Below, piece after piece: positions 1-64,000 of a DNA stretch of 64,000 nt. The DNA lies in NCBI RefSeq assembly GCF_000196615.1, contig NC_014306.1:4092001-4156000 (forward strand). Reading direction: 5' to 3'. Within the stretch, counting starts at the first letter, position 1; the number at the start of each line of letters is the position of its first letter. The notes under the pieces are model-generated. The model was not told the origin of the DNA. It did no database searches and saw only the letters and a program-made list of their open reading frames with translations. The translations under genes and the position numbers were made by a program. The stretch comes from Erwinia billingiae Eb661. Its GTDB lineage: Bacteria > Pseudomonadota > Gammaproteobacteria > Enterobacterales > Enterobacteriaceae.

Positions 1-1
1 C

Positions 2-442
2 CTGAAAGCGCGTCATGCGGCGGCGATAACCGGCCTGCCGGCGATTGCCGATGACTCCGGGCTGGCGGTCGATGCGCTGGGCGGCGCACCGGGCATTTAC
101 TCGGCGCGCTATGCCGGGGAAGACGCCAGCGATCGGCAGAACCTGCTGAAGCTGTTGGCGGCGCTGGAAAACGTGCCTGACGATAAGCGTCAGGCGCAGT
201 TCCATTGCGTGCTGGTTTATCTGCGCCACGCAGAAGACCCTACGCCACTGGTGTTTCATGGCAGCTGGCAGGGTGAAATCACCCGCAGCGCCGTGGGCGA
301 AGGCGGCTTCGGCTATGACCCGATCTTCTTTGTACCTAAGCTGGGTAAAACCGCCGGTGAGATGACCAAAGCCGAGAAGCACGCGGTTTCCCATCGTGGC
401 AAAGCCATGACGCTGCTGCTGGAAGCGATGCGCAATGCGTAA
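2..442 (+). CDS. rdgB: dITP/XTP pyrophosphatase RdgB (5' end outside window)
   Basis: Non-canonical purine NTP pyrophosphatase of the Ham1/RdgB family, which removes dITP, ITP and XTP from the nucleotide pool in the cytosol. The reading frame is already open at base 2 and enters with [20 protein letters not shown], the conserved substrate and metal-binding stretch with the family Asp-Asp-Ser-Gly motif. The second family block, [11 protein letters not shown], lies near residue 102 of the visible part, followed by the [13 protein letters not shown] tail. About 146 residues are seen, so roughly the first 50 residues lie before the window. The internal ATG at 155 is not the start. The stop overlaps hemW by 8 bases, as expected for the conserved rdgB-hemW operon. 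Confidence 0.96.
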
Positions 443-1583
443 GCTGCCGCCACTCAGTCTGTATATCCATATTCCCTGGTGCGTGCAGAAGTGCCCCTAC
501 TGCGACTTCAACTCGCACGCGCTGAAAGGGGATGTGCCGCACCAGGAGTATGTGCAGCACCTGCTGGCGGATCTGGATGCCGACCTTCACCTGACCTCCG
601 GGCGCGAAGTCAGCACCATTTTCATCGGCGGCGGCACGCCGAGTTTGTTAAGCAGTGAAGCCATGCAGATGTTGCTGGATGGCGTTCGCGCCCGCCTGCC
701 CCTTTCTGCCACGGCGGAAATCACCATGGAAGCCAATCCCGGTGCCGTGGAAGCAGACCGCTTCAGCGGCTACCAGCGCGCCGGAATCAACCGCATCTCA
801 ATCGGGGTGCAGAGTTTCAGCGCGCAGAAACTGGAGCGTTTGGGACGCATTCACGGCCCGGAAGAAGCAAAGCGCGCCGCTCAACTGGCAACAGATTTGA
901 ATCTGCGCAGCTTTAACCTCGATTTGATGCACGGTTTGCCGGATCAGTCCCTTGAAGAGGCGCTGGACGATTTACGCCAGGCGATTGCGCTGAACCCACC
1001 GCATCTGTCGTGGTATCAGCTGACTATCGAACCCAACACGCTGTTTGCCTCACGTCCGCCAAAACTGCCGGATGACGACGCGCTGTGGGATATCTTCGAA
1101 CAGGGCGATCGGCTGCTGACGGCGGCAGGTTACGTGCAGTACGAAACCTCGGCCTATGCCAAACCGGGTTATCGCTGTGAGCACAACCTCAACTACTGGC
1201 GCTTTGGTGACTACTTAGGGATTGGCTGTGGCGCACACGGCAAGCTGACCCAGAACGATGGCCGCATTATCCGCACCACCAAAACCCGTCATCCACGCGG
1301 GTTTATGGCCGGAAAATATCTCGACCGTCAGCAGGAGGTCAGCGACAGCGACAAGCCGTTCGAATTCTTTATGAACCGCTTCCGGTTGCTGGAAGCGGCG
1401 CCACGTGCCGAATATCCGCTGTATACCGGCCTGGATGAGTGCAGCATCCGCCCGCAAATCGATCGCGCCCTCAGCGAAGGCTATCTGACGGAAACGGCGG
1501 AAAGCTGGCAGGTGACGGAAAAAGGGAAGCTGTTCCTCAACTCGCTGCTTGAGCTGTTCCTTGCAGAAGAAGAGACGCCATAA
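435..1583 (+). CDS. hemW: Radical SAM heme chaperone HemW
   Basis: Radical SAM protein related to coproporphyrinogen III dehydrogenase; the HemW branch binds heme and delivers it to respiratory enzymes and does not replace HemN. The 382 residues match the usual length. The CxxxCxxC cluster motif (Cys16, Cys20, Cys23 in [11 protein letters not shown]) binds the 4Fe-4S cluster, and the SAM-binding GGG motif is seen in [10 protein letters not shown] near residue 65. The C-terminal HemN domain is present. Translation starts inside the end of rdgB (8-base overlap), so the two are probably coupled. A strong hairpin with a T tract follows directly. Confidence 0.95.
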
Positions 1584-1590
1584 AAACAAA

Positions 1591-1621
1591 ACGCCTGATG
1601 AACTTCATCAGGCGTTTTTTT
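1591..1621. terminator. Rho-independent terminator after hemW
   Basis: A self-complementary stem with arms ACGCCTGATGA and TCATCAGGCGT is followed by seven T on the plus strand. A short A-rich stretch on the other side could let it also stop transcription from the convergent yggN gene. Confidence 0.85.
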
Positions 1622-1638
1622 ATCGTGCACGGTTGGGC

Positions 1639-2352
1639 TTACTTCAGGCCGGCAATCATCGCCTGGCGCTGATCTTCCAGCACCGTCACCCGGTTACAGA
1701 CTTCATGACCGAAGTTCTGGAAATCCTGCTCCTGCCCTTTCCACTCGTCCTGTAACGACTGCTGTAAACCGCCGAGATTGCCCATCAGCGCCTGCAGCGG
1801 ATTCCCGCCGTTACCGGCCTGCTTGCTGCCCATCTCGTTCAGGCTGTCCTGCACCACGCCGCCCATCGCACTCTGCACCAGCGCCTCGCCATCTTTGCGC
1901 ACCTGATCGATGGCCTGATGATGGAAGGTCAGCCCATCGCTGCGATGCTCAATAATCCGGTTCATCTGCTGTTTCAGCTGCGTATCCAGCGAGGTCAGAC
2001 GGTTACGCACGTTGCTGTCCTGCCCGAGCTTTTCAACAATCACTTTATCCAGCGCAACGCGGCCTTTTTCCAGACGCTGACGTGCACCCTGATCGATCCA
2101 CGGCAAATCACGACGTAATGCGGTCTGGTAATCAATCGCTTTCTGGCGCGTGGCGGTGTCAACCGTGGCCGCTTTGCCGTTTTGCTGCACGTCGCCGGTT
2201 GGGGTGATCACCAGATTGCCGCTGGCACCCACCACCTGCACAGTCTGCGGGGAGATCACGATGTCATCCTGGGGTTTCACGCTACATTGATAGTCAGCCT
2301 GAGCCTGACCCGCTGCCAGCAACAGCGCTGCCACCATCATCGCTTTACGCAT
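1639..2352 (-). CDS. yggN: DUF2884 family periplasmic protein YggN
   Basis: YggN family (DUF2884), function unknown. The start at 2352 (MRKAMMVAALLLAAGQAQA) is chosen over an in-frame ATG at 2382 because a CAGGAGA ribosome binding site lies 8 bases upstream and because it begins a clean signal peptide with an AQA cleavage site, giving 237 residues. The mature part is predicted soluble, polar and partly coiled, so a periplasmic location is inferred. It sits convergent to hemW and downstream of yggL and trmB on the same strand, the same order as in E. coli. Confidence 0.9.
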   Translation of the reverse strand: MRKAMMVAALLLAAGQAQADYQCSVKPQDDIVISPQTVQVVGASGNLVITPTGDVQQNGKAATVDTATRQKAIDYQTALRRDLPWIDQGARQRLEKGRVALDKVIVEKLGQDSNVRNRLTSLDTQLKQQMNRIIEHRSDGLTFHHQAIDQVRKDGEALVQSAMGGVVQDSLNEMGSKQAGNGGNPLQALMGNLGGLQQSLQDEWKGQEQDFQNFGHEVCNRVTVLEDQRQAMIAGLK

Positions 2353-2449
2353 TTTGCATTCTCCTGAGAAAGAAAAGGCCACGCATGCGTGGCCCCAACA
2401 AACATCCGTTTATCCCGACATCCTTTCAGATGCGACGAGGGATACTGAC

Positions 2450-2776
2450 TTAGTCCCACCAGACATCGAAAAGTTCGGTGACCTGAATGTTGTTCAGTTT
2501 ACGTTCTTCCAGCCATTTGCGCACCAGCTCGCGGTGCTCATCGGTGCATTTGCCGGTCTGCTGCAGGCAAATCAAACCTTCCCAGTGCAGGTAGCCGCTG
2601 CCATCAAAGGCCAGGCCGTTCGGGTCGATCACTTCTTCGATCAGCGCATCAACACTTTTGTCGATGGTCTCTTCGCTGGTGCCTTCCGGGAAGGAGAAAC
2701 CAATTGAGAAACCTAATTCCTGAAACTCATCGATATGCATTTTCTTGCGTAAGCGACGACTGCGTTGGGTAGCCAT
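2450..2776 (-). CDS. yggL: YggL family protein (DUF469)
   Basis: Small 108-residue acidic cytosolic protein of the YggL/DUF469 family. The N-terminal basic patch ([18 protein letters not shown]) and the FxxGFSFPEGTSEE block are typical. E. coli YggL has been reported to bind the 50S ribosome; this is family knowledge and is not visible here. The start codon shares one base with the trmB stop (TAATG), indicating translational coupling with trmB. Confidence 0.93.
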   Translation of the reverse strand: MATQRSRRLRKKMHIDEFQELGFSIGFSFPEGTSEETIDKSVDALIEEVIDPNGLAFDGSGYLHWEGLICLQQTGKCTDEHRELVRKWLEERKLNNIQVTELFDVWWD

Positions 2777-3495
2777 TATTTAATCCTCTCAAACATCAGA
2801 TCCCAAACACCGTGACCAAGACGCTGGCCACGCTGTTCAAATTTCGTTAACGGACGCGACTCTGGGCGCGGCACGTAGTCTTGTGTTTCTGACTGGTTTT
2901 TATAGCCAGCAATGCTGTTCATCACTTCCAGCATGTGCTCGGCATAGGCTTCCCAGTCGGTAGCCATATGGAACACGCCGCCCAGCTTCAGCTTGCGCAT
3001 CACCAGCTCGGCAAACGGGGCCTGCACGATACGGCGTTTGTTATGACGCGCTTTGTGCCACGGGTCCGGGAAGAACAGCTGCACCATACGCAGCGAATTA
3101 TCCGGGATCATCTTCTCTAACACGTCGACCGCATCGTGGCACATCACGCGCAGATTCTCCACGCCGGCTTCCTGCGCGCTGCTCAGGCAAGCGCCGACGC
3201 CGGGTGAATGCACTTCAATTCCGAGGAAGTCCTGCGCCGGATTATTCTGCGCCATGGTGACCAGAGAAGCCCCCATGCCGAAACCGATCTCCAGCACCAC
3301 CGGTGATTCACGGCCAAATAAGCTGACCAGATCAACAGGTTCAGGCTGATACTCAACACCCATTACCGGCCAGTAATTGTCCAGCGCGTGCTGCTGGCCT
3401 TTCGTCAGACGACCCTGACGACGAACGAAGCTGCGAATACGGCGCATTGGGCGACCGTTCTCATCAAACTCCGGGGAAATGACATCACTCTTCAT
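2776..3495 (-). CDS. trmB: tRNA (guanine-N7-)-methyltransferase TrmB
   Basis: SAM-dependent methyltransferase that makes m7G46 in the variable loop of tRNAs. The SAM-binding motif I appears as [11 protein letters not shown] near residue 70, and the family-specific [14 protein letters not shown] block with the catalytic Asp lies near residue 142. Length 239 residues equals the E. coli protein. It is divergent from mutY with about 150 bases between, which must hold both promoters, and is first in the trmB-yggL unit. Confidence 0.96.
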
Positions 3496-3646
3496 ATTTC
3501 TGCCTGCTGGTCTGCAATCTCTGGAAAGGGGGCATTATGCAAAGTTACAGCGGTTAAGCAAGCCCCGGTAACTTCCGGTTTACAGCATAGTTGGTCTGTG
3601 CTGGAATCCCAGCCTGATTTTCACTTATCCAGGATATTTCTCTGAC

Positions 3647-4735
3647 ATGATGCAAGCGCCGCAGTTCTCACGGCAGGTACTGGAGTGGTATCAGCGCTTT
3701 GGCCGCAAAACTCTGCCCTGGCAGCTGGAAAAAACGCCGTATAAAGTCTGGCTTTCGGAAGTGATGCTGCAACAAACGCAGGTCGCGACGGTTATCCCTT
3801 ATTTCGAACGCTTTATGGCGCGCTTCCCTGAAATCAGCGATTTAGCCAACGCCCCGCTGGATGAAGTTCTGCATTTATGGACCGGCCTCGGTTACTACGC
3901 CCGCGCGCGCAATCTGCATAAAGCGGCGAAAACGGTGGCGGAGAAGCACAACGGCATTTTCCCGCAGACCTTTGACGAGGTGATGGATTTGCCCGGCGTC
4001 GGCCGGTCGACGGCGGGCGCGGTCCTCTCTTTATCTCTCGGGCAGCATTATCCGATCCTCGACGGCAACGTTAAGCGCGTGTTGGCCCGCTGCTATGCCG
4101 TCTCCGGCTGGCCGGGCAAAAAAGAGGTCGAGAAGCGTCTCTGGGAGATCAGCGAAGAGGTCACGCCGGCAGAAGGCGTCAGCCAGTTTAATCAGGCGAT
4201 GATGGATTTAGGGGCGATGGTCTGTACCCGCTCAAAACCTAAATGCGAAATCTGCCCGCTGAATCTGGGCTGCATCGCCTATGCCAACGGCAGCTGGGCC
4301 AGTTACCCCGGCAAAAAGCCAAAACAGACGCTGCCGGTGCGCACCGGCTGGCTGTTGATGATGCAGCAGGATCAGGAAGTCTGGCTGGAACAGCGCCCGC
4401 CGGTCGGCCTGTGGGGCGGGCTGTTCTGTTTCCCGCAGTTTGCTACCCTGCCCGAGTTGCAACAGTGGCTGAGCGACAAACGCATTGATGGCGCAACGCT
4501 GAAACAGAGCATCGCGTTTCGTCACACCTTTAGCCATTTCCACCTGGATATTGTGCCAATGTGGCTGGAACTGCCTCCGGCAGGCGCGGTAATGGATGAA
4601 GGCGCTGGTCTCTGGTATAACTTAGCGCAGCCACAGTCCGTTGGGCTGGCCGCGCCGGTGGATCGCCTGTTACAACAGCTGCGTCAGCCACAACAGAAAG
4701 CGCTGAACATCCGCGCGACAGAAGAGGAAGAGTAA
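3647..4735 (+). CDS. mutY: Adenine DNA glycosylase MutY
   Basis: Removes adenine mispaired with 8-oxoguanine or guanine. Catalytic Glu37 is in EVMLQQTQV, the helix-hairpin-helix is in [18 protein letters not shown] (about residues 117-134), and catalytic Asp is in [12 protein letters not shown]. The 4Fe-4S motif C-x6-C-x2-C-x5-C is complete ([17 protein letters not shown]). The C-terminal NUDIX-like 8-oxoG recognition domain starts near residue 230. Length 362 residues is slightly longer than E. coli MutY. The stop shares one base with the yggX start. Confidence 0.97.
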
Positions 4736-5007
4736 TGAGCCGAATGATTTTTTGCACGTTCCTGCAACGTGACGCCGAAGGGCAGGATTTCCAGCTGTAT
4801 CCGGGTGAGACGGGCAAACGTATCTATAATGAGATTTCGAAAGAAGCCTGGTCACAGTGGATGAGCAAACAAACCATGCTGATCAACGAGAAGAAGCTCA
4901 GCATGATGAACCCCGACGATCGTAAGCAGCTTGAACAGGAGATGATCAAATTCCTGTTTGAAGGGCATGAGGTCCATATCGAAGGTTACACCCCGCCAGA
5001 AGAATAA
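4735..5007 (+). CDS. yggX: Fe(2+)-trafficking protein YggX
   Basis: Small cytosolic protein (90 residues) linked to protection of Fe-S clusters from oxidative damage. The N terminus [16 protein letters not shown] with the conserved Cys7 and the end block [20 protein letters not shown] are diagnostic. It is coupled to mutY through a TAATG junction. In Enterobacterales this partner arrangement mutY-yggX-mltC is constant. Confidence 0.97.
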
Positions 5008-5012
5008 TCGTT

Positions 5013-5032
5013 GGGCCTCACAGATGAGGCCC
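5013..5032 (+). terminator. Hairpin between yggX and mltC
   Basis: Arms GGGCCTCA and TGAGGCCC with loop CAGA. No T tract follows, so it may attenuate transcription or stabilise the mRNA 3' end more than terminate. Confidence 0.4.
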
Positions 5033-5058
5033 TCTCAATGTGGGCGAAGCACGACAAG

Positions 5059-6139
5059 ATGAATAAGAAACTACTTAGTTTGCTGGTAATAGCGCCGCTG
5101 CTGATTTCCTGCTCAGGCAACAAAAAAGCCGGCTTTCCACGAAGAGTGGGTTAAAGACACCAACGGATTCGATATTCTGATGGGACAGTTTGCCCATAAC
5201 ATCGAGAATATCTGGGGCATCAACGAAGTGCTGATCGCCGGCCCCAAAGACTACGTGAAGTACAGCGATCAATATTACACCCGCAGCCACATCAACTTTG
5301 AGTCGGGATCGATCACCATCGAGACCATTGCCGGGACCGATCCGATGACCAGCCTGCGTCAGGCGATCATCACTACCCTGTTGATCGGTAACGATCCGGG
5401 GAATGTCGACCTGTACTCGGATGCCAATGATATTAAGCTTGGTACCGAGCCGCTGCTTTACGGCCAGGTGCTGGATAACACCGGACAGGCGATCCGCTGG
5501 CAAGGCCGTGCGGCCACCTTCGCGGACTATCTGATCCAGAACAAGCTGCAGCGCCGCACCTCCGGGCTGCATGTGATCTACTCGATCACCATTCCGATGG
5601 TGCCAAACCATCTGGATAAGCGTGCCCATAAATACCTGCCGATGGTGCGCGAAGCCTCCGCGAAGTATGGCGTCGATCAGTCGTTGATCCTGGCGATTAT
5701 GCAGATTGAATCGAGCTTTAACCCGTATGCGGTCAGTAATGCCGACGCGCTGGGATTGATGCAGGTGGTGCAGCACACCGCCGGGGTTGACGTGTTCCGC
5801 ATGAAGGGCAAATGGGGTAAACCGAGCCGCAGCTATCTGCTGGATCCGGAAAACAACATTGATGCCGGTACCGCCTATCTGTCGATCCTGCAGGGCAGCT
5901 ATCTGGCCGGGATCACCAACCCAACCTCGCGGCGTTATGCGGTGATCACTGCCTATAACGGTGGCGCGGGCAGCGTGTTGAAAGTGTTCTCCAGCGATAA
6001 AACGCGGGCGTTTAACACCATCAACAATCTGTCGCCAGCCGAGGTGTATCAGACGCTGACCACCAATCATCCGTCGGCGGAATCCCGTCGTTATCTGTAT
6101 AAAGTGAGCAGCGCGCAGAAGAGCTACCACTCGTACTGA
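5059..6139 (+). pseudogene. mltC: Membrane-bound lytic murein transglycosylase C, frameshifted
   Basis: MltC is an outer-membrane lipoprotein that cleaves peptidoglycan strands to 1,6-anhydro products. A start at 5059 gives [18 protein letters not shown], a lipoprotein signal with lipobox LISC. That frame runs into a stop about 30 codons in. The mature protein continues in another frame from [12 protein letters not shown] (about 5137) to 6139, with the SLT domain, catalytic Glu in [12 protein letters not shown] and the GLMQVV block intact. Removing one A from the A6 tract at 5122-5127 restores one reading frame of about 359 residues, the E. coli length. Either a real inactivation or a homopolymer error in the assembly; the rest of the gene shows no decay. 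Confidence 0.85.
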
Positions 6140-6151
6140 TAGTGAGGCAAA

Positions 6152-6184
6152 AAAAGGGCAGCTCCGTAAGGGCTGCCCTTTTTT
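6152..6184. terminator. Bidirectional terminator after mltC
   Basis: Arms AAAAGGGCAGC and GCTGCCCTTTT with a T tract on the plus strand and an A tract on the left, so it can serve both mltC and the convergent gene ending at 6215. Confidence 0.85.
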
Positions 6185-6214
6185 ATGGTTGATACGCCCT
6201 GCTGTGGGCAAAAA

Positions 6215-7042
6215 TTAACGGCTGATATTTTTGAATTGTTTTGTGGTGTCGGTCAGTGCGGTTTCGGTTGGCAGACGCTCCATTGAGCTGGCCCCGTAAA
6301 AACCGTCGCACTGCGGGCAGTTATCCAGAATGTACTGGGCATCTTCCGGGCTGGAAATCGGCCCGCCGTGGCACAGCACAATCACGTTTTCCCGCACGCT
6401 TTTCGCCGCCGTGGCCCACTGATTAATCAGCGGCACGCAATCCGCTAACTTCAGCGCGGTTTCTGCGCCAATATTCCCACCGGTGGTCAGCCCCATATGC
6501 GGCACGATAATATCGGCACCGGCTTCGGTCATGGCGATGGCATCGGCTTCGCTGAACACATACGGCGTGGTCAGCATCTCTTTCTGGTGCGCCAGACGGA
6601 TCATATCGACTTCCAGGCCGTAGCCCATGCCGGTCTCTTCCAGATTGGCGCGGAAGTTACCATCGATCAGCCCGACGGTCGGGAAGTTTTGCACGCCCGA
6701 AAAGCCCAACGCTTTCAGCTCGTCCAGAAAACGATCGAACTGGCAGAACGGATCGGTGCCGTTGACGCCGGCCAGAACCGGGGTATTTTTCACCACCGGC
6801 AGCACTTCCTTCGCCATATCCACCACAATCTCATTGGCGTTACCGTAGGCCAGCAGTCCGGCCAGCGAACCGCGTCCTGCCATGCGATAACGGCCTGAGT
6901 TGTAAATGACGATAAGATCGATGCCGCCTGCCTCTTCGCATTTCGCAGAGAGGCCGGTGCCGGCACCGCCGCCGATAATCGGCTCGCGGCGGGCAATCAT
7001 CTGGTTAAATTTTGTCAGTATTTCCTGACGGGTAAAAGCCAT
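6215..7042 (-). CDS. Phosphoenolpyruvate hydrolase-like TIM-barrel protein
   Basis: A 275-residue protein of the PEP_hydrolase domain family (PF09370), a TIM-barrel fold. Recognisable blocks are the N-terminal [31 protein letters not shown] near residue 91, [16 protein letters not shown] and [17 protein letters not shown]. It lies 2 bases after the UPF0261 gene, so the two form one unit. The same two domains, in the order UPF0261 then this barrel, make up the plant protein Tm-1 (tomato mosaic virus resistance); here they are two proteins. The true substrate is not known; the PEP hydrolase name comes from distant similarity. Confidence 0.8.
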
Positions 7043-7044
7043 TC

Positions 7045-8259
7045 TCAGTACTCCTTTGCCAGTTGGCGGAACTGCTCCACAGCAATCTGTGCAAATTCCC
7101 GGTCGTTAATGTTATAGGGTACGCGAAGTATTTTACGCTTTGCCGTCTGCACTAAACGGTCTTCCAGCGTGGTAATAAAGGCCCGATCGGCGTCCGGAGA
7201 CCAGAATGCCTGGCCTGGCGCATCCAGTGCCGAAAATCCGCCTTCCGGGATCAGGAACACAATTTTCCCCTGACACCGGTTCAACTTGTCGGCGATCCAG
7301 GTTGCCAGCGCCACATTCTCCTCAACCGTGGTGCGCATCAGCGTAACCTGCGCATTGTGATGATAGAAGAGACGGTCGGCATATTTTTCCGGCACGCTGT
7401 CGGCATGGCCGAAGTTGACCATATCCAGCGCACCGCAGGAGATCACGCAGGGCACCTCTGAGCTGGCCAGCGCATCAAAGCGGGTATCATCACAGGCCAG
7501 CACGCCACCAAACAGCAGGTCGCACACTTCAGTGGTGGTCAGATCGAGCAGGCCGGACAGCATATAGCTGGCGGTGAGTTTTTCCATCGCCATGCCGCCG
7601 CTGCCGGTGGCGTGGAACACCACGCAGTCATAGTCCTTTTCCAGCGCGGCGCTGACGTGCTGAATGCAGGGCGTGGTAACGCCGAACATGGTCAGCCCCA
7701 GCGCCGGATTTTCATTCGGATCCTCTTCAACGTCCCACAACACGGCACCCGCCACCTGGTGGGCGGCGTTGGCCAGCACCCGTCGGGAGATGCGGTTCAG
7801 GCCCGCCACATCGGTCACGGAATTCAGCATGGTGATATCGCTGGCGCCGACATAGCCGGAGACGTCGCCGGAGGCCATGGTAGAAACCATCACTTTCGGG
7901 ATGCCGATGGGCAGTGCCTGCATCGCCGGGGTGATCAGCGCCGTTCCGCCGGATCCGCCTAAACCAATCACGCCGAGAAGATCGCTTCTTTTGCTGAGGA
8001 AATTCTTAAATGCCAGCGCCATGGCATCAATGGCTCTGCCGCGGTCGCCGCAAAACACCGCGTTGCGTCCATCGGGATGGAAGTCGGCGATCAGTTCCGG
8101 GGGGAAATCCGCTTCAGAAGGCATAACTGGTTGAGTTGACAGATCAACTGTTAACACGTCTGCACCGGTTTTGGCGATGCAATCACTGACGTAAAACAGT
8201 TCCCTTCCTTTAGTATCTGCTGTAGCAACAGCGTAGATATAACCTGCGTTTATACTCAT
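7045..8259 (-). CDS. UPF0261 / Tm-1-like ATP-binding domain protein
   Basis: A 404-residue cytosolic protein of UPF0261 (PF06792). It starts with the typical [18 protein letters not shown] block and contains [20 protein letters not shown] near residue 97 and [18 protein letters not shown] near residue 210, glycine-rich loops that form the nucleotide-binding site in the Tm-1 structures. It is first of the two-gene unit with the downstream TIM-barrel protein and is divergent from a TetR regulator, which probably controls it. Function in bacteria is not established. Confidence 0.85.
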
Positions 8260-8318
8260 AGTCGTAACAACACCCTGTTATCAGACGAAATAAGAACTTG
8301 AAAAACCAGTAATAAAAA

Positions 8319-8335
8319 CGTACATAACCTGTACG
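8319..8335. promoter_or_regulatory. Palindrome, candidate TetR operator
   Basis: Perfect inverted repeat CGTACA-TAACC-TGTACG between the divergent UPF0261 and TetR genes, 60 bases before the UPF0261 start. Arm length and spacing fit a TetR-family operator. Function is inferred from position. Confidence 0.5.
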
Positions 8336-8545
8336 CCTCATTATTTTCAAGGCCACGAGATTACAGTACCACCTTCATTATTGGTAAATCAATTGAATGA
8401 AATATGCGTCTCACAGAGATGTTTACTATGCTTACGGCTGAGGTCTGGCTTTTAGATTTGCCCCGAAGTCATCGCGATTTCTTCCGGGCATTATTCGTCA
8501 ATCGCTTGAATTTCAAGCCGAATTAATTGAACAAATGAGGTTATT

Positions 8546-9184
8546 GTGGAGCAAAGGGATTCCGCTGGGGTTATGACATTAACCGCTACAAGGGCAAGAA
8601 CACGACGCTTACTAATTGAAACTGCAATGAAGATGTTCGACAGTGGCGCCTTCCCGTCGATCACCGAAGTGGCTCAGGAAGCACAGCTTTCGCGGGCGAC
8701 TGCCTACCGTTATTTTCCCACTCAGAGCGCGCTGGTTTCGGCCATCGTGACTGAGACGCTCAGCCCGATCAAAAACTGGCGTCCGACTAAACAAGACACC
8801 GGCGACCGCATTGATGAGATGCTGGGATTTGCCTTCCCGCGCATGCTGGAGCATGAAGGCACGTTGCGTGCTGCCCTGCACCTTTCTCTGACGCAGTGGG
8901 CACAGTCACGCTCCAGCGAACGGCCTGAAAAAGAGAAGCTGATCAGGGGTAACCGCAAGGCGATGCTGCAGCATGTGGTTGAGCCGTTAAACCAGGAGAT
9001 GTCGCCGAAGATGGTGGAGCGCGTGGTTCAGTCGCTGTCGCTGGTGTACGGCTCGGAGATTTTTCTGGTGATGAAGGATATCTGGGGCTGCGATAACGTG
9101 CAGCTGGAAGATATTGGCAAGTGGATAGCCAAAGCGATCGTCCGTCAGGCGCGTGAAGATGAAAAAGCGCTGACGGCGGACTGA
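8546..9184 (+). CDS. TetR/AcrR family transcriptional regulator
   Basis: A 212-residue repressor-type protein. The helix-turn-helix spans about residues 17-62, with the family signature FPSITEVAQEAQLSRATAYRYFPTQSALV. The C-terminal half is a predicted all-helical ligand-binding region without a clear relative. The start is GTG at 8546, five bases after ATGAGG, and later in-frame Met codons would cut into the DNA-binding domain. It is divergent from the UPF0261/PEP-hydrolase pair, so local repression of that pair is the most economical role. Confidence 0.85.
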   Translation: MEQRDSAGVMTLTATRARTRRLLIETAMKMFDSGAFPSITEVAQEAQLSRATAYRYFPTQSALVSAIVTETLSPIKNWRPTKQDTGDRIDEMLGFAFPRMLEHEGTLRAALHLSLTQWAQSRSSERPEKEKLIRGNRKAMLQHVVEPLNQEMSPKMVERVVQSLSLVYGSEIFLVMKDIWGCDNVQLEDIGKWIAKAIVRQAREDEKALTAD

Positions 9185-9200
9185 GCTGCCGCAAAAGCAC

Positions 9201-9222
9201 AGGGGCCACAATCGCGGCCCCT
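9201..9222. terminator. Hairpin between convergent tetR-like gene and speC
   Basis: Arms AGGGGCC and GGCCCCT in the 60-base gap between two converging genes. There is no long T tract on either side. Confidence 0.5.
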
Positions 9223-9247
9223 GATACTCACCTGTTACTGACCGCCG

Positions 9248-11398
9248 TTACGCGTTAAGCATGTAGCCAAACAGACGCTTCACGCCATTCTCATCGGCTT
9301 CGGCATAGACGCCCTGCAGTTCCGGCGAGAAGCCAGGCAGCAGATTAAGCCCTTCTTCCAGTGCCAGGAAGTAGCGTTGAACCGCCCCGCCCCAAGCTTC
9401 GCCAGGCACAACACAGAGCACGCCCGGAGGATAAGGCAGTGCGCCTTCCGCCGCGATGCGTCCTTCCGCCTTCGCAATCGGCACCAGCTCGACGTTGCCA
9501 CGAATAAATTCGATATTGGCATCCTGCGGGTTCATCATCACTTTTGGCAGGCTTTCCTGACGGAACATCGCCTTCTGCAAATCCTTCACGCCATAGCTGA
9601 CGTACAGCTGATGCATCTCCTGACAGAGACGACGCAGGGTGTAACCTGCGTAGCGCTTCGCATTCTTGCGGTAGATGGTTGGCAGTACGTCGGATAACAG
9701 CGCATCCTCTTTGACGTGCTGTTCGAACTGCGCCAGCTTAGCCACCAGATGGGCCATTTTCTCGACGCTCTCTGCGGGCGTCAGCAGGAACAGGATCGAG
9801 TTAAGGTCGCATTTCTCTGGCACCACGCCATTTTCGCGCAGGTAGTTAGCCAGGATAGTGGCCGGGATGCCGAAGGACGCGTACTGACCGTTGGCGGCAT
9901 CGATGCCCGGCGTGGTCAGCAGCAGCTTACAGGGATCGATCAGGTACTGATCTTTCTCGTAGCCCTCAAAGCCATGCCAGTCAGCGCGCGGCGCAAAGCT
10001 AAAGTAGCGGGCATCCGAGGCGATGATTTCGGTTTTCGCATCCTGCCAGGGTTTGCCGTCCACTTCATCGGGAATAAACGGCTTAATCATTTCGCAGCGG
10101 GCAAGGATTGCTTTACGGGCATCGATGCCGAGGGTGACGCACTCGTGCCACAGGCGACGCCCTGCTTCGCCCTGATGCATTTTGGCATTCACGTCCAGCG
10201 CGGCAAACAGCGGATAGAACGGGCTGGTTGAGGCGTGCAGCATAAAGGCATTGTTGAGGCGTTTATGGCTACAGAAGCGCTTCTGGCCGCGCAGGTGGTT
10301 ATCTTTTTTATGGATCTGCGAGGTTTGCGAGAAACCGGCCTGCTGTTTATGCACCGACTGGGTAACAAAGATGCCCGGATCGTTTTCATTGAGTTCCAGC
10401 AGCAGCGGCGAGCAGGCTTCCATCACCGGAATAAACTGTTCATAGCCGACCCATGCCGAGTCAAACAGGATGTAGTCGCAGAGGTGGCCGATGCTGTCGA
10501 TCACTCTACGGGCGTTATAGACGGTGCCGTCGTAGGTGCCAAGCTGGATCACCGCCAGGCGGAAAGGACGGGCTTCCTGCGCGCGTTCCGGCGCCACCTG
10601 TTTAATCTGCTCGCGGATGTAGTCCTCGTTAAAGCAGCGCGCATCGATACCGCCGATAAAGCCAAACGGGTTGCGGGCGGTTTCGAGGTAGATCGGGGTC
10701 GCACCGGCCTGGATCAACGCGCCGTGGTGGTTCGATTTATGGTTGTTGCGGTCGAAGAGCACCAGGTCCCCGCGCGTCAGCAAGGCGTTGGTCACCACTT
10801 TATTGGCGCTGGAGGTGCCGTTCAGCACGAAATAGGTTTTATCGGCGTTGAAGACTTTCGCGGCAAACTTTTGTGCATGTTTCGCCGATCCTTCGTGGAT
10901 CAGCAGGTCGCCCAGCTTTACGTCGGCATTGCACATATCGGCGCGGAAGACGTTTTCGCCGAAGAAGTCGAAGAACTGACGTCCAGCTGGGTGCTTTTTG
11001 AAGAAAGCGCCGCCCTGGTGGCCGGGACAGGCAAAGGTGCTGTTATCCATCGCGACATATTTGGTCAGCGTATTAAAGAACGGCGGCAGCAGTTCGCTCT
11101 GGTATTCGGACGCGGCGGCTTCGAGTTTGATCGCATCGTCCCCGGCACCGGTCAGCAGGCCGACGTTTTCCGGCAGGTCAATTTCCTGTTCCTGCTCAGG
11201 GTAGTCCAGCGAGATAAACACCGGCAGGTTAAAGCCGGTATGGCGCAGCAGCGCCAGCATGCCGCTACGGGAGTCGGCAACAGAAACGACCACCGCCGCC
11301 ACATCCGTAAAATCAGTTTTCTCCAGCGTAACGACTTCGCGTCCGGTCTGGAGGTGGATAGCCACAGTGGTGCTGGCTGCAATTTTCAGTGGTGTCAT
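9248..11398 (-). CDS. speC: Ornithine decarboxylase SpeC
   Basis: PLP enzyme (fold type I, prokaryotic Orn/Lys/Arg decarboxylase family) that converts ornithine to putrescine and CO2 in the cytosol. The 716 residues align throughout with E. coli SpeC (711). Key blocks are NSTFACPGHQGGAFFKKHP, FDRNNHKSNHHGA, the PLP-binding Lys in TQSVHKQQAGFSQTSQ and the C-terminal LPYPPGVLCVVPGEAWGG. The order mltC...speC...tRNA-Phe is as in E. coli, but nupG and yqgA are missing and other genes fill the gaps. The biosynthetic (SpeC) rather than inducible (SpeF) assignment rests on this synteny and on the lack of an adjacent potE antiporter. Confidence 0.95.
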   Translation of the reverse strand: MTPLKIAASTTVAIHLQTGREVVTLEKTDFTDVAAVVVSVADSRSGMLALLRHTGFNLPVFISLDYPEQEQEIDLPENVGLLTGAGDDAIKLEAAASEYQSELLPPFFNTLTKYVAMDNSTFACPGHQGGAFFKKHPAGRQFFDFFGENVFRADMCNADVKLGDLLIHEGSAKHAQKFAAKVFNADKTYFVLNGTSSANKVVTNALLTRGDLVLFDRNNHKSNHHGALIQAGATPIYLETARNPFGFIGGIDARCFNEDYIREQIKQVAPERAQEARPFRLAVIQLGTYDGTVYNARRVIDSIGHLCDYILFDSAWVGYEQFIPVMEACSPLLLELNENDPGIFVTQSVHKQQAGFSQTSQIHKKDNHLRGQKRFCSHKRLNNAFMLHASTSPFYPLFAALDVNAKMHQGEAGRRLWHECVTLGIDARKAILARCEMIKPFIPDEVDGKPWQDAKTEIIASDARYFSFAPRADWHGFEGYEKDQYLIDPCKLLLTTPGIDAANGQYASFGIPATILANYLRENGVVPEKCDLNSILFLLTPAESVEKMAHLVAKLAQFEQHVKEDALLSDVLPTIYRKNAKRYAGYTLRRLCQEMHQLYVSYGVKDLQKAMFRQESLPKVMMNPQDANIEFIRGNVELVPIAKAEGRIAAEGALPYPPGVLCVVPGEAWGGAVQRYFLALEEGLNLLPGFSPELQGVYAEADENGVKRLFGYMLNA

Positions 11399-11952
11399 AG
11401 CACAAATCCTCAGGCGTCAAGGATGAGTGGGTGCCAGAGGCACAGCAATGGGAGACGGCAATAGCCCTCTTCCGGCGAAAGGTGTCAGACAGGTGAACAG
11501 CCAACAGGGTCCGGCTTCAACCGATAGACATCAGTAAAATCAGATCGCGTCTGTTTTTACTCATGGCCAACAGTAAGCGTATGAAAACCTCACCGCACGG
11601 TGAGAGATTTTTTCGACAGGATGTGACAAGCGGATCGGCGCGCCAGCGACATACGTGAATGTCGGGTACAGGTGCTGTTTTTCAGCAGTGAACCAGGCAT
11701 GGCGGCGACCTTAAAGTGGCGTGGTGACGTTATCCGTCAGAGTGGGCGCAATGATGGCACTTTTTTTTTTCAGGTTCAAGACGGCGGGTGAATTTAGCGG
11801 CTGGCGGCAGGTTGGCTAACCTATTGATATTTAGCAGGTAAAATTGTCGATAAAAATAAAAAAGGTTATTTTTCTGTTGGTTATGCAGTTTTGTTGCAAA
11901 GATATTCAACGGGGTGAAGGTCAACACCGGCTTCGTGGTTTGGCGTCAGCAT
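11399..11952. other. Gene-free region upstream of speC
   Basis: About 550 bases hold the speC promoter region and leader. I see no convincing gene. A 15-codon open frame at 11564-11517 on the minus strand has no ribosome binding site. A run of ten T at 11761-11770 is followed by AT-rich sequence. Confidence 0.5.
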
Positions 11953-12038
11953 AGAGCGCGGTATCCGAGACGCCGTAAATCCGTCCCTGGAGGCTTGGCT
12001 GCGGCATCCCTGCCGCAGACACTCGGCTACCGCGCTCT
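11953..12038. repeat. Nested inverted-repeat intergenic element
   Basis: Outer arms AGAGCGCGGTATCCGAG (11953-11969) and CTCGGCTACCGCGCTCT (12022-12038) pair at 16 of 17 positions. Inside them is a second perfect hairpin, TGCGGCA-TCCC-TGCCGCA (12000-12017), next to the string GTCCCTGGAGGC. The form suggests a mobile or repetitive extragenic element of the ERIC/MITE kind; similar CCCTGGAGGC-containing repeats are, from memory, common in Erwinia and Pantoea genomes. Confidence 0.6.
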
Positions 12039-12298
12039 TTGCCGCCACCTTATAACATTCGTGTAGTTGATAGGTTTGGTGGATACACAGGTCAAAGGCA
12101 GGGTTTGTTTGGCTTAGAGCTGGCAGGCAGCACTAATCTGCTTTTGAAGTGTGTTGCCCCTATTTAAGCAGGCGACTTTGAAGCTTAGGGGAAGGGAGAG
12201 AGAGTTGATAAGCAAAGCATCGGCGACAGGGATGTCGCCGCTGAGCCCCCAGGGATGGGTGCACGGCGTCTTTGTGTTCAACTCTCTCTTCCTGAGCG

Positions 12299-12498
12299 TG
12301 CCACCAGAACATACAGACGACTTTCCGCATTCCAGCCCACTGTCCCGTCAACCTTGCCACCCCAACTCACAGACGACTTACCGTACTCCACAGCCCACTC
12401 TCACCCAATCTTGCCACCCCACCCACAGACGACTTACCGTACTCCACAGCCCACTCTCCTCCTACTTTGCCACCAGAAAAAACAGACGACCTACCAAA
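12299..12498. repeat. 56-57 bp tandem repeat, about 3.5 copies
   Basis: Units begin with ACAGACGAC at 12313, 12369, 12425 and 12482 and share ACCGTACTCCACAGCCCACT and TTGCCACC. Units two and three are nearly identical; the outer copies are degenerate. The last unit runs up to the stop of the adjacent FAD oxidoreductase gene. No unique spacers separate the units, so it is not a CRISPR. Confidence 0.75.
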
Positions 12499-12506
12499 CC
12501 CCAGAG

Positions 12507-13835
12507 CTACAGCCAGTGCTGCGCCGCGATCTTCTCGCCGTCGCTGAAGCGCGCCATCCGAAATGCCGTGGGATCGACTATCGGTTTTGAACCGATCACC
12601 AAATCAGCCATCAACTGCCCTGCGGCGGGCGCGATGCCGAAACCGTGCCCGGAAAAACCGGTGGCGATGAACAGACCGGGCACCGTTGGCGCGCCTGAAA
12701 TCACCGGGATCGCATCCGGCATCGTGTCGATCATTCCGCCCCAACTTTGCGCGACCTGCACGTTGCCCAGCGCTGGCAACCACTGCTGCAGATTAATCAG
12801 GATCTGTTTGAGCACCGCCGGATCGATCTGTGGATCCAACACCCGGATCCGCTCATACAGCGAGACTTTATCCGCCTGACCAGGCCGCCAGTGCAACGCT
12901 TCTTCCACAAAACGCTGCCCCAACCGCAACTGTAACGCCTTGCGCTCCTGCCAGAACGCCGGGAAAAAAGCCTTCAGAAAACGTAACGAATCAGGCGTGA
13001 TATCGGCGGTATTGAGCGCGGAACTGGCGATGGTCAGCCCACCGTCCAACCGCTTGCGCATCGCGACGCCGCCAAAACTGACGCAGGGCGCGATTTCACA
13101 ATTTACCGGCCGGGTTCTCATCACCGTCGACAAAACCTTTAATTGCGGCAAGGTGATCCCCATTCCCTGCAACAACAACCGGGACCAGACGCCGCCAGCC
13201 ACCACCACCGACTGACAGGCCACCGCTCCGTGCTCGGTCACCACGTGACTCACCCGTCCGGCAGCACGCTCAATGGTTCGCACGGCGCAATGCTGCTGAA
13301 TATTCACTCCCAACGCCATCGCGTACATCGCCATCGCGGGCGCGGCTTTTTGTGGCTCGGCCCGACCATCCAACGGCGTCCACATGCCACCGGCTATCGC
13401 CTGATTCAGGCCCGGAAGCCTGGCGGCGGTCTGCGCTGCCGACAGCATTTCACTGTGAATATCATACTGACGGGCTTCGTCACACCAACGCTGATGCCGA
13501 TCGCGCTGCGCTTCAGTGCGTGAGGTGTAGAGAATGCCCTCGCGGCGAAAACCGGTTTCCCGACCCACCAACTGATTCATCCCCTCCCACATTCTCAAAC
13601 TTTGTTCGATCAACGGCAGCTCGCGCAGATCGCGCCCGGCCCGGCGGCACCAGCCCCAGTTGCGGCTGGATTGCTCGGCGGCAACGGTGCCCTTCTCCAA
13701 CAGAACAACCTGGATCCCTCGCTGAGCCAGCGACAACGCCGTCGCCACCCCAATAATCCCTCCACCGATCACCACCACTTCCGCCTGTGTCGGGAAGATT
13801 GCCGACGATGGCACTAAATCAACGACTGGACCCAT
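12507..13835 (-). CDS. FAD-dependent amine/amino-acid oxidoreductase (DadA/DAO family)
   Basis: A 442-residue protein of the D-amino-acid oxidase-like fold (PF01266). The N-terminal dinucleotide-binding motif VVIGGGIIGVATALSLAQRG spans about residues 21-40, and the C-terminal FAD-binding end GLFIATGFSGHGFGIAPAAG is present. The family oxidises amino acids, sarcosine or other secondary amines; the exact substrate cannot be read from sequence. It is 13 bases downstream of a short-chain dehydrogenase and follows an IclR regulator on the same strand, opposite an amino-acid ABC importer, which suggests that it degrades the imported compound. Confidence 0.8.
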   Translation of the reverse strand: MGPVVDLVPSSAIFPTQAEVVVIGGGIIGVATALSLAQRGIQVVLLEKGTVAAEQSSRNWGWCRRAGRDLRELPLIEQSLRMWEGMNQLVGRETGFRREGILYTSRTEAQRDRHQRWCDEARQYDIHSEMLSAAQTAARLPGLNQAIAGGMWTPLDGRAEPQKAAPAMAMYAMALGVNIQQHCAVRTIERAAGRVSHVVTEHGAVACQSVVVAGGVWSRLLLQGMGITLPQLKVLSTVMRTRPVNCEIAPCVSFGGVAMRKRLDGGLTIASSALNTADITPDSLRFLKAFFPAFWQERKALQLRLGQRFVEEALHWRPGQADKVSLYERIRVLDPQIDPAVLKQILINLQQWLPALGNVQVAQSWGGMIDTMPDAIPVISGAPTVPGLFIATGFSGHGFGIAPAAGQLMADLVIGSKPIVDPTAFRMARFSDGEKIAAQHWL

Positions 13836-13848
13836 GACTTACCCTCAC

Positions 13849-14553
13849 TTAGTATTGATCTTCCACGGTCCAGTTCACCGGGATCTCCGCAATGCTGGTG
13901 GTGGTCGGCAGCTCCAGCACCGTGCGCACCAGATGCGCCAAATCCTCGGGCTGCGTCATCTTCTCCGCCGGCACTTCCGTCAGCGCGGTGCCCATATCGG
14001 TCGCAACATACCCCGGACAGATGGCGGTGGATCGAATGCCGTCTTCATCACCAATCCGCCGCAGACCGTGAGCCAGCGCCAGTGCAGCAAACTTGCTCAT
14101 CGCGTACAGGCTTGAACGCTCTGCGCGCACGCGCTTACCGGATAACGAAACCAGCGTCACAATCCGCCCGCTGCCGCTGGCTACCAGATGCGGCCAGGCC
14201 TTGCGGCTCAGACGCATCGGCGACTTCACGTTGACGTCAAAAGTGCGGTCAAACTCGTCGTCGGTGGCGGTCAGCACCGAAACCGGCAGCATCATCCCGG
14301 CGTTATGGATCACCGCGTCGATGCGGCCAAATTTTGCGATGGTGGCCGCAATCCAGTCGTCTTCGGTGGCGCCATCCAGCGCATCAAATCGACAGACCAG
14401 CTGATGCTCAGGATCGGCGTTGGCCACCTCTTCCGGCGTCCGGCATCCCAGGCTCACCGCCCAACCGTTCGCCAATAAATTTGCGGCAATGGCCGCACCA
14501 ATTCCACGGCTGGCACCGCTGATCAGCGCCACGCGCCGGGTAGAAGCATTCAT
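13849..14553 (-). CDS. Short-chain dehydrogenase/reductase (SDR)
   Basis: Classical SDR of 234 residues with cofactor motif ISGASRGIGAAIA (residues 11-23), the structural NAG near residue 85 (VIHNAGMMLP), and the catalytic Tyr-x3-Lys in SLYAMSKFA, preceded by the active-site Ser in VSLSG. Uses NAD(P)(H) on an unknown alcohol or ketone. It lies between the IclR gene and the FAD oxidoreductase and is probably co-transcribed with them. Confidence 0.85.
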   Translation of the reverse strand: MNASTRRVALISGASRGIGAAIAANLLANGWAVSLGCRTPEEVANADPEHQLVCRFDALDGATEDDWIAATIAKFGRIDAVIHNAGMMLPVSVLTATDDEFDRTFDVNVKSPMRLSRKAWPHLVASGSGRIVTLVSLSGKRVRAERSSLYAMSKFAALALAHGLRRIGDEDGIRSTAICPGYVATDMGTALTEVPAEKMTQPEDLAHLVRTVLELPTTTSIAEIPVNWTVEDQY

Positions 14554-14568
14554 CAGGTTATTCTCCAG

Positions 14569-15372
14569 TTAGCTCATTGATGCCCGCAGACGCGTATCCA
14601 GCGGACTTAACATCGGTTCTACGCCAGCCACTTCTTCCTGCAATAACGCCACATAGCGCTGCACGGCGTCCGGCGTCAAACGGGGTGACAATACGGTTAA
14701 GCCCAGCGATCCCACCACGCCCGCACCCGCCACGCGGATCGGCACCGACACTCCGCCGATCCCCGGCAATAATTCGCCAGGATCCAGCGCGTAACCGCGC
14801 GAGGCGGTTTGATCGATCAACGACTGCAGTCGGGTTTTGGTCAGGATCGGCCAATTATTCAGCCGCAGCGCATTACGTTCGAGGATCGCCTGCTGCGTCT
14901 CCGCGTCGAGAAACGACAGGATCGCCAGACTGCCGGGACCCAGACCGAGCGGCACCGCGCCGCCTATCGAGCCGGTCAGCGTCTGCATCTGAAAATCACT
15001 GTCATAACGGTCGATACACACCGAATCATCACGGTCGCGCGCCATCAGCATCACCGTCTCGCCGGTCAACTGCCGCAGACGTTCCAGCGCCGGCTGGAAG
15101 TGGCGACGCAGGCCTGGCCCTTTGGCCGCCTTCGCCCCGTAAATCAGGAGCTTGGTGCCCAGCCGGTAGCACTTATCCCCCTGGGCTTTATGCAACAGCT
15201 GATGATCCACCAGCGAATTCAAAATGCGGTGACAGGTCACCTTGTTGAGCCCGGACAGCTCGCACAGCGTTTTCAGCGTCAGACCTTCGCTGCCCACGTC
15301 TGAAACCAGGTCCAGCAGCATCACCGCACGGTCCAGAAGCTGGACCCCGTTTTTCCCCTGAGCGTCGCTCAT
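14569..15372 (-). CDS. IclR family transcriptional regulator
   Basis: 267 residues: winged helix-turn-helix at about 10-72 (ALMLLDLVSDVGSEGLTLKTL-like start, then LNKVTCHRILNSLVDH) and IclR effector-binding domain from about 80, with the usual GSIGGAVPLGLGPGSLAILSF and the C-terminal GVVGSLGLTVLSPRLT blocks. It is divergent from the ABC transporter operon beginning at 15603; a near-perfect palindrome lies just before its start codon, pointing to autoregulation and control of both directions. Confidence 0.9.
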   Translation of the reverse strand: MSDAQGKNGVQLLDRAVMLLDLVSDVGSEGLTLKTLCELSGLNKVTCHRILNSLVDHQLLHKAQGDKCYRLGTKLLIYGAKAAKGPGLRRHFQPALERLRQLTGETVMLMARDRDDSVCIDRYDSDFQMQTLTGSIGGAVPLGLGPGSLAILSFLDAETQQAILERNALRLNNWPILTKTRLQSLIDQTASRGYALDPGELLPGIGGVSVPIRVAGAGVVGSLGLTVLSPRLTPDAVQRYVALLQEEVAGVEPMLSPLDTRLRASMS

Positions 15373-15383
15373 CGCCCCTCCAG

Positions 15384-15402
15384 AATTCCACTATGTGGAA
15401 TT
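15384..15402. promoter_or_regulatory. Palindrome, candidate IclR operator
   Basis: AATTCCAC-TAT-GTGGAATT is a perfect inverted repeat 12 bases upstream of the IclR start codon. A second, degenerate copy (TTTCAATATGTGGTTTT) follows near 15416-15432. IclR-family operators are often palindromes with a TGGAAT-like half site, so the match is good in kind. Confidence 0.6.
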
Positions 15403-15602
15403 TTTAATTATAAGATTTCAATATGTGGTTTTTTGTTGACTAAATTTCTAGCAGATTTCACACTCGGTTGGCAAGTGAGATGCATTTTTAAGCACACCAG
15501 GGCTAAAAAAGAATCAGAGCATCGCGCTGCCGACAGACCAAAACCTGAGCCGAAAAGGCCGGAAATCACCTGCAATCACCACGACATCGGAAGGATGTAA
15601 AC

Positions 15603-16418
15603 ATGAAAAGAAATCGCGCACTGATGGCTCTTTCCCTGCTGATTATGGCTCCTGTTATTACCCATGCTGACACCCTGTCCGATATCAAAAGTCGTGGCGT
15701 ACTGACCGTGGGTATCAAAAACGATTATCCGCCGTACGGCTTTATGAATGCCGAGGGCAAAACGGTCGGCTTTGAAGTGGATCTAGCGCGATCCATCGCC
15801 GCTAACCTGCTCGGATCACCCGACAAAATCAAACTGGTGCCGGTCAACGCCTCTAACCGCATTCAGTTTCTGCAGTCCGGCCAGATCGACCTGATTATGG
15901 CCACGCTGGGCGTAACGCCAGAGCGCGCCAAAGAAATTGATTTCACCGTTGAGTATGTTTCGGCAGCGGGCCCGTCGGTGATGGCGCGCAAAGAAGCCAA
16001 ATTCAACCAGTGGGAACAGCTGAAAGGCCAGAAAATCTGCGGCATTCAGGGCTCTTACTACAACAAAACGCTGACGCAGAAATACGGCATCCAGCTGGTG
16101 AACTTCACTGCCCTGCCGGAAGCCTATCGCGCGTTGCAGGATAACCGCTGCGTGGCGATGGTCTTCGATGACATGACCTTGCAGAACAAGCTGGGCGAGC
16201 CGGGCTGGAGCGACTACAAAATTGCCATCAAGCCTTACGAGTTCCTGCCGATGGCGGGCGGACTGCGCAAGGGTGACGAGGCGTTCAAAAACGCGGTTAA
16301 CGCGGCAATCGTGAAAACGGAAGGCGAAAACAAGCTGGTTGAATGGCAGAGCACCTACCATATGCCGCCCTCTGACTACATCACTAAGCGTGCCGAAGCC
16401 GCCCGCGCAGCCAAGTAA
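15603..16418 (+). CDS. Polar amino-acid ABC transporter, periplasmic binding protein
   Basis: 271 residues of the family 3 solute-binding proteins (SBP_bac_3). Signal peptide MKRNRALMALSLLIMAPVITHA, cleaved before DT. Typical lobe motifs are GVLTVGIKNDYPPYGF and GKTVGFEVDLARSIA (about residues 33-62) and QSGQIDLIMATLGVTPERAKEIDF. First gene of a five-gene unit with two permeases, an ATPase and a flavin oxidase, and divergent from iclR-SDR-FAD oxidase. The ligand is a polar amino acid or an amine; it is not predictable further. Confidence 0.9.
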   Translation: MKRNRALMALSLLIMAPVITHADTLSDIKSRGVLTVGIKNDYPPYGFMNAEGKTVGFEVDLARSIAANLLGSPDKIKLVPVNASNRIQFLQSGQIDLIMATLGVTPERAKEIDFTVEYVSAAGPSVMARKEAKFNQWEQLKGQKICGIQGSYYNKTLTQKYGIQLVNFTALPEAYRALQDNRCVAMVFDDMTLQNKLGEPGWSDYKIAIKPYEFLPMAGGLRKGDEAFKNAVNAAIVKTEGENKLVEWQSTYHMPPSDYITKRAEAARAAK

Positions 16419-16435
16419 GCGGCGGGAGCGTAACG

Positions 16436-17146
16436 ATGTTCGGACTCGATTATTCCTGGCTGCTGGATCCGACCTATCAGCAATGGCTGCTTCAGGGCGT
16501 GGTGCAGACGCTGGAGCTGGCGGCACTCTCTTCGGTGATTGCCATCGTCATCGGCCTGGCCGGTGCGCTTGGGCTGACCTTCAAAATCGCCTGGCTTGAT
16601 GCGCTAATCGAGCTGTTTGTAGAGCTGTTTCGCAACACGCCGCCGCTGCTGCAGATGCTGTTTTTCTACTTCACCCTGACGCAGATTGGCTTTACCGCCA
16701 CCGATCCGGTTACCGGGCTGCAGGTGCCGCTGGTCAGCGCCTTCGCCTCGGCAACCGTCTCGCTCAGCCTGTTTGGCGGCGCGCTGTGCATTGAAGCCTT
16801 TCGTTCCGGCTTTGATGCGGTGCCGAAAGCCACGCTGGAGGCGGCGCGATCCCTCGGCTATTCCCGCTGGGGACTGTTTGTGCACGTGCAGGCGCCGATT
16901 GCGTCACGCATCTGCCTGCCGCCGCTGACCAACGTACTGACCAATTTATTTAAAACCACCTCGCAGGCGTCGGTAATCACCGTGCCGGAGCTGATGTATG
17001 CCGCCGGACAGATCTACAACGACACCTTCCGCACGCTGGAAGTGATGCTGTTAGTGCTGCTGATTTATGTGGTGCTGGTCAGCCTGCTGGTGTGGTTTAT
17101 CGGCTGGGTCGAGCGTCGTCTCGCCTATCCCGGCTACGGAGGTTAA
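16436..17146 (+). CDS. Amino-acid ABC transporter permease (HisM/GlnP type)
   Basis: 236-residue inner-membrane protein with about five transmembrane helices and the EAA loop FDAVPKATLEAARSLGYSRW near residue 125, which contacts the ATPase. The NTPPLLQMLFFYF segment near residue 63 is the conserved entry motif of this permease family. It lies 18 bases after the binding protein and 3 bases before the second permease. Confidence 0.9.
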   Translation: MFGLDYSWLLDPTYQQWLLQGVVQTLELAALSSVIAIVIGLAGALGLTFKIAWLDALIELFVELFRNTPPLLQMLFFYFTLTQIGFTATDPVTGLQVPLVSAFASATVSLSLFGGALCIEAFRSGFDAVPKATLEAARSLGYSRWGLFVHVQAPIASRICLPPLTNVLTNLFKTTSQASVITVPELMYAAGQIYNDTFRTLEVMLLVLLIYVVLVSLLVWFIGWVERRLAYPGYGG

Positions 17147-17148
17147 TC

Positions 17149-17955
17149 ATGGATGCGCTCTATCTGAAGCGAAAGCGCCAGACCAAGCAGGCCTTTGCGC
17201 TGCTGGCGCTGATCGGACTGCTGTTAAGCATCTTTAACGATCCGGGTGGCGAATGGCATCAGGTGTGGTTGCGGCTGCCGCTGCTGTTAACCGGCAGTCA
17301 GCAAGGCTGGCCATGGTCGGGCGGCTTTGTGCTGAATATCTATATCAGCATTGTAAGCATGGCGCTTTCCACCGTGTTTGGCCTGCTGCTGGGGCTGGCG
17401 ATGATGGCCAAACGCCGCTGGCTCAGCCTGCCGGCCCGCGCGCTGATGAACTTTCTGCGCAACGCGCCCTGGCTGGTGCTGCTGTTCTCGATGCTCTACC
17501 TGCTGCCCTATCACGCCTCGCTGTTTGGCATTTCCTTTACCTTCTCACCGCTGTTTAAGGCGATTGTCGGGCTGAGCCTGCCCACCGCCGCCAACTTCGC
17601 CGAAGTGATCCGCGGTGCCGTGCAGTCGGTGCACAGCGGTCAGTGGGAATCCGCGCGCTCGATGGGCTACAGCTACTGGCAGATCTACCGACTGGTGATC
17701 CTGCCGCAGGCCTTCCGCCGCATCATCCCCGGCTGGATGAACCTGTATGCGCTGCTGACCATCTCCACCGCGCTGGCCACCGTCACCGGCGTGCAGGAAG
17801 TGGTCACGCTGTTGCGCACCACGCTGGCGACCGAAGGGGAAAGCACGCTGGTTTACTTCTACGTGACCGTGCTGCTGATGTTCTTCTTTTATTGCTACCC
17901 GATTGCGCTGCTGGCGCGTCGGCTGGAAAAAAATACCAAAGGGGAAGCTATATGA
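17149..17955 (+). CDS. Amino-acid ABC transporter permease
   Basis: 268 residues. The start at 17149 (MDALYLKRKRQ) is chosen because GGAGG lies 5 bases upstream; an earlier in-frame start would overlap the previous gene. About five transmembrane helices, family motif NAPWLVLLFSMLYLLP near residue 104 and EAA loop SVHSGQWESARSMGYSYW near 160. Forms a heterodimer with the preceding permease. Its stop overlaps the ATPase start (ATGA). Confidence 0.88.
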   Translation: MDALYLKRKRQTKQAFALLALIGLLLSIFNDPGGEWHQVWLRLPLLLTGSQQGWPWSGGFVLNIYISIVSMALSTVFGLLLGLAMMAKRRWLSLPARALMNFLRNAPWLVLLFSMLYLLPYHASLFGISFTFSPLFKAIVGLSLPTAANFAEVIRGAVQSVHSGQWESARSMGYSYWQIYRLVILPQAFRRIIPGWMNLYALLTISTALATVTGVQEVVTLLRTTLATEGESTLVYFYVTVLLMFFFYCYPIALLARRLEKNTKGEAI

Positions 17956-18701
17956 GCGAGCGTAACCACGCCCTTATTGAGCTGGACAATATTCACAAGT
18001 CGTTCGGCGATACCCATGTGCTGAAGGGGATTTCGCTGAGCGTCAATAAAGGCGAAGCGGTGTGCATCATCGGCCCGTCTGGCTCCGGCAAGTCCACCAT
18101 TTTGCGCTGCATCAACGGCCTGCTGCCGGTTGATGAAGGCTTCGTTCGCGTCGGCAATCACCGCGTGCATGAGATGACCAGCGAGAAGCAGATGCGTCCA
18201 CTGCGTCACCAGGTGTCGATGGTGTTCCAGCAGTACAACCTGTTCCCGCATCGCACGGTGCTGGACAACATCATGATGGCGCCGATGCAGGTCCTGAAGC
18301 ATCAGCGGGATGAGGTGCGCGAGCGGGCGCTCAAGCTGATCGCCAAAGTGCGCCTGACCGGCAAAGAAGATCGCTATCCCGGCGAGCTGTCCGGCGGCCA
18401 GCAACAGCGCGTGGCCATCGCCCGATCGCTGGCGATGCAGCCGGAAATCATCCTGTTTGATGAGGTGACGGCGGCGCTCGATCCCGAGACGGTAAAAGAA
18501 GTGCTGAACACCATCCGCGAACTGGTGGATGAAGGGATGACCTGCGTGCTGGTCACCCACGAGATGCGCTTTGCCCGTGAAGTGTCGCACCGGGTGTGCT
18601 TCACCGATCGCGGCCGGATAGTGGAAAGCGCCCCGCCCGCGCAACTTTTTGATGCCCCGCAGGATCCGCGCACCCGCGAATTCCTCGGCCAGGTTTTGTG
18701 A
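17952..18701 (+). CDS. Amino-acid ABC transporter ATP-binding protein
   Basis: 249 residues from ATG 17952 (MSERNHALIELDNIHKSFG). Walker A GPSGSGKST, Q-loop in VFQQYNLFPH, signature LSGGQQQRVAIARSLA, Walker B ILFDEVTAALDPE and H-loop VTHEM are all present. The DEVTAALD form of the D-loop region is common in GlnQ/HisP-type ATPases. Coupled to the upstream permease through a 4-base overlap. Confidence 0.92.
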   Translation: MSERNHALIELDNIHKSFGDTHVLKGISLSVNKGEAVCIIGPSGSGKSTILRCINGLLPVDEGFVRVGNHRVHEMTSEKQMRPLRHQVSMVFQQYNLFPHRTVLDNIMMAPMQVLKHQRDEVRERALKLIAKVRLTGKEDRYPGELSGGQQQRVAIARSLAMQPEIILFDEVTAALDPETVKEVLNTIRELVDEGMTCVLVTHEMRFAREVSHRVCFTDRGRIVESAPPAQLFDAPQDPRTREFLGQVL

Positions 18702-18718
18702 TCCTTTTGAGAGACACC

Positions 18719-20035
18719 ATGGCAAGCCAAACTGATGAGTTTTTTACCGCCGACTTCAAAACCAGCCCGTACTGGTGGGAAGCCGCGCCGCCTGAAACGG
18801 TTTTAGATCCTCTGCCGGCCACCGCCGATGTGGTAGTGGTCGGCTCCGGCTTTGCCGGCCTGAACGCCGCTATTGAGCTGGCACGTCACGGCAAAAAAGT
18901 GGTGGTGCTGGACGCCAACGAACTCGGCAGCGGCGGCAGCACCCGCACCGGCGGTATGATCAGCAGCGGTCAGAAGTTGGTGGTCGGGGGCGCTATCAAA
19001 GGCATCTCGCCCGAGCTGTTCAGCAAGATGATTGCCGACTCCATCGCCTCTTTCGACTTTATTCAGCAGCTGGTCAAAAGCGAGCAGCTGGATGCTGACC
19101 TGTTTATCGGCGGTCGCTATTTTGGCGCGCACACCAAAAAGCAGCTCGACAGTCTGTATCAGATGGGCGATATCCTGCACCAGGTGACCGGCGTGACCGT
19201 GCATAAGGTGAAGCGTAAAGAGCAGGCGTCGATCATCGGTTCTGAGTTCTATCACGGTGGGATTCTGGTCGATGAGTACGGCGGCGTGCATCCAGGGAAA
19301 TACAATAAGGCGCTGCGCGATTTGGCCCGCCAGTTGGGTGCCACTCTGTTTTCTCACGCGCGCGTGACCGCAATTACGCCACGCGATGGCGGCAAAATCG
19401 TTAACACCGAGCGCGGCACCATTACTGCACAAGAAGTGTTAGTGCTAACTAACGGTTATACCGATACGCTGGCCACGCCGAACCTGGCGAAGCGCATTGT
19501 GCCGGTGAAAAGCTATCAAATCGCCACCGAACCGCTACCGCCCGAGCTGATGGCGAAGCTGATCCCCGGCGGCAGAATGATCACCGACAGTCGCCGCGAT
19601 CTGATCTATACCCGCCCTTCTCCCGACGGCACGCGCCTGCTGTTTGGCTCGCGTCCTGGCATAATGGACTGCGACGATAAAACCGCGGCGATTAAGATCC
19701 GCGAGAGGATGTTGGCAATTTGGCCGGAATTGGCGGGCTACAAAATCAGCCACGCCTGGAGCGGTTATGTCGGCATGACGCACGATAAAACCGCCTATGC
19801 CGGGGTGATGGACAACGCGCGCTTTGCGGTGGGCTGCAACGGCAACGGCGTGGCGCTGATGAGCTGGCTGGGATACCGTACGGCGCAGAAGGTGCTAGGC
19901 ACGGAACCGCGTCCGCTGTCGTTCGATCGCCCCACCTTTAAGCGCATTCCGCTGTACGATGGACGCCCGTGGTTTGTGCCCTTTGTCAGCGGCTGGTATC
20001 GCCTGCGTGACGCGGTGGACAAGCGGCTGGATTGA
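18719..20035 (+). CDS. FAD-dependent oxidoreductase, PuuB-like
   Basis: A DAO-family flavoprotein of about 438 residues, similar in layout to gamma-glutamylputrescine oxidase PuuB: short N-terminal YWWEAAPP segment, then VVVVGSGFAGLNAAIELARH, and the GSGGSTRTGGMISSGQ FAD loop. The C-terminal half has NARFAVGCNGNGVALMSWLG. The ATG at 18719 is preferred over GTG at 18698 because GAGAG lies upstream at good spacing. It closes the ABC operon, so it probably oxidises an imported amine; the nearness of speC makes a polyamine derivative possible but not shown. Confidence 0.8.
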   Translation: MASQTDEFFTADFKTSPYWWEAAPPETVLDPLPATADVVVVGSGFAGLNAAIELARHGKKVVVLDANELGSGGSTRTGGMISSGQKLVVGGAIKGISPELFSKMIADSIASFDFIQQLVKSEQLDADLFIGGRYFGAHTKKQLDSLYQMGDILHQVTGVTVHKVKRKEQASIIGSEFYHGGILVDEYGGVHPGKYNKALRDLARQLGATLFSHARVTAITPRDGGKIVNTERGTITAQEVLVLTNGYTDTLATPNLAKRIVPVKSYQIATEPLPPELMAKLIPGGRMITDSRRDLIYTRPSPDGTRLLFGSRPGIMDCDDKTAAIKIRERMLAIWPELAGYKISHAWSGYVGMTHDKTAYAGVMDNARFAVGCNGNGVALMSWLGYRTAQKVLGTEPRPLSFDRPTFKRIPLYDGRPWFVPFVSGWYRLRDAVDKRLD

Positions 20036-20201
20036 GGTGGGTTAGCCGCCAGAACCTTTAAGGCACGAGAAAACGTGCGGGTGTGCAGGAAAACAACGGT
20101 GCGTGCGGCTTAAAATTTCGACTGACTGCACAGGAAATTATCACTTCATCATCAGGTTGATGGAAAAGAGTGCAATCAGTTGCGTTTTGACGACAAAGCC
20201 A

Positions 20202-20230
20202 TTGACGCCCCGCTGCCAGTAAGGTTTAAT
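20202..20230 (+). promoter_or_regulatory. Sigma-70 promoter of tRNA-Phe
   Basis: -35 TTGACG (20202-20207), 17-base spacer, -10 TTTAAT (20225-20230), then a GC-rich discriminator GCGCCGC directly before the tRNA, as in promoters under stringent control. Confidence 0.75.
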
Positions 20231-20240
20231 GCGCCGCGTT

Positions 20241-20316
20241 GCCCGGATAGCTCAGTCGGTAGAGCAGGGGATTGAAAATCCCCGTGTCCTTGGTTCGATT
20301 CCGAGTCCGGGCACCA
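20241..20316 (+). tRNA. pheV: tRNA-Phe (GAA)
   Basis: 76 bases with encoded CCA end. Acceptor arms GCCCGGA and TCCGGGC pair, the D arm contains AGCTCAGTCGGTAGAGC, the anticodon stem GGGGA/TCCCC carries the loop TTGAAAA with anticodon GAA at 20274-20276, and the T loop is GGTTCGATTCC. Downstream of speC it is syntenic with E. coli pheV, a known integration site for genomic islands and SPI-7/PAPI-type elements. Confidence 0.98.
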
Positions 20317-20700
20317 TACATCGAAGCACGCTGGTTAGGTCTCAGAAGCCTAACGGGTGTCTAAACGAAGATGGTGTTCAAAGCAACGGTGACTGCATTT
20401 GCAGATGCATCATCCAAGATTGAACATAAAAGTCTTCAAGAAAGGGTACTAGTTAGCGCTAGTGCCCTTTTCTCGTTGGCGTAAATAATTGCAAGCATCA
20501 CGACACCTGTCAACACAACCTCAGATTTTGTCAATTATCGCTACCCCTCATCTGCACCAAGAATCGTTTTTGCTATGACAAATATGAATTATCCTTTAGG
20601 GTTTATCGTAATGTCCCCATGTCCGCGAACATCATTTCAACGGCCATTTGAGTTCAATGCTCTAATTCGATAAGAAGCACCATAATGTCCGCTAAGTGCG
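20317..20700. other. Gene-free region between tRNA-Phe and IS30
   Basis: About 380 bases that include the tRNA terminator. Composition becomes AT-rich toward the IS element. I see no gene, and no second copy of the tRNA 3' end here or farther right by eye. Confidence 0.5.
20441..20474 (+). terminator. Terminator downstream of tRNA-Phe
   Basis: Arms AAAGGGTACTAG and CTAGTGCCCTTT (one G-T pair) around loop TTAGCG, followed by TTTCT. Confidence 0.8.
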
Positions 20701-21920
20701 GTGAGTTCAACGGGTCGACGCAACGCTATCCTTAAACAAGGGGGGACGTTGCCATGAAACGAAGAACGCGCATTTACTACACGCCAGAACAGAAAGCGAT
20801 TATCTGGGACAGGTATAAGCAAGGTGATTCCCTGCATGATATCGCCAGAATGTTCGACAGATATCACTCTTCTGTTATGCCCACTATTCACCAAACTGGT
20901 GGTTATCGCCCTTCTGTCAGAAAGCGACACCGGCTGGCTCTTTCACTTGATGAAAGAGAGGAAATATCCAGGGGGCTGGTAGCAAAAAGTAGCATCAGGG
21001 ACATCGCCGACAAATTATCAAGAGCCCCTTCAACTATTAGCCGCGAGATCAAAAGGCATGGAGGTGCAAAACATTACCGAGCTGCAAAAGCGGATAAGGA
21101 CGCGTGGGACAGTGCCCTTAGGCCAAAACCTTGCAAGCTAATTGGATGCCCCGCATTGTGTAAAATCATTGCAGAGAAGATGTATCAGGACTGGTCGCCG
21201 GAACAAATCGCCGGTTGGCTTAAACGCTGTTATCCGGATAATCAGGAAATGCAGGTGTCACACGAAACGATTTATAAAACGCTTTTTATACAAACCCGGG
21301 GAGCTTTAAAAAAAGAGCTGCAGCAGTGCCTAAGAAGCGGGAGAGTAGTACGTAAATCCAGAACGACATCACTTAAAGGAAAGGGATTAGGCTCAATACC
21401 GGATGCAATACCCATCAGCGAAAGGCCATCTGATGTTGCAGACAGAGCTATACCAGGTCACTGGGAGGGAGACCTAATACAGGGCTCTAAAAACTCATAT
21501 ATTGTCACGATGGTAGAACGCCATTCCCGCTTTGTTATGCTTGCCAAAATCAGTGATAACAAGACAGCCACAGTCATATCCGCACTAATCAAACAAGCCC
21601 GGCAGCTGCCTGTTGAACTTTATAAAACATTAACTTGGGATCGAGGGGCGGAAATGACTAATCACACCCTTTTTACTGTAGCAACAGAAATTGAGGTCTA
21701 TTTTTGTGATCCACAATCTCCCTGGCAACGCGGCTCCAATGAAAATACGAACAGATTGCTTAGGCAGTATTTTCCAAAAGGAACTGACTTATCGGTTCAC
21801 AGCCAGCAAAGACTAAACAGTGTTGCCAGGCAGCTCAACGAGAGGCCAAGAAAAACGCTAGACTATGAATCACCCGCAGAGCGTTTTAACCAGTGTGTTG
21901 CATCCATCGGTTGAACTCAC
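20701..21920 (+). mobile_element. IS30-family insertion sequence
   Basis: About 1220 bases, the length of IS30. Ends share GTGAGTTCAAC (20701-20711) and its reverse complement GTTGAACTCAC (21910-21920), and the left end continues with GGGTCGACGCAACGC as in IS30 relatives. One transposase gene fills the element. A 2-base target duplication could not be made out with certainty. Confidence 0.85.
20754..21914 (+). CDS. IS30-family transposase
   Basis: 386 residues. N-terminal helix-turn-helix regions (HDIARMFDRYHSSV near 27 and SIRDIADKLSRAPSTISREIKRH near 78), then the catalytic DDE core: first Asp in GHWEGDLIQGSKN near residue 240, second Asp in TLTWDRGAEM near 298, and Glu in NENTNRLLRQYFPKGTDL near 329. 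All three catalytic residues are present, so the enzyme looks intact. Confidence 0.93.
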   Translation: MKRRTRIYYTPEQKAIIWDRYKQGDSLHDIARMFDRYHSSVMPTIHQTGGYRPSVRKRHRLALSLDEREEISRGLVAKSSIRDIADKLSRAPSTISREIKRHGGAKHYRAAKADKDAWDSALRPKPCKLIGCPALCKIIAEKMYQDWSPEQIAGWLKRCYPDNQEMQVSHETIYKTLFIQTRGALKKELQQCLRSGRVVRKSRTTSLKGKGLGSIPDAIPISERPSDVADRAIPGHWEGDLIQGSKNSYIVTMVERHSRFVMLAKISDNKTATVISALIKQARQLPVELYKTLTWDRGAEMTNHTLFTVATEIEVYFCDPQSPWQRGSNENTNRLLRQYFPKGTDLSVHSQQRLNSVARQLNERPRKTLDYESPAERFNQCVASIG

Positions 21921-22120
21921 AGCCAAAAGCGGGCGTTGCTAACACCGGCATGTACTGATCTGCGGGTAGCATGTCAGGGTAATATTAGGCAGGTGATTAG
22001 ACCTTACACTAGACCATAACGCTGGCATAACTTAGTACTGTTTTATTGCTTGCAACAGTGTGCGAACTCACGCTAGCGCACTGTTGTCACTCTGACTAAT
22101 ATTCTCCGCATGAAATTTGA

Positions 22121-22735
22121 CTATTCTTCAAGAAGTTCATTAATTTTCATCATTCGTATATGGGAAAAAACTATTTTAATAAGTTGAATAGAGAATGCCA
22201 TATACAGAACGAAAACGAAGAAAAACTTGATTGCATTAATTGCCATTATAAAAAATTCATTAATCATTAACTGATGTTCATTTTTCTGGAATGCTTTAGC
22301 TACTTGATAGTTATGCACTAAGACTTCCGTATAATGTAATGTACCAAAGAAACAAGCAACTACTACCGCCATACAAAGAGCCATACAACCTATGCGGCGG
22401 GGCCATGTTGCAAAAAGCCATGTGTATTCGAAACCAAGAACATCACAATTTATAACTGGTTTAATTAACTCCAATATCCCCCTACACCTAGAAAGATTTA
22501 ACATTATCTCAAATGAGTTATCTTTTTTTAGTATCAACAATGCATCTGTAAAAGGTATTGGGCGCATGCGATGAATTTTACTGATCAGGCTTTCAACAAC
22601 ATAAGGACAAGGGTGTTCACTAGATATTTCTTTAGACAATTCACTCAGCAATCCGATATTGTCTTTTTTGATTGATTGCATAAAAACGAGAAATGAGATG
22701 ACTATGGGAAGTGCAGCTAGTAAAGTAGTTAACAT
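22121..22735 (-). CDS. Unknown membrane protein
   Basis: 204 residues, AT-rich coding. I do not recognise a family. Three hydrophobic segments at about residues 3-20, 117-139 and 163-188 suggest three membrane helices; between the first two is a cytosolic or periplasmic part of about 95 residues rich in charged and hydrophobic residues. It stands alone between the IS30 and IS3 elements, with no partner gene, and is probably part of the acquired segment beside the tRNA. Confidence 0.55.
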   Translation of the reverse strand: MLTTLLAALPIVISFLVFMQSIKKDNIGLLSELSKEISSEHPCPYVVESLISKIHRMRPIPFTDALLILKKDNSFEIMLNLSRCRGILELIKPVINCDVLGFEYTWLFATWPRRIGCMALCMAVVVACFFGTLHYTEVLVHNYQVAKAFQKNEHQLMINEFFIMAINAIKFFFVFVLYMAFSIQLIKIVFSHIRMMKINELLEE

Positions 22736-22990
22736 TTAATAAATCCAAAATATTCATGGTCATATACTATCGGCAGCAAACTTTAAATGTTTAACATTCA
22801 AGTTATTAATAATAGATGTAATTGGGTTGCAACTAGCTTACCTAGGTGCGGCAACGGTATTAGTACCTCCCAACACATGGATTGAAAGATTAACAGTCTG
22901 CCAAGCACCATAGGTGGATATGTAAGTATCCCAGCTTTAGTTCCACACACTTTTTGAGATTTCCGGTTTCTCAGCCATCAGCCGGTATTC

Positions 22991-23821
22991 TTACGGTGTC
23001 AGGTTATTCAGGGATTCATGGGGCCGCTCACTGTTGTATTCATTCAGCCAGCGCTCTGTGATTTCCCGTGCTTCGTTCAGCGTTCTGAACAGGTAAAAGT
23101 CCAGTATTTCTGTCCGGTACGTCCTGTTAAACCTCTCAATAAACGCGTTCTGTGTCGGCTTACCCGGCTTGATAAATTCCAGCATCACACCATGGTCTTC
23201 AGCCCATTGCGCCAGAGCCAGTGATATCAGTTCCGGGCCGTTATCCATCCGCATCTTCAGCGGATATCCGCGATTCGCCACTATCCTGTCCAGAACCCGC
23301 ACCATTCGTTGCGCAGGAATATTCAGATCGATTTCTATCGCAAGGGCCTCGCGGTTAAAATCATCCACCACGTTGAAGGTCCGAAAACGCCGACCACAGA
23401 CCAGCGCGTTGTGCATAAAATCGATAGACCAGCTCTGATTGAGCGCTTCCGGCGTTGCCAGCGGAGCCGGATTGCGCACCGTAAGACGTTGCTTACCATT
23501 GCGTCGAAAATTCAGTTTCAGCAGACAGTAAATCCGGTGTACGCGCTTGTTGTTCCAGACGTGCCCCTGCCTGCGCAGCACCTGAAAAAGCTTCTTAAAG
23601 CCGTAGCGGGGATAGCGCTCTGCCAACCCGGTCAGCACCTGGATCACCGCTTCATCACGCCGGGTACCGGGCTGGTAACAATACACCGTCCTGCTCAGCG
23701 ATAACGTCCTGCATGCCTGGCGTATGCTCATCGTAAACTGCGCGGTCAGATAGTTGACGAGCTCACGCTTTATCGCTGGTTTTAAAGCTTTTTTTCGATG
23801 ACATCTTTCAGTGCACGGCAT
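22991..23821 (-). CDS. IS3-family transposase OrfB (integrase core), C-terminus cut short
   Basis: Integrase-type DDE domain with Asp in SIDFMHNALVCG, Asp in MRMDNGPELIS and Glu in NAFIERFNRTYR, all intact. In the functional element it is made as an OrfAB fusion by -1 slippage on the tract AAAAAAAG (minus strand, 23795-23788). The frame stops with TAA at 22993-22991 right after SLNNLTP; beyond it the same frame reads EYRLMAEKPEISKSVWN and stops at 22937, the usual end of this family. The stop looks like a GAA-to-TAA change that removes 18 residues outside the catalytic core. Confidence 0.85.
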   Translation of the reverse strand: MPCTERCHRKKALKPAIKRELVNYLTAQFTMSIRQACRTLSLSRTVYCYQPGTRRDEAVIQVLTGLAERYPRYGFKKLFQVLRRQGHVWNNKRVHRIYCLLKLNFRRNGKQRLTVRNPAPLATPEALNQSWSIDFMHNALVCGRRFRTFNVVDDFNREALAIEIDLNIPAQRMVRVLDRIVANRGYPLKMRMDNGPELISLALAQWAEDHGVMLEFIKPGKPTQNAFIERFNRTYRTEILDFYLFRTLNEAREITERWLNEYNSERPHESLNNLTP

Positions 23822-24048
23822 TCAAGACTGAGATCGGCAAACATTTGTTTGAGACGGCGATTTTCGTCCTCAAGATCCTTCATCTTTTTGATATCAGAGG
23901 CTTCCATCCCGCCGTACTTTGCTTTCCAGTTGTAGTACGAGGCCTCAGATATTCCCGCTTCGCGGCAGACATCTTTGACGGTGCGTCCGGCTTCGACGGA
24001 TTTCAGAACGGCGATGATTTGGTGTTCAGTGAATCGGGCTTTTCGCAT
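23782..24048 (-). CDS. IS3-family transposase OrfA
   Basis: 88 residues from ATG 24048 (MRKARFTEHQIIAVLKSVEA), preferred because GGAGATCACC precedes it; an upstream in-frame start has no signal. Helix-turn-helix at about residues 5-45 (TVKDVCREAGISEASYYNW) and a leucine-zipper-like helix at 55-85. It overlaps orfB and ends in the A7 slippage tract. Confidence 0.9.
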   Translation of the reverse strand: MRKARFTEHQIIAVLKSVEAGRTVKDVCREAGISEASYYNWKAKYGGMEASDIKKMKDLEDENRRLKQMFADLSLECRALKDVIEKKL

Positions 24049-24311
24049 GGTGATCTCCTCGAAGGACATAATCAATATGTCGGAAGATCTATAAAAGTGA
24101 ATGGTCCGGTTAAACGGTATACTTACAATAATTCCTTAAAAAAATTAACCATGAGTGCAGACTTAAATCAAATTACAGTTCCAGTGACTTTAAAAAAGAT
24201 CATGTTTATCAATTGGTTGAAATCCTGCCACTTGATGCCTCTTGTTCTTAGCATAAAAAAAAGGTAAAAAAAATTATTCAATTTGTTTGCGTGCTATAAG
24301 GAAATAACTGT

Positions 24312-26447
24312 ATGTATCTAAAAAGTTTAGTTATTCATAATTTTAGGAAATTTAGCAATTCTAATAATAAAGTCTGTTTCGTTAAAGCTGGGAAAACCTC
24401 ACCTGAACAATCACCAGTTGCTGCGTCAACAACAGTAGTCATTGGAAAAAACAACTCAGGTAAAACAACGATAACAAACTCCTTAGCATTATTATGTTCA
24501 GATACAGATAAATTAAACGGAAATGACTTTAACCATAATTATTTGAGGCGGATTCTTTCTGCATTTCTTGCGTCAGATTTTTCAATATACCCGGAAATAA
24601 AATTCGAAATGGAGTTCATCCTAGATGATATAAATAATGATAGCACTAGTAATTTCTCACCATTCATAGATGTATCATCATTGAGTAGTATCCCAAGAGA
24701 TGATACCAAAGATACAACAGCATATATAATGATAATCTTTAAAATTTATGATGAGGAAATTTTTCGGGATGCAGTGGATGATTTAATTAAAGAAAAAAAA
24801 GACAGTGGTTACAATGATAATGAGTTTTTTAGACGTTTTTTAGATTTGATATCAGAGACGGAATTTAAAAGAGTCATTAAGAATATAGATAATAAATTAA
24901 TTGATAAGGCCAAGGTGAAAAACCTGATCGACCTTCGGATCATTAAGGTTGCGAATAATATTCATGACCAAAGGCTACTAGCAAAATCCTTCAATAGAAT
25001 TATAAAGTTCATGTATGAGAAAAATAAAGATGAACTAAAGAGTATTTTGCATCTGGTTGATGGGAATAACCACAGCCTTACTGAAAAAATAAAAGTAAGT
25101 CATCAAGATAATGTCGAATCAGTTTTAAACACAATTATTCTTGATGAAAGTCTAGGTATTGAATTAAGAGCCAACTTAACTTTCGATAGATTAATGGGAG
25201 ATCTCATAACATATGAGCACCGTGATGGCGAAAATCTAATTCCTGAAGGTCAATTCGGATTAGGATATGCGAATCTTATAAATATAATTAGTGAAATAAT
25301 TGATTATTCTAATAGAAGCTTGCATGAAGAAAAACAGCTTAAAATCCAGCTTTTATGCATTGAGGAGCCTGAGGTTTTTATGCATCCTCAGATGCAAGTT
25401 AATTTCATTCGTCATATTGAAGAGGCTTTGATAAAGATATTAGGACTAAACTCTAAAGACATTAGTTCAATTAAAAGCCAAATTGTAGTTACTACTCACT
25501 CCTCACATATATTGAATAGTATTATTCATGGAAGCGGAACATTCAATGAAATTAATTACATTAATAGTTCAAAAGGAAATAGTGAGAGTATAATTTTGAA
25601 CGATAATGATCTTTGCGAGGGTGGCAAGGAATTTGATTACTTTAAATTTATTAAAAAACATGTAAAACACCAAGTTCCTGAGCTTTTCTTTTCTGATGCA
25701 ATAATTTTAGTTGAAGGAATAACTGAAGAACGTGTCATAAATTATTATATTGATAGAAACACGTTCCTAAGTAAAGGCAATATTTCAGTTTTCAGAATTG
25801 ATGGCGCGCACAGAAAAGTGTATTCAAACCTTCTGAAAAGAATAAATATTCCAACATTGATAATAACGGACATAGATTTCAAACGGGATAACTCCCTTTT
25901 CAAACAAGTGATAATACAAGATGATGGCTCGGAGATTACTACTGAACATTTTCCGCAAATGGAATTATTGGATGATTCAATCGAAACAACAAACTCTACC
26001 TTAACTCATTTCTTAGGAAGCAAAAAAGTTATAAATTTCCCCGAGCATCACATATCTGATAATATATATCTTGCTTACCAGTTGGAAAAAATATCTCTTG
26101 ATATACCTGACGGAAATAAGGCGAGTTATTATGCAACTTCATTCGAAGAAGCGTTGATTCTCAAAAATTATAGAAATGATTTATTAAGAGGTGTTTTACT
26201 AAAAGTTGTTGGAAAGGACTATTTAGATATTATTTCAGATGAAAAGGAAAAACATCACATTCTTGCGATGAACTCATTCAAGATACAGAAAAAACTATCA
26301 GACAGTAAAAGTGCATTTGCTAACGCCATCATTTATGAATTACTAACTAGCGAAGATGTTAAACCAGAATTGCCTTCATACATAATAAATGGATTGTCGT
26401 GGCTTGGAAGTCAAAAGCGTAAAGTTAGAGGAGGTGACTATGTATGA
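24312..26447 (+). CDS. OLD-family ATPase/TOPRIM nuclease, class 2 (GajA-like)
   Basis: 711-residue ABC-ATPase plus TOPRIM protein. N-terminal RNF motif (LVIHNFRKFSNSN), Walker A VIGKNNSGKTTI near residue 44, signature-like FGLGYANLINII near 316, Walker B LLCIEEPEVFMHPQMQ near 350, H-loop VTTHSSHILNS near 394. The TOPRIM part has catalytic Glu in ILVEGITEERV near 473 and DxD in IITDIDFKRD near 519. Class 2 OLD proteins are defined by an adjacent UvrD-like helicase, found here 8 bases overlapping; GajA/GajB (Gabija) phage defence is the best-known case. Strongly AT-rich against its GC-rich surroundings, so acquired. At 711 residues it is longer than Bacillus GajA. Confidence 0.85.
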   Translation: MYLKSLVIHNFRKFSNSNNKVCFVKAGKTSPEQSPVAASTTVVIGKNNSGKTTITNSLALLCSDTDKLNGNDFNHNYLRRILSAFLASDFSIYPEIKFEMEFILDDINNDSTSNFSPFIDVSSLSSIPRDDTKDTTAYIMIIFKIYDEEIFRDAVDDLIKEKKDSGYNDNEFFRRFLDLISETEFKRVIKNIDNKLIDKAKVKNLIDLRIIKVANNIHDQRLLAKSFNRIIKFMYEKNKDELKSILHLVDGNNHSLTEKIKVSHQDNVESVLNTIILDESLGIELRANLTFDRLMGDLITYEHRDGENLIPEGQFGLGYANLINIISEIIDYSNRSLHEEKQLKIQLLCIEEPEVFMHPQMQVNFIRHIEEALIKILGLNSKDISSIKSQIVVTTHSSHILNSIIHGSGTFNEINYINSSKGNSESIILNDNDLCEGGKEFDYFKFIKKHVKHQVPELFFSDAIILVEGITEERVINYYIDRNTFLSKGNISVFRIDGAHRKVYSNLLKRINIPTLIITDIDFKRDNSLFKQVIIQDDGSEITTEHFPQMELLDDSIETTNSTLTHFLGSKKVINFPEHHISDNIYLAYQLEKISLDIPDGNKASYYATSFEEALILKNYRNDLLRGVLLKVVGKDYLDIISDEKEKHHILAMNSFKIQKKLSDSKSAFANAIIYELLTSEDVKPELPSYIINGLSWLGSQKRKVRGGDYV

Positions 26448-28470
26448 ATTAGACGCAGAAAAAGAAAAGACAGAGCATGAAATAATTGAAAGTATTTATC
26501 ATTCAATTAATGAGGAAAAGTCATTTTATTTCCAGTCTGGTGCAGGTGCTGGGAAAACATATGCGTTAGTTAAAGCCATTAAATACGCAGGGCAATTATG
26601 TGCTATTAAGAAAAATAATTCATCTAGAAAAATACTATGTATAACATATACTAACAACGCCACAAATGAAATCGCCGAGCGGTTGCCGTCCTCAGAGCAT
26701 TATTATGTTTCAACGATTCATTATTTTATTTGGGATTTATTGAAGAATTATAACAAAGAGTTGATTGAGACCCATGTTTCATTCCTTGGGGATGAAATAA
26801 AAAGATTAGAGTATATAGTTTTTCACGATCCTGATTTACATAAATCATATAAAAACTTTAGAAGCCTTTCAATTGAAGAGCTAGATTTTTTAATTGAAAA
26901 AATACGCGAAGATAAAATAAATTACTATGAAGTCGCTTTTGGCCCCGCCGTGCCGTATTGGAGTTATTTAGAGTCTGTGATTGGTATAGACTTGTTAAGA
27001 GCAATCAAGTCCAACAAACAAGATGTATACGATGCAATAAAGATATTACTGACCATTAAGAATTATAAAAACTGTCTGGATTCAATAAAGACTGGCGATC
27101 CTAAATATAAGGATATAACTTACAAAGCCAATCAAAATATTGAAATACTACATCTAAGTGTGATTGGGCATGATACATTACTTAAATATGCAAAAATATT
27201 ATTATTAAAAAACATAGGTTTGTCTAGAGTGGTAATTGACGCTTATCCTTATGTTTTCATCGATGAGTGCCAAGATACAAACCCAGATATCATTGATTTT
27301 TTCTCTGAGATTTATACGTATTCAAAAGGTTCAAGTGACTGATTTATTTTAGGTTTTTTTGGCGACCCGATGCAAACCATTTTCTCGTGGGATATAGTCA
27401 AAAAACCATTTTATGAAAGTTTGAATTTAATAAATAAAGATTTTAATAGACGATCATTTGATGAGATTATAAATTACATTAATATAATAAGAGGTAATCA
27501 TCAACCTATTATCCAAACTTCTATCTATAAAAATAAACAAGGTGGCGAGGTCAAATTCCAGCAACTAGGTGAAGAGTGCAATGAACAGTCAATAATAATG
27601 GATATAATTAATGATCATAAGCGTGAATGGCATTTGTCTCCTGATAGTTCTTTCGCGTGCCTAGTTCTTAAAAACAAAATGCTCGCTACCTTATGTGATT
27701 TCGATAATATATATAAATTAGTTTCTAAAATTTATACTGCCGAAAACCCCTCTTATCATAATAAGGTTAATGAGGAGTTTGTAGTTAGGGAGCTAAAGAA
27801 GGCGGGTAGACTGGCAATGACCCTTCATAATATCTTGCTCCCTCTATTTCTTATTGTTAGGAATAAAACTTTATCTCTGAGTGAGCTATTTCCGATTGTA
27901 ACTAAAAGTCAATTCAGTCTGAAAGAGGTTCGTGAAGCCATATCATTTCTCCAAGGTTTTTCAAATTGCACTTTACTTGAATATGTTGATGGTGTCAGGA
28001 GGGATATAAATGGGAGTATTTCACCTAAAACTAAAGAAATAATAGAATCTCTATTTCCGCAAAAAATGATTGATCCTAACGCTAGCATTGATTCGACCAT
28101 TTTAGAATTATCTAATTTTAAACGAGTGGCTGATTGTTCAGTTTTTTTATCTGAACTTCTTTATATTAATATTGATGAGTTTTTAAACTGGATGGATTAT
28201 CTGCACGGTGAGTCAAAACTATCCGGTATTGATTATATGACATGCCACTCAGCGAAAGGCCTTGAGTTCGATAACGTTCTGATTTTTTTAGAGGATTCAA
28301 TGTTACATGATAAAAATATTTTCTCTGAACTTCTGACATCTGATCTTAATGTGACGTTAAATGAAAAGTTAGAAAGGGCAAGGCGTATTTTATATGTATC
28401 AGTTTCGCGTGCTATCAAGAATGCTAGCATAGTATTGTTCTCTAAAAATAATATGGACTTCAATACATAA
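26440..28470 (+). pseudogene. UvrD/Rep-like helicase (GajB-like) with an in-frame TGA
   Basis: Superfamily 1 helicase partner of the OLD nuclease. Start ATG 26440 follows GAGGTG and overlaps the upstream stop (ATGTATGA). Motif I GAGAGKT near residue 34, Ia ITYTNNATNEIAERL, motif II YVFIDECQDTNPD. A TGA at 27340-27342 then interrupts the frame; with no shift it continues FILGFFGDPMQTIFSW (motif III), and motifs V (MTCHSAKGLEFDNVLIF) and VI-like (LYVSVSRAIK) to 28470. Only one codon is at fault in 676. The N-terminal product (300 residues) would lack motifs III-VI and the downstream part lacks Walker A, so helicase function is probably lost unless the codon is read through or the base call is wrong. 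Confidence 0.82.
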
Positions 28471-28485
28471 AGTAGAATATGGTGA

Positions 28486-28517
28486 TAATTACGCCCCGGG
28501 ATATTGGGGCGTAATTA
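28486..28517. terminator. Terminator after the helicase gene
   Basis: Arms TAATTACGCCCC and GGGGCGTAATTA, 8-base loop, AT-rich flanks; lies between the convergent helicase and DUF3577 genes. Confidence 0.7.
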
Positions 28518-28565
28518 TTAGAATGAGTCGGCAGAGTATGTTTTCTCCGCTTTTCTCTCATTAGG

Positions 28566-29009
28566 TTAGGAAGGTTCTGTCTTTTCTGCTTTGTAAACCA
28601 TCGCCTGACCAATCTTGATCCAATCGACCTTAATCAGTCTGGCCTTCAGGCTAACCCGCTGTTCGCCTGCATGATCACCTTTGTTGAGTGTGAAAATGTC
28701 AGACGTCAGGTTGCTGAGGGTAAACCCAAGTAGCATTCTCTGGTCTTCGTCTACGGCTTGCTGGCAGCGGCTTATAAGGTCCGTTGCTTCCTTACCCGCG
28801 ACAGTGGCATCAAAGCGCACATAGGTAGGGCTGTCAGCGGTACCACTCAGCACATTAATCACCACGCTAAGAAAGCCACCATTCAAGGTTTCAATTCTGC
28901 GAATGTTGCTCAGATACCCCAGGCCCTTGATGTTGAGATTGAAGTATTCAGCTTCGGTGGAGGTTGTGTTGGCTTTGTTTGCAGCGTTGTTGGTAGTGGT
29001 CGCAGTCAT
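28566..29009 (-). CDS. DUF3577 / STY4534-family ICE protein
   Basis: 147 residues from ATG 29009, chosen because CTGGAG lies 9 bases upstream; an earlier in-frame ATG at 29054 lacks this. The protein contains the family blocks FNLNIKGLGYLSNIRRIE, YVRFDATVAGKEATDLI and KARLIKVDWIKIGQAMVYK. DUF3577 proteins belong to the conserved backbone of SPI-7/PAPI-type integrative conjugative elements, where they are annotated as replication-linked. No other backbone gene (integrase, relaxase, conjugation) is seen, so it is a relic of such an element next to its usual tRNA-Phe site. Confidence 0.8.
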   Translation of the reverse strand: MTATTTNNAANKANTTSTEAEYFNLNIKGLGYLSNIRRIETLNGGFLSVVINVLSGTADSPTYVRFDATVAGKEATDLISRCQQAVDEDQRMLLGFTLSNLTSDIFTLNKGDHAGEQRVSLKARLIKVDWIKIGQAMVYKAEKTEPS

Positions 29010-29625
29010 GATGTTTACTCCAGGAGTGGGAAATAGTGGCGGAGAAACATTCATCCCTGACGGATAAATGCCTTCCGTCAGGAAGCGCGGATAGCTATGC
29101 CACGTTGGCTGGTCAGTACAAAGAACCTCATCACACAGGTGATATCCGCATTAAGAGGTTGAGCGGATCGACCACTGCAAAAGCAGCACTTCTCTCAGGT
29201 CATGAAGTTTTAGATGGCAACCGCGTAAGCGTCTCTCTCAGGCTGCTGAAACATTGGTTGGTTGTTGAGACAACAACAATAATGCCGTTCCAGTGTCCTG
29301 CCGCTAAAAGCGGATGTCAGCGATAAAGTAGTTTTGCGGGGATGAAAATAAAAAAGCGCCAGCAATTGCCAGCGCTCAAGGCCTGCACGAAGACCGGTAG
29401 TGTATTCGTAACTCCGGGAGTTGAAGCTCCGGCGCGGTTTTCACGGAGGGCGTGCGCCTTACAGACCAAATCGGTTGTGCAGTGATTTGCCTGCCGGACT
29501 GATGTTTTTCTGTCCCCGTAAAAGACATCCACCCCTCCCGCAGTCACGGGGGCAACATCTCAGCCTGTTAACCTTATCAGCGTCGCTGAGGACAAAGTTT
29601 GGGGTTTTGGTAATTTTCTGCCCGT
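29010..29625. other. Region with no firm gene, possible ICE debris
   Basis: About 600 bases. An open frame on the minus strand at 29547-29317 is listed separately. A plus-strand frame at 29036-29326 has no recognisable content. A hairpin AGCGC-(12)-GCGCT followed by T6 on the minus strand (about 29375-29350) may stop leftward transcription. Confidence 0.4.
29317..29547 (-). CDS. Small doubtful protein, possibly Ash-like
   Basis: 76 codons, Cys/Arg-rich, with DVFYGDRKTSVRQANHC. The style resembles small Ash-type proteins found in P4-like and ICE regions, but the resemblance is from memory and weak. There is no clear ribosome binding site and the hairpin at 29350-29375 lies inside it. It could equally be non-coding. 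Confidence 0.25.
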   Translation of the reverse strand: MTAGGVDVFYGDRKTSVRQANHCTTDLVCKAHALRENRAGASTPGVTNTLPVFVQALSAGNCWRFFIFIPAKLLYR

Positions 29626-30417
29626 TTATCTGAGGCAGCGAAGATACTTTTCGCCTGAACGCCGCACGATCTCGTCTGCGTTAGCAGTAATATCCTTTCC
29701 TTCAAACGCGCCATAAAGTTTCTTAAATTTCACCGAACTCAGGCGTTGAGTGATGTCGCTGACCGTTGCGGCGGGCAACGGCAGCATATTAGGGTAACTC
29801 CACATAAAGGAGACGCCCTTCCCGCCAGGCGCTACCTGGACGATGTCGCCGGAAAGCACGATGCCCTCCTCTCGCGCCCAGTGCAGAACGCAGCCGCCCG
29901 CAAAATGCCCGCCAAGACGTATCACGCGGACATCACCGGTCAACTCGAGGGTGTCGCCTTCCCAAAAGGTAATCCAGGGGCTGTCGCGCATCACCCATTC
30001 ACGGTCGCTGGCATGAAGGTAAATGGGGGCGTTAAATTCTTCAGCCCAATCTTGCATGGTGGTGTAGTAATGCGGATGCGATATCGCGATAGCCTTGAGT
30101 CCTCCCAGTGAGGCCACTAACGTTTTCGTGGCGTCATCCAGCGTGGCAATGCAGTCCCACAGAATATTGCCCTCAGGTGTACGCAGAATAAATGCGCGCT
30201 GATCAATGGCAAAATTTGGCACGGTGTGGATGCTGAGGAGAGCGCTGTCGTGTTGTTGCCACTTATTGCTGTGCGAAGCACAAAGGGCATTAAAATCAAC
30301 CCATTGCTGCCCGGTCGCGGGGACATACTGTCGTTCATCCTGGCATATCTTGCATTGTGCTGGCGGGGAATCGGTTATCTCATAAGATGTACCGCAGGCT
30401 TTGCATAACGTGATCAT
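29626..30417 (-). CDS. Metallo-beta-lactamase-fold hydrolase with N-terminal zinc ribbon
   Basis: 263 residues from ATG 30417 (MITLCKACGTSYEI), after GAGGAACACTCA. The first 30 residues hold two Cys-x2-Cys pairs (CKAC and CKIC), a small zinc ribbon. The MBL fold is seen in ILWDCIATLDD, AISHPHYYTTMQDW near residue 130, RLGGHFAGGCVLHW near 186 and GIVLSGDIVQV. The usual HxHxDH site is HPHYYT, lacking the Asp-His pair, so metal binding or chemistry may differ from normal MBL enzymes. It is downstream of, and on the same strand as, the LptF/G-like genes; a link with them is uncertain. Confidence 0.8.
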   Translation of the reverse strand: MITLCKACGTSYEITDSPPAQCKICQDERQYVPATGQQWVDFNALCASHSNKWQQHDSALLSIHTVPNFAIDQRAFILRTPEGNILWDCIATLDDATKTLVASLGGLKAIAISHPHYYTTMQDWAEEFNAPIYLHASDREWVMRDSPWITFWEGDTLELTGDVRVIRLGGHFAGGCVLHWAREEGIVLSGDIVQVAPGGKGVSFMWSYPNMLPLPAATVSDITQRLSSVKFKKLYGAFEGKDITANADEIVRRSGEKYLRCLR

Positions 30418-30487
30418 TGAGTGTTCCTCATTCTTACGCGGGATCCAGGGCAAGGGAGCGGTCTGCTCAGTTTGTCAGCCTCCGTAT

Positions 30488-31573
30488 CTAATACTTTAGC
30501 CGCCGATCGAAGCGATAGATCAACCCCACCGCCAGCCCCAGCAATAATACCGGCGGCACCAGCGTGGTTAGCTGGGCATTGATTGAGAACAGGATCCCGA
30601 GGTTCAGAACGATCTGGTAAACAATCCAGGTCACCAGTCCGACGATTACGCCCAGCGCTAAGCGACTTCCCAGTCCCGGCGCACGCGGCGTGCTGAAGGT
30701 GAAGGGAACCGCCAGCAGGATCATCGCCAGAATCAAAATGGGTCGCCCCGCTTTTTGCCACAATGCACTTTCATACTCGAGGCTTGGCTGCCCGGTTTTG
30801 TGCAGATAGACAATATAGTCAGCGAGCTGTCGGGCCGAGAAGCTTTCTGCGGGTAACGTGAGCCTCTTCAAATCTTCACCCGAAAACAGCGAATGCCACT
30901 GCATTTCTGGCAGGTTATTGACGGTTTCCTGCTGCTTATCCCAGCGCTTTTCGGTGACGTTGTGCAGCGTCCACATGCCCTTTCCGGCGATGGTCGCGCT
31001 CTGCGCAAAAATATAGGACTTCAACGTCAGGTCGGGCTGCCAGCTGAAGATTTCGATCCCCACCGGCTGGTTGCGATTATCCAACGATTGCACCGTCACA
31101 AAGTCATCCTGACTCCTGGCCCACAGCGCATTTCCGGCGTCTGAGTCACTTTCTGCTTTCGCCATTGCGACATTCTTTATCTGCAACGCCCGCTGTTGCA
31201 ACGGAGCGGCCACCCACTCATCTACCGCGCCGAGCGTCAGAGTCATCACCAGCCCGGCGCAGAACATTACCCGCGCAATGCGGGAGATCGAAAACCCGGC
31301 GGTGCGGATAGCGGTAAGTTCCAGGCTTTTGGATAGCTGTCCCAGCCCGACAATGCCGCCCAGCAAGGCAATAAAGGGCGCAAGATCCACCAGGCTACGC
31401 GGTAAGGTCATCACCACAACCAGCAGCGCCTGCGTCCAGCGATAGCCGCCTGGGGCCACATCATCCAGTTCGTTGATCAGGTTGAAGGTGGTAAACAGCG
31501 GGATCAGCAAACCGGCGGCCGCAGCAAATCCGATAAAGATATTCCGCATCAGATAGCGGCTGAAAATAGTCAT
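30488..31573 (-). CDS. LptG-like permease (YjgP/YjgQ family), paralogue
   Basis: 361 residues from ATG 31573 (MTIFSRYLMRNIFIGFAAAA); the open frame extends upstream but that part only reads through the neighbour in another frame. Six membrane helices, three before and three after a periplasmic beta-jellyroll domain (about residues 130-260), as in LptG. Start and previous stop overlap as ATGA, so it is coupled to the LptF-like gene. Canonical lptFG lie next to pepA in Enterobacterales, whereas this pair lies in the putative sphingolipid locus, so it is probably a dedicated lipid exporter subunit. It would need the shared LptB ATPase or another one; none is encoded here. Confidence 0.82.
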   Translation of the reverse strand: MTIFSRYLMRNIFIGFAAAAGLLIPLFTTFNLINELDDVAPGGYRWTQALLVVVMTLPRSLVDLAPFIALLGGIVGLGQLSKSLELTAIRTAGFSISRIARVMFCAGLVMTLTLGAVDEWVAAPLQQRALQIKNVAMAKAESDSDAGNALWARSQDDFVTVQSLDNRNQPVGIEIFSWQPDLTLKSYIFAQSATIAGKGMWTLHNVTEKRWDKQQETVNNLPEMQWHSLFSGEDLKRLTLPAESFSARQLADYIVYLHKTGQPSLEYESALWQKAGRPILILAMILLAVPFTFSTPRAPGLGSRLALGVIVGLVTWIVYQIVLNLGILFSINAQLTTLVPPVLLLGLAVGLIYRFDRRLKY

Positions 31574-32640
31574 CGGGAGAATTTCCGCAGCAGTGAGAAA
31601 TCGCGCGCCAGACAAAACGCCAGGCCAGTCAGCATCACCAGCGGAACCAGCCACACGCCGGGGATGGCAGGCAGCGATCCGTTGGCTACCAGCGTGCGGC
31701 AGACGTTGCCACCATAAAAAATGGCGGTAAACAGCAGCGTCAGCGGCAGCAAGGTGGCGTAACGTCCCTGTCGCGGTTTGGTGCGGCTGAGTGGAATGGC
31801 TAACAGCACCATCAGTAGGGTGCTGAGGCCGCGGCTTTCCCGCCACTGCAGCTCTGCTTTATCCGCCGGATCCGACGAGCACCATAAATCGGCCACGGGA
31901 GCCGACTTACGCCTGACTTCCTGACTTTCAATAAAGGGTTTCAACGCGATATTAAGGCTGTGATAGTGCTGCATATTGTCCTGCGCGCCCTCGCGATCCA
32001 GCACATACGCGGTGCCGTTCCTCAGGTTGACGCTGGGAGTGGCCGGAGAAGGATCGGTGACCACCACCGAATGCGCCCGGTACAGGTTGGTATTTTTCCC
32101 GGAGCGGGAGTAAATCAACGCGTCGGTAAGCTGATGGCTGGCGGGATCGATACGGCTGGCCATCACCATTCTGCCGCTGCCATTGACGTTAAATTTATTG
32201 GCCTGTAAATGGCTGACATCCAGCACCGACTGCGACTGTTGCTCCAGCCGGTAGATATTGCCATACGCCCACGGACGGCCGTAAAGAGACAGCAGCGTCA
32301 CCACCACCGCCAGTGGAATCGCTAAAAACAGCACCGCTTTATACAGGCGAACCGGGCTGGCACCGGCCGCAAATATTGCGGTGATTTCAGAGTCAGTGTA
32401 AAGCTGGCCCAGCGCGACGGCCGTGGCAACATACAGTCCAACCGGCAGCAGCATCTCCAGCGCAATCAATACTTTGTAGCAGACGACATCAAACACCACC
32501 TGCAGCGCAAGTGTGCCATTAGCGGCATCGGTCAGGTAGCGCTGTGCGGAATAACTGGCGAACATCACCACCAGAAAACCGACGATAACCATCACCAGTC
32601 GACGAATTTCAACCGTGATATAGCGTTCAATCAGCGACAC
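31570..32640 (-). CDS. LptF-like permease (YjgP/YjgQ family), paralogue
   Basis: 356 residues beginning MSLIERYITVEIRRLVMVIV, with the short amphipathic helix and first membrane segment typical of LptF. The coupling region GQLYTDSEITAIFAAGASPVRLY near residue 76 (cytosolic loop that docks on LptB) is well kept. Periplasmic domain about residues 125-255, then three membrane helices. It is 64 bases downstream of the YtfJ-like gene and overlaps the LptG-like gene by 4 bases. Confidence 0.85.
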   Translation of the reverse strand: MSLIERYITVEIRRLVMVIVGFLVVMFASYSAQRYLTDAANGTLALQVVFDVVCYKVLIALEMLLPVGLYVATAVALGQLYTDSEITAIFAAGASPVRLYKAVLFLAIPLAVVVTLLSLYGRPWAYGNIYRLEQQSQSVLDVSHLQANKFNVNGSGRMVMASRIDPASHQLTDALIYSRSGKNTNLYRAHSVVVTDPSPATPSVNLRNGTAYVLDREGAQDNMQHYHSLNIALKPFIESQEVRRKSAPVADLWCSSDPADKAELQWRESRGLSTLLMVLLAIPLSRTKPRQGRYATLLPLTLLFTAIFYGGNVCRTLVANGSLPAIPGVWLVPLVMLTGLAFCLARDFSLLRKFSR

Positions 32641-32704
32641 AACGGTTCTCCTTTCGCGCCCGGCCAGCCGCTTTTCTCAACAGGGCTCATCGTCAGGTTG
32701 CACA

Positions 32705-33283
32705 TCATGATTGGCCGCTGCCGATCAGCTTTTGCACCAGGCCGATCACATCGCTGACTTCGGTTGGGCTCAGCGACCCATCCTTGGCCCAACGTACGCG
32801 CCCTTCCCGATCGAGCACTAAAATGGTGGAGCTCTCTTCAGGCAGCTGCCAGGTTTTCCGCCCGATGCCGTCGCTGTCGACAACGAACTGTGCCCAGGGA
32901 TAATTCCTTTTGTTCTTCTCAATCTTCCCGCGGACGAAGAAACCGGAGCCGGGGATCGCGTCATCGGTGTTGACGATGGTGGTGGGCTGGAAGCGATCCT
33001 CGGGAAACTGTGCCTCTTTAACGGCGGTGATCAGCAGCGAGTTTTTCTTTTTCGCCGACGTACGGCCCGCGATGTACTGCACAACCCGCACCTTTCCCGC
33101 CAGTTCGCCGCTGTTCCAGTTTTGATAGCTGAATTCCCCTTCCCTGAGGATCAACTCGCCACGGTCGGCGATAGCCACGGGCGCAACGGGTTGGCCATAA
33201 ACAAAGTTATGAGCGGAGGCCGCCAACGGCAGCAACAGCAAGACCAGGGTCAACAGCTTGCCCAGCATCCCGGCGTTGATCAC
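32705..33283 (-). CDS. YtfJ-family periplasmic protein
   Basis: 192 residues with signal peptide ending LPLAASA before HNFVYGQPV. The core follows the YtfJ pattern: LAGKVRVVQYIAGRTSAKKKN, FQPTTIVNTDDAIPGSGFFV and TILVLDREGRVRWAKDGSLS, a thioredoxin-like fold without the CxxC pair. E. coli ytfJ is a separate single gene; this copy lies between the CHAD-like gene (ATGA overlap) and the LptF-like gene, hinting at a role in the exported-lipid pathway. Its molecular function is unknown. Confidence 0.82.
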   Translation of the reverse strand: MINAGMLGKLLTLVLLLLPLAASAHNFVYGQPVAPVAIADRGELILREGEFSYQNWNSGELAGKVRVVQYIAGRTSAKKKNSLLITAVKEAQFPEDRFQPTTIVNTDDAIPGSGFFVRGKIEKNKRNYPWAQFVVDSDGIGRKTWQLPEESSTILVLDREGRVRWAKDGSLSPTEVSDVIGLVQKLIGSGQS

Positions 33284-34113
33284 TGCGCGTGAAACCTGGC
33301 GAGCAGGGATTCCAGCCGCTGGCGGATATCGATATCCAACACCGCAGGCGCGTCGTAGGATTTACCGCCAGACAGCTTGTCGGCCACCATCACATCATGC
33401 CGGTCACCCATCAGCCCGTTAATGGCGGCCATAAAGCGGGAAATTTTCCGCGCTTCGACGTTATCAGGATCGAGGGATCTGAGGGTGTCGTAAAAGGACA
33501 CCTGCTGACTGACGATTTTGCGGACGTCGTGAAACTCTTTGCCGGTCAGCATCGGGTTGGCAATCAACGTTTGCAGTTGCCGCAACTGATCCTGACGATA
33601 GGCAATAAATCCGCTTTCGGTTTCTAACTCTAAATGACGCAGGCCATAGCTGACCTGTGACCAGATCGGCTTGCTGAGGAACACCCGCAGAATATTGCCG
33701 TAGAGATTCAGGTTCTTTTTATTGCCATTACGGAACGCATCCTGGAAGTGGCCAAGAAGCACGGTGGTCAGATGGAACAGATGGCCCGACTGATGTTTTT
33801 TACCGTACAGGCGCTGAGCAAAACGTAAATGCTTATAGCGCGCGCGAATATATTTGTAGCGTAAACGCGTCGACGCCGACATTTCGCATCCCCGGAGGAA
33901 ATCATTAACCAGACCCAGTAACTCCTCACGGGTGAAGCCGTCCTCCCAAAATTGCAGGCAGAGCGCATAATTATTTCCCAGTCCTTCCTGAGAGCATGGC
34001 AAAGCGATCTGCTGCGGCAGACTGAAATTCGCGTCAACGATGTCATCCTCTTCCACCGCGGCAAATAATAACTCCGTGGTTTCTACAGGAAATTTCTTCC
34101 AGCTATTATCCAT
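33280..34113 (-). CDS. CHAD-like helical protein
   Basis: 277 residues from ATG 34113 (MDNSWKKFPVETTELL), which follows CAAGAGAG and overlaps the flippase gene by 8 bases. Predicted all-helical and soluble. Two segments resemble the CHAD domain: a His-x2-Arg-Lys start in FHDVRKIVSQQVSFYDTL near residue 195 and LMGDRHD near 238. CHAD domains bind polyphosphate or other phosphorylated ligands, but the similarity is modest and I do not recognise a closer relative. It is embedded in the operon yghS-yghR-yghQ-this-ytfJ-lptFG, so it should act in the same process. Confidence 0.5.
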   Translation of the reverse strand: MDNSWKKFPVETTELLFAAVEEDDIVDANFSLPQQIALPCSQEGLGNNYALCLQFWEDGFTREELLGLVNDFLRGCEMSASTRLRYKYIRARYKHLRFAQRLYGKKHQSGHLFHLTTVLLGHFQDAFRNGNKKNLNLYGNILRVFLSKPIWSQVSYGLRHLELETESGFIAYRQDQLRQLQTLIANPMLTGKEFHDVRKIVSQQVSFYDTLRSLDPDNVEARKISRFMAAINGLMGDRHDVMVADKLSGGKSYDAPAVLDIDIRQRLESLLARFHAQ

Positions 34114-35449
34114 TTTGTTGGCTCTCTTGAGGCAGGGTAAACCGCAGGGCATTGCGATGGCGCCAGGCATGTAACGTCGGGATCATCGTTAATAATACGT
34201 CTAAGGATTGCCCAGCAAAATAGGCAAGCGCCGCGCCCTGAACGCCGAAAAAGTGCGACATGCCGATCAGCAGCGCAATATAACAGGCCGAAGAAATCGT
34301 CTGCACAATCAGGAATGCCCGCTGCTTGCCCGCCATAAACAGCAAGGATTCTTGCGGGAAGCCCAGCATAGAAACGATGATCGCACCGAGCATAATTTGC
34401 ATCAGGTCATAGGCCTGCAAATATTTATAGCCGAAGACCACGGAAATAAGCGGCTTGCCGACGACCAGCACCAGCACGGCCACCGCCACCCCGATTCCAC
34501 CGGCAAACAGCGCGGAGCGCAGGCCGAGCTGCCACGGCTTGCTGGTGCGCGGATCGAGGCGCATGATTTCAGGGTAAAAGCTTTTCTCCATCAGCTTGGC
34601 GGGCGTGCCGGTGGCATCAAAGAAGGTCAGCGCAATTTTAAACAGGCCGGCCGCCGCCGGACCTAAAACGATCCCAACCAACACCGTACTGCAGGAGTTT
34701 CGCGCCGCCCAAATCGTATGGGCGAAATTGGTTGTCCAGACAAAGTCCCACGCGCCTTCAATCCGGCGAGCGGTGTTCATCAGTCGGGGAGTTAACGCAT
34801 TATGAATCTCTCTGGATCGCAACTCGCGCGCGGCGAACCACCAAAACAGCGAGCCACCGATCAGGTTGGAAACGTACCAGGTAATAATAAAGCCGGGGAA
34901 ACCCAGCTCGAAATAGAAGCAGAAGAGACTGCCGACCGCCTGCAGGAACGGCTTAATCGCCTGCTGTACGGCAATTAAGTCGAAGCGGTTAAACGCCCGC
35001 AAAATACCGGTCGGCGTGGACGAGGTCATCGACGGAATTAACGTGCAGTAAAGCACCGCCAGCCACAGGCTGTGAGTATCCAGTCCCAGCGAGTGAGAAA
35101 GGAAAGGCAGCAGCGCCATTCCACCCAATACAGCCACGACGCTGCTAAGGATATCGAGCCCGAAAGAGAATGAAATCACGTCGCGGAAGCGGGAGATATT
35201 CTTGCCTTCCAGTGCCGGAGTGCCGAATTGCACCACGAATTGCCAGGTCTGGAACTTAATTAAATCACTGACCGCTTTGGTATAGGCCTGAATAACCACC
35301 AGTACGCCAAACATTTCTGTCGACATGCCTTTGCCGGCACAGGAAAGCGCCACCAGGCCCAGCAAGGCACTTGCCACACTGCCGGATCCCAGATAAGCGG
35401 CATTTTTCAGCATCGTGCGAAAGGCGCCATCCTTAAACCAGTGCTTCAT
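34106..35449 (-). CDS. yghQ: Flippase of the MOP/MATE superfamily, YghQ-like
   Basis: 447-residue inner-membrane protein with 12-14 hydrophobic segments. It has the layout of Wzx-like flippases: N-terminal GSGSVASALLGLVALSCAGKG, paired helix repeats and a second half starting near residue 230. The identification as YghQ rests on its neighbours: two P-loop genes upstream and a third divergent one reproduce the E. coli yghQRS/yghT layout. Its start overlaps the YghR stop (ATGA). In the context of lipid synthesis genes it may flip a lipid or lipid-linked sugar across the inner membrane; no substrate is known. Confidence 0.78.
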   Translation of the reverse strand: MKHWFKDGAFRTMLKNAAYLGSGSVASALLGLVALSCAGKGMSTEMFGVLVVIQAYTKAVSDLIKFQTWQFVVQFGTPALEGKNISRFRDVISFSFGLDILSSVVAVLGGMALLPFLSHSLGLDTHSLWLAVLYCTLIPSMTSSTPTGILRAFNRFDLIAVQQAIKPFLQAVGSLFCFYFELGFPGFIITWYVSNLIGGSLFWWFAARELRSREIHNALTPRLMNTARRIEGAWDFVWTTNFAHTIWAARNSCSTVLVGIVLGPAAAGLFKIALTFFDATGTPAKLMEKSFYPEIMRLDPRTSKPWQLGLRSALFAGGIGVAVAVLVLVVGKPLISVVFGYKYLQAYDLMQIMLGAIIVSMLGFPQESLLFMAGKQRAFLIVQTISSACYIALLIGMSHFFGVQGAALAYFAGQSLDVLLTMIPTLHAWRHRNALRFTLPQESQQNG

Positions 35450-36204
35450 GATGTGGAACCGGCGGCAACAGCCGTGATCGAATCCAGCGCTTTCGCCAAC
35501 ACTTCATCGTAAGGCGCGCGGGCATCCAGTTCGATAATGCGCGAACCGTTGTACTGAATTCTGACCATGGCAGAAATTTTATCTTCTAACTCTTCATAAC
35601 TGTGGTCCGGTTTACGCGCATAGGCGGTATCCACATCAATATCCAGACGCAAAATAAGCTGCGGACGAATCAGCGCCATCTGCTGATATAAGCGTCGCTC
35701 ACTTTCGGCCAGTCGGCTCATTAACCAGCCTTTGGCCCGTTCCACGCCAATGCCGGGACCATCATAATAAAAACCCGATATTTCAGCCTGAGGATAACGA
35801 TCGCTGATCACCAGTACGCCGCTCTGCGCCAGGCGGATCGCTTTCTGTAAATTAGACGAACGCCACAATGAAAAACCGTACATGATCAGAGCCGCCCACA
35901 GTGCCGGAGGCTTATTACTCATGCGCTGGGTTTTATCCGACTTTGCCGCCAGCCGACGTTCAAGCCAGACACCAATAACCGGTAATCGTTTAATTTTATC
36001 GCCATCCTCACCGGATATCAGGCCTAAATAACGGCGTTCAGTTACCCTTTGCTTTTGCAAATTCCTGACTAAATCAGCCGTCAGCGTGGATTTTCCGGTA
36101 CCGTCACTGCCGACAACCGCAATAAGCCCCGAAATACAGGAATAACACTCATCCACGTCATCTTCTGCACGCTCGGTGTTAATTTTCTTCAGCATGATGG
36201 TCAT
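35446..36204 (-). CDS. yghR: Thymidylate-kinase-like P-loop protein YghR
   Basis: 252 residues, the E. coli YghR length. Walker A VVGSDGTGKSTL near residue 32, the LID-proximal ISDRYPQAEISGFYYDGP near 132 with the family Asp-Arg pair, and DIDVDTAYARKPDHSYEEL near 208. The start may be 36204 or the in-frame ATG at 36195. It overlaps yghS by 26 bases and yghQ by 4. It resembles thymidylate kinase in fold, but the ARKPDHS motif is specific to this group, so the phosphoryl acceptor is probably different. Confidence 0.82.
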   Translation of the reverse strand: MTIMLKKINTERAEDDVDECYSCISGLIAVVGSDGTGKSTLTADLVRNLQKQRVTERRYLGLISGEDGDKIKRLPVIGVWLERRLAAKSDKTQRMSNKPPALWAALIMYGFSLWRSSNLQKAIRLAQSGVLVISDRYPQAEISGFYYDGPGIGVERAKGWLMSRLAESERRLYQQMALIRPQLILRLDIDVDTAYARKPDHSYEELEDKISAMVRIQYNGSRIIELDARAPYDEVLAKALDSITAVAAGSTS

Positions 36205-36937
36205 GAAATAACTCTGTCTCTGAATAGGTTAATGAGGCCTGAATCGCACGTAATGATTCATCCAGAATTTTATTCTCCGGCTCTCTGCCATCGAGATCGA
36301 GAATGGTTGCGCCATTGAAGTTCAGATGCGGAATAACGGCAATTTTCTCGTGCAGGGCGGCGAGCGAATGATCGGGTTTGCGGGCATGCGCGGTCTGCGC
36401 ATCAATATCCAGACGGATTAATAATAATGGCGGATATGAGGCCATCCATTGGTAGAGCTTTTGCTCTTTATTTCTGAGCCAGCCAATCCAGCGATTTCCG
36501 CCGTGGGTTTTGGCCAACTGCGGTCCATCAAAACGAAAACCTGGCACTTCGGCCTGCGGGTAGCGATCGGCGATCAGCAACTGACCCGGGCGATTTTTTC
36601 TTAGCATTTTCCGAAACTTATAAGCTCGCCAGAACGAGAGCAGAAAAATCACCAGCGCGGTAACATTGCCGGGAGGCGTGGCAGGACGCTGGTGAACGCG
36701 ATCGGATTTCTTCAGCAAATAGCGGCCAAACGGCGCACCAATTATTGGCAGATCGGCGATCCACTTTCCTATCAATCCTGATGACTGACCGAGATAGAGA
36801 AATTCCGTCGGCTGTTGCGAAGAGAAGTGCTTAACCAGACTGGCAGCTAACGTCGATTTTCCGGAACCATCACAACCTGTAATAGCGATTACGCGCACCG
36901 GGGAATAACGCGACTGGGAATTTATTTTCTGGCGCAC
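36179..36937 (-). CDS. yghS: Thymidylate-kinase-like P-loop protein YghS
   Basis: 252 residues, paralogue of the YghR-like protein. Walker A ITGCDGSGKSTLAASL near residue 19, IADRYPQAEVPGFRFDGP near 120 and RLDIDAQTAHARKPDHSLAAL near 191. First gene of the leftward unit that continues into yghR, yghQ, the CHAD-like gene, ytfJ-like and lptFG-like genes. The three paralogues (R, S, T) in one locus suggest a multi-subunit kinase or successive phosphorylation steps; this is inference. Confidence 0.82.
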   Translation of the reverse strand: MRQKINSQSRYSPVRVIAITGCDGSGKSTLAASLVKHFSSQQPTEFLYLGQSSGLIGKWIADLPIIGAPFGRYLLKKSDRVHQRPATPPGNVTALVIFLLSFWRAYKFRKMLRKNRPGQLLIADRYPQAEVPGFRFDGPQLAKTHGGNRWIGWLRNKEQKLYQWMASYPPLLLIRLDIDAQTAHARKPDHSLAALHEKIAVIPHLNFNGATILDLDGREPENKILDESLRAIQASLTYSETELFHDHHAEEN

Positions 36938-37288
36938 AACAAGCTATCCACAGGTAAAAAAGCCATTTTATTCTGTTCCTCTATGGGTTCAAGTCATTTA
37001 TCGCCGGGTAGCAGGTATTGTTAAATACCGGCCAAGCGGGCATCTCAACCGTCTTTTGATGCTATTTTTCTTATTATTTCGTGCTCTAAAATTCACAAAC
37101 TCATGCCCTGATACGTATATTTACCCGATCAAAAACAGAATAAATCACTCAGTAAAAACCCAACCGCCTGATTTAATTTCCCGTACCCAGACCCGTCAAC
37201 AATTAGCATTTTATAACCATGGCGCGCTAACGACTTCTTGCGGTCAAAATGGTACATTTCATTCAGTGTTGATAAAGAGCAAGGTATT
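36938..37288. other. Divergent promoter region yghS / yghT
   Basis: About 350 AT-rich bases between two divergent transcription units, with no gene visible. It must hold the promoters of both arms of the putative lipid locus; AT-richness is compatible with H-NS silencing. Confidence 0.5.
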
Positions 37289-38023
37289 ATGACCTCCAGA
37301 CTCCCGCCGCTTATTGCGGTAATTGGCAGTGATGGTTCCGGAAAGTCTACTGTCTGCGAACATCTGATTGTCCATGTCAAAAAATATGGTCCTGCGGTAA
37401 GGGTTCACCTCGGTAAACAGGCCGGTAATGTCGGACGCGCCGTTTCACAACTGCCATTAATGGGCAAATCCTTCGAACGCGCTATTGAGCGCAATACCAA
37501 AAAAGTCAAAACGAAAAAGACCAAACTGGGTCTGTTGCCGTCGGTGGTGATAATGACCTTTGTCGTTCGCCGTTTATTACGTTTTCGCCGCATGCTGGCT
37601 TATCGTCGACAAGGGCTGATGGTCTTAACCGACCGTTTTCCTCAGGCGCAAATTCCCGGTGCCTATGACGGAACGGTGTTCCCGCCAGACACCAAAGGCA
37701 ACGGCCTGGTAAAATGGATGGCCGGGCGCGAGCGTTCTGCCTTCAGGTGGATGGCCGCACATAAGCCGGACCTGGTGATCAAACTGAATGTTGATCTCGA
37801 TGTGGCCTGTGCACGTAAGCCCGATCACCGCCGCGAACAACTCAGCAAAAAAGTGGCTGCCACACCGCTACTGACTTTTGAAGGCGCACAGCTGGTTGAT
37901 ATTGATGCCAATAAACCTGTCGATCAGGTGATTGCCGCGGCGGAAAAAGCTATCGCTGAATTCATGGCCGCCCAGGGTTATGTGCCGGTTTATGAAGGTG
38001 AGTCGGTCGCCCACTCGCAATAA
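37289..38023 (+). CDS. yghT: Thymidylate-kinase-like P-loop protein YghT
   Basis: 244 residues from ATG 37289 ([20 protein letters not shown]), after AAGG; an earlier frame start has no signal. Walker [12 protein letters not shown] near residue 11, [16 protein letters not shown] near 114 and [19 protein letters not shown] near 173 show that it is the third member of the YghR/S/T set. Transcribed alone, divergent from yghS and convergent with the serine palmitoyltransferase-like gene, as yghT is divergent from yghS in E. coli. Confidence 0.82.
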
Positions 38024-38039
38024 CCTCCGCTTTCATCCT

Positions 38040-38071
38040 GCATTCCCTGCTCATGCATGAGCAGGGAATGC
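38040..38071. terminator. Perfect palindrome between yghT and the spt-like gene
   Basis: Arms GCATTCCCTGCTCAT and ATGAGCAGGGAATGC around GC. It is in the 50-base gap between converging genes and probably ends both, though without a T tract. Confidence 0.7.
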
Positions 38072-38075
38072 GCGG

Positions 38076-39248
38076 TTACTTTTTCAGTTCCGCAAACGCC
38101 TGAATGATTTTATCGATCTCTTCATCACTGTGTGCCGCATTGACGCTACAGCGCAGCAGCGTGACGCCAGACGGCGCCGCCGGCGGCAGAACCAGGTTGA
38201 CGTAAACCCCTTTCGCTATCAGATCGCGCCAGAAATTCAGGCCATCTTCTTTCGAGCCGATCATCACCGGCACCACCGGACTGATCCGTGGCCCCAGCTC
38301 ATAACCAATCTGCGCCAGCCCGTTATAAAGACGGTTGGCATTGCTCCACAGCTTTTTGCGTAATTCAGGCTGCTGCGCGATTTTCTGCAGGGAGGCACGC
38401 ACCGAAGCAATGCTGGATGGCGAAGGTGACGCGGTGAAAATATAGGGGCGACTGCTGTAGCGCAGCACGTCCATGGCTTTACTGCCCACGGCAAAGCCAC
38501 CAATCGAGGCCAGGCTTTTGCTGAAGGTGCCGAGGATAATATCGACCTCTTCTTCCACACCCAGCTCTTCGGCCAGACCGCGACCGTTTTCGCCCATCAC
38601 GCCGAAGGAATGGGCTTCGTCGACCAGCAAATACCCGCCAAACCGGCGCTTGATATCGACAATTTCCACCAGTGGAGCCACGTCGCCGAGCATGCTGTAA
38701 ATGCCTTCGACGATGATGATCGCCTCTTTTGCCCGTTCGCCCAGACGGACCATCCGGCGTTCCAGATCGTTAGCATCGTTGTGACGGAAACGAATAATTT
38801 CAGCGCCGCCCAACGCACAGGCATCATAAATACTGGCGTGGCTGTCGGCATCAATCAGCACCACCGCGCCAGGGCCCGCAAGGGTGCTGATGACGGCGAG
38901 GTTAGCGGTATAGCCCGTGGAGAAAACGATGGCACAGGGGCGGTTGAAAAAGGTCGCCAGCTCCTGCTCCAGTGCCAGGTGTGAACCGTAGCTGCCGTTT
39001 GCCATACGCGAGCCGGTGGTGCCGGTTCCCTGCAGGGCTAAAGCGGCCTGACCATCAGCAATGGCCTGCGCATCAAAGGTCAGTCCAAGGTAATTGTTGG
39101 TTCCGGCCAGCACAATTTTCTGGTCGCCAATGCGCCCTTCCGTCGCGGAGTAAATCTCATCGATACAGGTTCCAAAAGGATTCAGTCCGGACGTCTGGAA
39201 TTGCTCACGCTCACCCGCGAGGCGTGAAAACTTATCATACAGACCCAT
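38076..39248 (-). CDS. Alpha-oxoamine synthase, serine palmitoyltransferase-like
   Basis: PLP enzyme of the KBL/AONS/SPT family, about 390 residues from ATG 39248 (MGLYDKFSRLAGER), which follows GGAGAG; a longer frame start at 39305 lies inside the acp gene. Motifs: NNYLGLTFD near residue 49, GTGTTGSRMANGSYGSHLALE, DADSHASIYDA (His stacking on PLP), VDEAHSFGVMG (Asp), and the Schiff-base Lys in GTFSKSLASIGGFAVGS. These enzymes condense an amino acid with an acyl thioester. A dedicated acp overlapping by 14 bases, plus the reductase and acyl-ligase genes next door, favour serine palmitoyltransferase (3-ketosphinganine synthesis) over KBL or BioF. Confidence 0.83.
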   Translation of the reverse strand: MGLYDKFSRLAGEREQFQTSGLNPFGTCIDEIYSATEGRIGDQKIVLAGTNNYLGLTFDAQAIADGQAALALQGTGTTGSRMANGSYGSHLALEQELATFFNRPCAIVFSTGYTANLAVISTLAGPGAVVLIDADSHASIYDACALGGAEIIRFRHNDANDLERRMVRLGERAKEAIIIVEGIYSMLGDVAPLVEIVDIKRRFGGYLLVDEAHSFGVMGENGRGLAEELGVEEEVDIILGTFSKSLASIGGFAVGSKAMDVLRYSSRPYIFTASPSPSSIASVRASLQKIAQQPELRKKLWSNANRLYNGLAQIGYELGPRISPVVPVMIGSKEDGLNFWRDLIAKGVYVNLVLPPAAPSGVTLLRCSVNAAHSDEEIDKIIQAFAELKK

Positions 39249-39495
39249 TGGCGCTCTCCAGGTGAGGTTGCAGCGCGACAAGCAATTGCTCAGGCGTTCT
39301 GACATCCAGCAGAATATTAATCGGAATAGAAATATCCAGTTTGTCTTCCAGCATCATCAGCAAATCCAGCACTCTGATGGATTCCAGGCCAAGATCGTTA
39401 ACGAGATCGCTGTCCGGCCTGACATCCACCCCGCCCTTTACGATGTCCTGTAAGCAGGTAAGAATATAATCCATCACTTCGTCGCGATTTAGCAT
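39235..39495 (-). CDS. Dedicated acyl carrier protein
   Basis: 86 residues, acidic four-helix type. The phosphopantetheine site is Ser39 in DLGLESIRVLDLLMMLED. It is not the housekeeping AcpP, whose site is DSLDTVE. The gene is 30 bases after the reductase gene and overlaps the start of the synthase, so it probably carries the fatty acyl chain from the adjacent acyl-AMP ligase to the synthase, as the Caulobacter sphingolipid ACP does. Confidence 0.88.
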   Translation of the reverse strand: MLNRDEVMDYILTCLQDIVKGGVDVRPDSDLVNDLGLESIRVLDLLMMLEDKLDISIPINILLDVRTPEQLLVALQPHLESANGSV

Positions 39496-39525
39496 AAGAA
39501 CGTTGAAAACCTCTACTCGTAAGAA

Positions 39526-40440
39526 TTAAAACAGTCTTTCACGCAGCGCGCGTTCCAGACTGACCTCTGGAAACCAGTGAATGGTTTCAGATAAAGATGT
39601 GTTGCTTGCCGACCAGTCCTGATGGGTTAATTCGCGGATTTTGCTGTGCGTCAGCATCGGCTCAGTTCTGGCCAGCCGGTTCCACAACATACTGACGTCG
39701 GCGAAGAATTTAAGCGCTGGCAACGGCACGCCCAGCAGCCGCACCGGACCTCCGCGCACCGCTGAACCGATCGCCTTCAATCGCAGCCAGTTGTATCCGC
39801 CCTGCACGCCATCACAGAGTTCGCAGGTTTGCGTCTCCGGCACGTCGGCAACCAGCCACTGGCTGACGGCTTCGGCAAGATCGCTGACGTGCAGAAACGA
39901 CAGCTTCGCTTCGGGTGAGCCCAGCCGGGGAAGCACGCCGCGTAACAGCCAGTCGAAAACCGGTTTCAGCTCTTTATCACCAGGCCCGTAAACAGCCGTC
40001 GGGCGAAATATGCCCAGAGACATGCCAACGGCCATTGAGGTCAGCTCGCGCTCGGCGACAAATTTCGATCGCGCATACCAGGACAGCTGAGGATGGCGGG
40101 CTGCCAGAGACGACATAAACAGGAATCGCTTACAGCTGCCGCTTAACCGGGCCGCCTGCATCAGGCCGACGCTGCCGTTAACGTTGCATTGAGTGAAGGT
40201 ATCTTGCGAACTGCCCCGCACCTGCCCCGCGCAGTGAACGACACTGGTCGCACCGCGCACCAGCTCCCAGAGTGAAGCCTGATCTTCCAGCGAGCCCTGG
40301 ATCCACACCAGATTGTCATCGGTGGAGGGTTGCGGCGTGCGGGTTAAGGCCCGCACCCTGAAGCCCCGCGACAGCAGATTCCCGACGATGTGTTTCCCAA
40401 TGAAACCCGTTGCGCCCGTCACTGCGACCGTGGTGCTCAT
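39526..40440 (-). CDS. NAD(P)-dependent epimerase/dehydratase family reductase (CerR-like)
   Basis: 304 residues of the extended SDR family. Cofactor motif VAVTGATGFIGKHIV (residues 5-19), CAGQVRG near 72, and active-site Tyr-x3-Lys in WYARSKFVAE near 122, with the following GIFRPTAVYGPGD block. In Caulobacter a protein of this family, CerR, reduces the keto group of the oxidised ceramide, and the gene neighbourhood is comparable. The start shares one base with the acyl-AMP ligase stop (TGATG). Without the neighbours it could only be called an epimerase-like protein. Confidence 0.78.
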   Translation of the reverse strand: MSTTVAVTGATGFIGKHIVGNLLSRGFRVRALTRTPQPSTDDNLVWIQGSLEDQASLWELVRGATSVVHCAGQVRGSSQDTFTQCNVNGSVGLMQAARLSGSCKRFLFMSSLAARHPQLSWYARSKFVAERELTSMAVGMSLGIFRPTAVYGPGDKELKPVFDWLLRGVLPRLGSPEAKLSFLHVSDLAEAVSQWLVADVPETQTCELCDGVQGGYNWLRLKAIGSAVRGGPVRLLGVPLPALKFFADVSMLWNRLARTEPMLTHSKIRELTHQDWSASNTSLSETIHWFPEVSLERALRERLF

Positions 40441-42188
40441 CAGGCCAGCCCAGCCAACTGCACAGCAGGATAAAGGGCGGCGGATAACCAGCGCTTTTTG
40501 GCTTCTGCTCGCGCCGGTTTACCCGAGGAAGTGCGTGGAATACTGTGAGGCGGCAAAAGTTCGATATCCACCGCCACGCCGAATTCGCTTTGAATGCTGG
40601 CCGACAGCGAGTGAACAATTTGCTCACGGCGCTCCTCAGAACCGATCCTGCACTGGATCTGCAAAATAATTCTGGCGCCCTCGCCGTGCTCTTCGGTGAC
40701 AAACGCAATTGCATCGCCGGCGTGAATTTCCGGCTCCGCTTCGGCAACGTATTCAATATCCTGCGGCCAGATATTACGGCCACGAATAATAATTAAGTCT
40801 TTCTTGCGGCCGGTGACGTAAAGGTTTCCGCCTGACAGATAACCCAAATCGCCGGTATCCATCCAGCCCGTCGCCTTGATCATTTGCTGCGAGACATCGT
40901 CACGGAAATAACCGTTCATCAGGCTGGGGCCGGCGATATAAATATGCCCGACCTGATGTTCCGGCAACACCGATCCATTCTCACTGCGAATATCAATGCG
41001 ATGACCAGGCAACGCCTTGCCGCAATTCACAAATGAGGAGGTGGCCAGCGTATTTTTGCCTGGCGCGACGGCGCGGCCTTCGTATTCCAGCACTTCGCGG
41101 TCGATCTCATGAATTTGCGCACCGGCGTTCTCTTCCGAGAAACTCACCGCCAAAGTGTTTTCAGCTAAGCCGTAGCAAGGCATAAAAGCGTCAGGGTCGA
41201 AATGAAGATCGCTGAAATGCTCCCCGAACTGCTTAAGCAGCTCGGCAGGAATAGGTTCCGCGCCGACGCCGGCCACGCGCCAGCTGGAAAGATCCAGCCC
41301 GGCCAGCTCTTTCATGTTGCTGCGACGCAGGCACAGATCGTAGCCAAAAGGTGGCGCGACGGTGACCGTGCCACGGTTTTTATCGATCAGCTTTAACCAC
41401 TGTAAAGGCCGCATGGCGAAATCTTGCGTCCGCAGATAATCCACTGAAAGCTGCGTCGCCACTGGCGTTAGCAGAAAACCGACCAGCCCCATATCGTGAT
41501 AAAACGGCAGCCAGGACACGCAGCGGTCGCCAGCGCGTAATTTAATGCCGTCATGGCTGATAACCTGCAGATTGGCCATCACGGAACGCTGGGTAATAAT
41601 CACGCCGCGCGGGAAACGCGTGCTGCCGGAGGTATATTGCAGGTAGGCAATATCGTCGGCGGACGGTTTTGTTAACGCAATATCCCGTTCCGGCAGGGCA
41701 TTGAATTCGGCATTGCTGAGAATATGCGGAGGCGGTGCATTCTCTGTGGCTGAGCTGATTAACGGCACCCACTCGTCACTGCTAATAATCGCCGCCGGCG
41801 CGCAGCTGGAAATCAATCCTTTCAGCTTGACGATATACGACGCCCGCTGGCCGATGCCCATCGGAATGGCCAACGGAACCGCGACTAAGCCGGCATACTG
41901 GCAGGCAAAGAACGCTTCGACAAAACCGACGCTGGTCTCTGCGATCAGCGCAACGCGGTCGCCTTTTTTCAGATCCAGCGACAGCAAACGACGAGCGCCG
42001 CTTATCGCCCGCTCTTTGAGCGTCCGGTATTCCAGCACGGAAACCAGTTGATTACGCCGGTCGTAGAAGTTCATTCCTGTGCTCCCCTGGGCGGCGTAAT
42101 CTAACGCCTCCACCAGAGAGCCAAAATCGGCATAGCGCATAGGAAGAGAGTGAGTTGAGCGTGTTTCAGACATAGACAAATCAGCCAT
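40440..42188 (-). CDS. Fatty acyl-AMP ligase / acyl-ACP synthetase
   Basis: 582 residues of the ANL superfamily, FAAL type. Adenylation motif YLQYTSGSTRFPRGV near residue 186, VSWLPFYHDMGLVGFLL near 224, PCYGLAENTLAVS near 338, TGWMDTGDLGYLSGG near 440, RKKDLIIIRGRNIWPQDIE near 461 and the catalytic Lys near the C-terminus in RTSSGKPARAE. FAALs load fatty acids on ACP rather than CoA. First gene of the unit ligase-reductase-acp-synthase; start at 42188 or ATG 42173, neither with a strong ribosome binding site. Confidence 0.87.
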   Translation of the reverse strand: MADLSMSETRSTHSLPMRYADFGSLVEALDYAAQGSTGMNFYDRRNQLVSVLEYRTLKERAISGARRLLSLDLKKGDRVALIAETSVGFVEAFFACQYAGLVAVPLAIPMGIGQRASYIVKLKGLISSCAPAAIISSDEWVPLISSATENAPPPHILSNAEFNALPERDIALTKPSADDIAYLQYTSGSTRFPRGVIITQRSVMANLQVISHDGIKLRAGDRCVSWLPFYHDMGLVGFLLTPVATQLSVDYLRTQDFAMRPLQWLKLIDKNRGTVTVAPPFGYDLCLRRSNMKELAGLDLSSWRVAGVGAEPIPAELLKQFGEHFSDLHFDPDAFMPCYGLAENTLAVSFSEENAGAQIHEIDREVLEYEGRAVAPGKNTLATSSFVNCGKALPGHRIDIRSENGSVLPEHQVGHIYIAGPSLMNGYFRDDVSQQMIKATGWMDTGDLGYLSGGNLYVTGRKKDLIIIRGRNIWPQDIEYVAEAEPEIHAGDAIAFVTEEHGEGARIILQIQCRIGSEERREQIVHSLSASIQSEFGVAVDIELLPPHSIPRTSSGKPARAEAKKRWLSAALYPAVQLAGLA

Positions 42189-42813
42189 AGATTCAAATCA
42201 CCAAATGCGACAGGCAGGGTTGGCGAGAGAGTTGAAGTTTTATTATGAAATTTTTTATAATCCGTTATTTAACTCTTTTTATTCCGCCATTAGCTTCGCA
42301 GGCAGTTTTGCATTCGCAAACCACCCATTACTAAAGAAAAAGAGTCTCACTGGCATTCATATTCAGGATGCCAGGGTATATTCCAGCACCTTCACATGTT
42401 CATTACTGAACCTAAACACTTCATAAACAGTAGCCGGAAGCCGGTTAAAAGTGAATAGCTGATTCACGATGATTATGACAAAAGCATTAAGTGATAAAAA
42501 ATAGCCGCACTCCAGCAAAAGAAACTCAGTAGACTAAAAACGCTCACGGGTCTTTACAAAACTAATAGCACGAAAGCGCAAAAGCATAAATTGCTTAACC
42601 AGTAACGGATGGACTCTGCCAATAATTTCATAAGCACGTAATGTTCAAAATAATACTGCCCAGCGTGAATCCGGATCCTTATTAACAAATAATGCTTTTG
42701 CCATCAAACGCATCAGTATTCAGTTCTGTTTATTCATCGCGTAAAGCACTCAATATTGCCTGCCAGATAGCCACGGGCTTCTTCGAACAGACGAAAATAA
42801 TTAAAGGTTTTTT
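42189..42813. other. Divergent intergenic region, acyl ligase / yghO
   Basis: About 620 AT-rich bases with no supported gene. Divergent orientation means that it carries promoters for the ligase unit and yghO. Length and composition suggest several regulatory sites, but I recognise none. Confidence 0.5.
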
Positions 42814-43938
42814 ATGATTCACATTGAAAAAGTCGCTGACAAGCGCGATCTGAAGGCATTTATCGCTTTTCCCTCCTCACTGTACCGCGACGATCCCAAC
42901 TGGATTGATCCGCTGTTTATTGAGCGTGAGGAGCATCTTTCAAAGAAAAACCCAAGCGTTGAACATATTGAGTGGCAGGCGTTTCTGGCGAAAAAAGACG
43001 GTAAGGTTGTCGGGAGAATTACTGCACAAATCGACAGTCTGCATCGTGAACGTTATGGCCAGGATACCGGGCATTTCGGCATGATTGATGCGATTGACGA
43101 TCCGGCGGTTTTCGAGGCGTTATTCGCGGCCGCCGAAGCCTGGCTGAAGTCAAAAGGGGCGGTAAAGATTACCGGCCCTTTCAGCATGAATATCAACCAG
43201 GAAAGCGGCTTATTAATCGAGGGATTTAATACGCCGCCTTCTGCTCTGATGACGCACGGCAAAACCTATTACGCTAATTACCTTGAACAGCAAGGCTATG
43301 CACAAGGCATTGATCTGTTGGCCTATTGGATGAAACGCACCGATCTGCATTTTGAACCTTCGCTGACTAAGCTGATGTCTCAGATGAGAAAAAAGGTGAG
43401 CATTCGTCGCCTTAATCGTAAGAAGTTTGCCGAAGAAATGCAGGTGCTGCGGGAAATCTTCAACTCCGGTTGGCAGAATAACTGGGGGTTTGTGCCCTTC
43501 ACGGAACACGAATTCGCCACCATGGGCGATCAGCTGAAATATCTGGTGCCTGACGACATGATTTATATCGCCGAAGTGGATTCGTTGCCCTGCGCATTTA
43601 TCGTTGGCCTGCCAAATATTAACGAGGCTATCGCTGGCTTAGAGGGCCGTCTATTCCCCTTCGGCTGGGCAAAACTGTTATGGCGACTGAAGGTCAGCGG
43701 CGTGCGCACAGCGCGGGTGCCATTGATGGGGGTTCGCCATGATTTCCAGTTCAGTCGGATGGGGCCAATTATGGCGCTGTTGCTGATTGAGGCGTTACGA
43801 GATCCCTTTGCAAAACGCAATATTGATGCGCTGGAGATGTCGTGGATCCTGGAATCCAACACCGGCATGCGAACGATTCTGGAGCGCATTGGTGCGGTGC
43901 CCTATAAGCGCTATCGCCTGTTTGAAAAGACGCTCTGA
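42814..43938 (+). CDS. yghO: YghO-like GNAT-fold acyltransferase, candidate ceramide synthase
   Basis: 374 residues, start ATG after AAAGG. N-terminal segment HIEKVADKRDLKAFIAFPSSLYRDDPNWIDP and the KDGKVVGRITAQIDSLH block near residue 58 resemble an N-acyltransferase fold; KITGPFSMNINQESGLLIEGF near 121 and the C-terminal ALEMSWILESNTGMRTILERIGAVPYKRYRLFEK are the conserved YghO blocks. In Caulobacter the bacterial ceramide synthase bCerS is a member of this unusual group, acylating the amine with a second fatty acid. It lies divergent from the ligase-reductase-acp-synthase genes, completing the set needed for ceramide. Confidence 0.8.
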   Translation: MIHIEKVADKRDLKAFIAFPSSLYRDDPNWIDPLFIEREEHLSKKNPSVEHIEWQAFLAKKDGKVVGRITAQIDSLHRERYGQDTGHFGMIDAIDDPAVFEALFAAAEAWLKSKGAVKITGPFSMNINQESGLLIEGFNTPPSALMTHGKTYYANYLEQQGYAQGIDLLAYWMKRTDLHFEPSLTKLMSQMRKKVSIRRLNRKKFAEEMQVLREIFNSGWQNNWGFVPFTEHEFATMGDQLKYLVPDDMIYIAEVDSLPCAFIVGLPNINEAIAGLEGRLFPFGWAKLLWRLKVSGVRTARVPLMGVRHDFQFSRMGPIMALLLIEALRDPFAKRNIDALEMSWILESNTGMRTILERIGAVPYKRYRLFEKTL

Positions 43939-44135
43939 GCCATCTGCAGACGCTATTTACCGTCGACTCTCGCGGCGGTGTTGCTTACCCGCAGCCGGCC
44001 ATGTGGCACTGTACTGTAAGTGAATATCGCCGGGAGATGATTAATTAAAATAATTAATCATTAAAAGCCCCAAATAACTCACCTGACGTTATTAATTCGG
44101 TAGGGTAATTCAAACTCATTTATAAGAGTAAACGC

Positions 44136-44495
44136 ATGTCCTTTGAAAAGAAAAAAGGCATCAATCGCTTCATCAGCAGCGTCAATAATTCCTGGGAAGG
44201 TTTGAAAGATGCCATCTTCACCGAGGATGCTTTTCGCCAACTCATCATCATTAACGCATTCTTACTGATCATTACATTTTTTCTGGACATCACAAAAACA
44301 GAAAGACTGCTGTTAATTGCCACCTGCTTTATTTTGCTGATCGTGGAATTGTTGAATACCGCCATTGAAACGGTGGTTGATCGTATCTCTTTAGAGATTC
44401 ATCCCCTCTCTAAACGCGCCAAAGATATTGGCGGTGCGGCACAGTTAGTCGCCGTGGTGATGACGATCATCATTTGGCTGAGCGTTATCTTTTAG
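44136..44495 (+). CDS. DgkA-family lipid kinase (diacylglycerol kinase-like)
   Basis: 119 residues, three membrane helices after an amphipathic N-terminal helix. Active-site blocks EDAFRQLIIIN near residue 28 and VELLNTAIETVVDRIS near 68, with Glu and Asn for Mg-ATP, and SKRAKDIGGAAQL near 92 are kept. It is about 200 bases after yghO on the same strand. The usual dgkA lies near lexA/plsB in Enterobacterales, so this is likely a second copy. E. coli DgkA phosphorylates ceramide in vitro, so a ceramide kinase role is plausible here; it is inference. Confidence 0.88.
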   Translation: MSFEKKKGINRFISSVNNSWEGLKDAIFTEDAFRQLIIINAFLLIITFFLDITKTERLLLIATCFILLIVELLNTAIETVVDRISLEIHPLSKRAKDIGGAAQLVAVVMTIIIWLSVIF

Positions 44496-44522
44496 CGATT
44501 AATACCCTAAAAGCGCAGAAAA

Positions 44523-44543
44523 AATCCGGCACATGGCCGGATT
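44523..44543. terminator. Terminator between dgkA-like and ail-like genes
   Basis: Arms AATCCGGC and GCCGGATT, loop ACATG, A-rich before and T-rich after, so usable from both converging genes. Confidence 0.8.
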
Positions 44544-44566
44544 CTTCTTAACAGTGCGCTCGCGAC

Positions 44567-45130
44567 TTAAAAGCGGTAGCCAACACCCACATTAAATCCA
44601 TTCACTGCGTAGTCCGTAACGCCGTCTGTGACTCTTGAACCCTCATAACCCACGTCGATGGTGAGATTATTCCATGGGTTGATTTGCACACCCGCGCCAT
44701 ACATCAGGTTGGTAGATTTATTGTCACTCGTACTGCTTGAATTTCCCAGGCCAAATTTTTCCAAGTCATAGCTGTAATTAACTTTGTTATAGTTCACGCC
44801 AACTAAACCATAGAGACTGAAAAAGTCATTGATACGATATGCCGGACCGACGGCTAAAGAATAATACTTTACATCAACTTCTGGATAGATAGTATTATTG
44901 ACGTTTGAATAATGACCGTCATTACTGCCATTCCAATAGGTAAATGAGGTTATGATACTGAGAGGAGAGTTCCACTCGTAGCGATATTTCGCATTAACCC
45001 CCTGGATGTTTTTAAAATCCTGTACTTTGCTTTGCGCATATCCCAGGGTGATGGTGTGGGCTGCGGCGTGCACAACAGTCGCGGTACTAATGGCAGTTAA
45101 AATAGCCAGAGAGATAATCGTTGTTTTCAT
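44567..45130 (-). CDS. Ail/Lom/OmpX-family outer-membrane protein
   Basis: 187 residues with signal peptide ending VVHA before AAHTITLGYAQSK. The pattern of alternating strands, YYSLAVGPAYRINDFFSLYGLVGVNYNKVNY in the centre and the C-terminal GFNVGVGYRF with terminal Phe fit an eight-stranded barrel of the Ail/OmpX group. Members promote adhesion, serum resistance or stress tolerance. The first half (GHYSNVNNTIYPEVDVK) holds a long surface loop. Transcribed alone, facing dgkA. Confidence 0.85.
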   Translation of the reverse strand: MKTTIISLAILTAISTATVVHAAAHTITLGYAQSKVQDFKNIQGVNAKYRYEWNSPLSIITSFTYWNGSNDGHYSNVNNTIYPEVDVKYYSLAVGPAYRINDFFSLYGLVGVNYNKVNYSYDLEKFGLGNSSSTSDNKSTNLMYGAGVQINPWNNLTIDVGYEGSRVTDGVTDYAVNGFNVGVGYRF

Positions 45131-45449
45131 AAATCATCCTTAATTAATAAAAATTGTGCTCATCATTCCTTTCAGGAATATTAATGCGGGGTTCTCTTAC
45201 CGGGAACTTTACTTCCCGTTGTAGAAACCGCCTGGGTCAACCCCACCCAATCCCCGGGCAGCCGAACTGTGGAACTTAGCCGTTGTAGTGTCAAGGCTTT
45301 TTGTTTGGTCATGGATATTGGCTAATAGAAGTAACAACCTCTTAACCAAGTGGTATTAAAAAATGCCAAAAGTTTAAAATTTTATTACTTTAAAAAAACT
45401 AAGTAAGGCAAGCCCCGCCCCCCGACACCTCCTGTATAAGATCCAACTT
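45131..45449. other. Region upstream of the ail-like gene
   Basis: About 320 bases with the ail-like promoter region and AT-rich sequence; no gene seen. Confidence 0.45.
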
Positions 45450-45617
45450 TTATTCCGTGTAAACATCCTGCGAGGTGATAACAAACCCTTCCCCAAAGAG
45501 CCAAAGTAGTAATGAGAAAAAAACCTTTCCTATAACAGAAACAACAATTATAAAAACCACAGTGGCAACTAAGTTAAACAATGATTGAATCACCCTGAGA
45601 TTAAGATCATTTTTCAT
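45450..45617 (-). CDS. Small membrane protein, candidate CDI immunity protein
   Basis: 55 residues beginning MKNDLNLRVIQSLFNLVATV. ATG 45617 is preceded by AGGAGAGGTAA, an excellent ribosome binding site. Residues 12-41 are strongly hydrophobic, one long or two short membrane helices, and the tail GEGFVITSQDVYTE is polar. It starts directly after the decayed 3' end of the cdiA-like toxin gene, the normal position of a cdiI immunity gene. I do not recognise the family; it could also be a remnant of a longer gene. Confidence 0.5.
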   Translation of the reverse strand: MKNDLNLRVIQSLFNLVATVVFIIVVSVIGKVFFSLLLWLFGEGFVITSQDVYTE

Positions 45618-45629
45618 TTACCTCTCCTG

Positions 45630-48490
45630 ATTTTTTGCGTGCCTTCTCAGCAGCTTTTGCGCTCCCCTCTGAAATTGCTTAAGCTCCAATATTTCCTATG
45701 CTACGGGGAATTTTCTCGGTAGCATTTACTTAGAGATCCCCAGTGGTCCTTCAACTTCGGTATATTTTAAAAGCTCAGGATTAAACTTAGGATTCCAACC
45801 GCCTGTCACCCATTTCCGATGGTGATAACGTTTGTCCAGCCAGCCACAATTGAGTTTACCGGGTTCCCCGTACCATCATCGGCGTACTGAGCAACTGTGT
45901 TAAGCCCTGCACCCAGCGCCCACATCGCCTGTGCTGGCGCAGTTATAGATGCCACGCCTCCAGTTGCCAACGCGCCAGCAATCGCTTTATTAACCGCCTC
46001 ACCACGCTGGCAGCTGGCTGATGTTGGATTATCTGAACAGGACAGCACATCCTTACCGTGTTCTTGTACAAACTTCGCCTGCGACTGCTCATTCCCAGCC
46101 ATTAGATTATTCTCAACCGTCGTTTCGCCCGACTGGGCTGCAGATACAGCATCCGCACTGCTGTCTCCGATCAACCCACCTGAAAGACCTGCGACCAGCG
46201 TTGCCAGCGCGCTTACCGTCTGCCTTTCCGATTCCGTCAGCTGGCTGCCCTGGTGTTGGTTCTGCGTCATCGTCTGTTCAGATTTTGACGACTGGCTGCC
46301 ATACGACAGGTTAACCCCCACCAGGCTTCCCGCGCTTCCCCCGGCCTCTGCCAGTGACGCCCCCTGATAAGCCTGAACCCCGGTCAGTGCAGCCTGCATC
46401 CCCTTGAGCACCGCAAGCCGCCCGCTGGTTTCACTGCCGGCATCGGTTGCCATGGTCACCGCCGAATTGATTGCGCTGCCCACCACGCCCGACAGCGCCA
46501 GCGTCAGGCCGCTCTGCTTCTGCTCCACGGTGTGCTTCTGCGTGCTCTGATTTTCGGCCGCGAGGATATTCACCTCGCTGCCGCTCAGAGTCAGATCCTG
46601 AGCGGCCAGCAGGTCAGAGCCTTTCACCGTCAAGGTGTTGCCGGCGGTCAGGCTGACATTGCCGTTGGTGCTTCCCACCGTGCTGCCCGCGCTGCTGTGG
46701 GATAACGCATCGTCGGTCACCTTCAGTGAGCTGCTGCCGGCCGTGAAGCCGATGCCTCCGGTGCCGGACAGCCCGCTTTTGGTTTCTTTATACTGGTGAT
46801 TTTCCTGCCGCATTTCTTCTGCGGTGGTGAGGGTCAGATCGCGGCCTGCCGACAGCGCCACGTCATTGGTACCAACAACATTGCTGCCGCTGAGTGTCAG
46901 ATCGCGCCCCGCCTGCAGCGACACGCTGTCGCCGCTGAAGCTGCTACCGATCGCGGTCTGACTCTGCACCTCGTCGTGAGTGGTGACCGATTTCCGCGAC
47001 AGCAACCCGCCGCTGCTCTGGTGGCTGTCTTCCGTCAGGTGGTAAGTCGCATTGCCGCTGGTCAGATTAAGGTCGTTGCCCGCCACCGCGCTGAGGCTGT
47101 CCTGCGCGGTAACCGCCGCCGCGCGCGCGTTAAGGTCGTTGCCAGCCAGCAGCGACACGTCGCCGCCGCCGTTAATCTGGCTGCCCACCTCCATGCTCTG
47201 CGTCAGGCTGCGTGAATTGCCGCCGCCCCAGTCGCCGCTTTCGCTGCCCGTGGTGGTCAGGGTGTTCAGGTTGAGGTCGTGCCCGGCAATAATCTGCGTC
47301 TGGCTGCCCGCGCCAGCGTTACTGATTTGCGCCGCGGTCAGGTTGATATCATTCATCGCCTGCAGGCCGAGCGTGCCGTTTTCACCCTGCACGTAAATGC
47401 CCGCCGGACGGTCAAAGGTGATGTTGCCCGCGCTGCCGCCCAGCGTGCTGATGCTGTTAAGGTCGCGCCCGGCAATGGCGGTCAGACTACTGCCGCCCTG
47501 CAGCGTGCCGCCAATGTTGTTGATGTCGGTGCGGGCACGCAGGTCAACCTTATCACCGCCGATAAAGCCGCTGTTATTCAGGTTATCCGCCGTCAGTTGG
47601 GTCACCGTCCGGCCGGTAATGTGCCCGCTGTTGGTCAGATCGTTGCTGACCGCCAGCGACACGCCGTTGCCCGACAGCAGCGCACCGCTGCCGTCCAGGT
47701 CGCCCGGTTTCACGCGGGCATACAGCTGCGGCACCAGAACCTGTTGCGTGCTGCCGTCCGGCAGGCTAACCGTCTGCGTCACCAGCCAGACCATATCGCT
47801 GCTTAACAGGGCCATCTGCTGCGCCGACAGCGCCACGCCTGGCGTCAGGCTGTATGTTTTGCCAAAGAGCACGCCGGCGTCCATCAACGCCCGGTACTGC
47901 GCCTCGTCATTGCTGTAGCCGTTCAGATAGCGGTTGCCCGTCAGCGCAATGACCTGCCTGCGGATCAGCTGCTGCTCGTAGTAACCATCGCCCAGACGGC
48001 GCAGCACGTTATTCGGATCCTGGGTGAACTGGTTCTGCATATAGTCGCTGCCGAGCCACTGTTTCTGGTTGGTGAAGCGCGGATCGGTCTCCACCAGATA
48101 ACCAACGTTACTGTCAGGATGTAGCTGGAACAGGCTGTTGTCCGGCAGTTTCGTGTCCGGCGCTATCGCGCGGATGGTGCTGTTATCGCTGCCTGGCTGA
48201 ACAATTTCCATGATTTGCCCTGGCGGCAGCGTAACGGGTGTCTGCCCGGCCGGGGCAGACACGGCGCCAGGATCGACAACCGCCACCGTGATGCCTGCGG
48301 GCTGACGGCTGGCGGTGGATGTCCCGCTACCGTTCACCGGCTCATTGCCCTGCCAGGCCAGGGTAAGCAAATCAATGGTCTGCACGACAGGCTCCGGATC
48401 ATATTCACTGCTGTCTTTACCCTGCGAGGTTTTGGTTGGGCCTAACGGTTGTCGTGTCTTTTTGGCATACCAGCGGGTCTGCTGGCCTGC
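45630..48490 (-). pseudogene. cdiA/FHA-type effector remnant lacking its N-terminus, toxin end decayed
   Basis: The main open part (45806-48490) encodes about 890 residues of a filamentous haemagglutinin/CdiA protein: YLVETDPRFTNQKQWLGSDYM, then filamentous repeats of the DLTLSGSNV/AGRDL type, then the pretoxin VENN motif near the end (TTVENNLMAGNEQ). No signal peptide or TPS domain is present. After NVITIGNG the frame stops; in the next frame VTGGWNPKFNPELLKYTEVE continues and is interrupted again, showing a decayed toxin region down to about 45630. The 5' edge fuses at 48481-48491 to the truncated cdiB. Full-length CdiA proteins exceed 3000 residues, so most of the gene is deleted. Confidence 0.82.
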
Positions 48491-49098
48491 ACCGTCGGCA
48501 GCCGCTGCAAGTTTTCCAGCCCCTGCTCAATGTCGCGTAAATCAAGCAGATTGCCGGCATGGGCCGGGAAGGCAGCGTACAGCGAAACGTAACGGTCGCT
48601 GCCCGGCGTCAGGACCACCTTGCGCACCTTGCCGGGCACAATCACCAGCTTTAGCTCGCCGCTGGTCAGATCCTGGGCCGGCGCCAGTACCCGCGTGGTG
48701 ATATAGCCATGATCGATCAGGCGGTTCTGCAGCGCGCTCATCAGCAGGTTAATGCCCTGACCGCCGAGGCACTGACCGGTGGCCTGACGGGTGATGAGCC
48801 GCAGCGGCAGCCAGTGCGGTAAGGCGTCTTTGCCGCTGAGCACCACCTTATCGATTGGAAAACAGGGGTTTTCCTGTGGAAACTGAATACGGCTGAAGCT
48901 GGACGCAGGCGGCGAGAGGCGCACGTCGGGTGTTGGCGGTGTGAGCTGCTGCTCCAGCGCTTTTTGCCGCTGCTGTTGCAGAACAAGCGGTTCATCGCCA
49001 GGCGCGGCGAGGGTGTCATTTGGCCCAAAAAAAACAGAGAAAATCGCCAATAGCACCGCGTAGCGGCTGCAGATTAAACGCGGGGAATGTAATGACAT
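48442..49098 (-). pseudogene. cdiB/shlB-type two-partner secretion transporter, truncated
   Basis: Only the first about 205 residues of a TpsB (CdiB/FhaC/ShlB) outer-membrane transporter of normally about 550-580. Signal peptide, proline-rich linker ([19 protein letters not shown]), POTRA-1 [12 protein letters not shown] and POTRA-2 start [24 protein letters not shown] are intact up to [12 protein letters not shown]. It then runs into cdiA sequence in the wrong frame ([13 protein letters not shown]) and stops. The beta-barrel is missing, so it cannot secrete. Confidence 0.85.
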
Positions 49099-49760
49099 AT
49101 AACAATCCTTGTTATAGAAAAATTATCTGACCCGCAGATTCCTTCCAGGGGCCCTGGTTAACGCCTGATGAGACATTGACCTCTTGATCTCACTGGCACT
49201 AATCGCTCACACAATAAGCACAGGTGAACGGGAACGCAACGATATTTAAGCTAAATTTCGCGGCCTCAGTCTTATCCTAAAGAGTCTGCCGCAGCGTCCT
49301 AATCCACAGTTTCAGACGTTTATTGGCGACCAATAGAAGCAATTAAACAGCGGTTTTCGAAACAGGTTTAAAAATTAAAAGATCGCGAATCTGACCATGA
49401 TTAAAACCGTGAAATAATACCCTTACGAAAATATTGATCAAAAGCTGTACAGTCTGGTATAAGTGCTCAAGCCGATTTTAGCGTCAGCCTCTCAGTCTTA
49501 ACTTATTCTATTCATTGAAATATTTTATACGCGGATTGAGATAAGAACGCCTTTCACTTCATAATTAATTCATACATAAAGTGTTCTAAAAGGAAATAGA
49601 ATGATGCTAAAGTGTTTCCGTCATCCACAGAAATGCCACCAGGCGACGACTTTTCCTAACGATTATTTGACTTAAATCTCTCATATCTCGCCTCTGATCC
49701 TCACCTCAAAACTCTAATTTCAGAGGGTTAATTTATTACAGAAGTGGAGTCATCTGCACC
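49099..49760. other. Gene-free region between cdiB remnant and EAL gene
   Basis: About 660 bases, AT-rich, divergent arrangement. Promoters for both sides are expected; I see no gene or strong hairpin. Confidence 0.5.
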
Positions 49761-51086
49761 ATGCCCAAGCAAAGAGTTGTCAAATCTCCGGGTGAAGAAC
49801 ATCTCGCTTTTATGTGCCGTTCCGCCTTTATTATTGGTTTAATCGTGATATGTGGTTGGTGTACGGTATTTCTTATTTTGCATGAATGGTCGATGGCCTC
49901 TTCAGATATCCTCCTGATTATTGCCGCAATTATCTGCTGGGGCGTAACGGAAAAGAGAAGTTTTTCGGCAGGTCTGATGCTTGCTCAGATAGTTCATATT
50001 GCCTACGCCATCTATTTCTGTTTATTTTTTGACATCCCTGAAATTGATGCACCAAGAACAACCCACCTTTATCTTCTGACGATAGCGCTGGTTGGCTATA
50101 TCAATTACCAAAGGCAGAAGAGTCTGCTGCAATTGCTCATAATATTACTCTCGCTGGCGACGTTCAGCGTATTTAGTGCAGCCAATTTGGTCTTCCCTTT
50201 CGCAGAACCTATTCCGCATGAACTCAGAGCGGTTCTCCCCTGGATTAACGGCATATTGTCGACCGCTATCCTCTCTGGGGGCATCGTCGCCATGCATATA
50301 GATTTCTCGCGCAGAAGCGAAAAAATCCGATCTCTTCAGAATGCGATTTATAACGACGAATTCGTTATCTATTACCAGCCGCTGCTTAATTCGTTGGGTC
50401 ATATTTCTGGGGCCGAAGCGCTGTTACGCTGGAATCATCCCAAAAAAGGGTTGGTTCCACCGTCGGAATTTATTCCCGATGCGCAGCAAGCCGGGCTGAT
50501 GCCTTCGGTGGGTGAATGGGTGATCGTGAATGCATTTAAAGAATTAGCGGAATGGCGGTTGGATCCCAAAACCAGTCACCTGACGCTATCTATTAATGTC
50601 ACCGTCGACCATTTGATGAAGCCAGACTTTGTTCAAAGCCTGCTGAACCAGGCCAAAATCGCGCAGATCACCCCCTCACTGGTGAAGATTGAACTCACCG
50701 AAAGCGTTTTTGCCTCTGATATTGAAACCGTGGTGGCAAAAATGACTGCGCTATCGAATGCAGGATTTAGATTCTCGCTGGATGATTTTGGTACCGGTTT
50801 TTCATCATTAAGTTACCTTCGCCGCCTGCCACTTGAGCAAATAAAAATCGACCGTAGTTTCGTGTTTGGCGCGAAAGAGAGCATGAAAGGCGCCGTTATC
50901 GCCAGGCATATTGCGCGAATGGGGCTCGATCTGAAACTTGAGGTGCTGGCAGAAGGGATTGAAACACCGGAACAATGGTCGTTGATGAAGAGTTTTGGCT
51001 GCACTGCATTTCAGGGCTTTTACTTCTCCCGCCCGTTAAGCATCGCGGATTTCAGGGAATTTACCCACAAAAAGGCCGCCCCGTAG
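49761..51086 (+). CDS. Membrane-anchored EAL-domain c-di-GMP phosphodiesterase
   Basis: 441 residues. About six membrane helices (residues 20-185) form a MASE-like sensor, followed by a short linker and an EAL domain from about 195. Catalytic motifs are complete: GAEALLRW (EAL with the following Leu-Arg-Trp), INVTVDHL (Asn), ELTESVF (Glu), SLDDFGTGFSSLSYLRRLP (DDFGTG loop 6), IKIDRSFV and EVLAEGIETPEQW, with FQGFYFSRPL at the end. No GGDEF domain, so it should degrade c-di-GMP. Transcribed alone. Confidence 0.92.
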   Translation: MPKQRVVKSPGEEHLAFMCRSAFIIGLIVICGWCTVFLILHEWSMASSDILLIIAAIICWGVTEKRSFSAGLMLAQIVHIAYAIYFCLFFDIPEIDAPRTTHLYLLTIALVGYINYQRQKSLLQLLIILLSLATFSVFSAANLVFPFAEPIPHELRAVLPWINGILSTAILSGGIVAMHIDFSRRSEKIRSLQNAIYNDEFVIYYQPLLNSLGHISGAEALLRWNHPKKGLVPPSEFIPDAQQAGLMPSVGEWVIVNAFKELAEWRLDPKTSHLTLSINVTVDHLMKPDFVQSLLNQAKIAQITPSLVKIELTESVFASDIETVVAKMTALSNAGFRFSLDDFGTGFSSLSYLRRLPLEQIKIDRSFVFGAKESMKGAVIARHIARMGLDLKLEVLAEGIETPEQWSLMKSFGCTAFQGFYFSRPLSIADFREFTHKKAAP

Positions 51087-51093
51087 GCGGCCT
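51073..51093. terminator. Terminator at the end of the EAL gene
   Basis: Arms AGGCCGCC and GGCGGCCT, loop CCGTA, A tract before and TCTT after; overlaps the stop codon region. Confidence 0.7.
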
Positions 51094-51122
51094 CTTGCGA
51101 CACTTCCGTATGCAACCCTTCC

Positions 51123-51338
51123 TTATTTGTACAATTCTGCAGTCATATACACGTTGTTATTGGTGTTAGCACTGGTGATTTTGTACTGCTCGCCGTGTTG
51201 CTGTGCCTGTGCAGCGATTTTAGCTTCAGCGCCGTCCAGAGTCGATGAGGTAACGGAGACGCTCTGCGCGAAGCTACCAAATGAAATCAGGGAAAGAGCG
51301 GCTACAGCGGCAAGTGACAGTGTTTTGATGGTTTTCAT
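51123..51338 (-). CDS. YdgH/BhsA/McbA-like small periplasmic protein (DUF1471)
   Basis: 71 residues from ATG 51338 (MKTIKTLSLAAVAALSLISF), with AAGGATTACAACC upstream; an earlier in-frame start lacks a signal. Signal peptide cleaved near SFA, then the DUF1471 pattern SVTSSTLDGAEAKIAAQAQQHGEQYKITSANTNNN with the C-terminal VYMTAELYK. The family responds to stress and biofilm signals. Confidence 0.88.
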   Translation of the reverse strand: MKTIKTLSLAAVAALSLISFGSFAQSVSVTSSTLDGAEAKIAAQAQQHGEQYKITSANTNNNVYMTAELYK

Positions 51339-51550
51339 GGTTGTAATCCTTAAGTTATTTGTTTTGGAGGTTTGTTTGCCTCCGATGAAACAATCATAAC
51401 CCAAGTTATTATTAGTGTAGTAACAATTAGTGCTGTTATTGTGATCTTGCTATCTATTATTAACATCCTAATCACGCACGTGGAGGCTTCAGGCTTGGGC
51501 CTGATGTAGATTATTCTCCAGAGTCTCTCTATGATGAGAAGGTTTCCCAC

Positions 51551-52552
51551 ATGCTTGTTGGGACTTATCAACCAGTTAGGGACTTCGGCGGGATGACAAC
51601 TTTACATGACCTTGATTTGCGACAGCTGGAAGCCTTTGCCAATGTCATCTCATCTGGCAGCGTGACGGCGGCAGCGAAAGCGCTGGATCGTTCACAATCT
51701 TCGGTTTCCCGGCTGATCCAGGAGCTGGAGCAGTCGCTGGGTTATCCCCTCTTTATCCGTAACGGCCCGCGCATTCACCCCACGGAAGAAGCGCTTCAAC
51801 TGCATCAGTACGTGCAAAAAGCGCTGCTGTCGCTGCAACAAATCCGCCTGCGCGCCAATGAAATTGGCCATCAGCAGCATCGACCACTCAGTATTGCGGC
51901 CACGCCCGCACTCGCCGCAGGTTTGTTACCTCAGGCGCTGGCATTGCTGGGCCTGCAAAACAAAGTGCAGATTGTCAGCCAGTCCGCTGAACAAACCGCG
52001 CATGCCGTGATCACCGCCGAAGCGGATCTGGGTCTGTGTAGCCTGCCGCTGGAACATCATGCGGTGGATTTGCACTGGATTGGGCAATCCCGATGCGTGG
52101 TCGCGCTGCCAGAAAGCGATCCGCTGGCATCAGAAGAGTTAATTGCCATTGGTCGTTTAGCTGGCAGGCGTTTAATTGTGCCGTGGAGCCCGCTGCGCCT
52201 GCGAGGACGTTTCGAAAAGGCGCTGAAAAAGCTGAAGATCCCGCCTCATGAAACCATCGAGACCAACTCCTCCGCCAATATTCTCGCCTGCGTGCGTGCC
52301 GGTCTTGGCGTCGCCATTCTGGAGCCGGTCACCGCCTGGGGAATGCCGCTGGAAGGCGTCGCTATTCGCACGCTGGAAGAAGAGATCCCCTACTTTTTTG
52401 GGGTGATCACCCCGCAGGGTCGGCAACTCTCAGCGGCAGCTCAGTCGCTGGTTGAAGCGCTGGAGACCGCAGCCGCCAACCTGCTTCCCGCCTTCCAGCG
52501 GCTGCCGGCCACCGAACATCAGCGGGTTATGAAGCTGATAAATCAGGACTGA
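51551..52552 (+). CDS. LysR-family transcriptional regulator
   Basis: 333 residues. Helix-turn-helix near residues 32-58 (SSGSVTAAAKALDRSQSSVSRLIQELEQSLGY), then a LysR substrate-binding domain from about 105. The start at 51551 has GAGAAGG 8 bases upstream; ATG 51593 is an alternative but its purine run touches the start. It lies 336 bases upstream of a seven-gene uptake/oxidation operon in the same direction and is its most likely regulator. Confidence 0.88.
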   Translation: MLVGTYQPVRDFGGMTTLHDLDLRQLEAFANVISSGSVTAAAKALDRSQSSVSRLIQELEQSLGYPLFIRNGPRIHPTEEALQLHQYVQKALLSLQQIRLRANEIGHQQHRPLSIAATPALAAGLLPQALALLGLQNKVQIVSQSAEQTAHAVITAEADLGLCSLPLEHHAVDLHWIGQSRCVVALPESDPLASEELIAIGRLAGRRLIVPWSPLRLRGRFEKALKKLKIPPHETIETNSSANILACVRAGLGVAILEPVTAWGMPLEGVAIRTLEEEIPYFFGVITPQGRQLSAAAQSLVEALETAAANLLPAFQRLPATEHQRVMKLINQD

Positions 52553-52888
52553 TTTTCCAACACCCTCCTTTTCTGAACGCCCCGCCACTCATCTCAACAC
52601 GCCTTTTCACTGCCGCCGCCTGCGGCATATGCTTTTTTCAGCATAAGATATAAGAATTTCATTGGTTAACAAGTAATCACCCTGCTTGACTCCCATCCGG
52701 GGGAAGTGGATTATGCGAAAACTGATTTATTACCATGCGCCAGACAGATAATGAATGCTAAATCATGCGCCAGGCAGATAATAAAATTATCTCTCCACGG
52801 GCATAAATTTGCTGGATTTCATCTTCGCCAGGCCTTTACCGCAGCACTTGTGACAGACTGAATTCACCACAAGTCGGGGAAATTTATA
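52553..52888. promoter_or_regulatory. Promoter region of the oxidoreductase/ABC operon
   Basis: 336 bases between the LysR gene and the operon, holding a direct repeat (listed separately) and the operon promoter. No gene is seen. Confidence 0.45.
52734..52782. repeat. Direct repeat with 30-base period, candidate operator
   Basis: CATGCGCCAGACAGATAAT at 52734 and CATGCGCCAGGCAGATAAT at 52764 differ by one base. The 30-base period would put both copies on nearly the same face of the helix, as for regulator binding sites. Confidence 0.5.
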
Positions 52889-54358
52889 ATGACAACGCCT
52901 GCACCTTCGCCACTGCCAATCGGCCTTTCCGGGTTGGAAGCCCAGCTTCAGCAAGATCTGGAGTTTCTGGAGCTGCCCGCAAAACCCTGGGTTCCTCAGC
53001 ATCAGTATCAGGGCGAAGCCGTACGCGATGTTGTGGTCATTGGCGCGGGCATGTGCGGACTGGCCGCCACGGCCAGGCTGGTGCTGAGCGGCATCAATAA
53101 TGTCATCGCTTATGATGCGGCCCCGCAGGGTTTAGAAGGACCGTGGATTACCTTCGCCCGCATGGAAACCTTGCGATCGCCGAAAACGCTGCACGGCCCG
53201 GCGCTGGGTCTGCCTCAGCTGACCTTCCGCGCCTGGTTTACCGCGCAGTGGGGCCAGCAGGCCTGGCAAGAGTTGGACAAGATCCCAAAAAGCCAGTGGA
53301 TGGAATATCTGGTCTGGTATCGCCGCGTGCTCAATCTTCCGGTACAGAACAACGTGCGCATGACCGGCGTCTCGCAGGTTGGCGAATTTATCGCGCTCGA
53401 TGTTGAAGGCGCGGAAAAGGGCCGTGTGCTGACCCGTCGACTGGTTCTGGCCACGGGACGGTCTGGATTGGGCGGTTTCGCCGTGCCGGACTTCCTCAAC
53501 GGTATCGATCGCGCTTACTGGGCGCACTCGGCGGACGACATTGATTTTGCCGCGCTGCAAGGCAAACGAGTGGCGGTAATCGGCGCGGGCGCGTCCTCGA
53601 TGGATAACGCCGCCACCGCACTTGAAGCGGGTGCCGGTTCGGTAGAAATGCTGATCCGCCGCAAAGAGATGCCACGCATCAATAAAATGACCGGGATTGG
53701 CAGCCAGGGCGTGGTGCACGGCATGCATCAGTTGCCGGATGCCTGGAAGTGGAAGTTTGTCGACTACACCGCTTCCACCCAGACGCCACCACCGCGCTCT
53801 TCAACGCTGCGCGTGTCGCGCCATCCCAATGCCCGCTTCCTACTGGACTGCGGCATCGTCGCGGTAAAACAGCAGGCGGACGGGCTGCTGATTGAAACCA
53901 CTCAGGGTCCTCGCCAGGCTGATTTTCTGATCGCGGCCACCGGCTTTTCCAATGACTTTAACGGCCGCCCGGAATTTTCCGCGCTGGCCTCGCATATCCG
54001 CAACTGGGCCGACGGACGCTATCAGCCCGAGATGGGACCCGCCAGGCAGAATATGCTGGAAGCTCCGGATCTTGGCCCATCCTTTGAGTTCCGCGAGCGT
54101 GTGCCGGGTGCCTGCCCGATGCTGGCACATATCCACTGCTTTAATGATGCGGCGATGCTGACGCACGGCAAGGTCTCCGGTGATATTCCGGCAGTCAGTG
54201 CCGGTGCCGATCGTCTGGTTCGCGGCATCACCGCCTCGCTGTTTGCAGAGGATGTCGACGCCCACTTTGCCAGCATGGTGGCTTACGACATCCCGGAACT
54301 GCAGGGTGACGAATGGGTTGATTCAACCCCCTTGCTACATCAGGAGAACACGTTGTGA
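52889..54358 (+). CDS. FAD/NAD(P)-binding oxidoreductase (flavin monooxygenase-like)
   Basis: 489 residues. First dinucleotide motif DVVVIGAGMCGLAATARLV near residue 46 (FAD), second RVAVIGAGASSMDNAATAL near 228 (NADPH), and an ATG-type motif LIAATGFSNDF near 350. The arrangement fits the flavin monooxygenase / Baeyer-Villiger-like group, although the FxGxxxHxxxW fingerprint is not obvious (the region reads FLNGIDRAYWAHS). First gene of the operon with two CMD-fold proteins and an ABC importer; the next gene starts within its stop codon. Confidence 0.78.
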   Translation: MTTPAPSPLPIGLSGLEAQLQQDLEFLELPAKPWVPQHQYQGEAVRDVVVIGAGMCGLAATARLVLSGINNVIAYDAAPQGLEGPWITFARMETLRSPKTLHGPALGLPQLTFRAWFTAQWGQQAWQELDKIPKSQWMEYLVWYRRVLNLPVQNNVRMTGVSQVGEFIALDVEGAEKGRVLTRRLVLATGRSGLGGFAVPDFLNGIDRAYWAHSADDIDFAALQGKRVAVIGAGASSMDNAATALEAGAGSVEMLIRRKEMPRINKMTGIGSQGVVHGMHQLPDAWKWKFVDYTASTQTPPPRSSTLRVSRHPNARFLLDCGIVAVKQQADGLLIETTQGPRQADFLIAATGFSNDFNGRPEFSALASHIRNWADGRYQPEMGPARQNMLEAPDLGPSFEFRERVPGACPMLAHIHCFNDAAMLTHGKVSGDIPAVSAGADRLVRGITASLFAEDVDAHFASMVAYDIPELQGDEWVDSTPLLHQENTL

Positions 54359-54837
54359 TCGACGCAATAGATAAGGCTGCCGGACTTTCACCGGACGACG
54401 CGCTGTTTAAGGCCCGTCGCTTTCGGGCAGAATTTGTGGAGGGCGCAGAGCTTTGCCGCCTGTCTGTTTTACAGCCAGAGGACAATCAGGGACTGGCGCC
54501 GGCCTTGCGCCTGGCCCTTGCTCACCGCATGGCCGCGCTGAATGCCGCAGAAGAATTGATGGCGGACTATGAAGTACAGCTGGCCGCGCTTTCCCCTTCA
54601 GAACAGTTGCTGAAGCTGGCGAATGGCGAAGTCGATCTGGATGAGCCGCTGGCGACGATTGTTCGCCATGCCGATCTGGTCACCATGACCCCGAGCGTGG
54701 CCGCTGCCAGCGATATGACCCGTCTGCAGCAGGCCGGGCTGAACAATGCGCAAATCGTTGCGCTGTCCGAGCTGATCGCTTTTGTTAACTTCCAAACGCG
54801 CGTTGCCGCTGGCCTGCGCCTGATGAGGTCCGCATGA
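54355..54837 (+). CDS. CMD-domain protein, Avi_7170-like
   Basis: 160 residues, start GTG at 54355 overlapping the upstream stop, with AGGAGA 8 bases before. Helical carboxymuconolactone-decarboxylase-like fold (residues 45-158, ending LNNAQIVALSELIAFVNFQTRVAAGLRLM) but without the CxxC redox pair, so it may be structural or act with the next protein. It ends in an ATGA overlap with the second CMD gene. Confidence 0.75.
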   Translation: MIDAIDKAAGLSPDDALFKARRFRAEFVEGAELCRLSVLQPEDNQGLAPALRLALAHRMAALNAAEELMADYEVQLAALSPSEQLLKLANGEVDLDEPLATIVRHADLVTMTPSVAAASDMTRLQQAGLNNAQIVALSELIAFVNFQTRVAAGLRLMRSA

Positions 54838-55400
54838 TCCCCCTGGTCAGCCTGAAGCCTCTGGCCTGGCATCCTTACATCGCGCCCGTCGACGTGGAAG
54901 ACGCCACGCCGGCACAGCGTGATGCGATGAAGGTGACGCCGTCCAACAAAAAGATTTCCGAGTACGTGCGCACGCTGGCGCACGATCCGGAAAGCTACGT
55001 TGCCCGCACCGTTTTGTTCAACGCCATTATGTACGTCGAGGGCGGGCTTAACCGTCCGGATCGGGAACTGGGGGCATTAGGGGCGTCGATCGTTAACGGC
55101 TGCAAGTATTGCGCCGTGGTTCACGCCCGCCGTCATGCCCAACTGACCAAAAGCGATAAGCTGGTCAGCGCGATCTATTTTGATAAACCTGAAATGCTTG
55201 GCCCGCGCGATGCCGCAATTTATCGCTTTGCCCGCCGGTTATCGGCTGCGCCTGCCGAAGCGACGGTGGACGACATCGCCTCATTGCGCTCTGTGGGTCT
55301 GGATGACGTCGAAATTATCGATCTTATCCACGCTATTTCGATTTTTGGCTGGGCAAATCGCCTGATGCACGTGCTTGGCCATGCCACGCCCGGGAAATAA
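54834..55400 (+). CDS. Alkylhydroperoxidase (AhpD/CMD) domain protein, Avi_7169-like
   Basis: 188 residues with the AhpD-type motif GASIVNGCKYCAVVHARRHAQL near residue 85, where the Cys-x2-Cys and His form the redox site. Followed by DIASLRSVGLDDVEIIDLIHAISIFGWANRLMHVLG. Pairs of CMD proteins with a flavin enzyme and an ABC importer are a recurring set in Klebsiella and Agrobacterium. Confidence 0.82.
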   Translation: MIPLVSLKPLAWHPYIAPVDVEDATPAQRDAMKVTPSNKKISEYVRTLAHDPESYVARTVLFNAIMYVEGGLNRPDRELGALGASIVNGCKYCAVVHARRHAQLTKSDKLVSAIYFDKPEMLGPRDAAIYRFARRLSAAPAEATVDDIASLRSVGLDDVEIIDLIHAISIFGWANRLMHVLGHATPGK

Positions 55401-55414
55401 AGAGGACTACCAAC

Positions 55415-56155
55415 ATGCTTGAACTCCACGATCTTAAGCTGTCTTACGGCAGTTCTCCGATCCTGAAAGGCGTCAATCTCTCGGTCAAACGCGGCGATGT
55501 GGTGTCGATTATCGGCCCAAGCGGCACCGGTAAGACCACCCTGCTGCGCTGCATAAACTATCTGGCGAAGCCCAATTCAGGGTTGATCACCTTCGACCAG
55601 GTCAAAATGGATTATCAGTCGCCCGATAAGCAGGCTATCCAGGCTATTCGCCTGCGGACGGCAATGGTCTTCCAGCAGTTCAACGTGTTTAAAAACATGA
55701 CCGTGCTGCAAAACGTGATGGATCCTCTGGTGGTCGTACAGCGCAAATCGAAAGAAGAAGCGCGTGATATTGCAATGGAAGAGCTGAAGCGAGTGGGCCT
55801 TGACGCAAAACAGGATCACTACCCTTCCCAGCTTTCCGGTGGACAGCTGCAGCGAACCGGCATTGCCCGCGCGTTAGCGGTGAAACCGGATGTGATCCTG
55901 TTTGATGAGCCGACCTCGTCGCTGGATCCTGAACTGGTTAACGAAGTGCTGAAAGTGATTCAGGACGTCACCTCGTCAGGCATCACCTCGCTGCTGGTCA
56001 CCCACGAAATGCAGTTTGCCAAAAATATCTCGAACCGAATCGTCTTTATGGACCAGGGCGTTGTCGCCGCTGAAGGCACGCCGACGGAAATTTTCGATAA
56101 TCCGTCCCTTCCACGACTCGCCCAGTTCCTGAATTCTGAACACGCACTCTACTAA
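55415..56155 (+). CDS. Amino-acid-type ABC transporter ATP-binding protein
   Basis: 246 residues. Walker [12 protein letters not shown]-loop [10 protein letters not shown], signature [15 protein letters not shown] (third and later residues vary from LSGGQQQRV), Walker [15 protein letters not shown]-loop VTHEM. A good GAGG ribosome binding site lies 9 bases upstream. Confidence 0.92.
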
Positions 56156-56171
56156 TAAAAGGAATAAAGAC

Positions 56172-57002
56172 ATGCCTGCAATCAAGACTACCTTTCGTCG
56201 CCTGGCCGTTATCGGCGGCGTGACGCTCGCCATGGCCTCCGCTGGATTGAGCTTCACCGCGTCTGCTGACACCGCCGTGCGCACCATTAAAATCGCCACT
56301 GCTGCTGAATCCAAGCCGCTGTCCTGGGGCGCGATTGGCGTTGAGCCAGAAGGCTACGAGCCTGACGTATTAAAAGCGATCAATGCCAAACTGCCACAGT
56401 ATAAGTTTGTGATGACCGGCGCGGCCGACATCGCGCAGGAAACCGGTCTGGCGACCGGGAAATACGACATGGCCACCGGCGGTTTCTATAAAGCGCCAGC
56501 CCGTAGCAAGCAGTTCCTGATCCCGGACAGCCCGATGGGTGCCAGCCTGATGAAAATTTACAGCCGCAAAGACAGCAATATCAACACCCTGAAAGATCTG
56601 GTCGGTAAGAACATCGTACCGGTGACCGCAGGCGGCGGCGTCTACAAGCTGGTCACGCAGTGGCAGCAGGAAAATCCAAACGACAAAGTGAACATCAAAG
56701 CGTCAAGCGCCGGTGTGCCCTATCCGGATCGCCTGAAGGAAGTGCAGAACGGCAAGTACGATGCGCTGATCCTGCCTTCCAACCTCGGTGAGCAGACGGT
56801 TATCGATAACCAGAAGCTGGCTATCCAGGCAAGCGAACCGATTTCCATCAACAATACCTATGTGTTGATCCACCGCTCGGCGGAAAATCAGGCGCTGAAC
56901 GATGACATCAACAACGCGCTGAAAGCGCTGAAGGCCGACGGCACGCTGGATAAGCTTTCACAGAAATGGTTTGGCGAAGACGTCGTCAAATACATGAAGT
57001 AA
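56172..57002 (+). CDS. ABC transporter periplasmic binding protein (family 3)
   Basis: 276 residues with a signal peptide ending SFTASA before DTAVRTIKIATAAES. Residues KPLSWGAIGVEPEGYEPDVLKAI and DMATGGFYKAPARSKQFLIPDSP are the lobe-1 ligand region of SBP_bac_3 proteins. The aromatic and acidic residues that fix an amino-acid ligand are partly changed, so the ligand may not be a standard amino acid. Confidence 0.85.
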   Translation: MPAIKTTFRRLAVIGGVTLAMASAGLSFTASADTAVRTIKIATAAESKPLSWGAIGVEPEGYEPDVLKAINAKLPQYKFVMTGAADIAQETGLATGKYDMATGGFYKAPARSKQFLIPDSPMGASLMKIYSRKDSNINTLKDLVGKNIVPVTAGGGVYKLVTQWQQENPNDKVNIKASSAGVPYPDRLKEVQNGKYDALILPSNLGEQTVIDNQKLAIQASEPISINNTYVLIHRSAENQALNDDINNALKALKADGTLDKLSQKWFGEDVVKYMK

Positions 57003-57056
57003 GGCTGTTCTCATTTTGTCGCCGACGGGCAAAGCTGCACCCAGGAGTGTTTCAAC

Positions 57057-57764
57057 GTGAATCTTTCTACCATGATCCCCGAGCTGCTCTCGGCTTTGCC
57101 GCTGACGTTAGCGATTATGTTTGTCGCGCTGATCGCCGGATTCTTTCTGGCGATAGTGGCCACCACCTTGCGCGTGCGCAGGTTACCGGTGCTCAGCCAG
57201 CTGGCCGATCTCTATGTTTCCTACGCGCGCAGTGTGCCGGTGGTGCTGCAACTGTTCGTCGCCTTTTATGGTCTGCCGCTGGTCGTCAGCGGGTTTGGCC
57301 TGGCGGATTTTATCACCGCCAATATCGCCTCGATGGTCGGGCTCAGCCTGTATCACGGTGGCTATCTGTCTGAAGTGATGCGCCCGGCCTACCTTGCGGT
57401 AGAGCGGGGTCAGCATGATGCGGCGGACAGCATGGGTTACACCTTCCGCCAGAAGCTGACGCGCATCATTGGGCCACAGGCGGTACATATTGCTCTGCCG
57501 GGTTACGGTAACTCGATCATTTACCTGATCCACAACGTGGCGCTGGTGATGTACATCGGTGCGGCAGATGTGATGGCGACGGCGCACCTGATTATGGAGC
57601 GGGATTATAACCAGTATCAGTTCGGCACCTATCTGGTGTTGGCGGTGATCTACTCCCTGCTGTGCCTGGCGGCCTGGCTTATCGTGCGTTTCTTCGAGAT
57701 GCGTCATGCCAAGTACACATCGAAAAGCGCCGCAGCCAAGATAAAGTTCACGGCAAGCGTGTGA
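57057..57764 (+). CDS. ABC transporter permease (HisM/GlnP type)
   Basis: 235 residues starting at GTG 57057 with CAGGAG 9 bases upstream. About five membrane helices, YARSVPVVLQLFVAFYGLP near residue 57 and EAA loop VERGQHDAADSMGYTF near 118. Confidence 0.88.
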   Translation: MNLSTMIPELLSALPLTLAIMFVALIAGFFLAIVATTLRVRRLPVLSQLADLYVSYARSVPVVLQLFVAFYGLPLVVSGFGLADFITANIASMVGLSLYHGGYLSEVMRPAYLAVERGQHDAADSMGYTFRQKLTRIIGPQAVHIALPGYGNSIIYLIHNVALVMYIGAADVMATAHLIMERDYNQYQFGTYLVLAVIYSLLCLAAWLIVRFFEMRHAKYTSKSAAAKIKFTASV

Positions 57765-57783
57765 AGGAATAAGGACTCAGAAT

Positions 57784-58476
57784 ATGTTTGATCTTGATGT
57801 GCTGCTGCCGGACTTCTGGAGCATTATGGATGCCGTGCCGGTCACGCTGGCGATGGCGGTGACCATCTTTATTATCTCGACGCTGCTCGGTGGCTTGCTG
57901 GCCTTCATCGAACACAAAAAGATCCCGGTGCTGCGTCAACTGGTGGTGGTGTACAAAATCACCTTCAAAGGCATCCCGATGGTAGTGGTGATCTTCCTCG
58001 CCTATTACGGTTTGCCGCTGGCACTGCAATCGATGAGTTCACTGCTTGGGGTAGAAATCAACGCGCATGCCATGCCGAACTGGGCGATCATTATCATTGC
58101 CCTGACCGCATGTGTCGCCGCGTTCCAGGCCGAAGTGGTGAAAGGTGCGCTCAACTCCTTTGACAGTGGTCAGTCCGATGCCGCGCATTCACTGGGTTAC
58201 AGCAATGGCCAACTGTTCCGTCGGGTGTTGTTTCCGCAAATTATCGTTGCCGCCATCCCGGATTTGGCGAACTCGTTTATGGTGATCATGAAGGCGCTTT
58301 CTCTGGCCTTCGCGATTGAAGTGGTCGATATCTTTGCCCAGGCTCAGCTGACCGCCGCCCTGAACTTCTACTATCTTGAGGCGTTCCTGATTGCCGTGGT
58401 GTTCTATATGGTGATTGCCTATGTCGTGACGAAGGTCGCTGATAAGATTGAAGCTGCTCTGCGGGTTCGCACCTGA
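57784..58476 (+). CDS. ABC transporter permease (HisM/GlnP type)
   Basis: 230 residues, partner of the preceding permease. FKGIPMVVVIFLAYYGLPLAL near residue 60 and EAA loop SFDSGQSDAAHSLGYSN near 124. Last gene of the operon; a strong terminator follows 30 bases later. Confidence 0.88.
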   Translation: MFDLDVLLPDFWSIMDAVPVTLAMAVTIFIISTLLGGLLAFIEHKKIPVLRQLVVVYKITFKGIPMVVVIFLAYYGLPLALQSMSSLLGVEINAHAMPNWAIIIIALTACVAAFQAEVVKGALNSFDSGQSDAAHSLGYSNGQLFRRVLFPQIIVAAIPDLANSFMVIMKALSLAFAIEVVDIFAQAQLTAALNFYYLEAFLIAVVFYMVIAYVVTKVADKIEAALRVRT

Positions 58477-58507
58477 GAAACAGATTAAGCGGTCTTCTTC
58501 ACCCCTG

Positions 58508-58533
58508 AAACCAGCCTGCGGGCTGGTTTTTTT
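58508..58533 (+). terminator. Terminator of the oxidoreductase/ABC operon
   Basis: Arms AACCAGCC and GGCTGGTT, loop TGCG, followed by T7. Confidence 0.88.
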
Positions 58534-58659
58534 ACATGTAATTCACAAGCAAAATTGCCCTGGTATGGCGTAGTATAAAAAGTAAAAACGCTGTAATTCA
58601 CGCCCCGGCATTATGTCAGGCTAAAGTTACCTGCTTGCTGGGTACGTAGTGGGACGGCA

Positions 58660-59112
58660 TCATTTGCATACTGGCGGCTGCCGCATCAACACCCATCGCC
58701 AGTCGTTTACGGGTTCTTTTTCTGCTATCTCCGGTTGTTTAACTTCCCCAGGCATTTCGGCATACGTCCTGCGCGCGGGTCTGTTTAAGTCCACCTCCTG
58801 CACTTTGATTTGTAAGCGTAATCTCCCGGTGTCATCACCCCGCGATTTTCTGCTCTGACATTCAATCATCTCCTTGTGCCGCAAAATGTAGGAGATCTGA
58901 AAGGTCGCCCGCCGTTCGGTAATCGCAAAAGCGTCGGAGATTTGTTGTCGGTCTATCCAGCTGTTCTGATGCCGGCACCACAACGCGATCAACAGATAGA
59001 GAGGTTTATCCGCATACTCCTCCAGAAGTTCTGGGACTTGTGCACTGTCATGGTTGCTTTGCGCCACGACTTTACGCAGCGGAGACTTAGTACTTCTGTC
59101 TTTTACGTCCAC
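58660..59112 (-). CDS. CaiF/GrlA-family transcriptional regulator
   Basis: 150 residues. The core ADKPLYLLIALWCRHQNSWIDRQQISDAFAITERRATFQISYI is the helix-turn-helix signature of the CaiF/GrlA family, which activates carnitine genes in E. coli and LEE virulence genes in EPEC. The start is GTG 59112, eight bases after a perfect AAGGAGG; an ATG two bases earlier is out of frame. It is directly downstream of the autotransporter on the same strand. Confidence 0.8.
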   Translation of the reverse strand: MDVKDRSTKSPLRKVVAQSNHDSAQVPELLEEYADKPLYLLIALWCRHQNSWIDRQQISDAFAITERRATFQISYILRHKEMIECQSRKSRGDDTGRLRLQIKVQEVDLNRPARRTYAEMPGEVKQPEIAEKEPVNDWRWVLMRQPPVCK

Positions 59113-59136
59113 ATCCTGTTCCTCCTTTCCCTGATG

Positions 59137-59173
59137 AAAAAAATCCCCGCCTCAAAATAAGCTAAGGCAGGGA
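59137..59173 (-). terminator. Terminator of the autotransporter gene
   Basis: On the minus strand TCCCTGCCT pairs imperfectly with AGGCGGGGA, followed by T7, 15 bases after the autotransporter stop. Confidence 0.7.
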
Positions 59174-59187
59174 CGATGATTTAAAAA

Positions 59188-61544
59188 TTACCAGCTGTAG
59201 TTCACACCGACAGTGGTCTGCCATGGTCGTTCAGAATCATGGCCCTTGGTGTAGTCATAGGCGACGTAACCCCCAAAGTTGTCGGTTACTTTCATTTCGG
59301 CACCCAGGCCAAGCTGAATGGCTGCGCCATCAATACTGTTGTTCAGCGTGGCGTTATTCACCCGAGTTTTGTTGTTGTCAGCAAACTCGTTGATGCCAGC
59401 CAGATGCAGGTAAGGCTTCAGGTGACCGGCGCCCATCTCGAAGGTGTAGCCAACATCTGCTCCCAGTTCACCCTGCAGGGATTTATAATCATTCCCGTTG
59501 ACGACCATGCCGTTGGTCAGGGTGTAGTGGGCACCGTAGAACGCGCGTCCGGTGGCTTTCACGTAAGGTTCAACAAACAGTCCGTTGTCTTCCCAGGTGT
59601 AACCCACCTTCATGCCGAGGCCGTAACCGTTGCCGGAGAACTCCGCATGCGCTTTGCGACCGTCCAGCATCCGCACCGAGGCACTGTTGCTGAAGTGATC
59701 GAACTGGCCCTGGGTATCAACAATCAGGCCATTCTCAAAGCGACGGGACAGGTAGAACTGCGCACCGTAGCTATCCAGGTCGCCCGTGCTGTTCATTACG
59801 CTGAGGTTAGAACGCGCGGAGCTGAAGGCTAAACCGGCCAGCCAGCTGCCGTTTTTCTCAATGTCGAAACGGTTATCCACACCCAGCATCACGCCGTTGG
59901 TCTTCAGGTCATAGTCAGCACCTGCAGATACACGCTGTTCGTTTTTACCGCCGAAGTAAGAAATCCACACGCCGCCGTCATCGTTAGAATTACGCGAAGC
60001 GTTCAGATGTTTAGCCAGTGCATTCGACTCTAAGGTTGCTACGTTGACCTGAGCCGCCGGGATGCTCAGTGCGGTGGCGGCAGGGTTGGAGAGTTTGCCG
60101 CTGCGTTTGAAGTAGACGTTACGCTCGCCCGGTAAGGTGTCGTCATACTCATCGGACGCGATGTACTGGTATACACCCAGCTCAGTTTTACCGGTGAAGG
60201 TCGCATCGCTGTTAGCGTCTTTGTAGTTTACAAAGCTGTGGCCAACTTCTGCGTTGTGTTGAGCATCGTCCAGATAGTCGTTGTAAACGTAAGGTTCAAT
60301 GCCGGAGCTGGCGATATGCAGCAGATAATTACCCGCAGCGCTGCCTTTTACCTGCAGAGAACCCCATTCATATTCGCCGCCCAGGTCCAGCAGCGGAGCG
60401 ACAATACTGTCACCAATAATAATCTGCGAGCCAAGGTAGTTGCCGTTAACGTCTTTATCCTGCGTCAGGTTGTTATGCACCACCACGCGTGCGGTGCTGA
60501 GGTCCTGGGAGCGATTTTTACCGCCCAGGGTCGACGTTTGGCTGTTCAGGTTCACCAGATTCAGCGTTGAGGCAGTCAGGTTCAGGTCATGCAGATTGCT
60601 GACCGCGACTTCCGTTCCCTGGCCATTAGAACGCGCAGCGGCATTCCATACCGAGCCGTTTTTCACGGTCAAATCCGGGTTCCACGTCAGCACCCGCTCA
60701 GCGCTCTGGTGAGCATAATCGACAGGATTGAAGAGCGTGGTGGTGCCGGTGACCTTACCGTTTAACATGCTCTGGTCCAGATTAACGGTCACGGGTGTCC
60801 AGGCACTGTTGGCATTGGCCAACACGGTTTGATTCGTACTGCTGACCACGTTGTTATAAATTGACTGCGCGGTGGCATGCACGGTTGGCGCAATGTTGGA
60901 CTGTGAGTTGGCATCAGTCACATCCACCAGCTGCACGCTTCGGAATTGCGATCCAGCTCGATGGTTTTGCTGACGGTCAGCGGGATCTGATGGCCCTGCG
61001 AATCAACGACGTAAGTGCCATCCGCATTTTTCTGGTATTCGATATTTCCGCTGGCGTCACGCTGATACAGGGTGACCGCCTGGGTTTTAACATAGCGATT
61101 ATCCGCCGACCCCATGCGCAGTCCCTGCACCACGTTGGTTGGTCGTGAATAGCCCTGTTCCGTTAAGGAATTGGCCAGACGCTGCCCGAGAACAGAACGC
61201 TGATAACCTCTTTCAATCAGATAGTTAGCGTCAAAATCCAGCACGCCCGAAGCACTGTTCAGATAATCCGGATAGCCGCTGCTGCGAACCAGCGCATCAA
61301 AGCCTGGCGTATGGATATTGATCTTCTGCCACGCCGTACCGGCGGTCACATCTTTGCTACAGGTTAAATCAGAGCCACCAATAAAGACCGAACCGCCACC
61401 GACATACTGTCCATTACCATCTTTACTCAGCGCGCTAACATCCGGCACAGCAATCGCTGCTGCATTAGCCGTCAGCGCGGTAGCGCCAAGGCTAAATAAA
61501 ACGGATAATGCGACAGCGCTCAGACTGAAACTGCATTTTTTCAT
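59188..61544 (-). pseudogene. Autotransporter adhesin, split by a one-base frameshift
   Basis: ATG 61544 (MKKCSFSLSAVALSVLFSLG) has AAGGAA 9 bases upstream and starts a signal peptide; an earlier start at 61577 is less good. The first frame runs to 60918 and ends with DRNSEACSWWM. The second frame, from about 60945, reads FRSVQLVDVTDANSQSN and continues through a beta-helix passenger to a C-terminal autotransporter barrel (residues DGGVWISYFGGKNEQRVSAG onward) ending GVNYSW. Inserting one T in the TT of CAATTCCG at 60943-60947 gives DRNFRSVQLVDV and a single protein of about 786 residues. Otherwise both halves are intact, so this may be a recent mutation, phase variation or an assembly error. 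Confidence 0.85.
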
Positions 61545-62420
61545 TACTGAAATTCCTTTTAACATATAAAGACGCACAAAGGGTTATCAAAATAAACCCT
61601 GCATCCCTTCAGCAGTTAAACAATTAAGGCACGCAGTACACAACTTATTAACTCCGAAAAAACATCCATGACATATGGCCTGTTAGGGGTAAATCTTGAT
61701 TTAACCTTTCGTTATTTACGTGACGTTATTACAGCCAGCAGTATATATCGTGGCGAGTATGTGAATTGCAGATAAAAGCTGTAAAACAAATATTTTTTAT
61801 CGTAATGATCTATAACTCTTGTTATTACAAAAACCTAAATCTTTGTATTTGATGAATTAAATGATTTAATGTCACTAAAATTAAATAATCACTCTAAATA
61901 ACAAATAATGACTTTAACTTTCCCCTGAGCTGATTAACCCTCATAATGCAAGACTATTCTTAACAGTTAAACCGGCATAGACATGGCGATTCATCGGCAT
62001 AACCGATCGGTGCCACTAAGAATATTCTCAAGCAAAGAAATGACCGCAATAATATTTTTCCTTATAAGCACAAAATAGCTTTTAAAAATAAACATACGCA
62101 TCCCTTCCGCTGGCGAGATAAAATTAAAAAAAGACGACTTAACACTAAAAAAATTAAATAGCGAATGCTTCAGATAATAATTAACTCTGAATCCTCATCT
62201 GGTTAATCTGACTTCAGAACAGGATGAATCACCTGTCCTGACTGACACAGCATCTGACCGTCTAAACAAAGCCACCAGTTACGCTTTCCATTAGTGTGAA
62301 GGTCAGATTAAACAGGCTGTGACCTGCGGCCATGACTGTGACGGGAAATACCACGCTGATTGCGGCGTCTGCCGCATTTGAAAGTCTGGGTGACGGGAAG
62401 AAAATGTCGTGGGGAAAACC
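61545..62420. other. Gene-free AT-rich region upstream of the autotransporter
   Basis: About 880 bases without a supported gene. The AT-rich left part must carry the autotransporter promoter and resembles H-NS-bound DNA; a minus-strand frame at 62262-62468 overlaps the end of the ABC gene and shows no recognisable content. Confidence 0.5.
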
Positions 62421-62439
62421 GGGGGCGAGTGTCGCCCCC
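62421..62439 (-). terminator. Terminator of the ABC transporter operon
   Basis: Arms GGGGGCGA and TCGCCCCC around GTG; on the minus strand GGTTTTCC follows. Confidence 0.75.
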
Positions 62440-62446
62440 GTTCTGA

Positions 62447-63517
62447 TTAGCCTTTCGGGAAAATCCACACGTGCGCGGCTGGCAGTGACAGATGACAGTG
62501 CGCCGGGTCGCGCAGTTCTGTGCCGTAGGCGCGGATCACAAAGTCATCGCCCGCCGTGCGGAACAGGTATTCCCAGCGGTCGCCCAGGTACATGCTGGTC
62601 AGCAATGGCAAGGCCAGCGCATTCTCCTCCGGACCGTCGGTCAGGCGTACCCGCTCGACGCGAATGACCGCGGTGGCATCCTGTCCGACGGTCACCCCTT
62701 CGGCTGCCCGTCCCCATAATGCCCAGTCCACGCCCTGAATCCGCGCTTTGCCCTCGCTGACCTCCGTCACCTTGCCGTGCAGGCGATTGTTGCTGCCCAT
62801 AAACTCGGCGGTGAACAGCGTGGCAGGCGAACCGTACATCTCCTGCGGCGTGCCCTGCTGCACAATCACACCGTTGTTCAGCAACAGAATGCGGTCGGAA
62901 ATGGCCATCGCTTCGTTCTGATCGTGGGTGACCATCAATGCCGACAGCCCCAGCTTGACGATCAGCTCACGCAGAAACACCCTCGCCTCTTCACGCAGCT
63001 TGGCATCCAGGTTGGACAGCGGTTCATCCAGCAAAATCACCGGCGGGTTGTAGACCAGCGCACGACCAATCGCCACGCGCTGCTGCTGTCCGCCCGACAG
63101 CTGGTGCGGATGCCGCTGGCCAAGATGACCGAGGCCCAGCTGTTCCAGCACCGACTGCACGCGCTGCTTAATCTCCGCCGAGGCGACCTTACGCAGCTTC
63201 AGCGGGTAGGCGACGTTCTCAAACACCGTCTTGTGTGGCCATAAGGCATAAGACTGGAACACCAGCCCAAGATTGCGTTCTTCCGCCGGGATCTCACTGC
63301 GCGGATTGCCGGCATAAACGGTTTTGTCGCCAATAACAATGTTGCCCTGCGTGGGTTTCTCCAGCCCGGCGACCGCGCGCAGCAGCGTGGTTTTGCCGCT
63401 GCCGGAAGGGCCCAGTAGCGACACCACCTCGCCCTTTTTCAGCTGCATAGAGACGCCTTTCAGCACCGGATTGTCGCCATAGGTCAGATGCAGATTTTCT
63501 ACGGATAGCTCAATCAT
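62447..63517 (-). CDS. ABC transporter ATP-binding protein (iron/polyamine type)
   Basis: 356 residues. Walker A GPSGSGKTTL, Q-loop VFQSYALWPH, signature LSGGQQQRVAIGRAL, Walker B ILLDEPLSNLDAK and H-loop VTHDQ, followed by a C-terminal TOBE domain (about residues 235-350). This layout is shared by FbpC/AfuC, PotA and related importers of ferric iron, polyamines or phosphonates; the substrate is not decided by the sequence. The start overlaps the permease stop by 8 bases. Confidence 0.9.
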   Translation of the reverse strand: MIELSVENLHLTYGDNPVLKGVSMQLKKGEVVSLLGPSGSGKTTLLRAVAGLEKPTQGNIVIGDKTVYAGNPRSEIPAEERNLGLVFQSYALWPHKTVFENVAYPLKLRKVASAEIKQRVQSVLEQLGLGHLGQRHPHQLSGGQQQRVAIGRALVYNPPVILLDEPLSNLDAKLREEARVFLRELIVKLGLSALMVTHDQNEAMAISDRILLLNNGVIVQQGTPQEMYGSPATLFTAEFMGSNNRLHGKVTEVSEGKARIQGVDWALWGRAAEGVTVGQDATAVIRVERVRLTDGPEENALALPLLTSMYLGDRWEYLFRTAGDDFVIRAYGTELRDPAHCHLSLPAAHVWIFPKG

Positions 63518-64000
63518 GTAATTTCACTCCAAAGCGCAGGGCGACACCAAGGCCAATCACCACCAGCAGGATATTGATAAAGGAGAGCGCCGCGACGATA
63601 TCGATCGCGCCCGCCGCCCACAGCGACACCAGCATCGAGCCAATGGTTTCGGTGCCTGGCGAGAGCAGATAGACGCCGGTGGAATATTCGCGCTCGAAAA
63701 TCAGGAACATCAGCAGCCAGGAGCCGATCAGCCCGTAGCGTGCCAGCGGGATGGTGACGTGGCGGGTGATCTGCGCGCGGGACGCACCGGTGCTGCGCGC
63801 GGCTTCTTCCAGCTCCGGCCCGACCTGCAACAGCGTCGATGAGATCAGCCGCAGGCCATACGCCATCCACACCACGGTATAGGCCAGCCAGACGCTGAAG
63901 ATGGTGCTGCGCAATGACCTCAGCCAGACGATAAAGTGTTCACGCAGCCATTCCGCCATCGGCAACGCCGAAAGCCAGCCATGCTTCAGCGACTGATCCA
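63510..64000 (-). CDS. ABC transporter permease, C-terminal part (continues beyond window)
   Basis: About 163 residues of a binding-protein-dependent permease; the frame is open to the window edge (DQSLKHGWLSALPMAEW precedes ATG 63965). EAA loop in PELEEAARSTGASRAQITRHV and the ending VIGLGVALRFGVKLHD are typical of the FbpB/PotB group. It belongs to the same operon as the downstream ATPase. Confidence 0.88.
   Translation of the reverse strand, partial: DQSLKHGWLSALPMAEWLREHFIVWLRSLRSTIFSVWLAYTVVWMAYGLRLISSTLLQVGPELEEAARSTGASRAQITRHVTIPLARYGLIGSWLLMFLIFEREYSTGVYLLSPGTETIGSMLVSLWAAGAIDIVAALSFINILLVVIGLGVALRFGVKLHD

Follow-up and report, generated by a model that had tools for sequence, protein, structure and literature searches.

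Gene content of the locus

Positions 30488-44495 of the window (the whole 64,000-nucleotide stretch of the Erwinia billingiae genome analysed here) hold the genes listed in Table 1, and the window copy of the locus has open frames from end to end. All genes named in a preliminary description of this DNA were found as open reading frames. The five ceramide functions that it placed within 14 kb were all present as judged by profile scores and identity to E. coli proteins: an intact serine palmitoyltransferase (SPT), an acyl carrier protein of its own, an acyl-ACP synthetase, a CerR-like reductase and YghO, the last with no Pfam or NCBIfam match. The surrounding set was recovered through Pfam matches as well: a flippase of the MOP type, second copies of LptF/LptG, YtfJ and DgkA, and, with weak scores, three P-loop kinases, all three of which keep the Walker A motif. 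Two corrections were made. The hypC gene, absent from the earlier list, is part of the conserved set, and the open reading frame 30488-31846 (452 aa) is over-long for LptG2.

Table 1. Genes of the putative sphingolipid locus, in window coordinates
Gene or product	Position	Strand	Evidence
LptG2, second LptG-type permease	30488..31573	-	PF03739 221 bits (cut-off 27.9); ~25% identity to K-12 LptG, 63% to E. coli spt-locus LptG
LptF2, second LptF-type permease	31570..32640	-	PF03739 186 bits (cut-off 27.9); ~26% identity to K-12 LptF, 66% to E. coli spt-locus LptF
YtfJ2, YtfJ-family, probably periplasmic	32705..33283	-	PF09695 214 bits (cut-off 24); ~62% identity to K-12 YtfJ; hydrophobic stretch 1-25
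HypC (name coined in this analysis), all-helical, predicted CHAD-type fold, no hydrophobic segment found	33280..34113	-	
YghQ-like MOP-superfamily flippase	34106..35449	-	PF13440/PF01943 above cut-off; 70-72% identity to E. coli YghQ
KinR = YghR, P-loop kinase-like	35446..36204	-	
KinS = YghS, P-loop kinase-like	36179..36937	-	~70% identity to YghS; conserved P-loop, DRxPQ, RKPDH
KinT = YghT, P-loop kinase-like	37238..38023, start perhaps 37289	+	~71% identity to YghT; P-loop, DRxPQ, RKPDH as in KinS
spt, serine palmitoyltransferase	38076..39248 (open frame up to 39305)	-	NF047599 612.9 bits; PDB matches; tree
acpR, dedicated acyl carrier protein	39235..39495	-	PF00550 (PP-binding) 42.9 bits (cut-off 20.8); LGLES motif common to E. 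coli protein
cerR, NAD-dependent epimerase/dehydratase-type reductase (CerR-like SDR)	39526..40440	-	PF01370 (Epimerase) 88 bits (cut-off 20.9); 66% identity to E. coli protein
aasR, fatty acyl-AMP ligase / acyl-ACP synthetase	40440..42188	-	NF006624 (PRK09192) 876 bits (cut-off 600); 74% identity to E. coli protein
cerS/YghO, putative N-acyltransferase of the long-chain base	42814..43938	+	~80% identity to E. coli YghO; role from passages of PMC9386255
dgkA2, second diacylglycerol kinase, candidate ceramide kinase	44136..44495	+	PF01219 111 bits (cut-off 22.3); second of two copies in the genome

The window copy was 94.9% identical to a cassette of Pantoea brenneri with different surroundings. 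At the cassette ends we found no terminal repeats of 14 bases and a single 12-base inverted match. The dgkA gene lies beside yghO in 10 of 24 mapped stretches and is absent from the E. coli locus.

Identity of the synthase

The frame at 38076-39305 exceeded the cut-off of 500 bits of the NCBIfam model NF047599 (‘serine palmitoyltransferase’), while it stayed under the cut-offs of the BioF model (331 vs 426) and of the KBL model TIGR01822 (245 vs 493). In a PDB search the best ten rows were all serine palmitoyltransferases (top 2x8u, E 2.6e-116). In a 61-row tree, which left out five frames shorter than 330 aa after frame extraction (L024, L025, L035, L065 and L078), a branch with 100/99 support placed the window SPT and its kin apart from a group with KBL, BioF and the Bacteroidota enzymes; some rows are long and their placement is unsure.

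The acpR gene lies immediately upstream of spt and aasR is nearby, which is the gene pattern of the rhodobacterial serine palmitoyltransferase as given in passages of PMC9386255. The window SPT is about 80% identical to the E. coli enzyme. According to the same passages, the activity of SPT, AcpR and AasR of E. coli BL21 was published in 2022, with formation of 3-oxo-sphinganine shown for SPT, and five BL21 ceramide genes including yghO were mapped.

Conservation across genomes

The neighbourhood survey proposed in the preliminary description bore out the grouping of yghQRST with spt across Enterobacterales, where the set of 13 genes was found clustered in six or more arrangements. Since the same genes occur together in other genera, the grouping is not due to chance. 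Among 13 enterobacterial-type loci with SPT, all 13 genes were present in ten, 12 genes in two that were cut by a stretch or contig end, and acpR-spt alone in one. In these counts, L032 (named Martelella alba) was placed with Enterobacterales on account of the position of its SPT among theirs, and ytfJ2 of L024, matched in two pieces, was taken as present. Loci were seen in Erwinia, Pantoea, Serratia, Sodalis and Shimwellia. Besides the window genome, 12 congeners carry spt; stretches from 11 were fetched (G330 was left out), and nine of these had all 13 genes, the other two being incomplete. Across 37 congeners, HypC occurred in exactly the 13 with spt; the kinases were present in 12 of these and in none of the 24 others. 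HypC was missing from genome G093, which has spt and the kinases.

Outside this group the kinases were not found in any of the 17 other class-sample genomes with an SPT-model match (15 above cut-off), with at most ten candidates scored per genome and seven in one search. We therefore rejected the idea that all bacterial sphingolipid synthesis involves the kinases, which appear dispensable for ceramide itself. In the genome samples, strong kinase matches occurred only alongside SPT, K-12-type deletions apart; two weak matches (E 4.4e-30 and 2.3e-35) fell in genomes without SPT above cut-off. Some genomes of another class also have the kinases, and their co-occurrence with SPT there is weaker than it appears.

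In E. coli, the 13-kb locus is present to at least 80% at a single site in 4,006 of 5,426 complete genomes (about three quarters), and in BL21 all 13 genes are found between glcC and pitB. MG1655 is without 8,383 bp (8.4 kb) of the locus and has an IS5 in its place, and the K-12 strain NCM3722 shows an intermediate state of loss. At 80% coverage, yghS-yghT was present in 4,569 E. coli genomes and spt in 4,047, so that at least some 500 have yghS-yghT without spt. The earlier view of the E. coli genes as leftovers of a sphingolipid pathway thus holds for MG1655; as a general claim on E. coli it fails because most genomes retain the locus. The dN/dS ratios of all 13 genes in five Escherichia loci were 0.022-0.113, and by this measure the genes look to be under purifying selection in Escherichia.

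Two readings would remove the sphingolipid product or its present relevance. According to one, the synthase is an enzyme of the KBL or BioF kind with another substrate, and the product of the block is not a sphingolipid. The three enzymes are indeed related, as the 331 bits on the BioF model reflect, but the model cut-offs and the tree, in which the synthase groups with neither KBL nor BioF, led us to reject this identity; with the published biochemistry of the E. coli enzyme (passages of PMC9386255) added, its probability is close to negligible. According to the other, the locus is decaying and no longer has a function in Erwinia billingiae and E. coli. The loss of most of the locus in MG1655 and an IS1 within spt in one E. 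coli record fit this reading, as do three of 13 congener SPT matches flagged with one internal stop, yet all of these reach profile position 392 of 394, the expected natural stop. The low dN/dS ratios spoke against relic status and were taken to rule it out; with the wide retention in E. coli and the open frames of the window copy, decay is a very improbable account.

Putative export and head-group genes

LptF2/LptG2 homologues lay at most 10 kb from spt in all six gammaproteobacterial spt loci without kinases that were fetched, out of 17 such genomes. In the Lpt tree, which left out four LptG2 frames outside 300-430 aa, two clades (100/99 and 96/93) stood apart from K-12 LptF and LptG, with a single housekeeping pair and some long branches. 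At L065, L068 and L092-L093 (one genome; divergent, with kinases and most of the core) no LptF2/G2 was found within 20-40 kb. Probably, LptF2/LptG2 are the constant export part, and the head-group genes vary between loci. PMC11087976 and PMC11324152 describe the sphingolipid export route as unknown; the latter proposed LptF2/G2/C2 and a flippase as the Caulobacter sphingolipid transporter.

The three P-loop proteins matched Thymidylate_kin weakly, one with 29 bits (cut-off 27) and the others with 19 and 21. In an alignment of the kinases, the P-loop and DRxPQ were conserved in 12 of 12 rows, and RKPDH was a further signature. The predicted model of KinR, of modest confidence, has a thymidylate kinase fold, and all 50 structural matches listed were thymidylate or dTMP kinases. 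In thymidylate kinases the substrate group that is phosphorylated is a phosphate.

For the predicted structure of HypC, which has a helical fold like solved CHAD structures, the best three fold matches were CHAD chains, one of them solved with polyphosphate. HypC conserves K..R...K at spacing 0/+3/+7, the same as that of the polyphosphate-binding residues H253/R256/R260 of CtCHAD (PMC6537752), an equivalence judged from spacing alone. CHAD membership by sequence was rejected: with single proteins there was no match to PF05235 in most members (one divergent member had 15.6 bits vs a gathering score of 25.6), and neither a profile against PDB sequences nor hhalign against one YgiF sequence showed CHAD similarity.

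The enteric head-group set of three thymidylate-kinase-like proteins and a CHAD-fold protein may point to a head group rich in phosphate, perhaps an oligophosphate. In one version, which we hold to be rather unlikely, the head group is a phosphate chain: DgkA or one kinase would form ceramide-1-phosphate, the thymidylate-kinase-like proteins would extend it to ceramide pyrophosphate or oligophosphate, the CHAD-fold protein would bind the chain and the MOP flippase would move the product. The invariant kinase motifs, the KinR fold and the CHAD-like features of HypC are consistent with such a chain, as are the PAP2 phosphatases that adjoin the kinases in L065, L068, L094 and L096 and the E. coli locus, in which no nucleotidyltransferase or glycosyltransferase is annotated. 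Somewhat better placed, though still short of even chances, is a version where the substrate of the kinases is a small alcohol or acid (e.g. glycerate or a sugar), which they activate and an enzyme encoded elsewhere joins to ceramide phosphate, with a product like the Caulobacter ceramide phosphoglycerate. In Caulobacter, phosphoglycerate head groups are made by neighbouring genes (PMC11324152; PMC13228409), and other gammaproteobacterial spt loci have MobA-like NTP transferases (L123, L125) or glycosyltransferases (L126), as found among 20 ORF proteins scanned from L121-L126, none of them from L124. Against it, an NTP transferase and a CDP-alcohol enzyme are absent from the Pfam matches and annotations of the enteric locus, and two kinases and HypC remain neighbours in four genomes that belong to another class, though in L097 a glycosyltransferase lies between them. 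Both versions are finer forms of the ceramide-export explanation and compatible with it.

Proposed pathway and significance

We consider it very likely that the block is a working pathway in which ceramide is built, a head group is added and the product is exported to the outer membrane. The SPT model, structures and tree and the conserved gene set support this reading of synthesis, modification and export, first made in the preliminary description; the product itself is deduced from the genes. AasR would load a fatty acid onto AcpR, and SPT would condense the acyl group with serine, as others have shown for the BL21 orthologues (passages of PMC9386255). By homology to relatives described in the literature, YghO would add the second acyl chain and CerR would reduce the keto group. 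Gene context suggests that KinR, KinS, KinT and the CHAD-fold protein modify the ceramide; the YghQ flippase would move it across the inner membrane. An Lpt machine may then carry it to the outer membrane, with LptF2/LptG2 in place of the LPS permeases and the housekeeping LptB, LptA and LptD shared. YtfJ2 would act in the periplasm, and DgkA2, where present, may make ceramide-1-phosphate.

The ceramide core (passages of PMC9386255) and the Caulobacter transporter proposal (PMC11324152) are already in print, and the novelty is therefore below the earlier estimate. New here are the recurrence of the 13 genes, the retention in E. coli with the IS5 loss in MG1655, the constancy of LptF2/G2, the head-group set of kinases and CHAD-fold protein, and the likeness to Pantoea brenneri. 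A literature search, mostly at title level, yielded no paper in which a sphingolipid had been extracted from a wild-type enterobacterium.

If the locus works as proposed, sphingolipids would be normal envelope components in most E. coli and in further Enterobacterales, and MG1655 could not show them. Functions would follow for yghO, yghQ, yghR, yghS and yghT, as would a dedicated Lpt-type sphingolipid export route and a head-group chemistry distinct from the Caulobacter one. A further speculation, which we think will more probably fail than hold by a good measure, is that an overlooked class of surface lipid is made in most E. coli and in many other Enterobacterales: ceramide whose head group is a pyro- or oligophosphate, which YghR/YghS/YghT build, the CHAD-fold protein binds, YghQ flips and the dedicated LptF2/LptG2 carry to the outer membrane. 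Loss of the genes from the standard strain MG1655 through IS5 would explain why this lipid went unnoticed. BL21, with its complete locus, is a direct test bed for these proposals.

Relation to known systems

The E. coli BL21(DE3) locus (passages of PMC9386255) shares yghO, aasR, epi/cerR, acpR and spt with the window locus, and all 13 genes are on its record. Gene order and neighbours differ between the two, and E. coli has no dgkA2. In the passages of PMC9386255 on BL21(DE3), lptFG2, ytfJ2, hypC and yghQRST are not treated.

HypC resembles the CHAD domains (PF05235; PMC6537752) in its predicted helical fold and in conserved basic or histidine positions, with no significant sequence similarity. 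KinR/S/T share the DR motif with thymidylate kinases, and the KinR model has their P-loop kinase fold; unlike thymidylate kinases, the three proteins occur as three paralogues per locus, have weak Pfam scores and carry the DRxPQ and RKPDH signatures of their own.

The head group of Caulobacter is made by, among others, CpgB (a GGDG-type lipid kinase, PMC10331486) and the cytidylyltransferase CpgD (PMC13228409). Among 15 ORFs at 29626-44495 no Pfam match to CpgB-type (GGDG lipid kinase) or CpgD-type (NTP transferase) genes was found; the enteric locus has instead the P-loop kinases and the CHAD-fold protein. No LptC2 or LptB2 was found in the window locus, whereas Caulobacter has LptC2. Still, the region CC_1168-CC_1152 of Caulobacter crescentus (PMC11324152) is like the enteric locus in that the ceramide core, LptF2/LptG2 and a flippase lie together in one region.

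Gene content of the locus and identity of the synthase

All genes that the preliminary description had named in its putative ceramide locus were found in the window with open reading frames; the genome itself comprises 5.37 Mb in three contigs. In the domain search, serine palmitoyltransferase (SPT) scored 612.9 bits against a cut-off of 500, and the fatty acyl-AMP ligase 876 bits against a cut-off of 600. The ACP, the SDR-type reductase, two LptF/LptG permeases, YtfJ, the MOP flippase and DgkA were matched as well; for YghO and HypC, the CHAD-fold protein, the domain searches gave no family match.

The window synthase is an SPT, as had been proposed: its SPT score was over the cut-off, SPT structures were nearest, and it was placed apart from KBL and BioF in a tree. 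The ten top solved-structure matches were all serine palmitoyltransferases (best 2x8u, E 2.6e-116), with KBL- and BioF-type structures ranking after them from E 3.6e-60. The motifs GTFSKS, DADSHAS and VDEAH were common to the window synthase and solved SPT chains in two alignments. In the tree of 61 sequences, where the outermost rows are long and of unsure placement, a 100/99 branch separated the window enzyme and its kin from KBL, BioF and the enzymes of Bacteroidota and Spirochaetota.

Conservation of gene content

We found all 13 genes in 10 of the 13 enterobacterial-type loci detected via SPT (L022-L033 and L035). Two others, L027 and L032, had 12 genes each, both being clipped by the end of the stretch or contig, and L035 (Serratia sp. 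M24T3, 9796-11209) held a second acpR-spt pair alone, with the other locus genes missing from the stretch. Serratia sp. M24T3 also carries a full locus (L024). Among 11 fetched stretches from the window's genus, nine had all 13 genes and two (L072 and L078) were incomplete. Judged by eye, these maps showed at least six block arrangements; dgkA2 adjoined yghO in 10 of the 24 stretches.

Across 37 genomes of the genus, spt occurred in 13 and HypC in the identical 13, while the three kinases (YghR, YghS and YghT) occurred in 12 of these 13 and in none of the 24 genomes without spt; these are raw counts that ignore shared descent. The one spt-bearing genome without the three kinases is an assembly of 130 contigs, the relevant one being short. 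In the order sample, spt was present in 4 of 295 genomes, and HypC in three of those four and nowhere else, kinship again being ignored.

Putative head-group genes

The kinases were absent from all 17 other class-sample genomes with an SPT-model match. Putative head-group genes vary between spt loci: L125 had NeuB, an epimerase, cytidylyl- and NTP transferases and a fatty acid hydroxylase, L123 an NTP transferase, and L126 two glycosyltransferases. We also observed a PLD-like protein, weakly similar to the polyphosphate kinase C-terminal domain, near the gammaproteobacterial spt of L125 (6464-7513).

The phylum sample contained eight genomes with a kinase match, the window's own included. All six with strong matches (best E 3.7e-68 or lower) had SPT over the cut-off; the two with weak matches did not. 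In four strong-kinase genomes of another class, probably alphaproteobacteria, the kinases lay 0.5-1.5 Mb from spt by record coordinates, yet near HypC. PAP2 phosphatases adjoined the kinases in loci L065, L068, L094 and L096, with a PAP2-like match in L092. By eye, the chains P0121 (which starts past the first P-loop), P0124 and the partial P0123 each contained portions of two kinases, and such two-in-one chains suggest that the kinases act together.

Putative export genes

In both the window and E. coli, LptF2 and LptG2 shared about 25-29% identity with their K-12 counterparts LptF and LptG. Homologs were located at most 10 kb from spt in all six loci fetched from the 17 kinase-less spt loci of the class sample (six genera, five families). 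LptF2 from all six formed with enteric LptF2 a 100/99 clade apart from K-12 LptF, and LptG2 from two of the six formed with enteric LptG2 a 96/93 clade apart from K-12 LptG; the tree had one housekeeping pair and some long branches. The near-identical loci L038 and L039 had distant LptF/G-like genes after spt; LptF2/G2 were not seen near the divergent loci L065, L068 and L092-L093.

PMC11324152 assigns head-group genes of Caulobacter and names LptC2/F2/G2 together with a flippase as the candidate exporter, a proposal made there without a transport test. The LptF2/LptG2 homologs described above extend this Caulobacter model to other gammaproteobacteria. No LptB, LptC, LptA or LptD paralogues were present among the scanned genes of the locus, so these components would be common with LPS transport.

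Proposed pathway

Formation of acyl-AcpR, then condensation, would open the pathway, as others showed for orthologues; by homology, YghO would N-acylate and CerR would reduce. From gene context, a phosphoryl-type head group would be added, YghQ would flip the lipid, and LptF2/LptG2 would export it. DgkA2 is a candidate ceramide kinase because the E. coli diacylglycerol kinase accepts ceramide. On our boldest reading, the head group would be an oligophosphate.

According to PMC9386255, AcpR of E. coli BL21 carries phosphopantetheine and is acylated by AasR, SPTs including the E. coli enzyme prefer acyl-AcpR, and five genes, yghO among them, are clustered. In PMC11087976, SPT and bCerS are described as cytoplasmic and CerR as periplasmic, with no flippase or transporter identified at that time. 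CpgB and CpgD are described in PMC10331486 and PMC13228409, respectively. In the library searched, PMC9386255 was the one paper found that brings yghO together with ceramide and SPT, and LptF and LptG were named along with sphingolipid transport and the outer membrane in two papers since 2021, PMC11324152 and one on mite symbionts. Four papers named two or more of yghQ, yghR, yghS and yghT, none of them titled on sphingolipids, and these searches of the library gave no connection between yghQRST and sphingolipids.

The E. coli locus and its partial loss in K-12 strains

In E. coli JJ1886, 6EVA and BL21(DE3) the locus, flanked by glcC and pitB, reads yghO / aasR-cerR-acpR-spt / lptG2-lptF2-ytfJ2-hypC-yghQ-yghR-yghS / yghT. 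Of 5,426 complete E. coli genomes, 4,047 had spt, 4,006 the 13-kb locus and 4,569 yghS-yghT, each counted when one place covered at least 80% of the query. Mean dN/dS of the 13 genes was 0.022-0.113 over five Escherichia loci (a simple pairwise count).

MG1655 retains yghO, IS5, a shortened yghQ and yghRST; relative to JJ1886, 8,383 bp (L017, 11573-19955) are gone and 1,195 bp of IS5 stand in their place. K-12 NCM3722 (NZ_CP011495, 4371061-4385073) retains spt, aasR, cerR, lptFG2 and the kinases; hypC is gone, ytfJ2 and yghQ are cut, and IS5 is inserted between acpR and spt. A second IS5 replaces L017 18600-19955, its right-hand junction (19956) being identical to that of MG1655. The pathway thus differs among K-12 strains. 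The simplest history has IS5 at yghQ in the common ancestor, then an extra deletion in the MG1655 line.

Probable mobility and genomic surroundings

The cassette matched L022, a contig named Pantoea brenneri, in one stretch of 14,043 bp at 94.9% identity, and three compared stretches from the window's own genus in pieces only, at about 67-75%. KinR (YghR) was 98% identical to the Pantoea brenneri copy and equally to Erwinia billingiae-named proteins. Outside the 14,043 bp there were no window-L022 matches at E 1e-20 or better, L022 extending 403 bases on the lptG2 side (to the contig end) and 4,766 on the dgkA2 side. Since the homology stops where the gene set stops, the sequences are best read as a recent horizontal movement of the cassette. 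Terminal repeats were looked for at its ends and none were found.

Features in and around the cassette
Feature	Window position	Remark
hemW, trmB, mutY, mltC, speC	435-20316	precede tRNA-Phe
Integrase-core/transposase-type genes	20754-21914, 22991-23821	in low-GC stretch
Gabija-like anti-phage system	24312-28470	GajA (686 bits), then GajB helicase
Cassette matched in L022	30488-44524	
HypC	33280-34113	
Ail/Lom-type outer membrane barrel	44567-45130	directly right of cassette
Filamentous-haemagglutinin-type ORF	45806-48385	VENN pre-toxin domain; directly right of cassette

The Gabija-like system sits at 4-8 kb from tRNA-Phe, on the downstream side, where the sequence is low in GC; its GajB helicase is split over two ORFs whose matches follow one another along a single profile. 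The sphingolipid locus starts about 10 kb downstream of tRNA-Phe in the window and about 19 kb in E. coli. Seven E. coli genes from the glc and pitB sides were tried and none was in the window; on the hemW-speC side five of nine were found, and they precede tRNA-Phe just as they precede pheV in E. coli.
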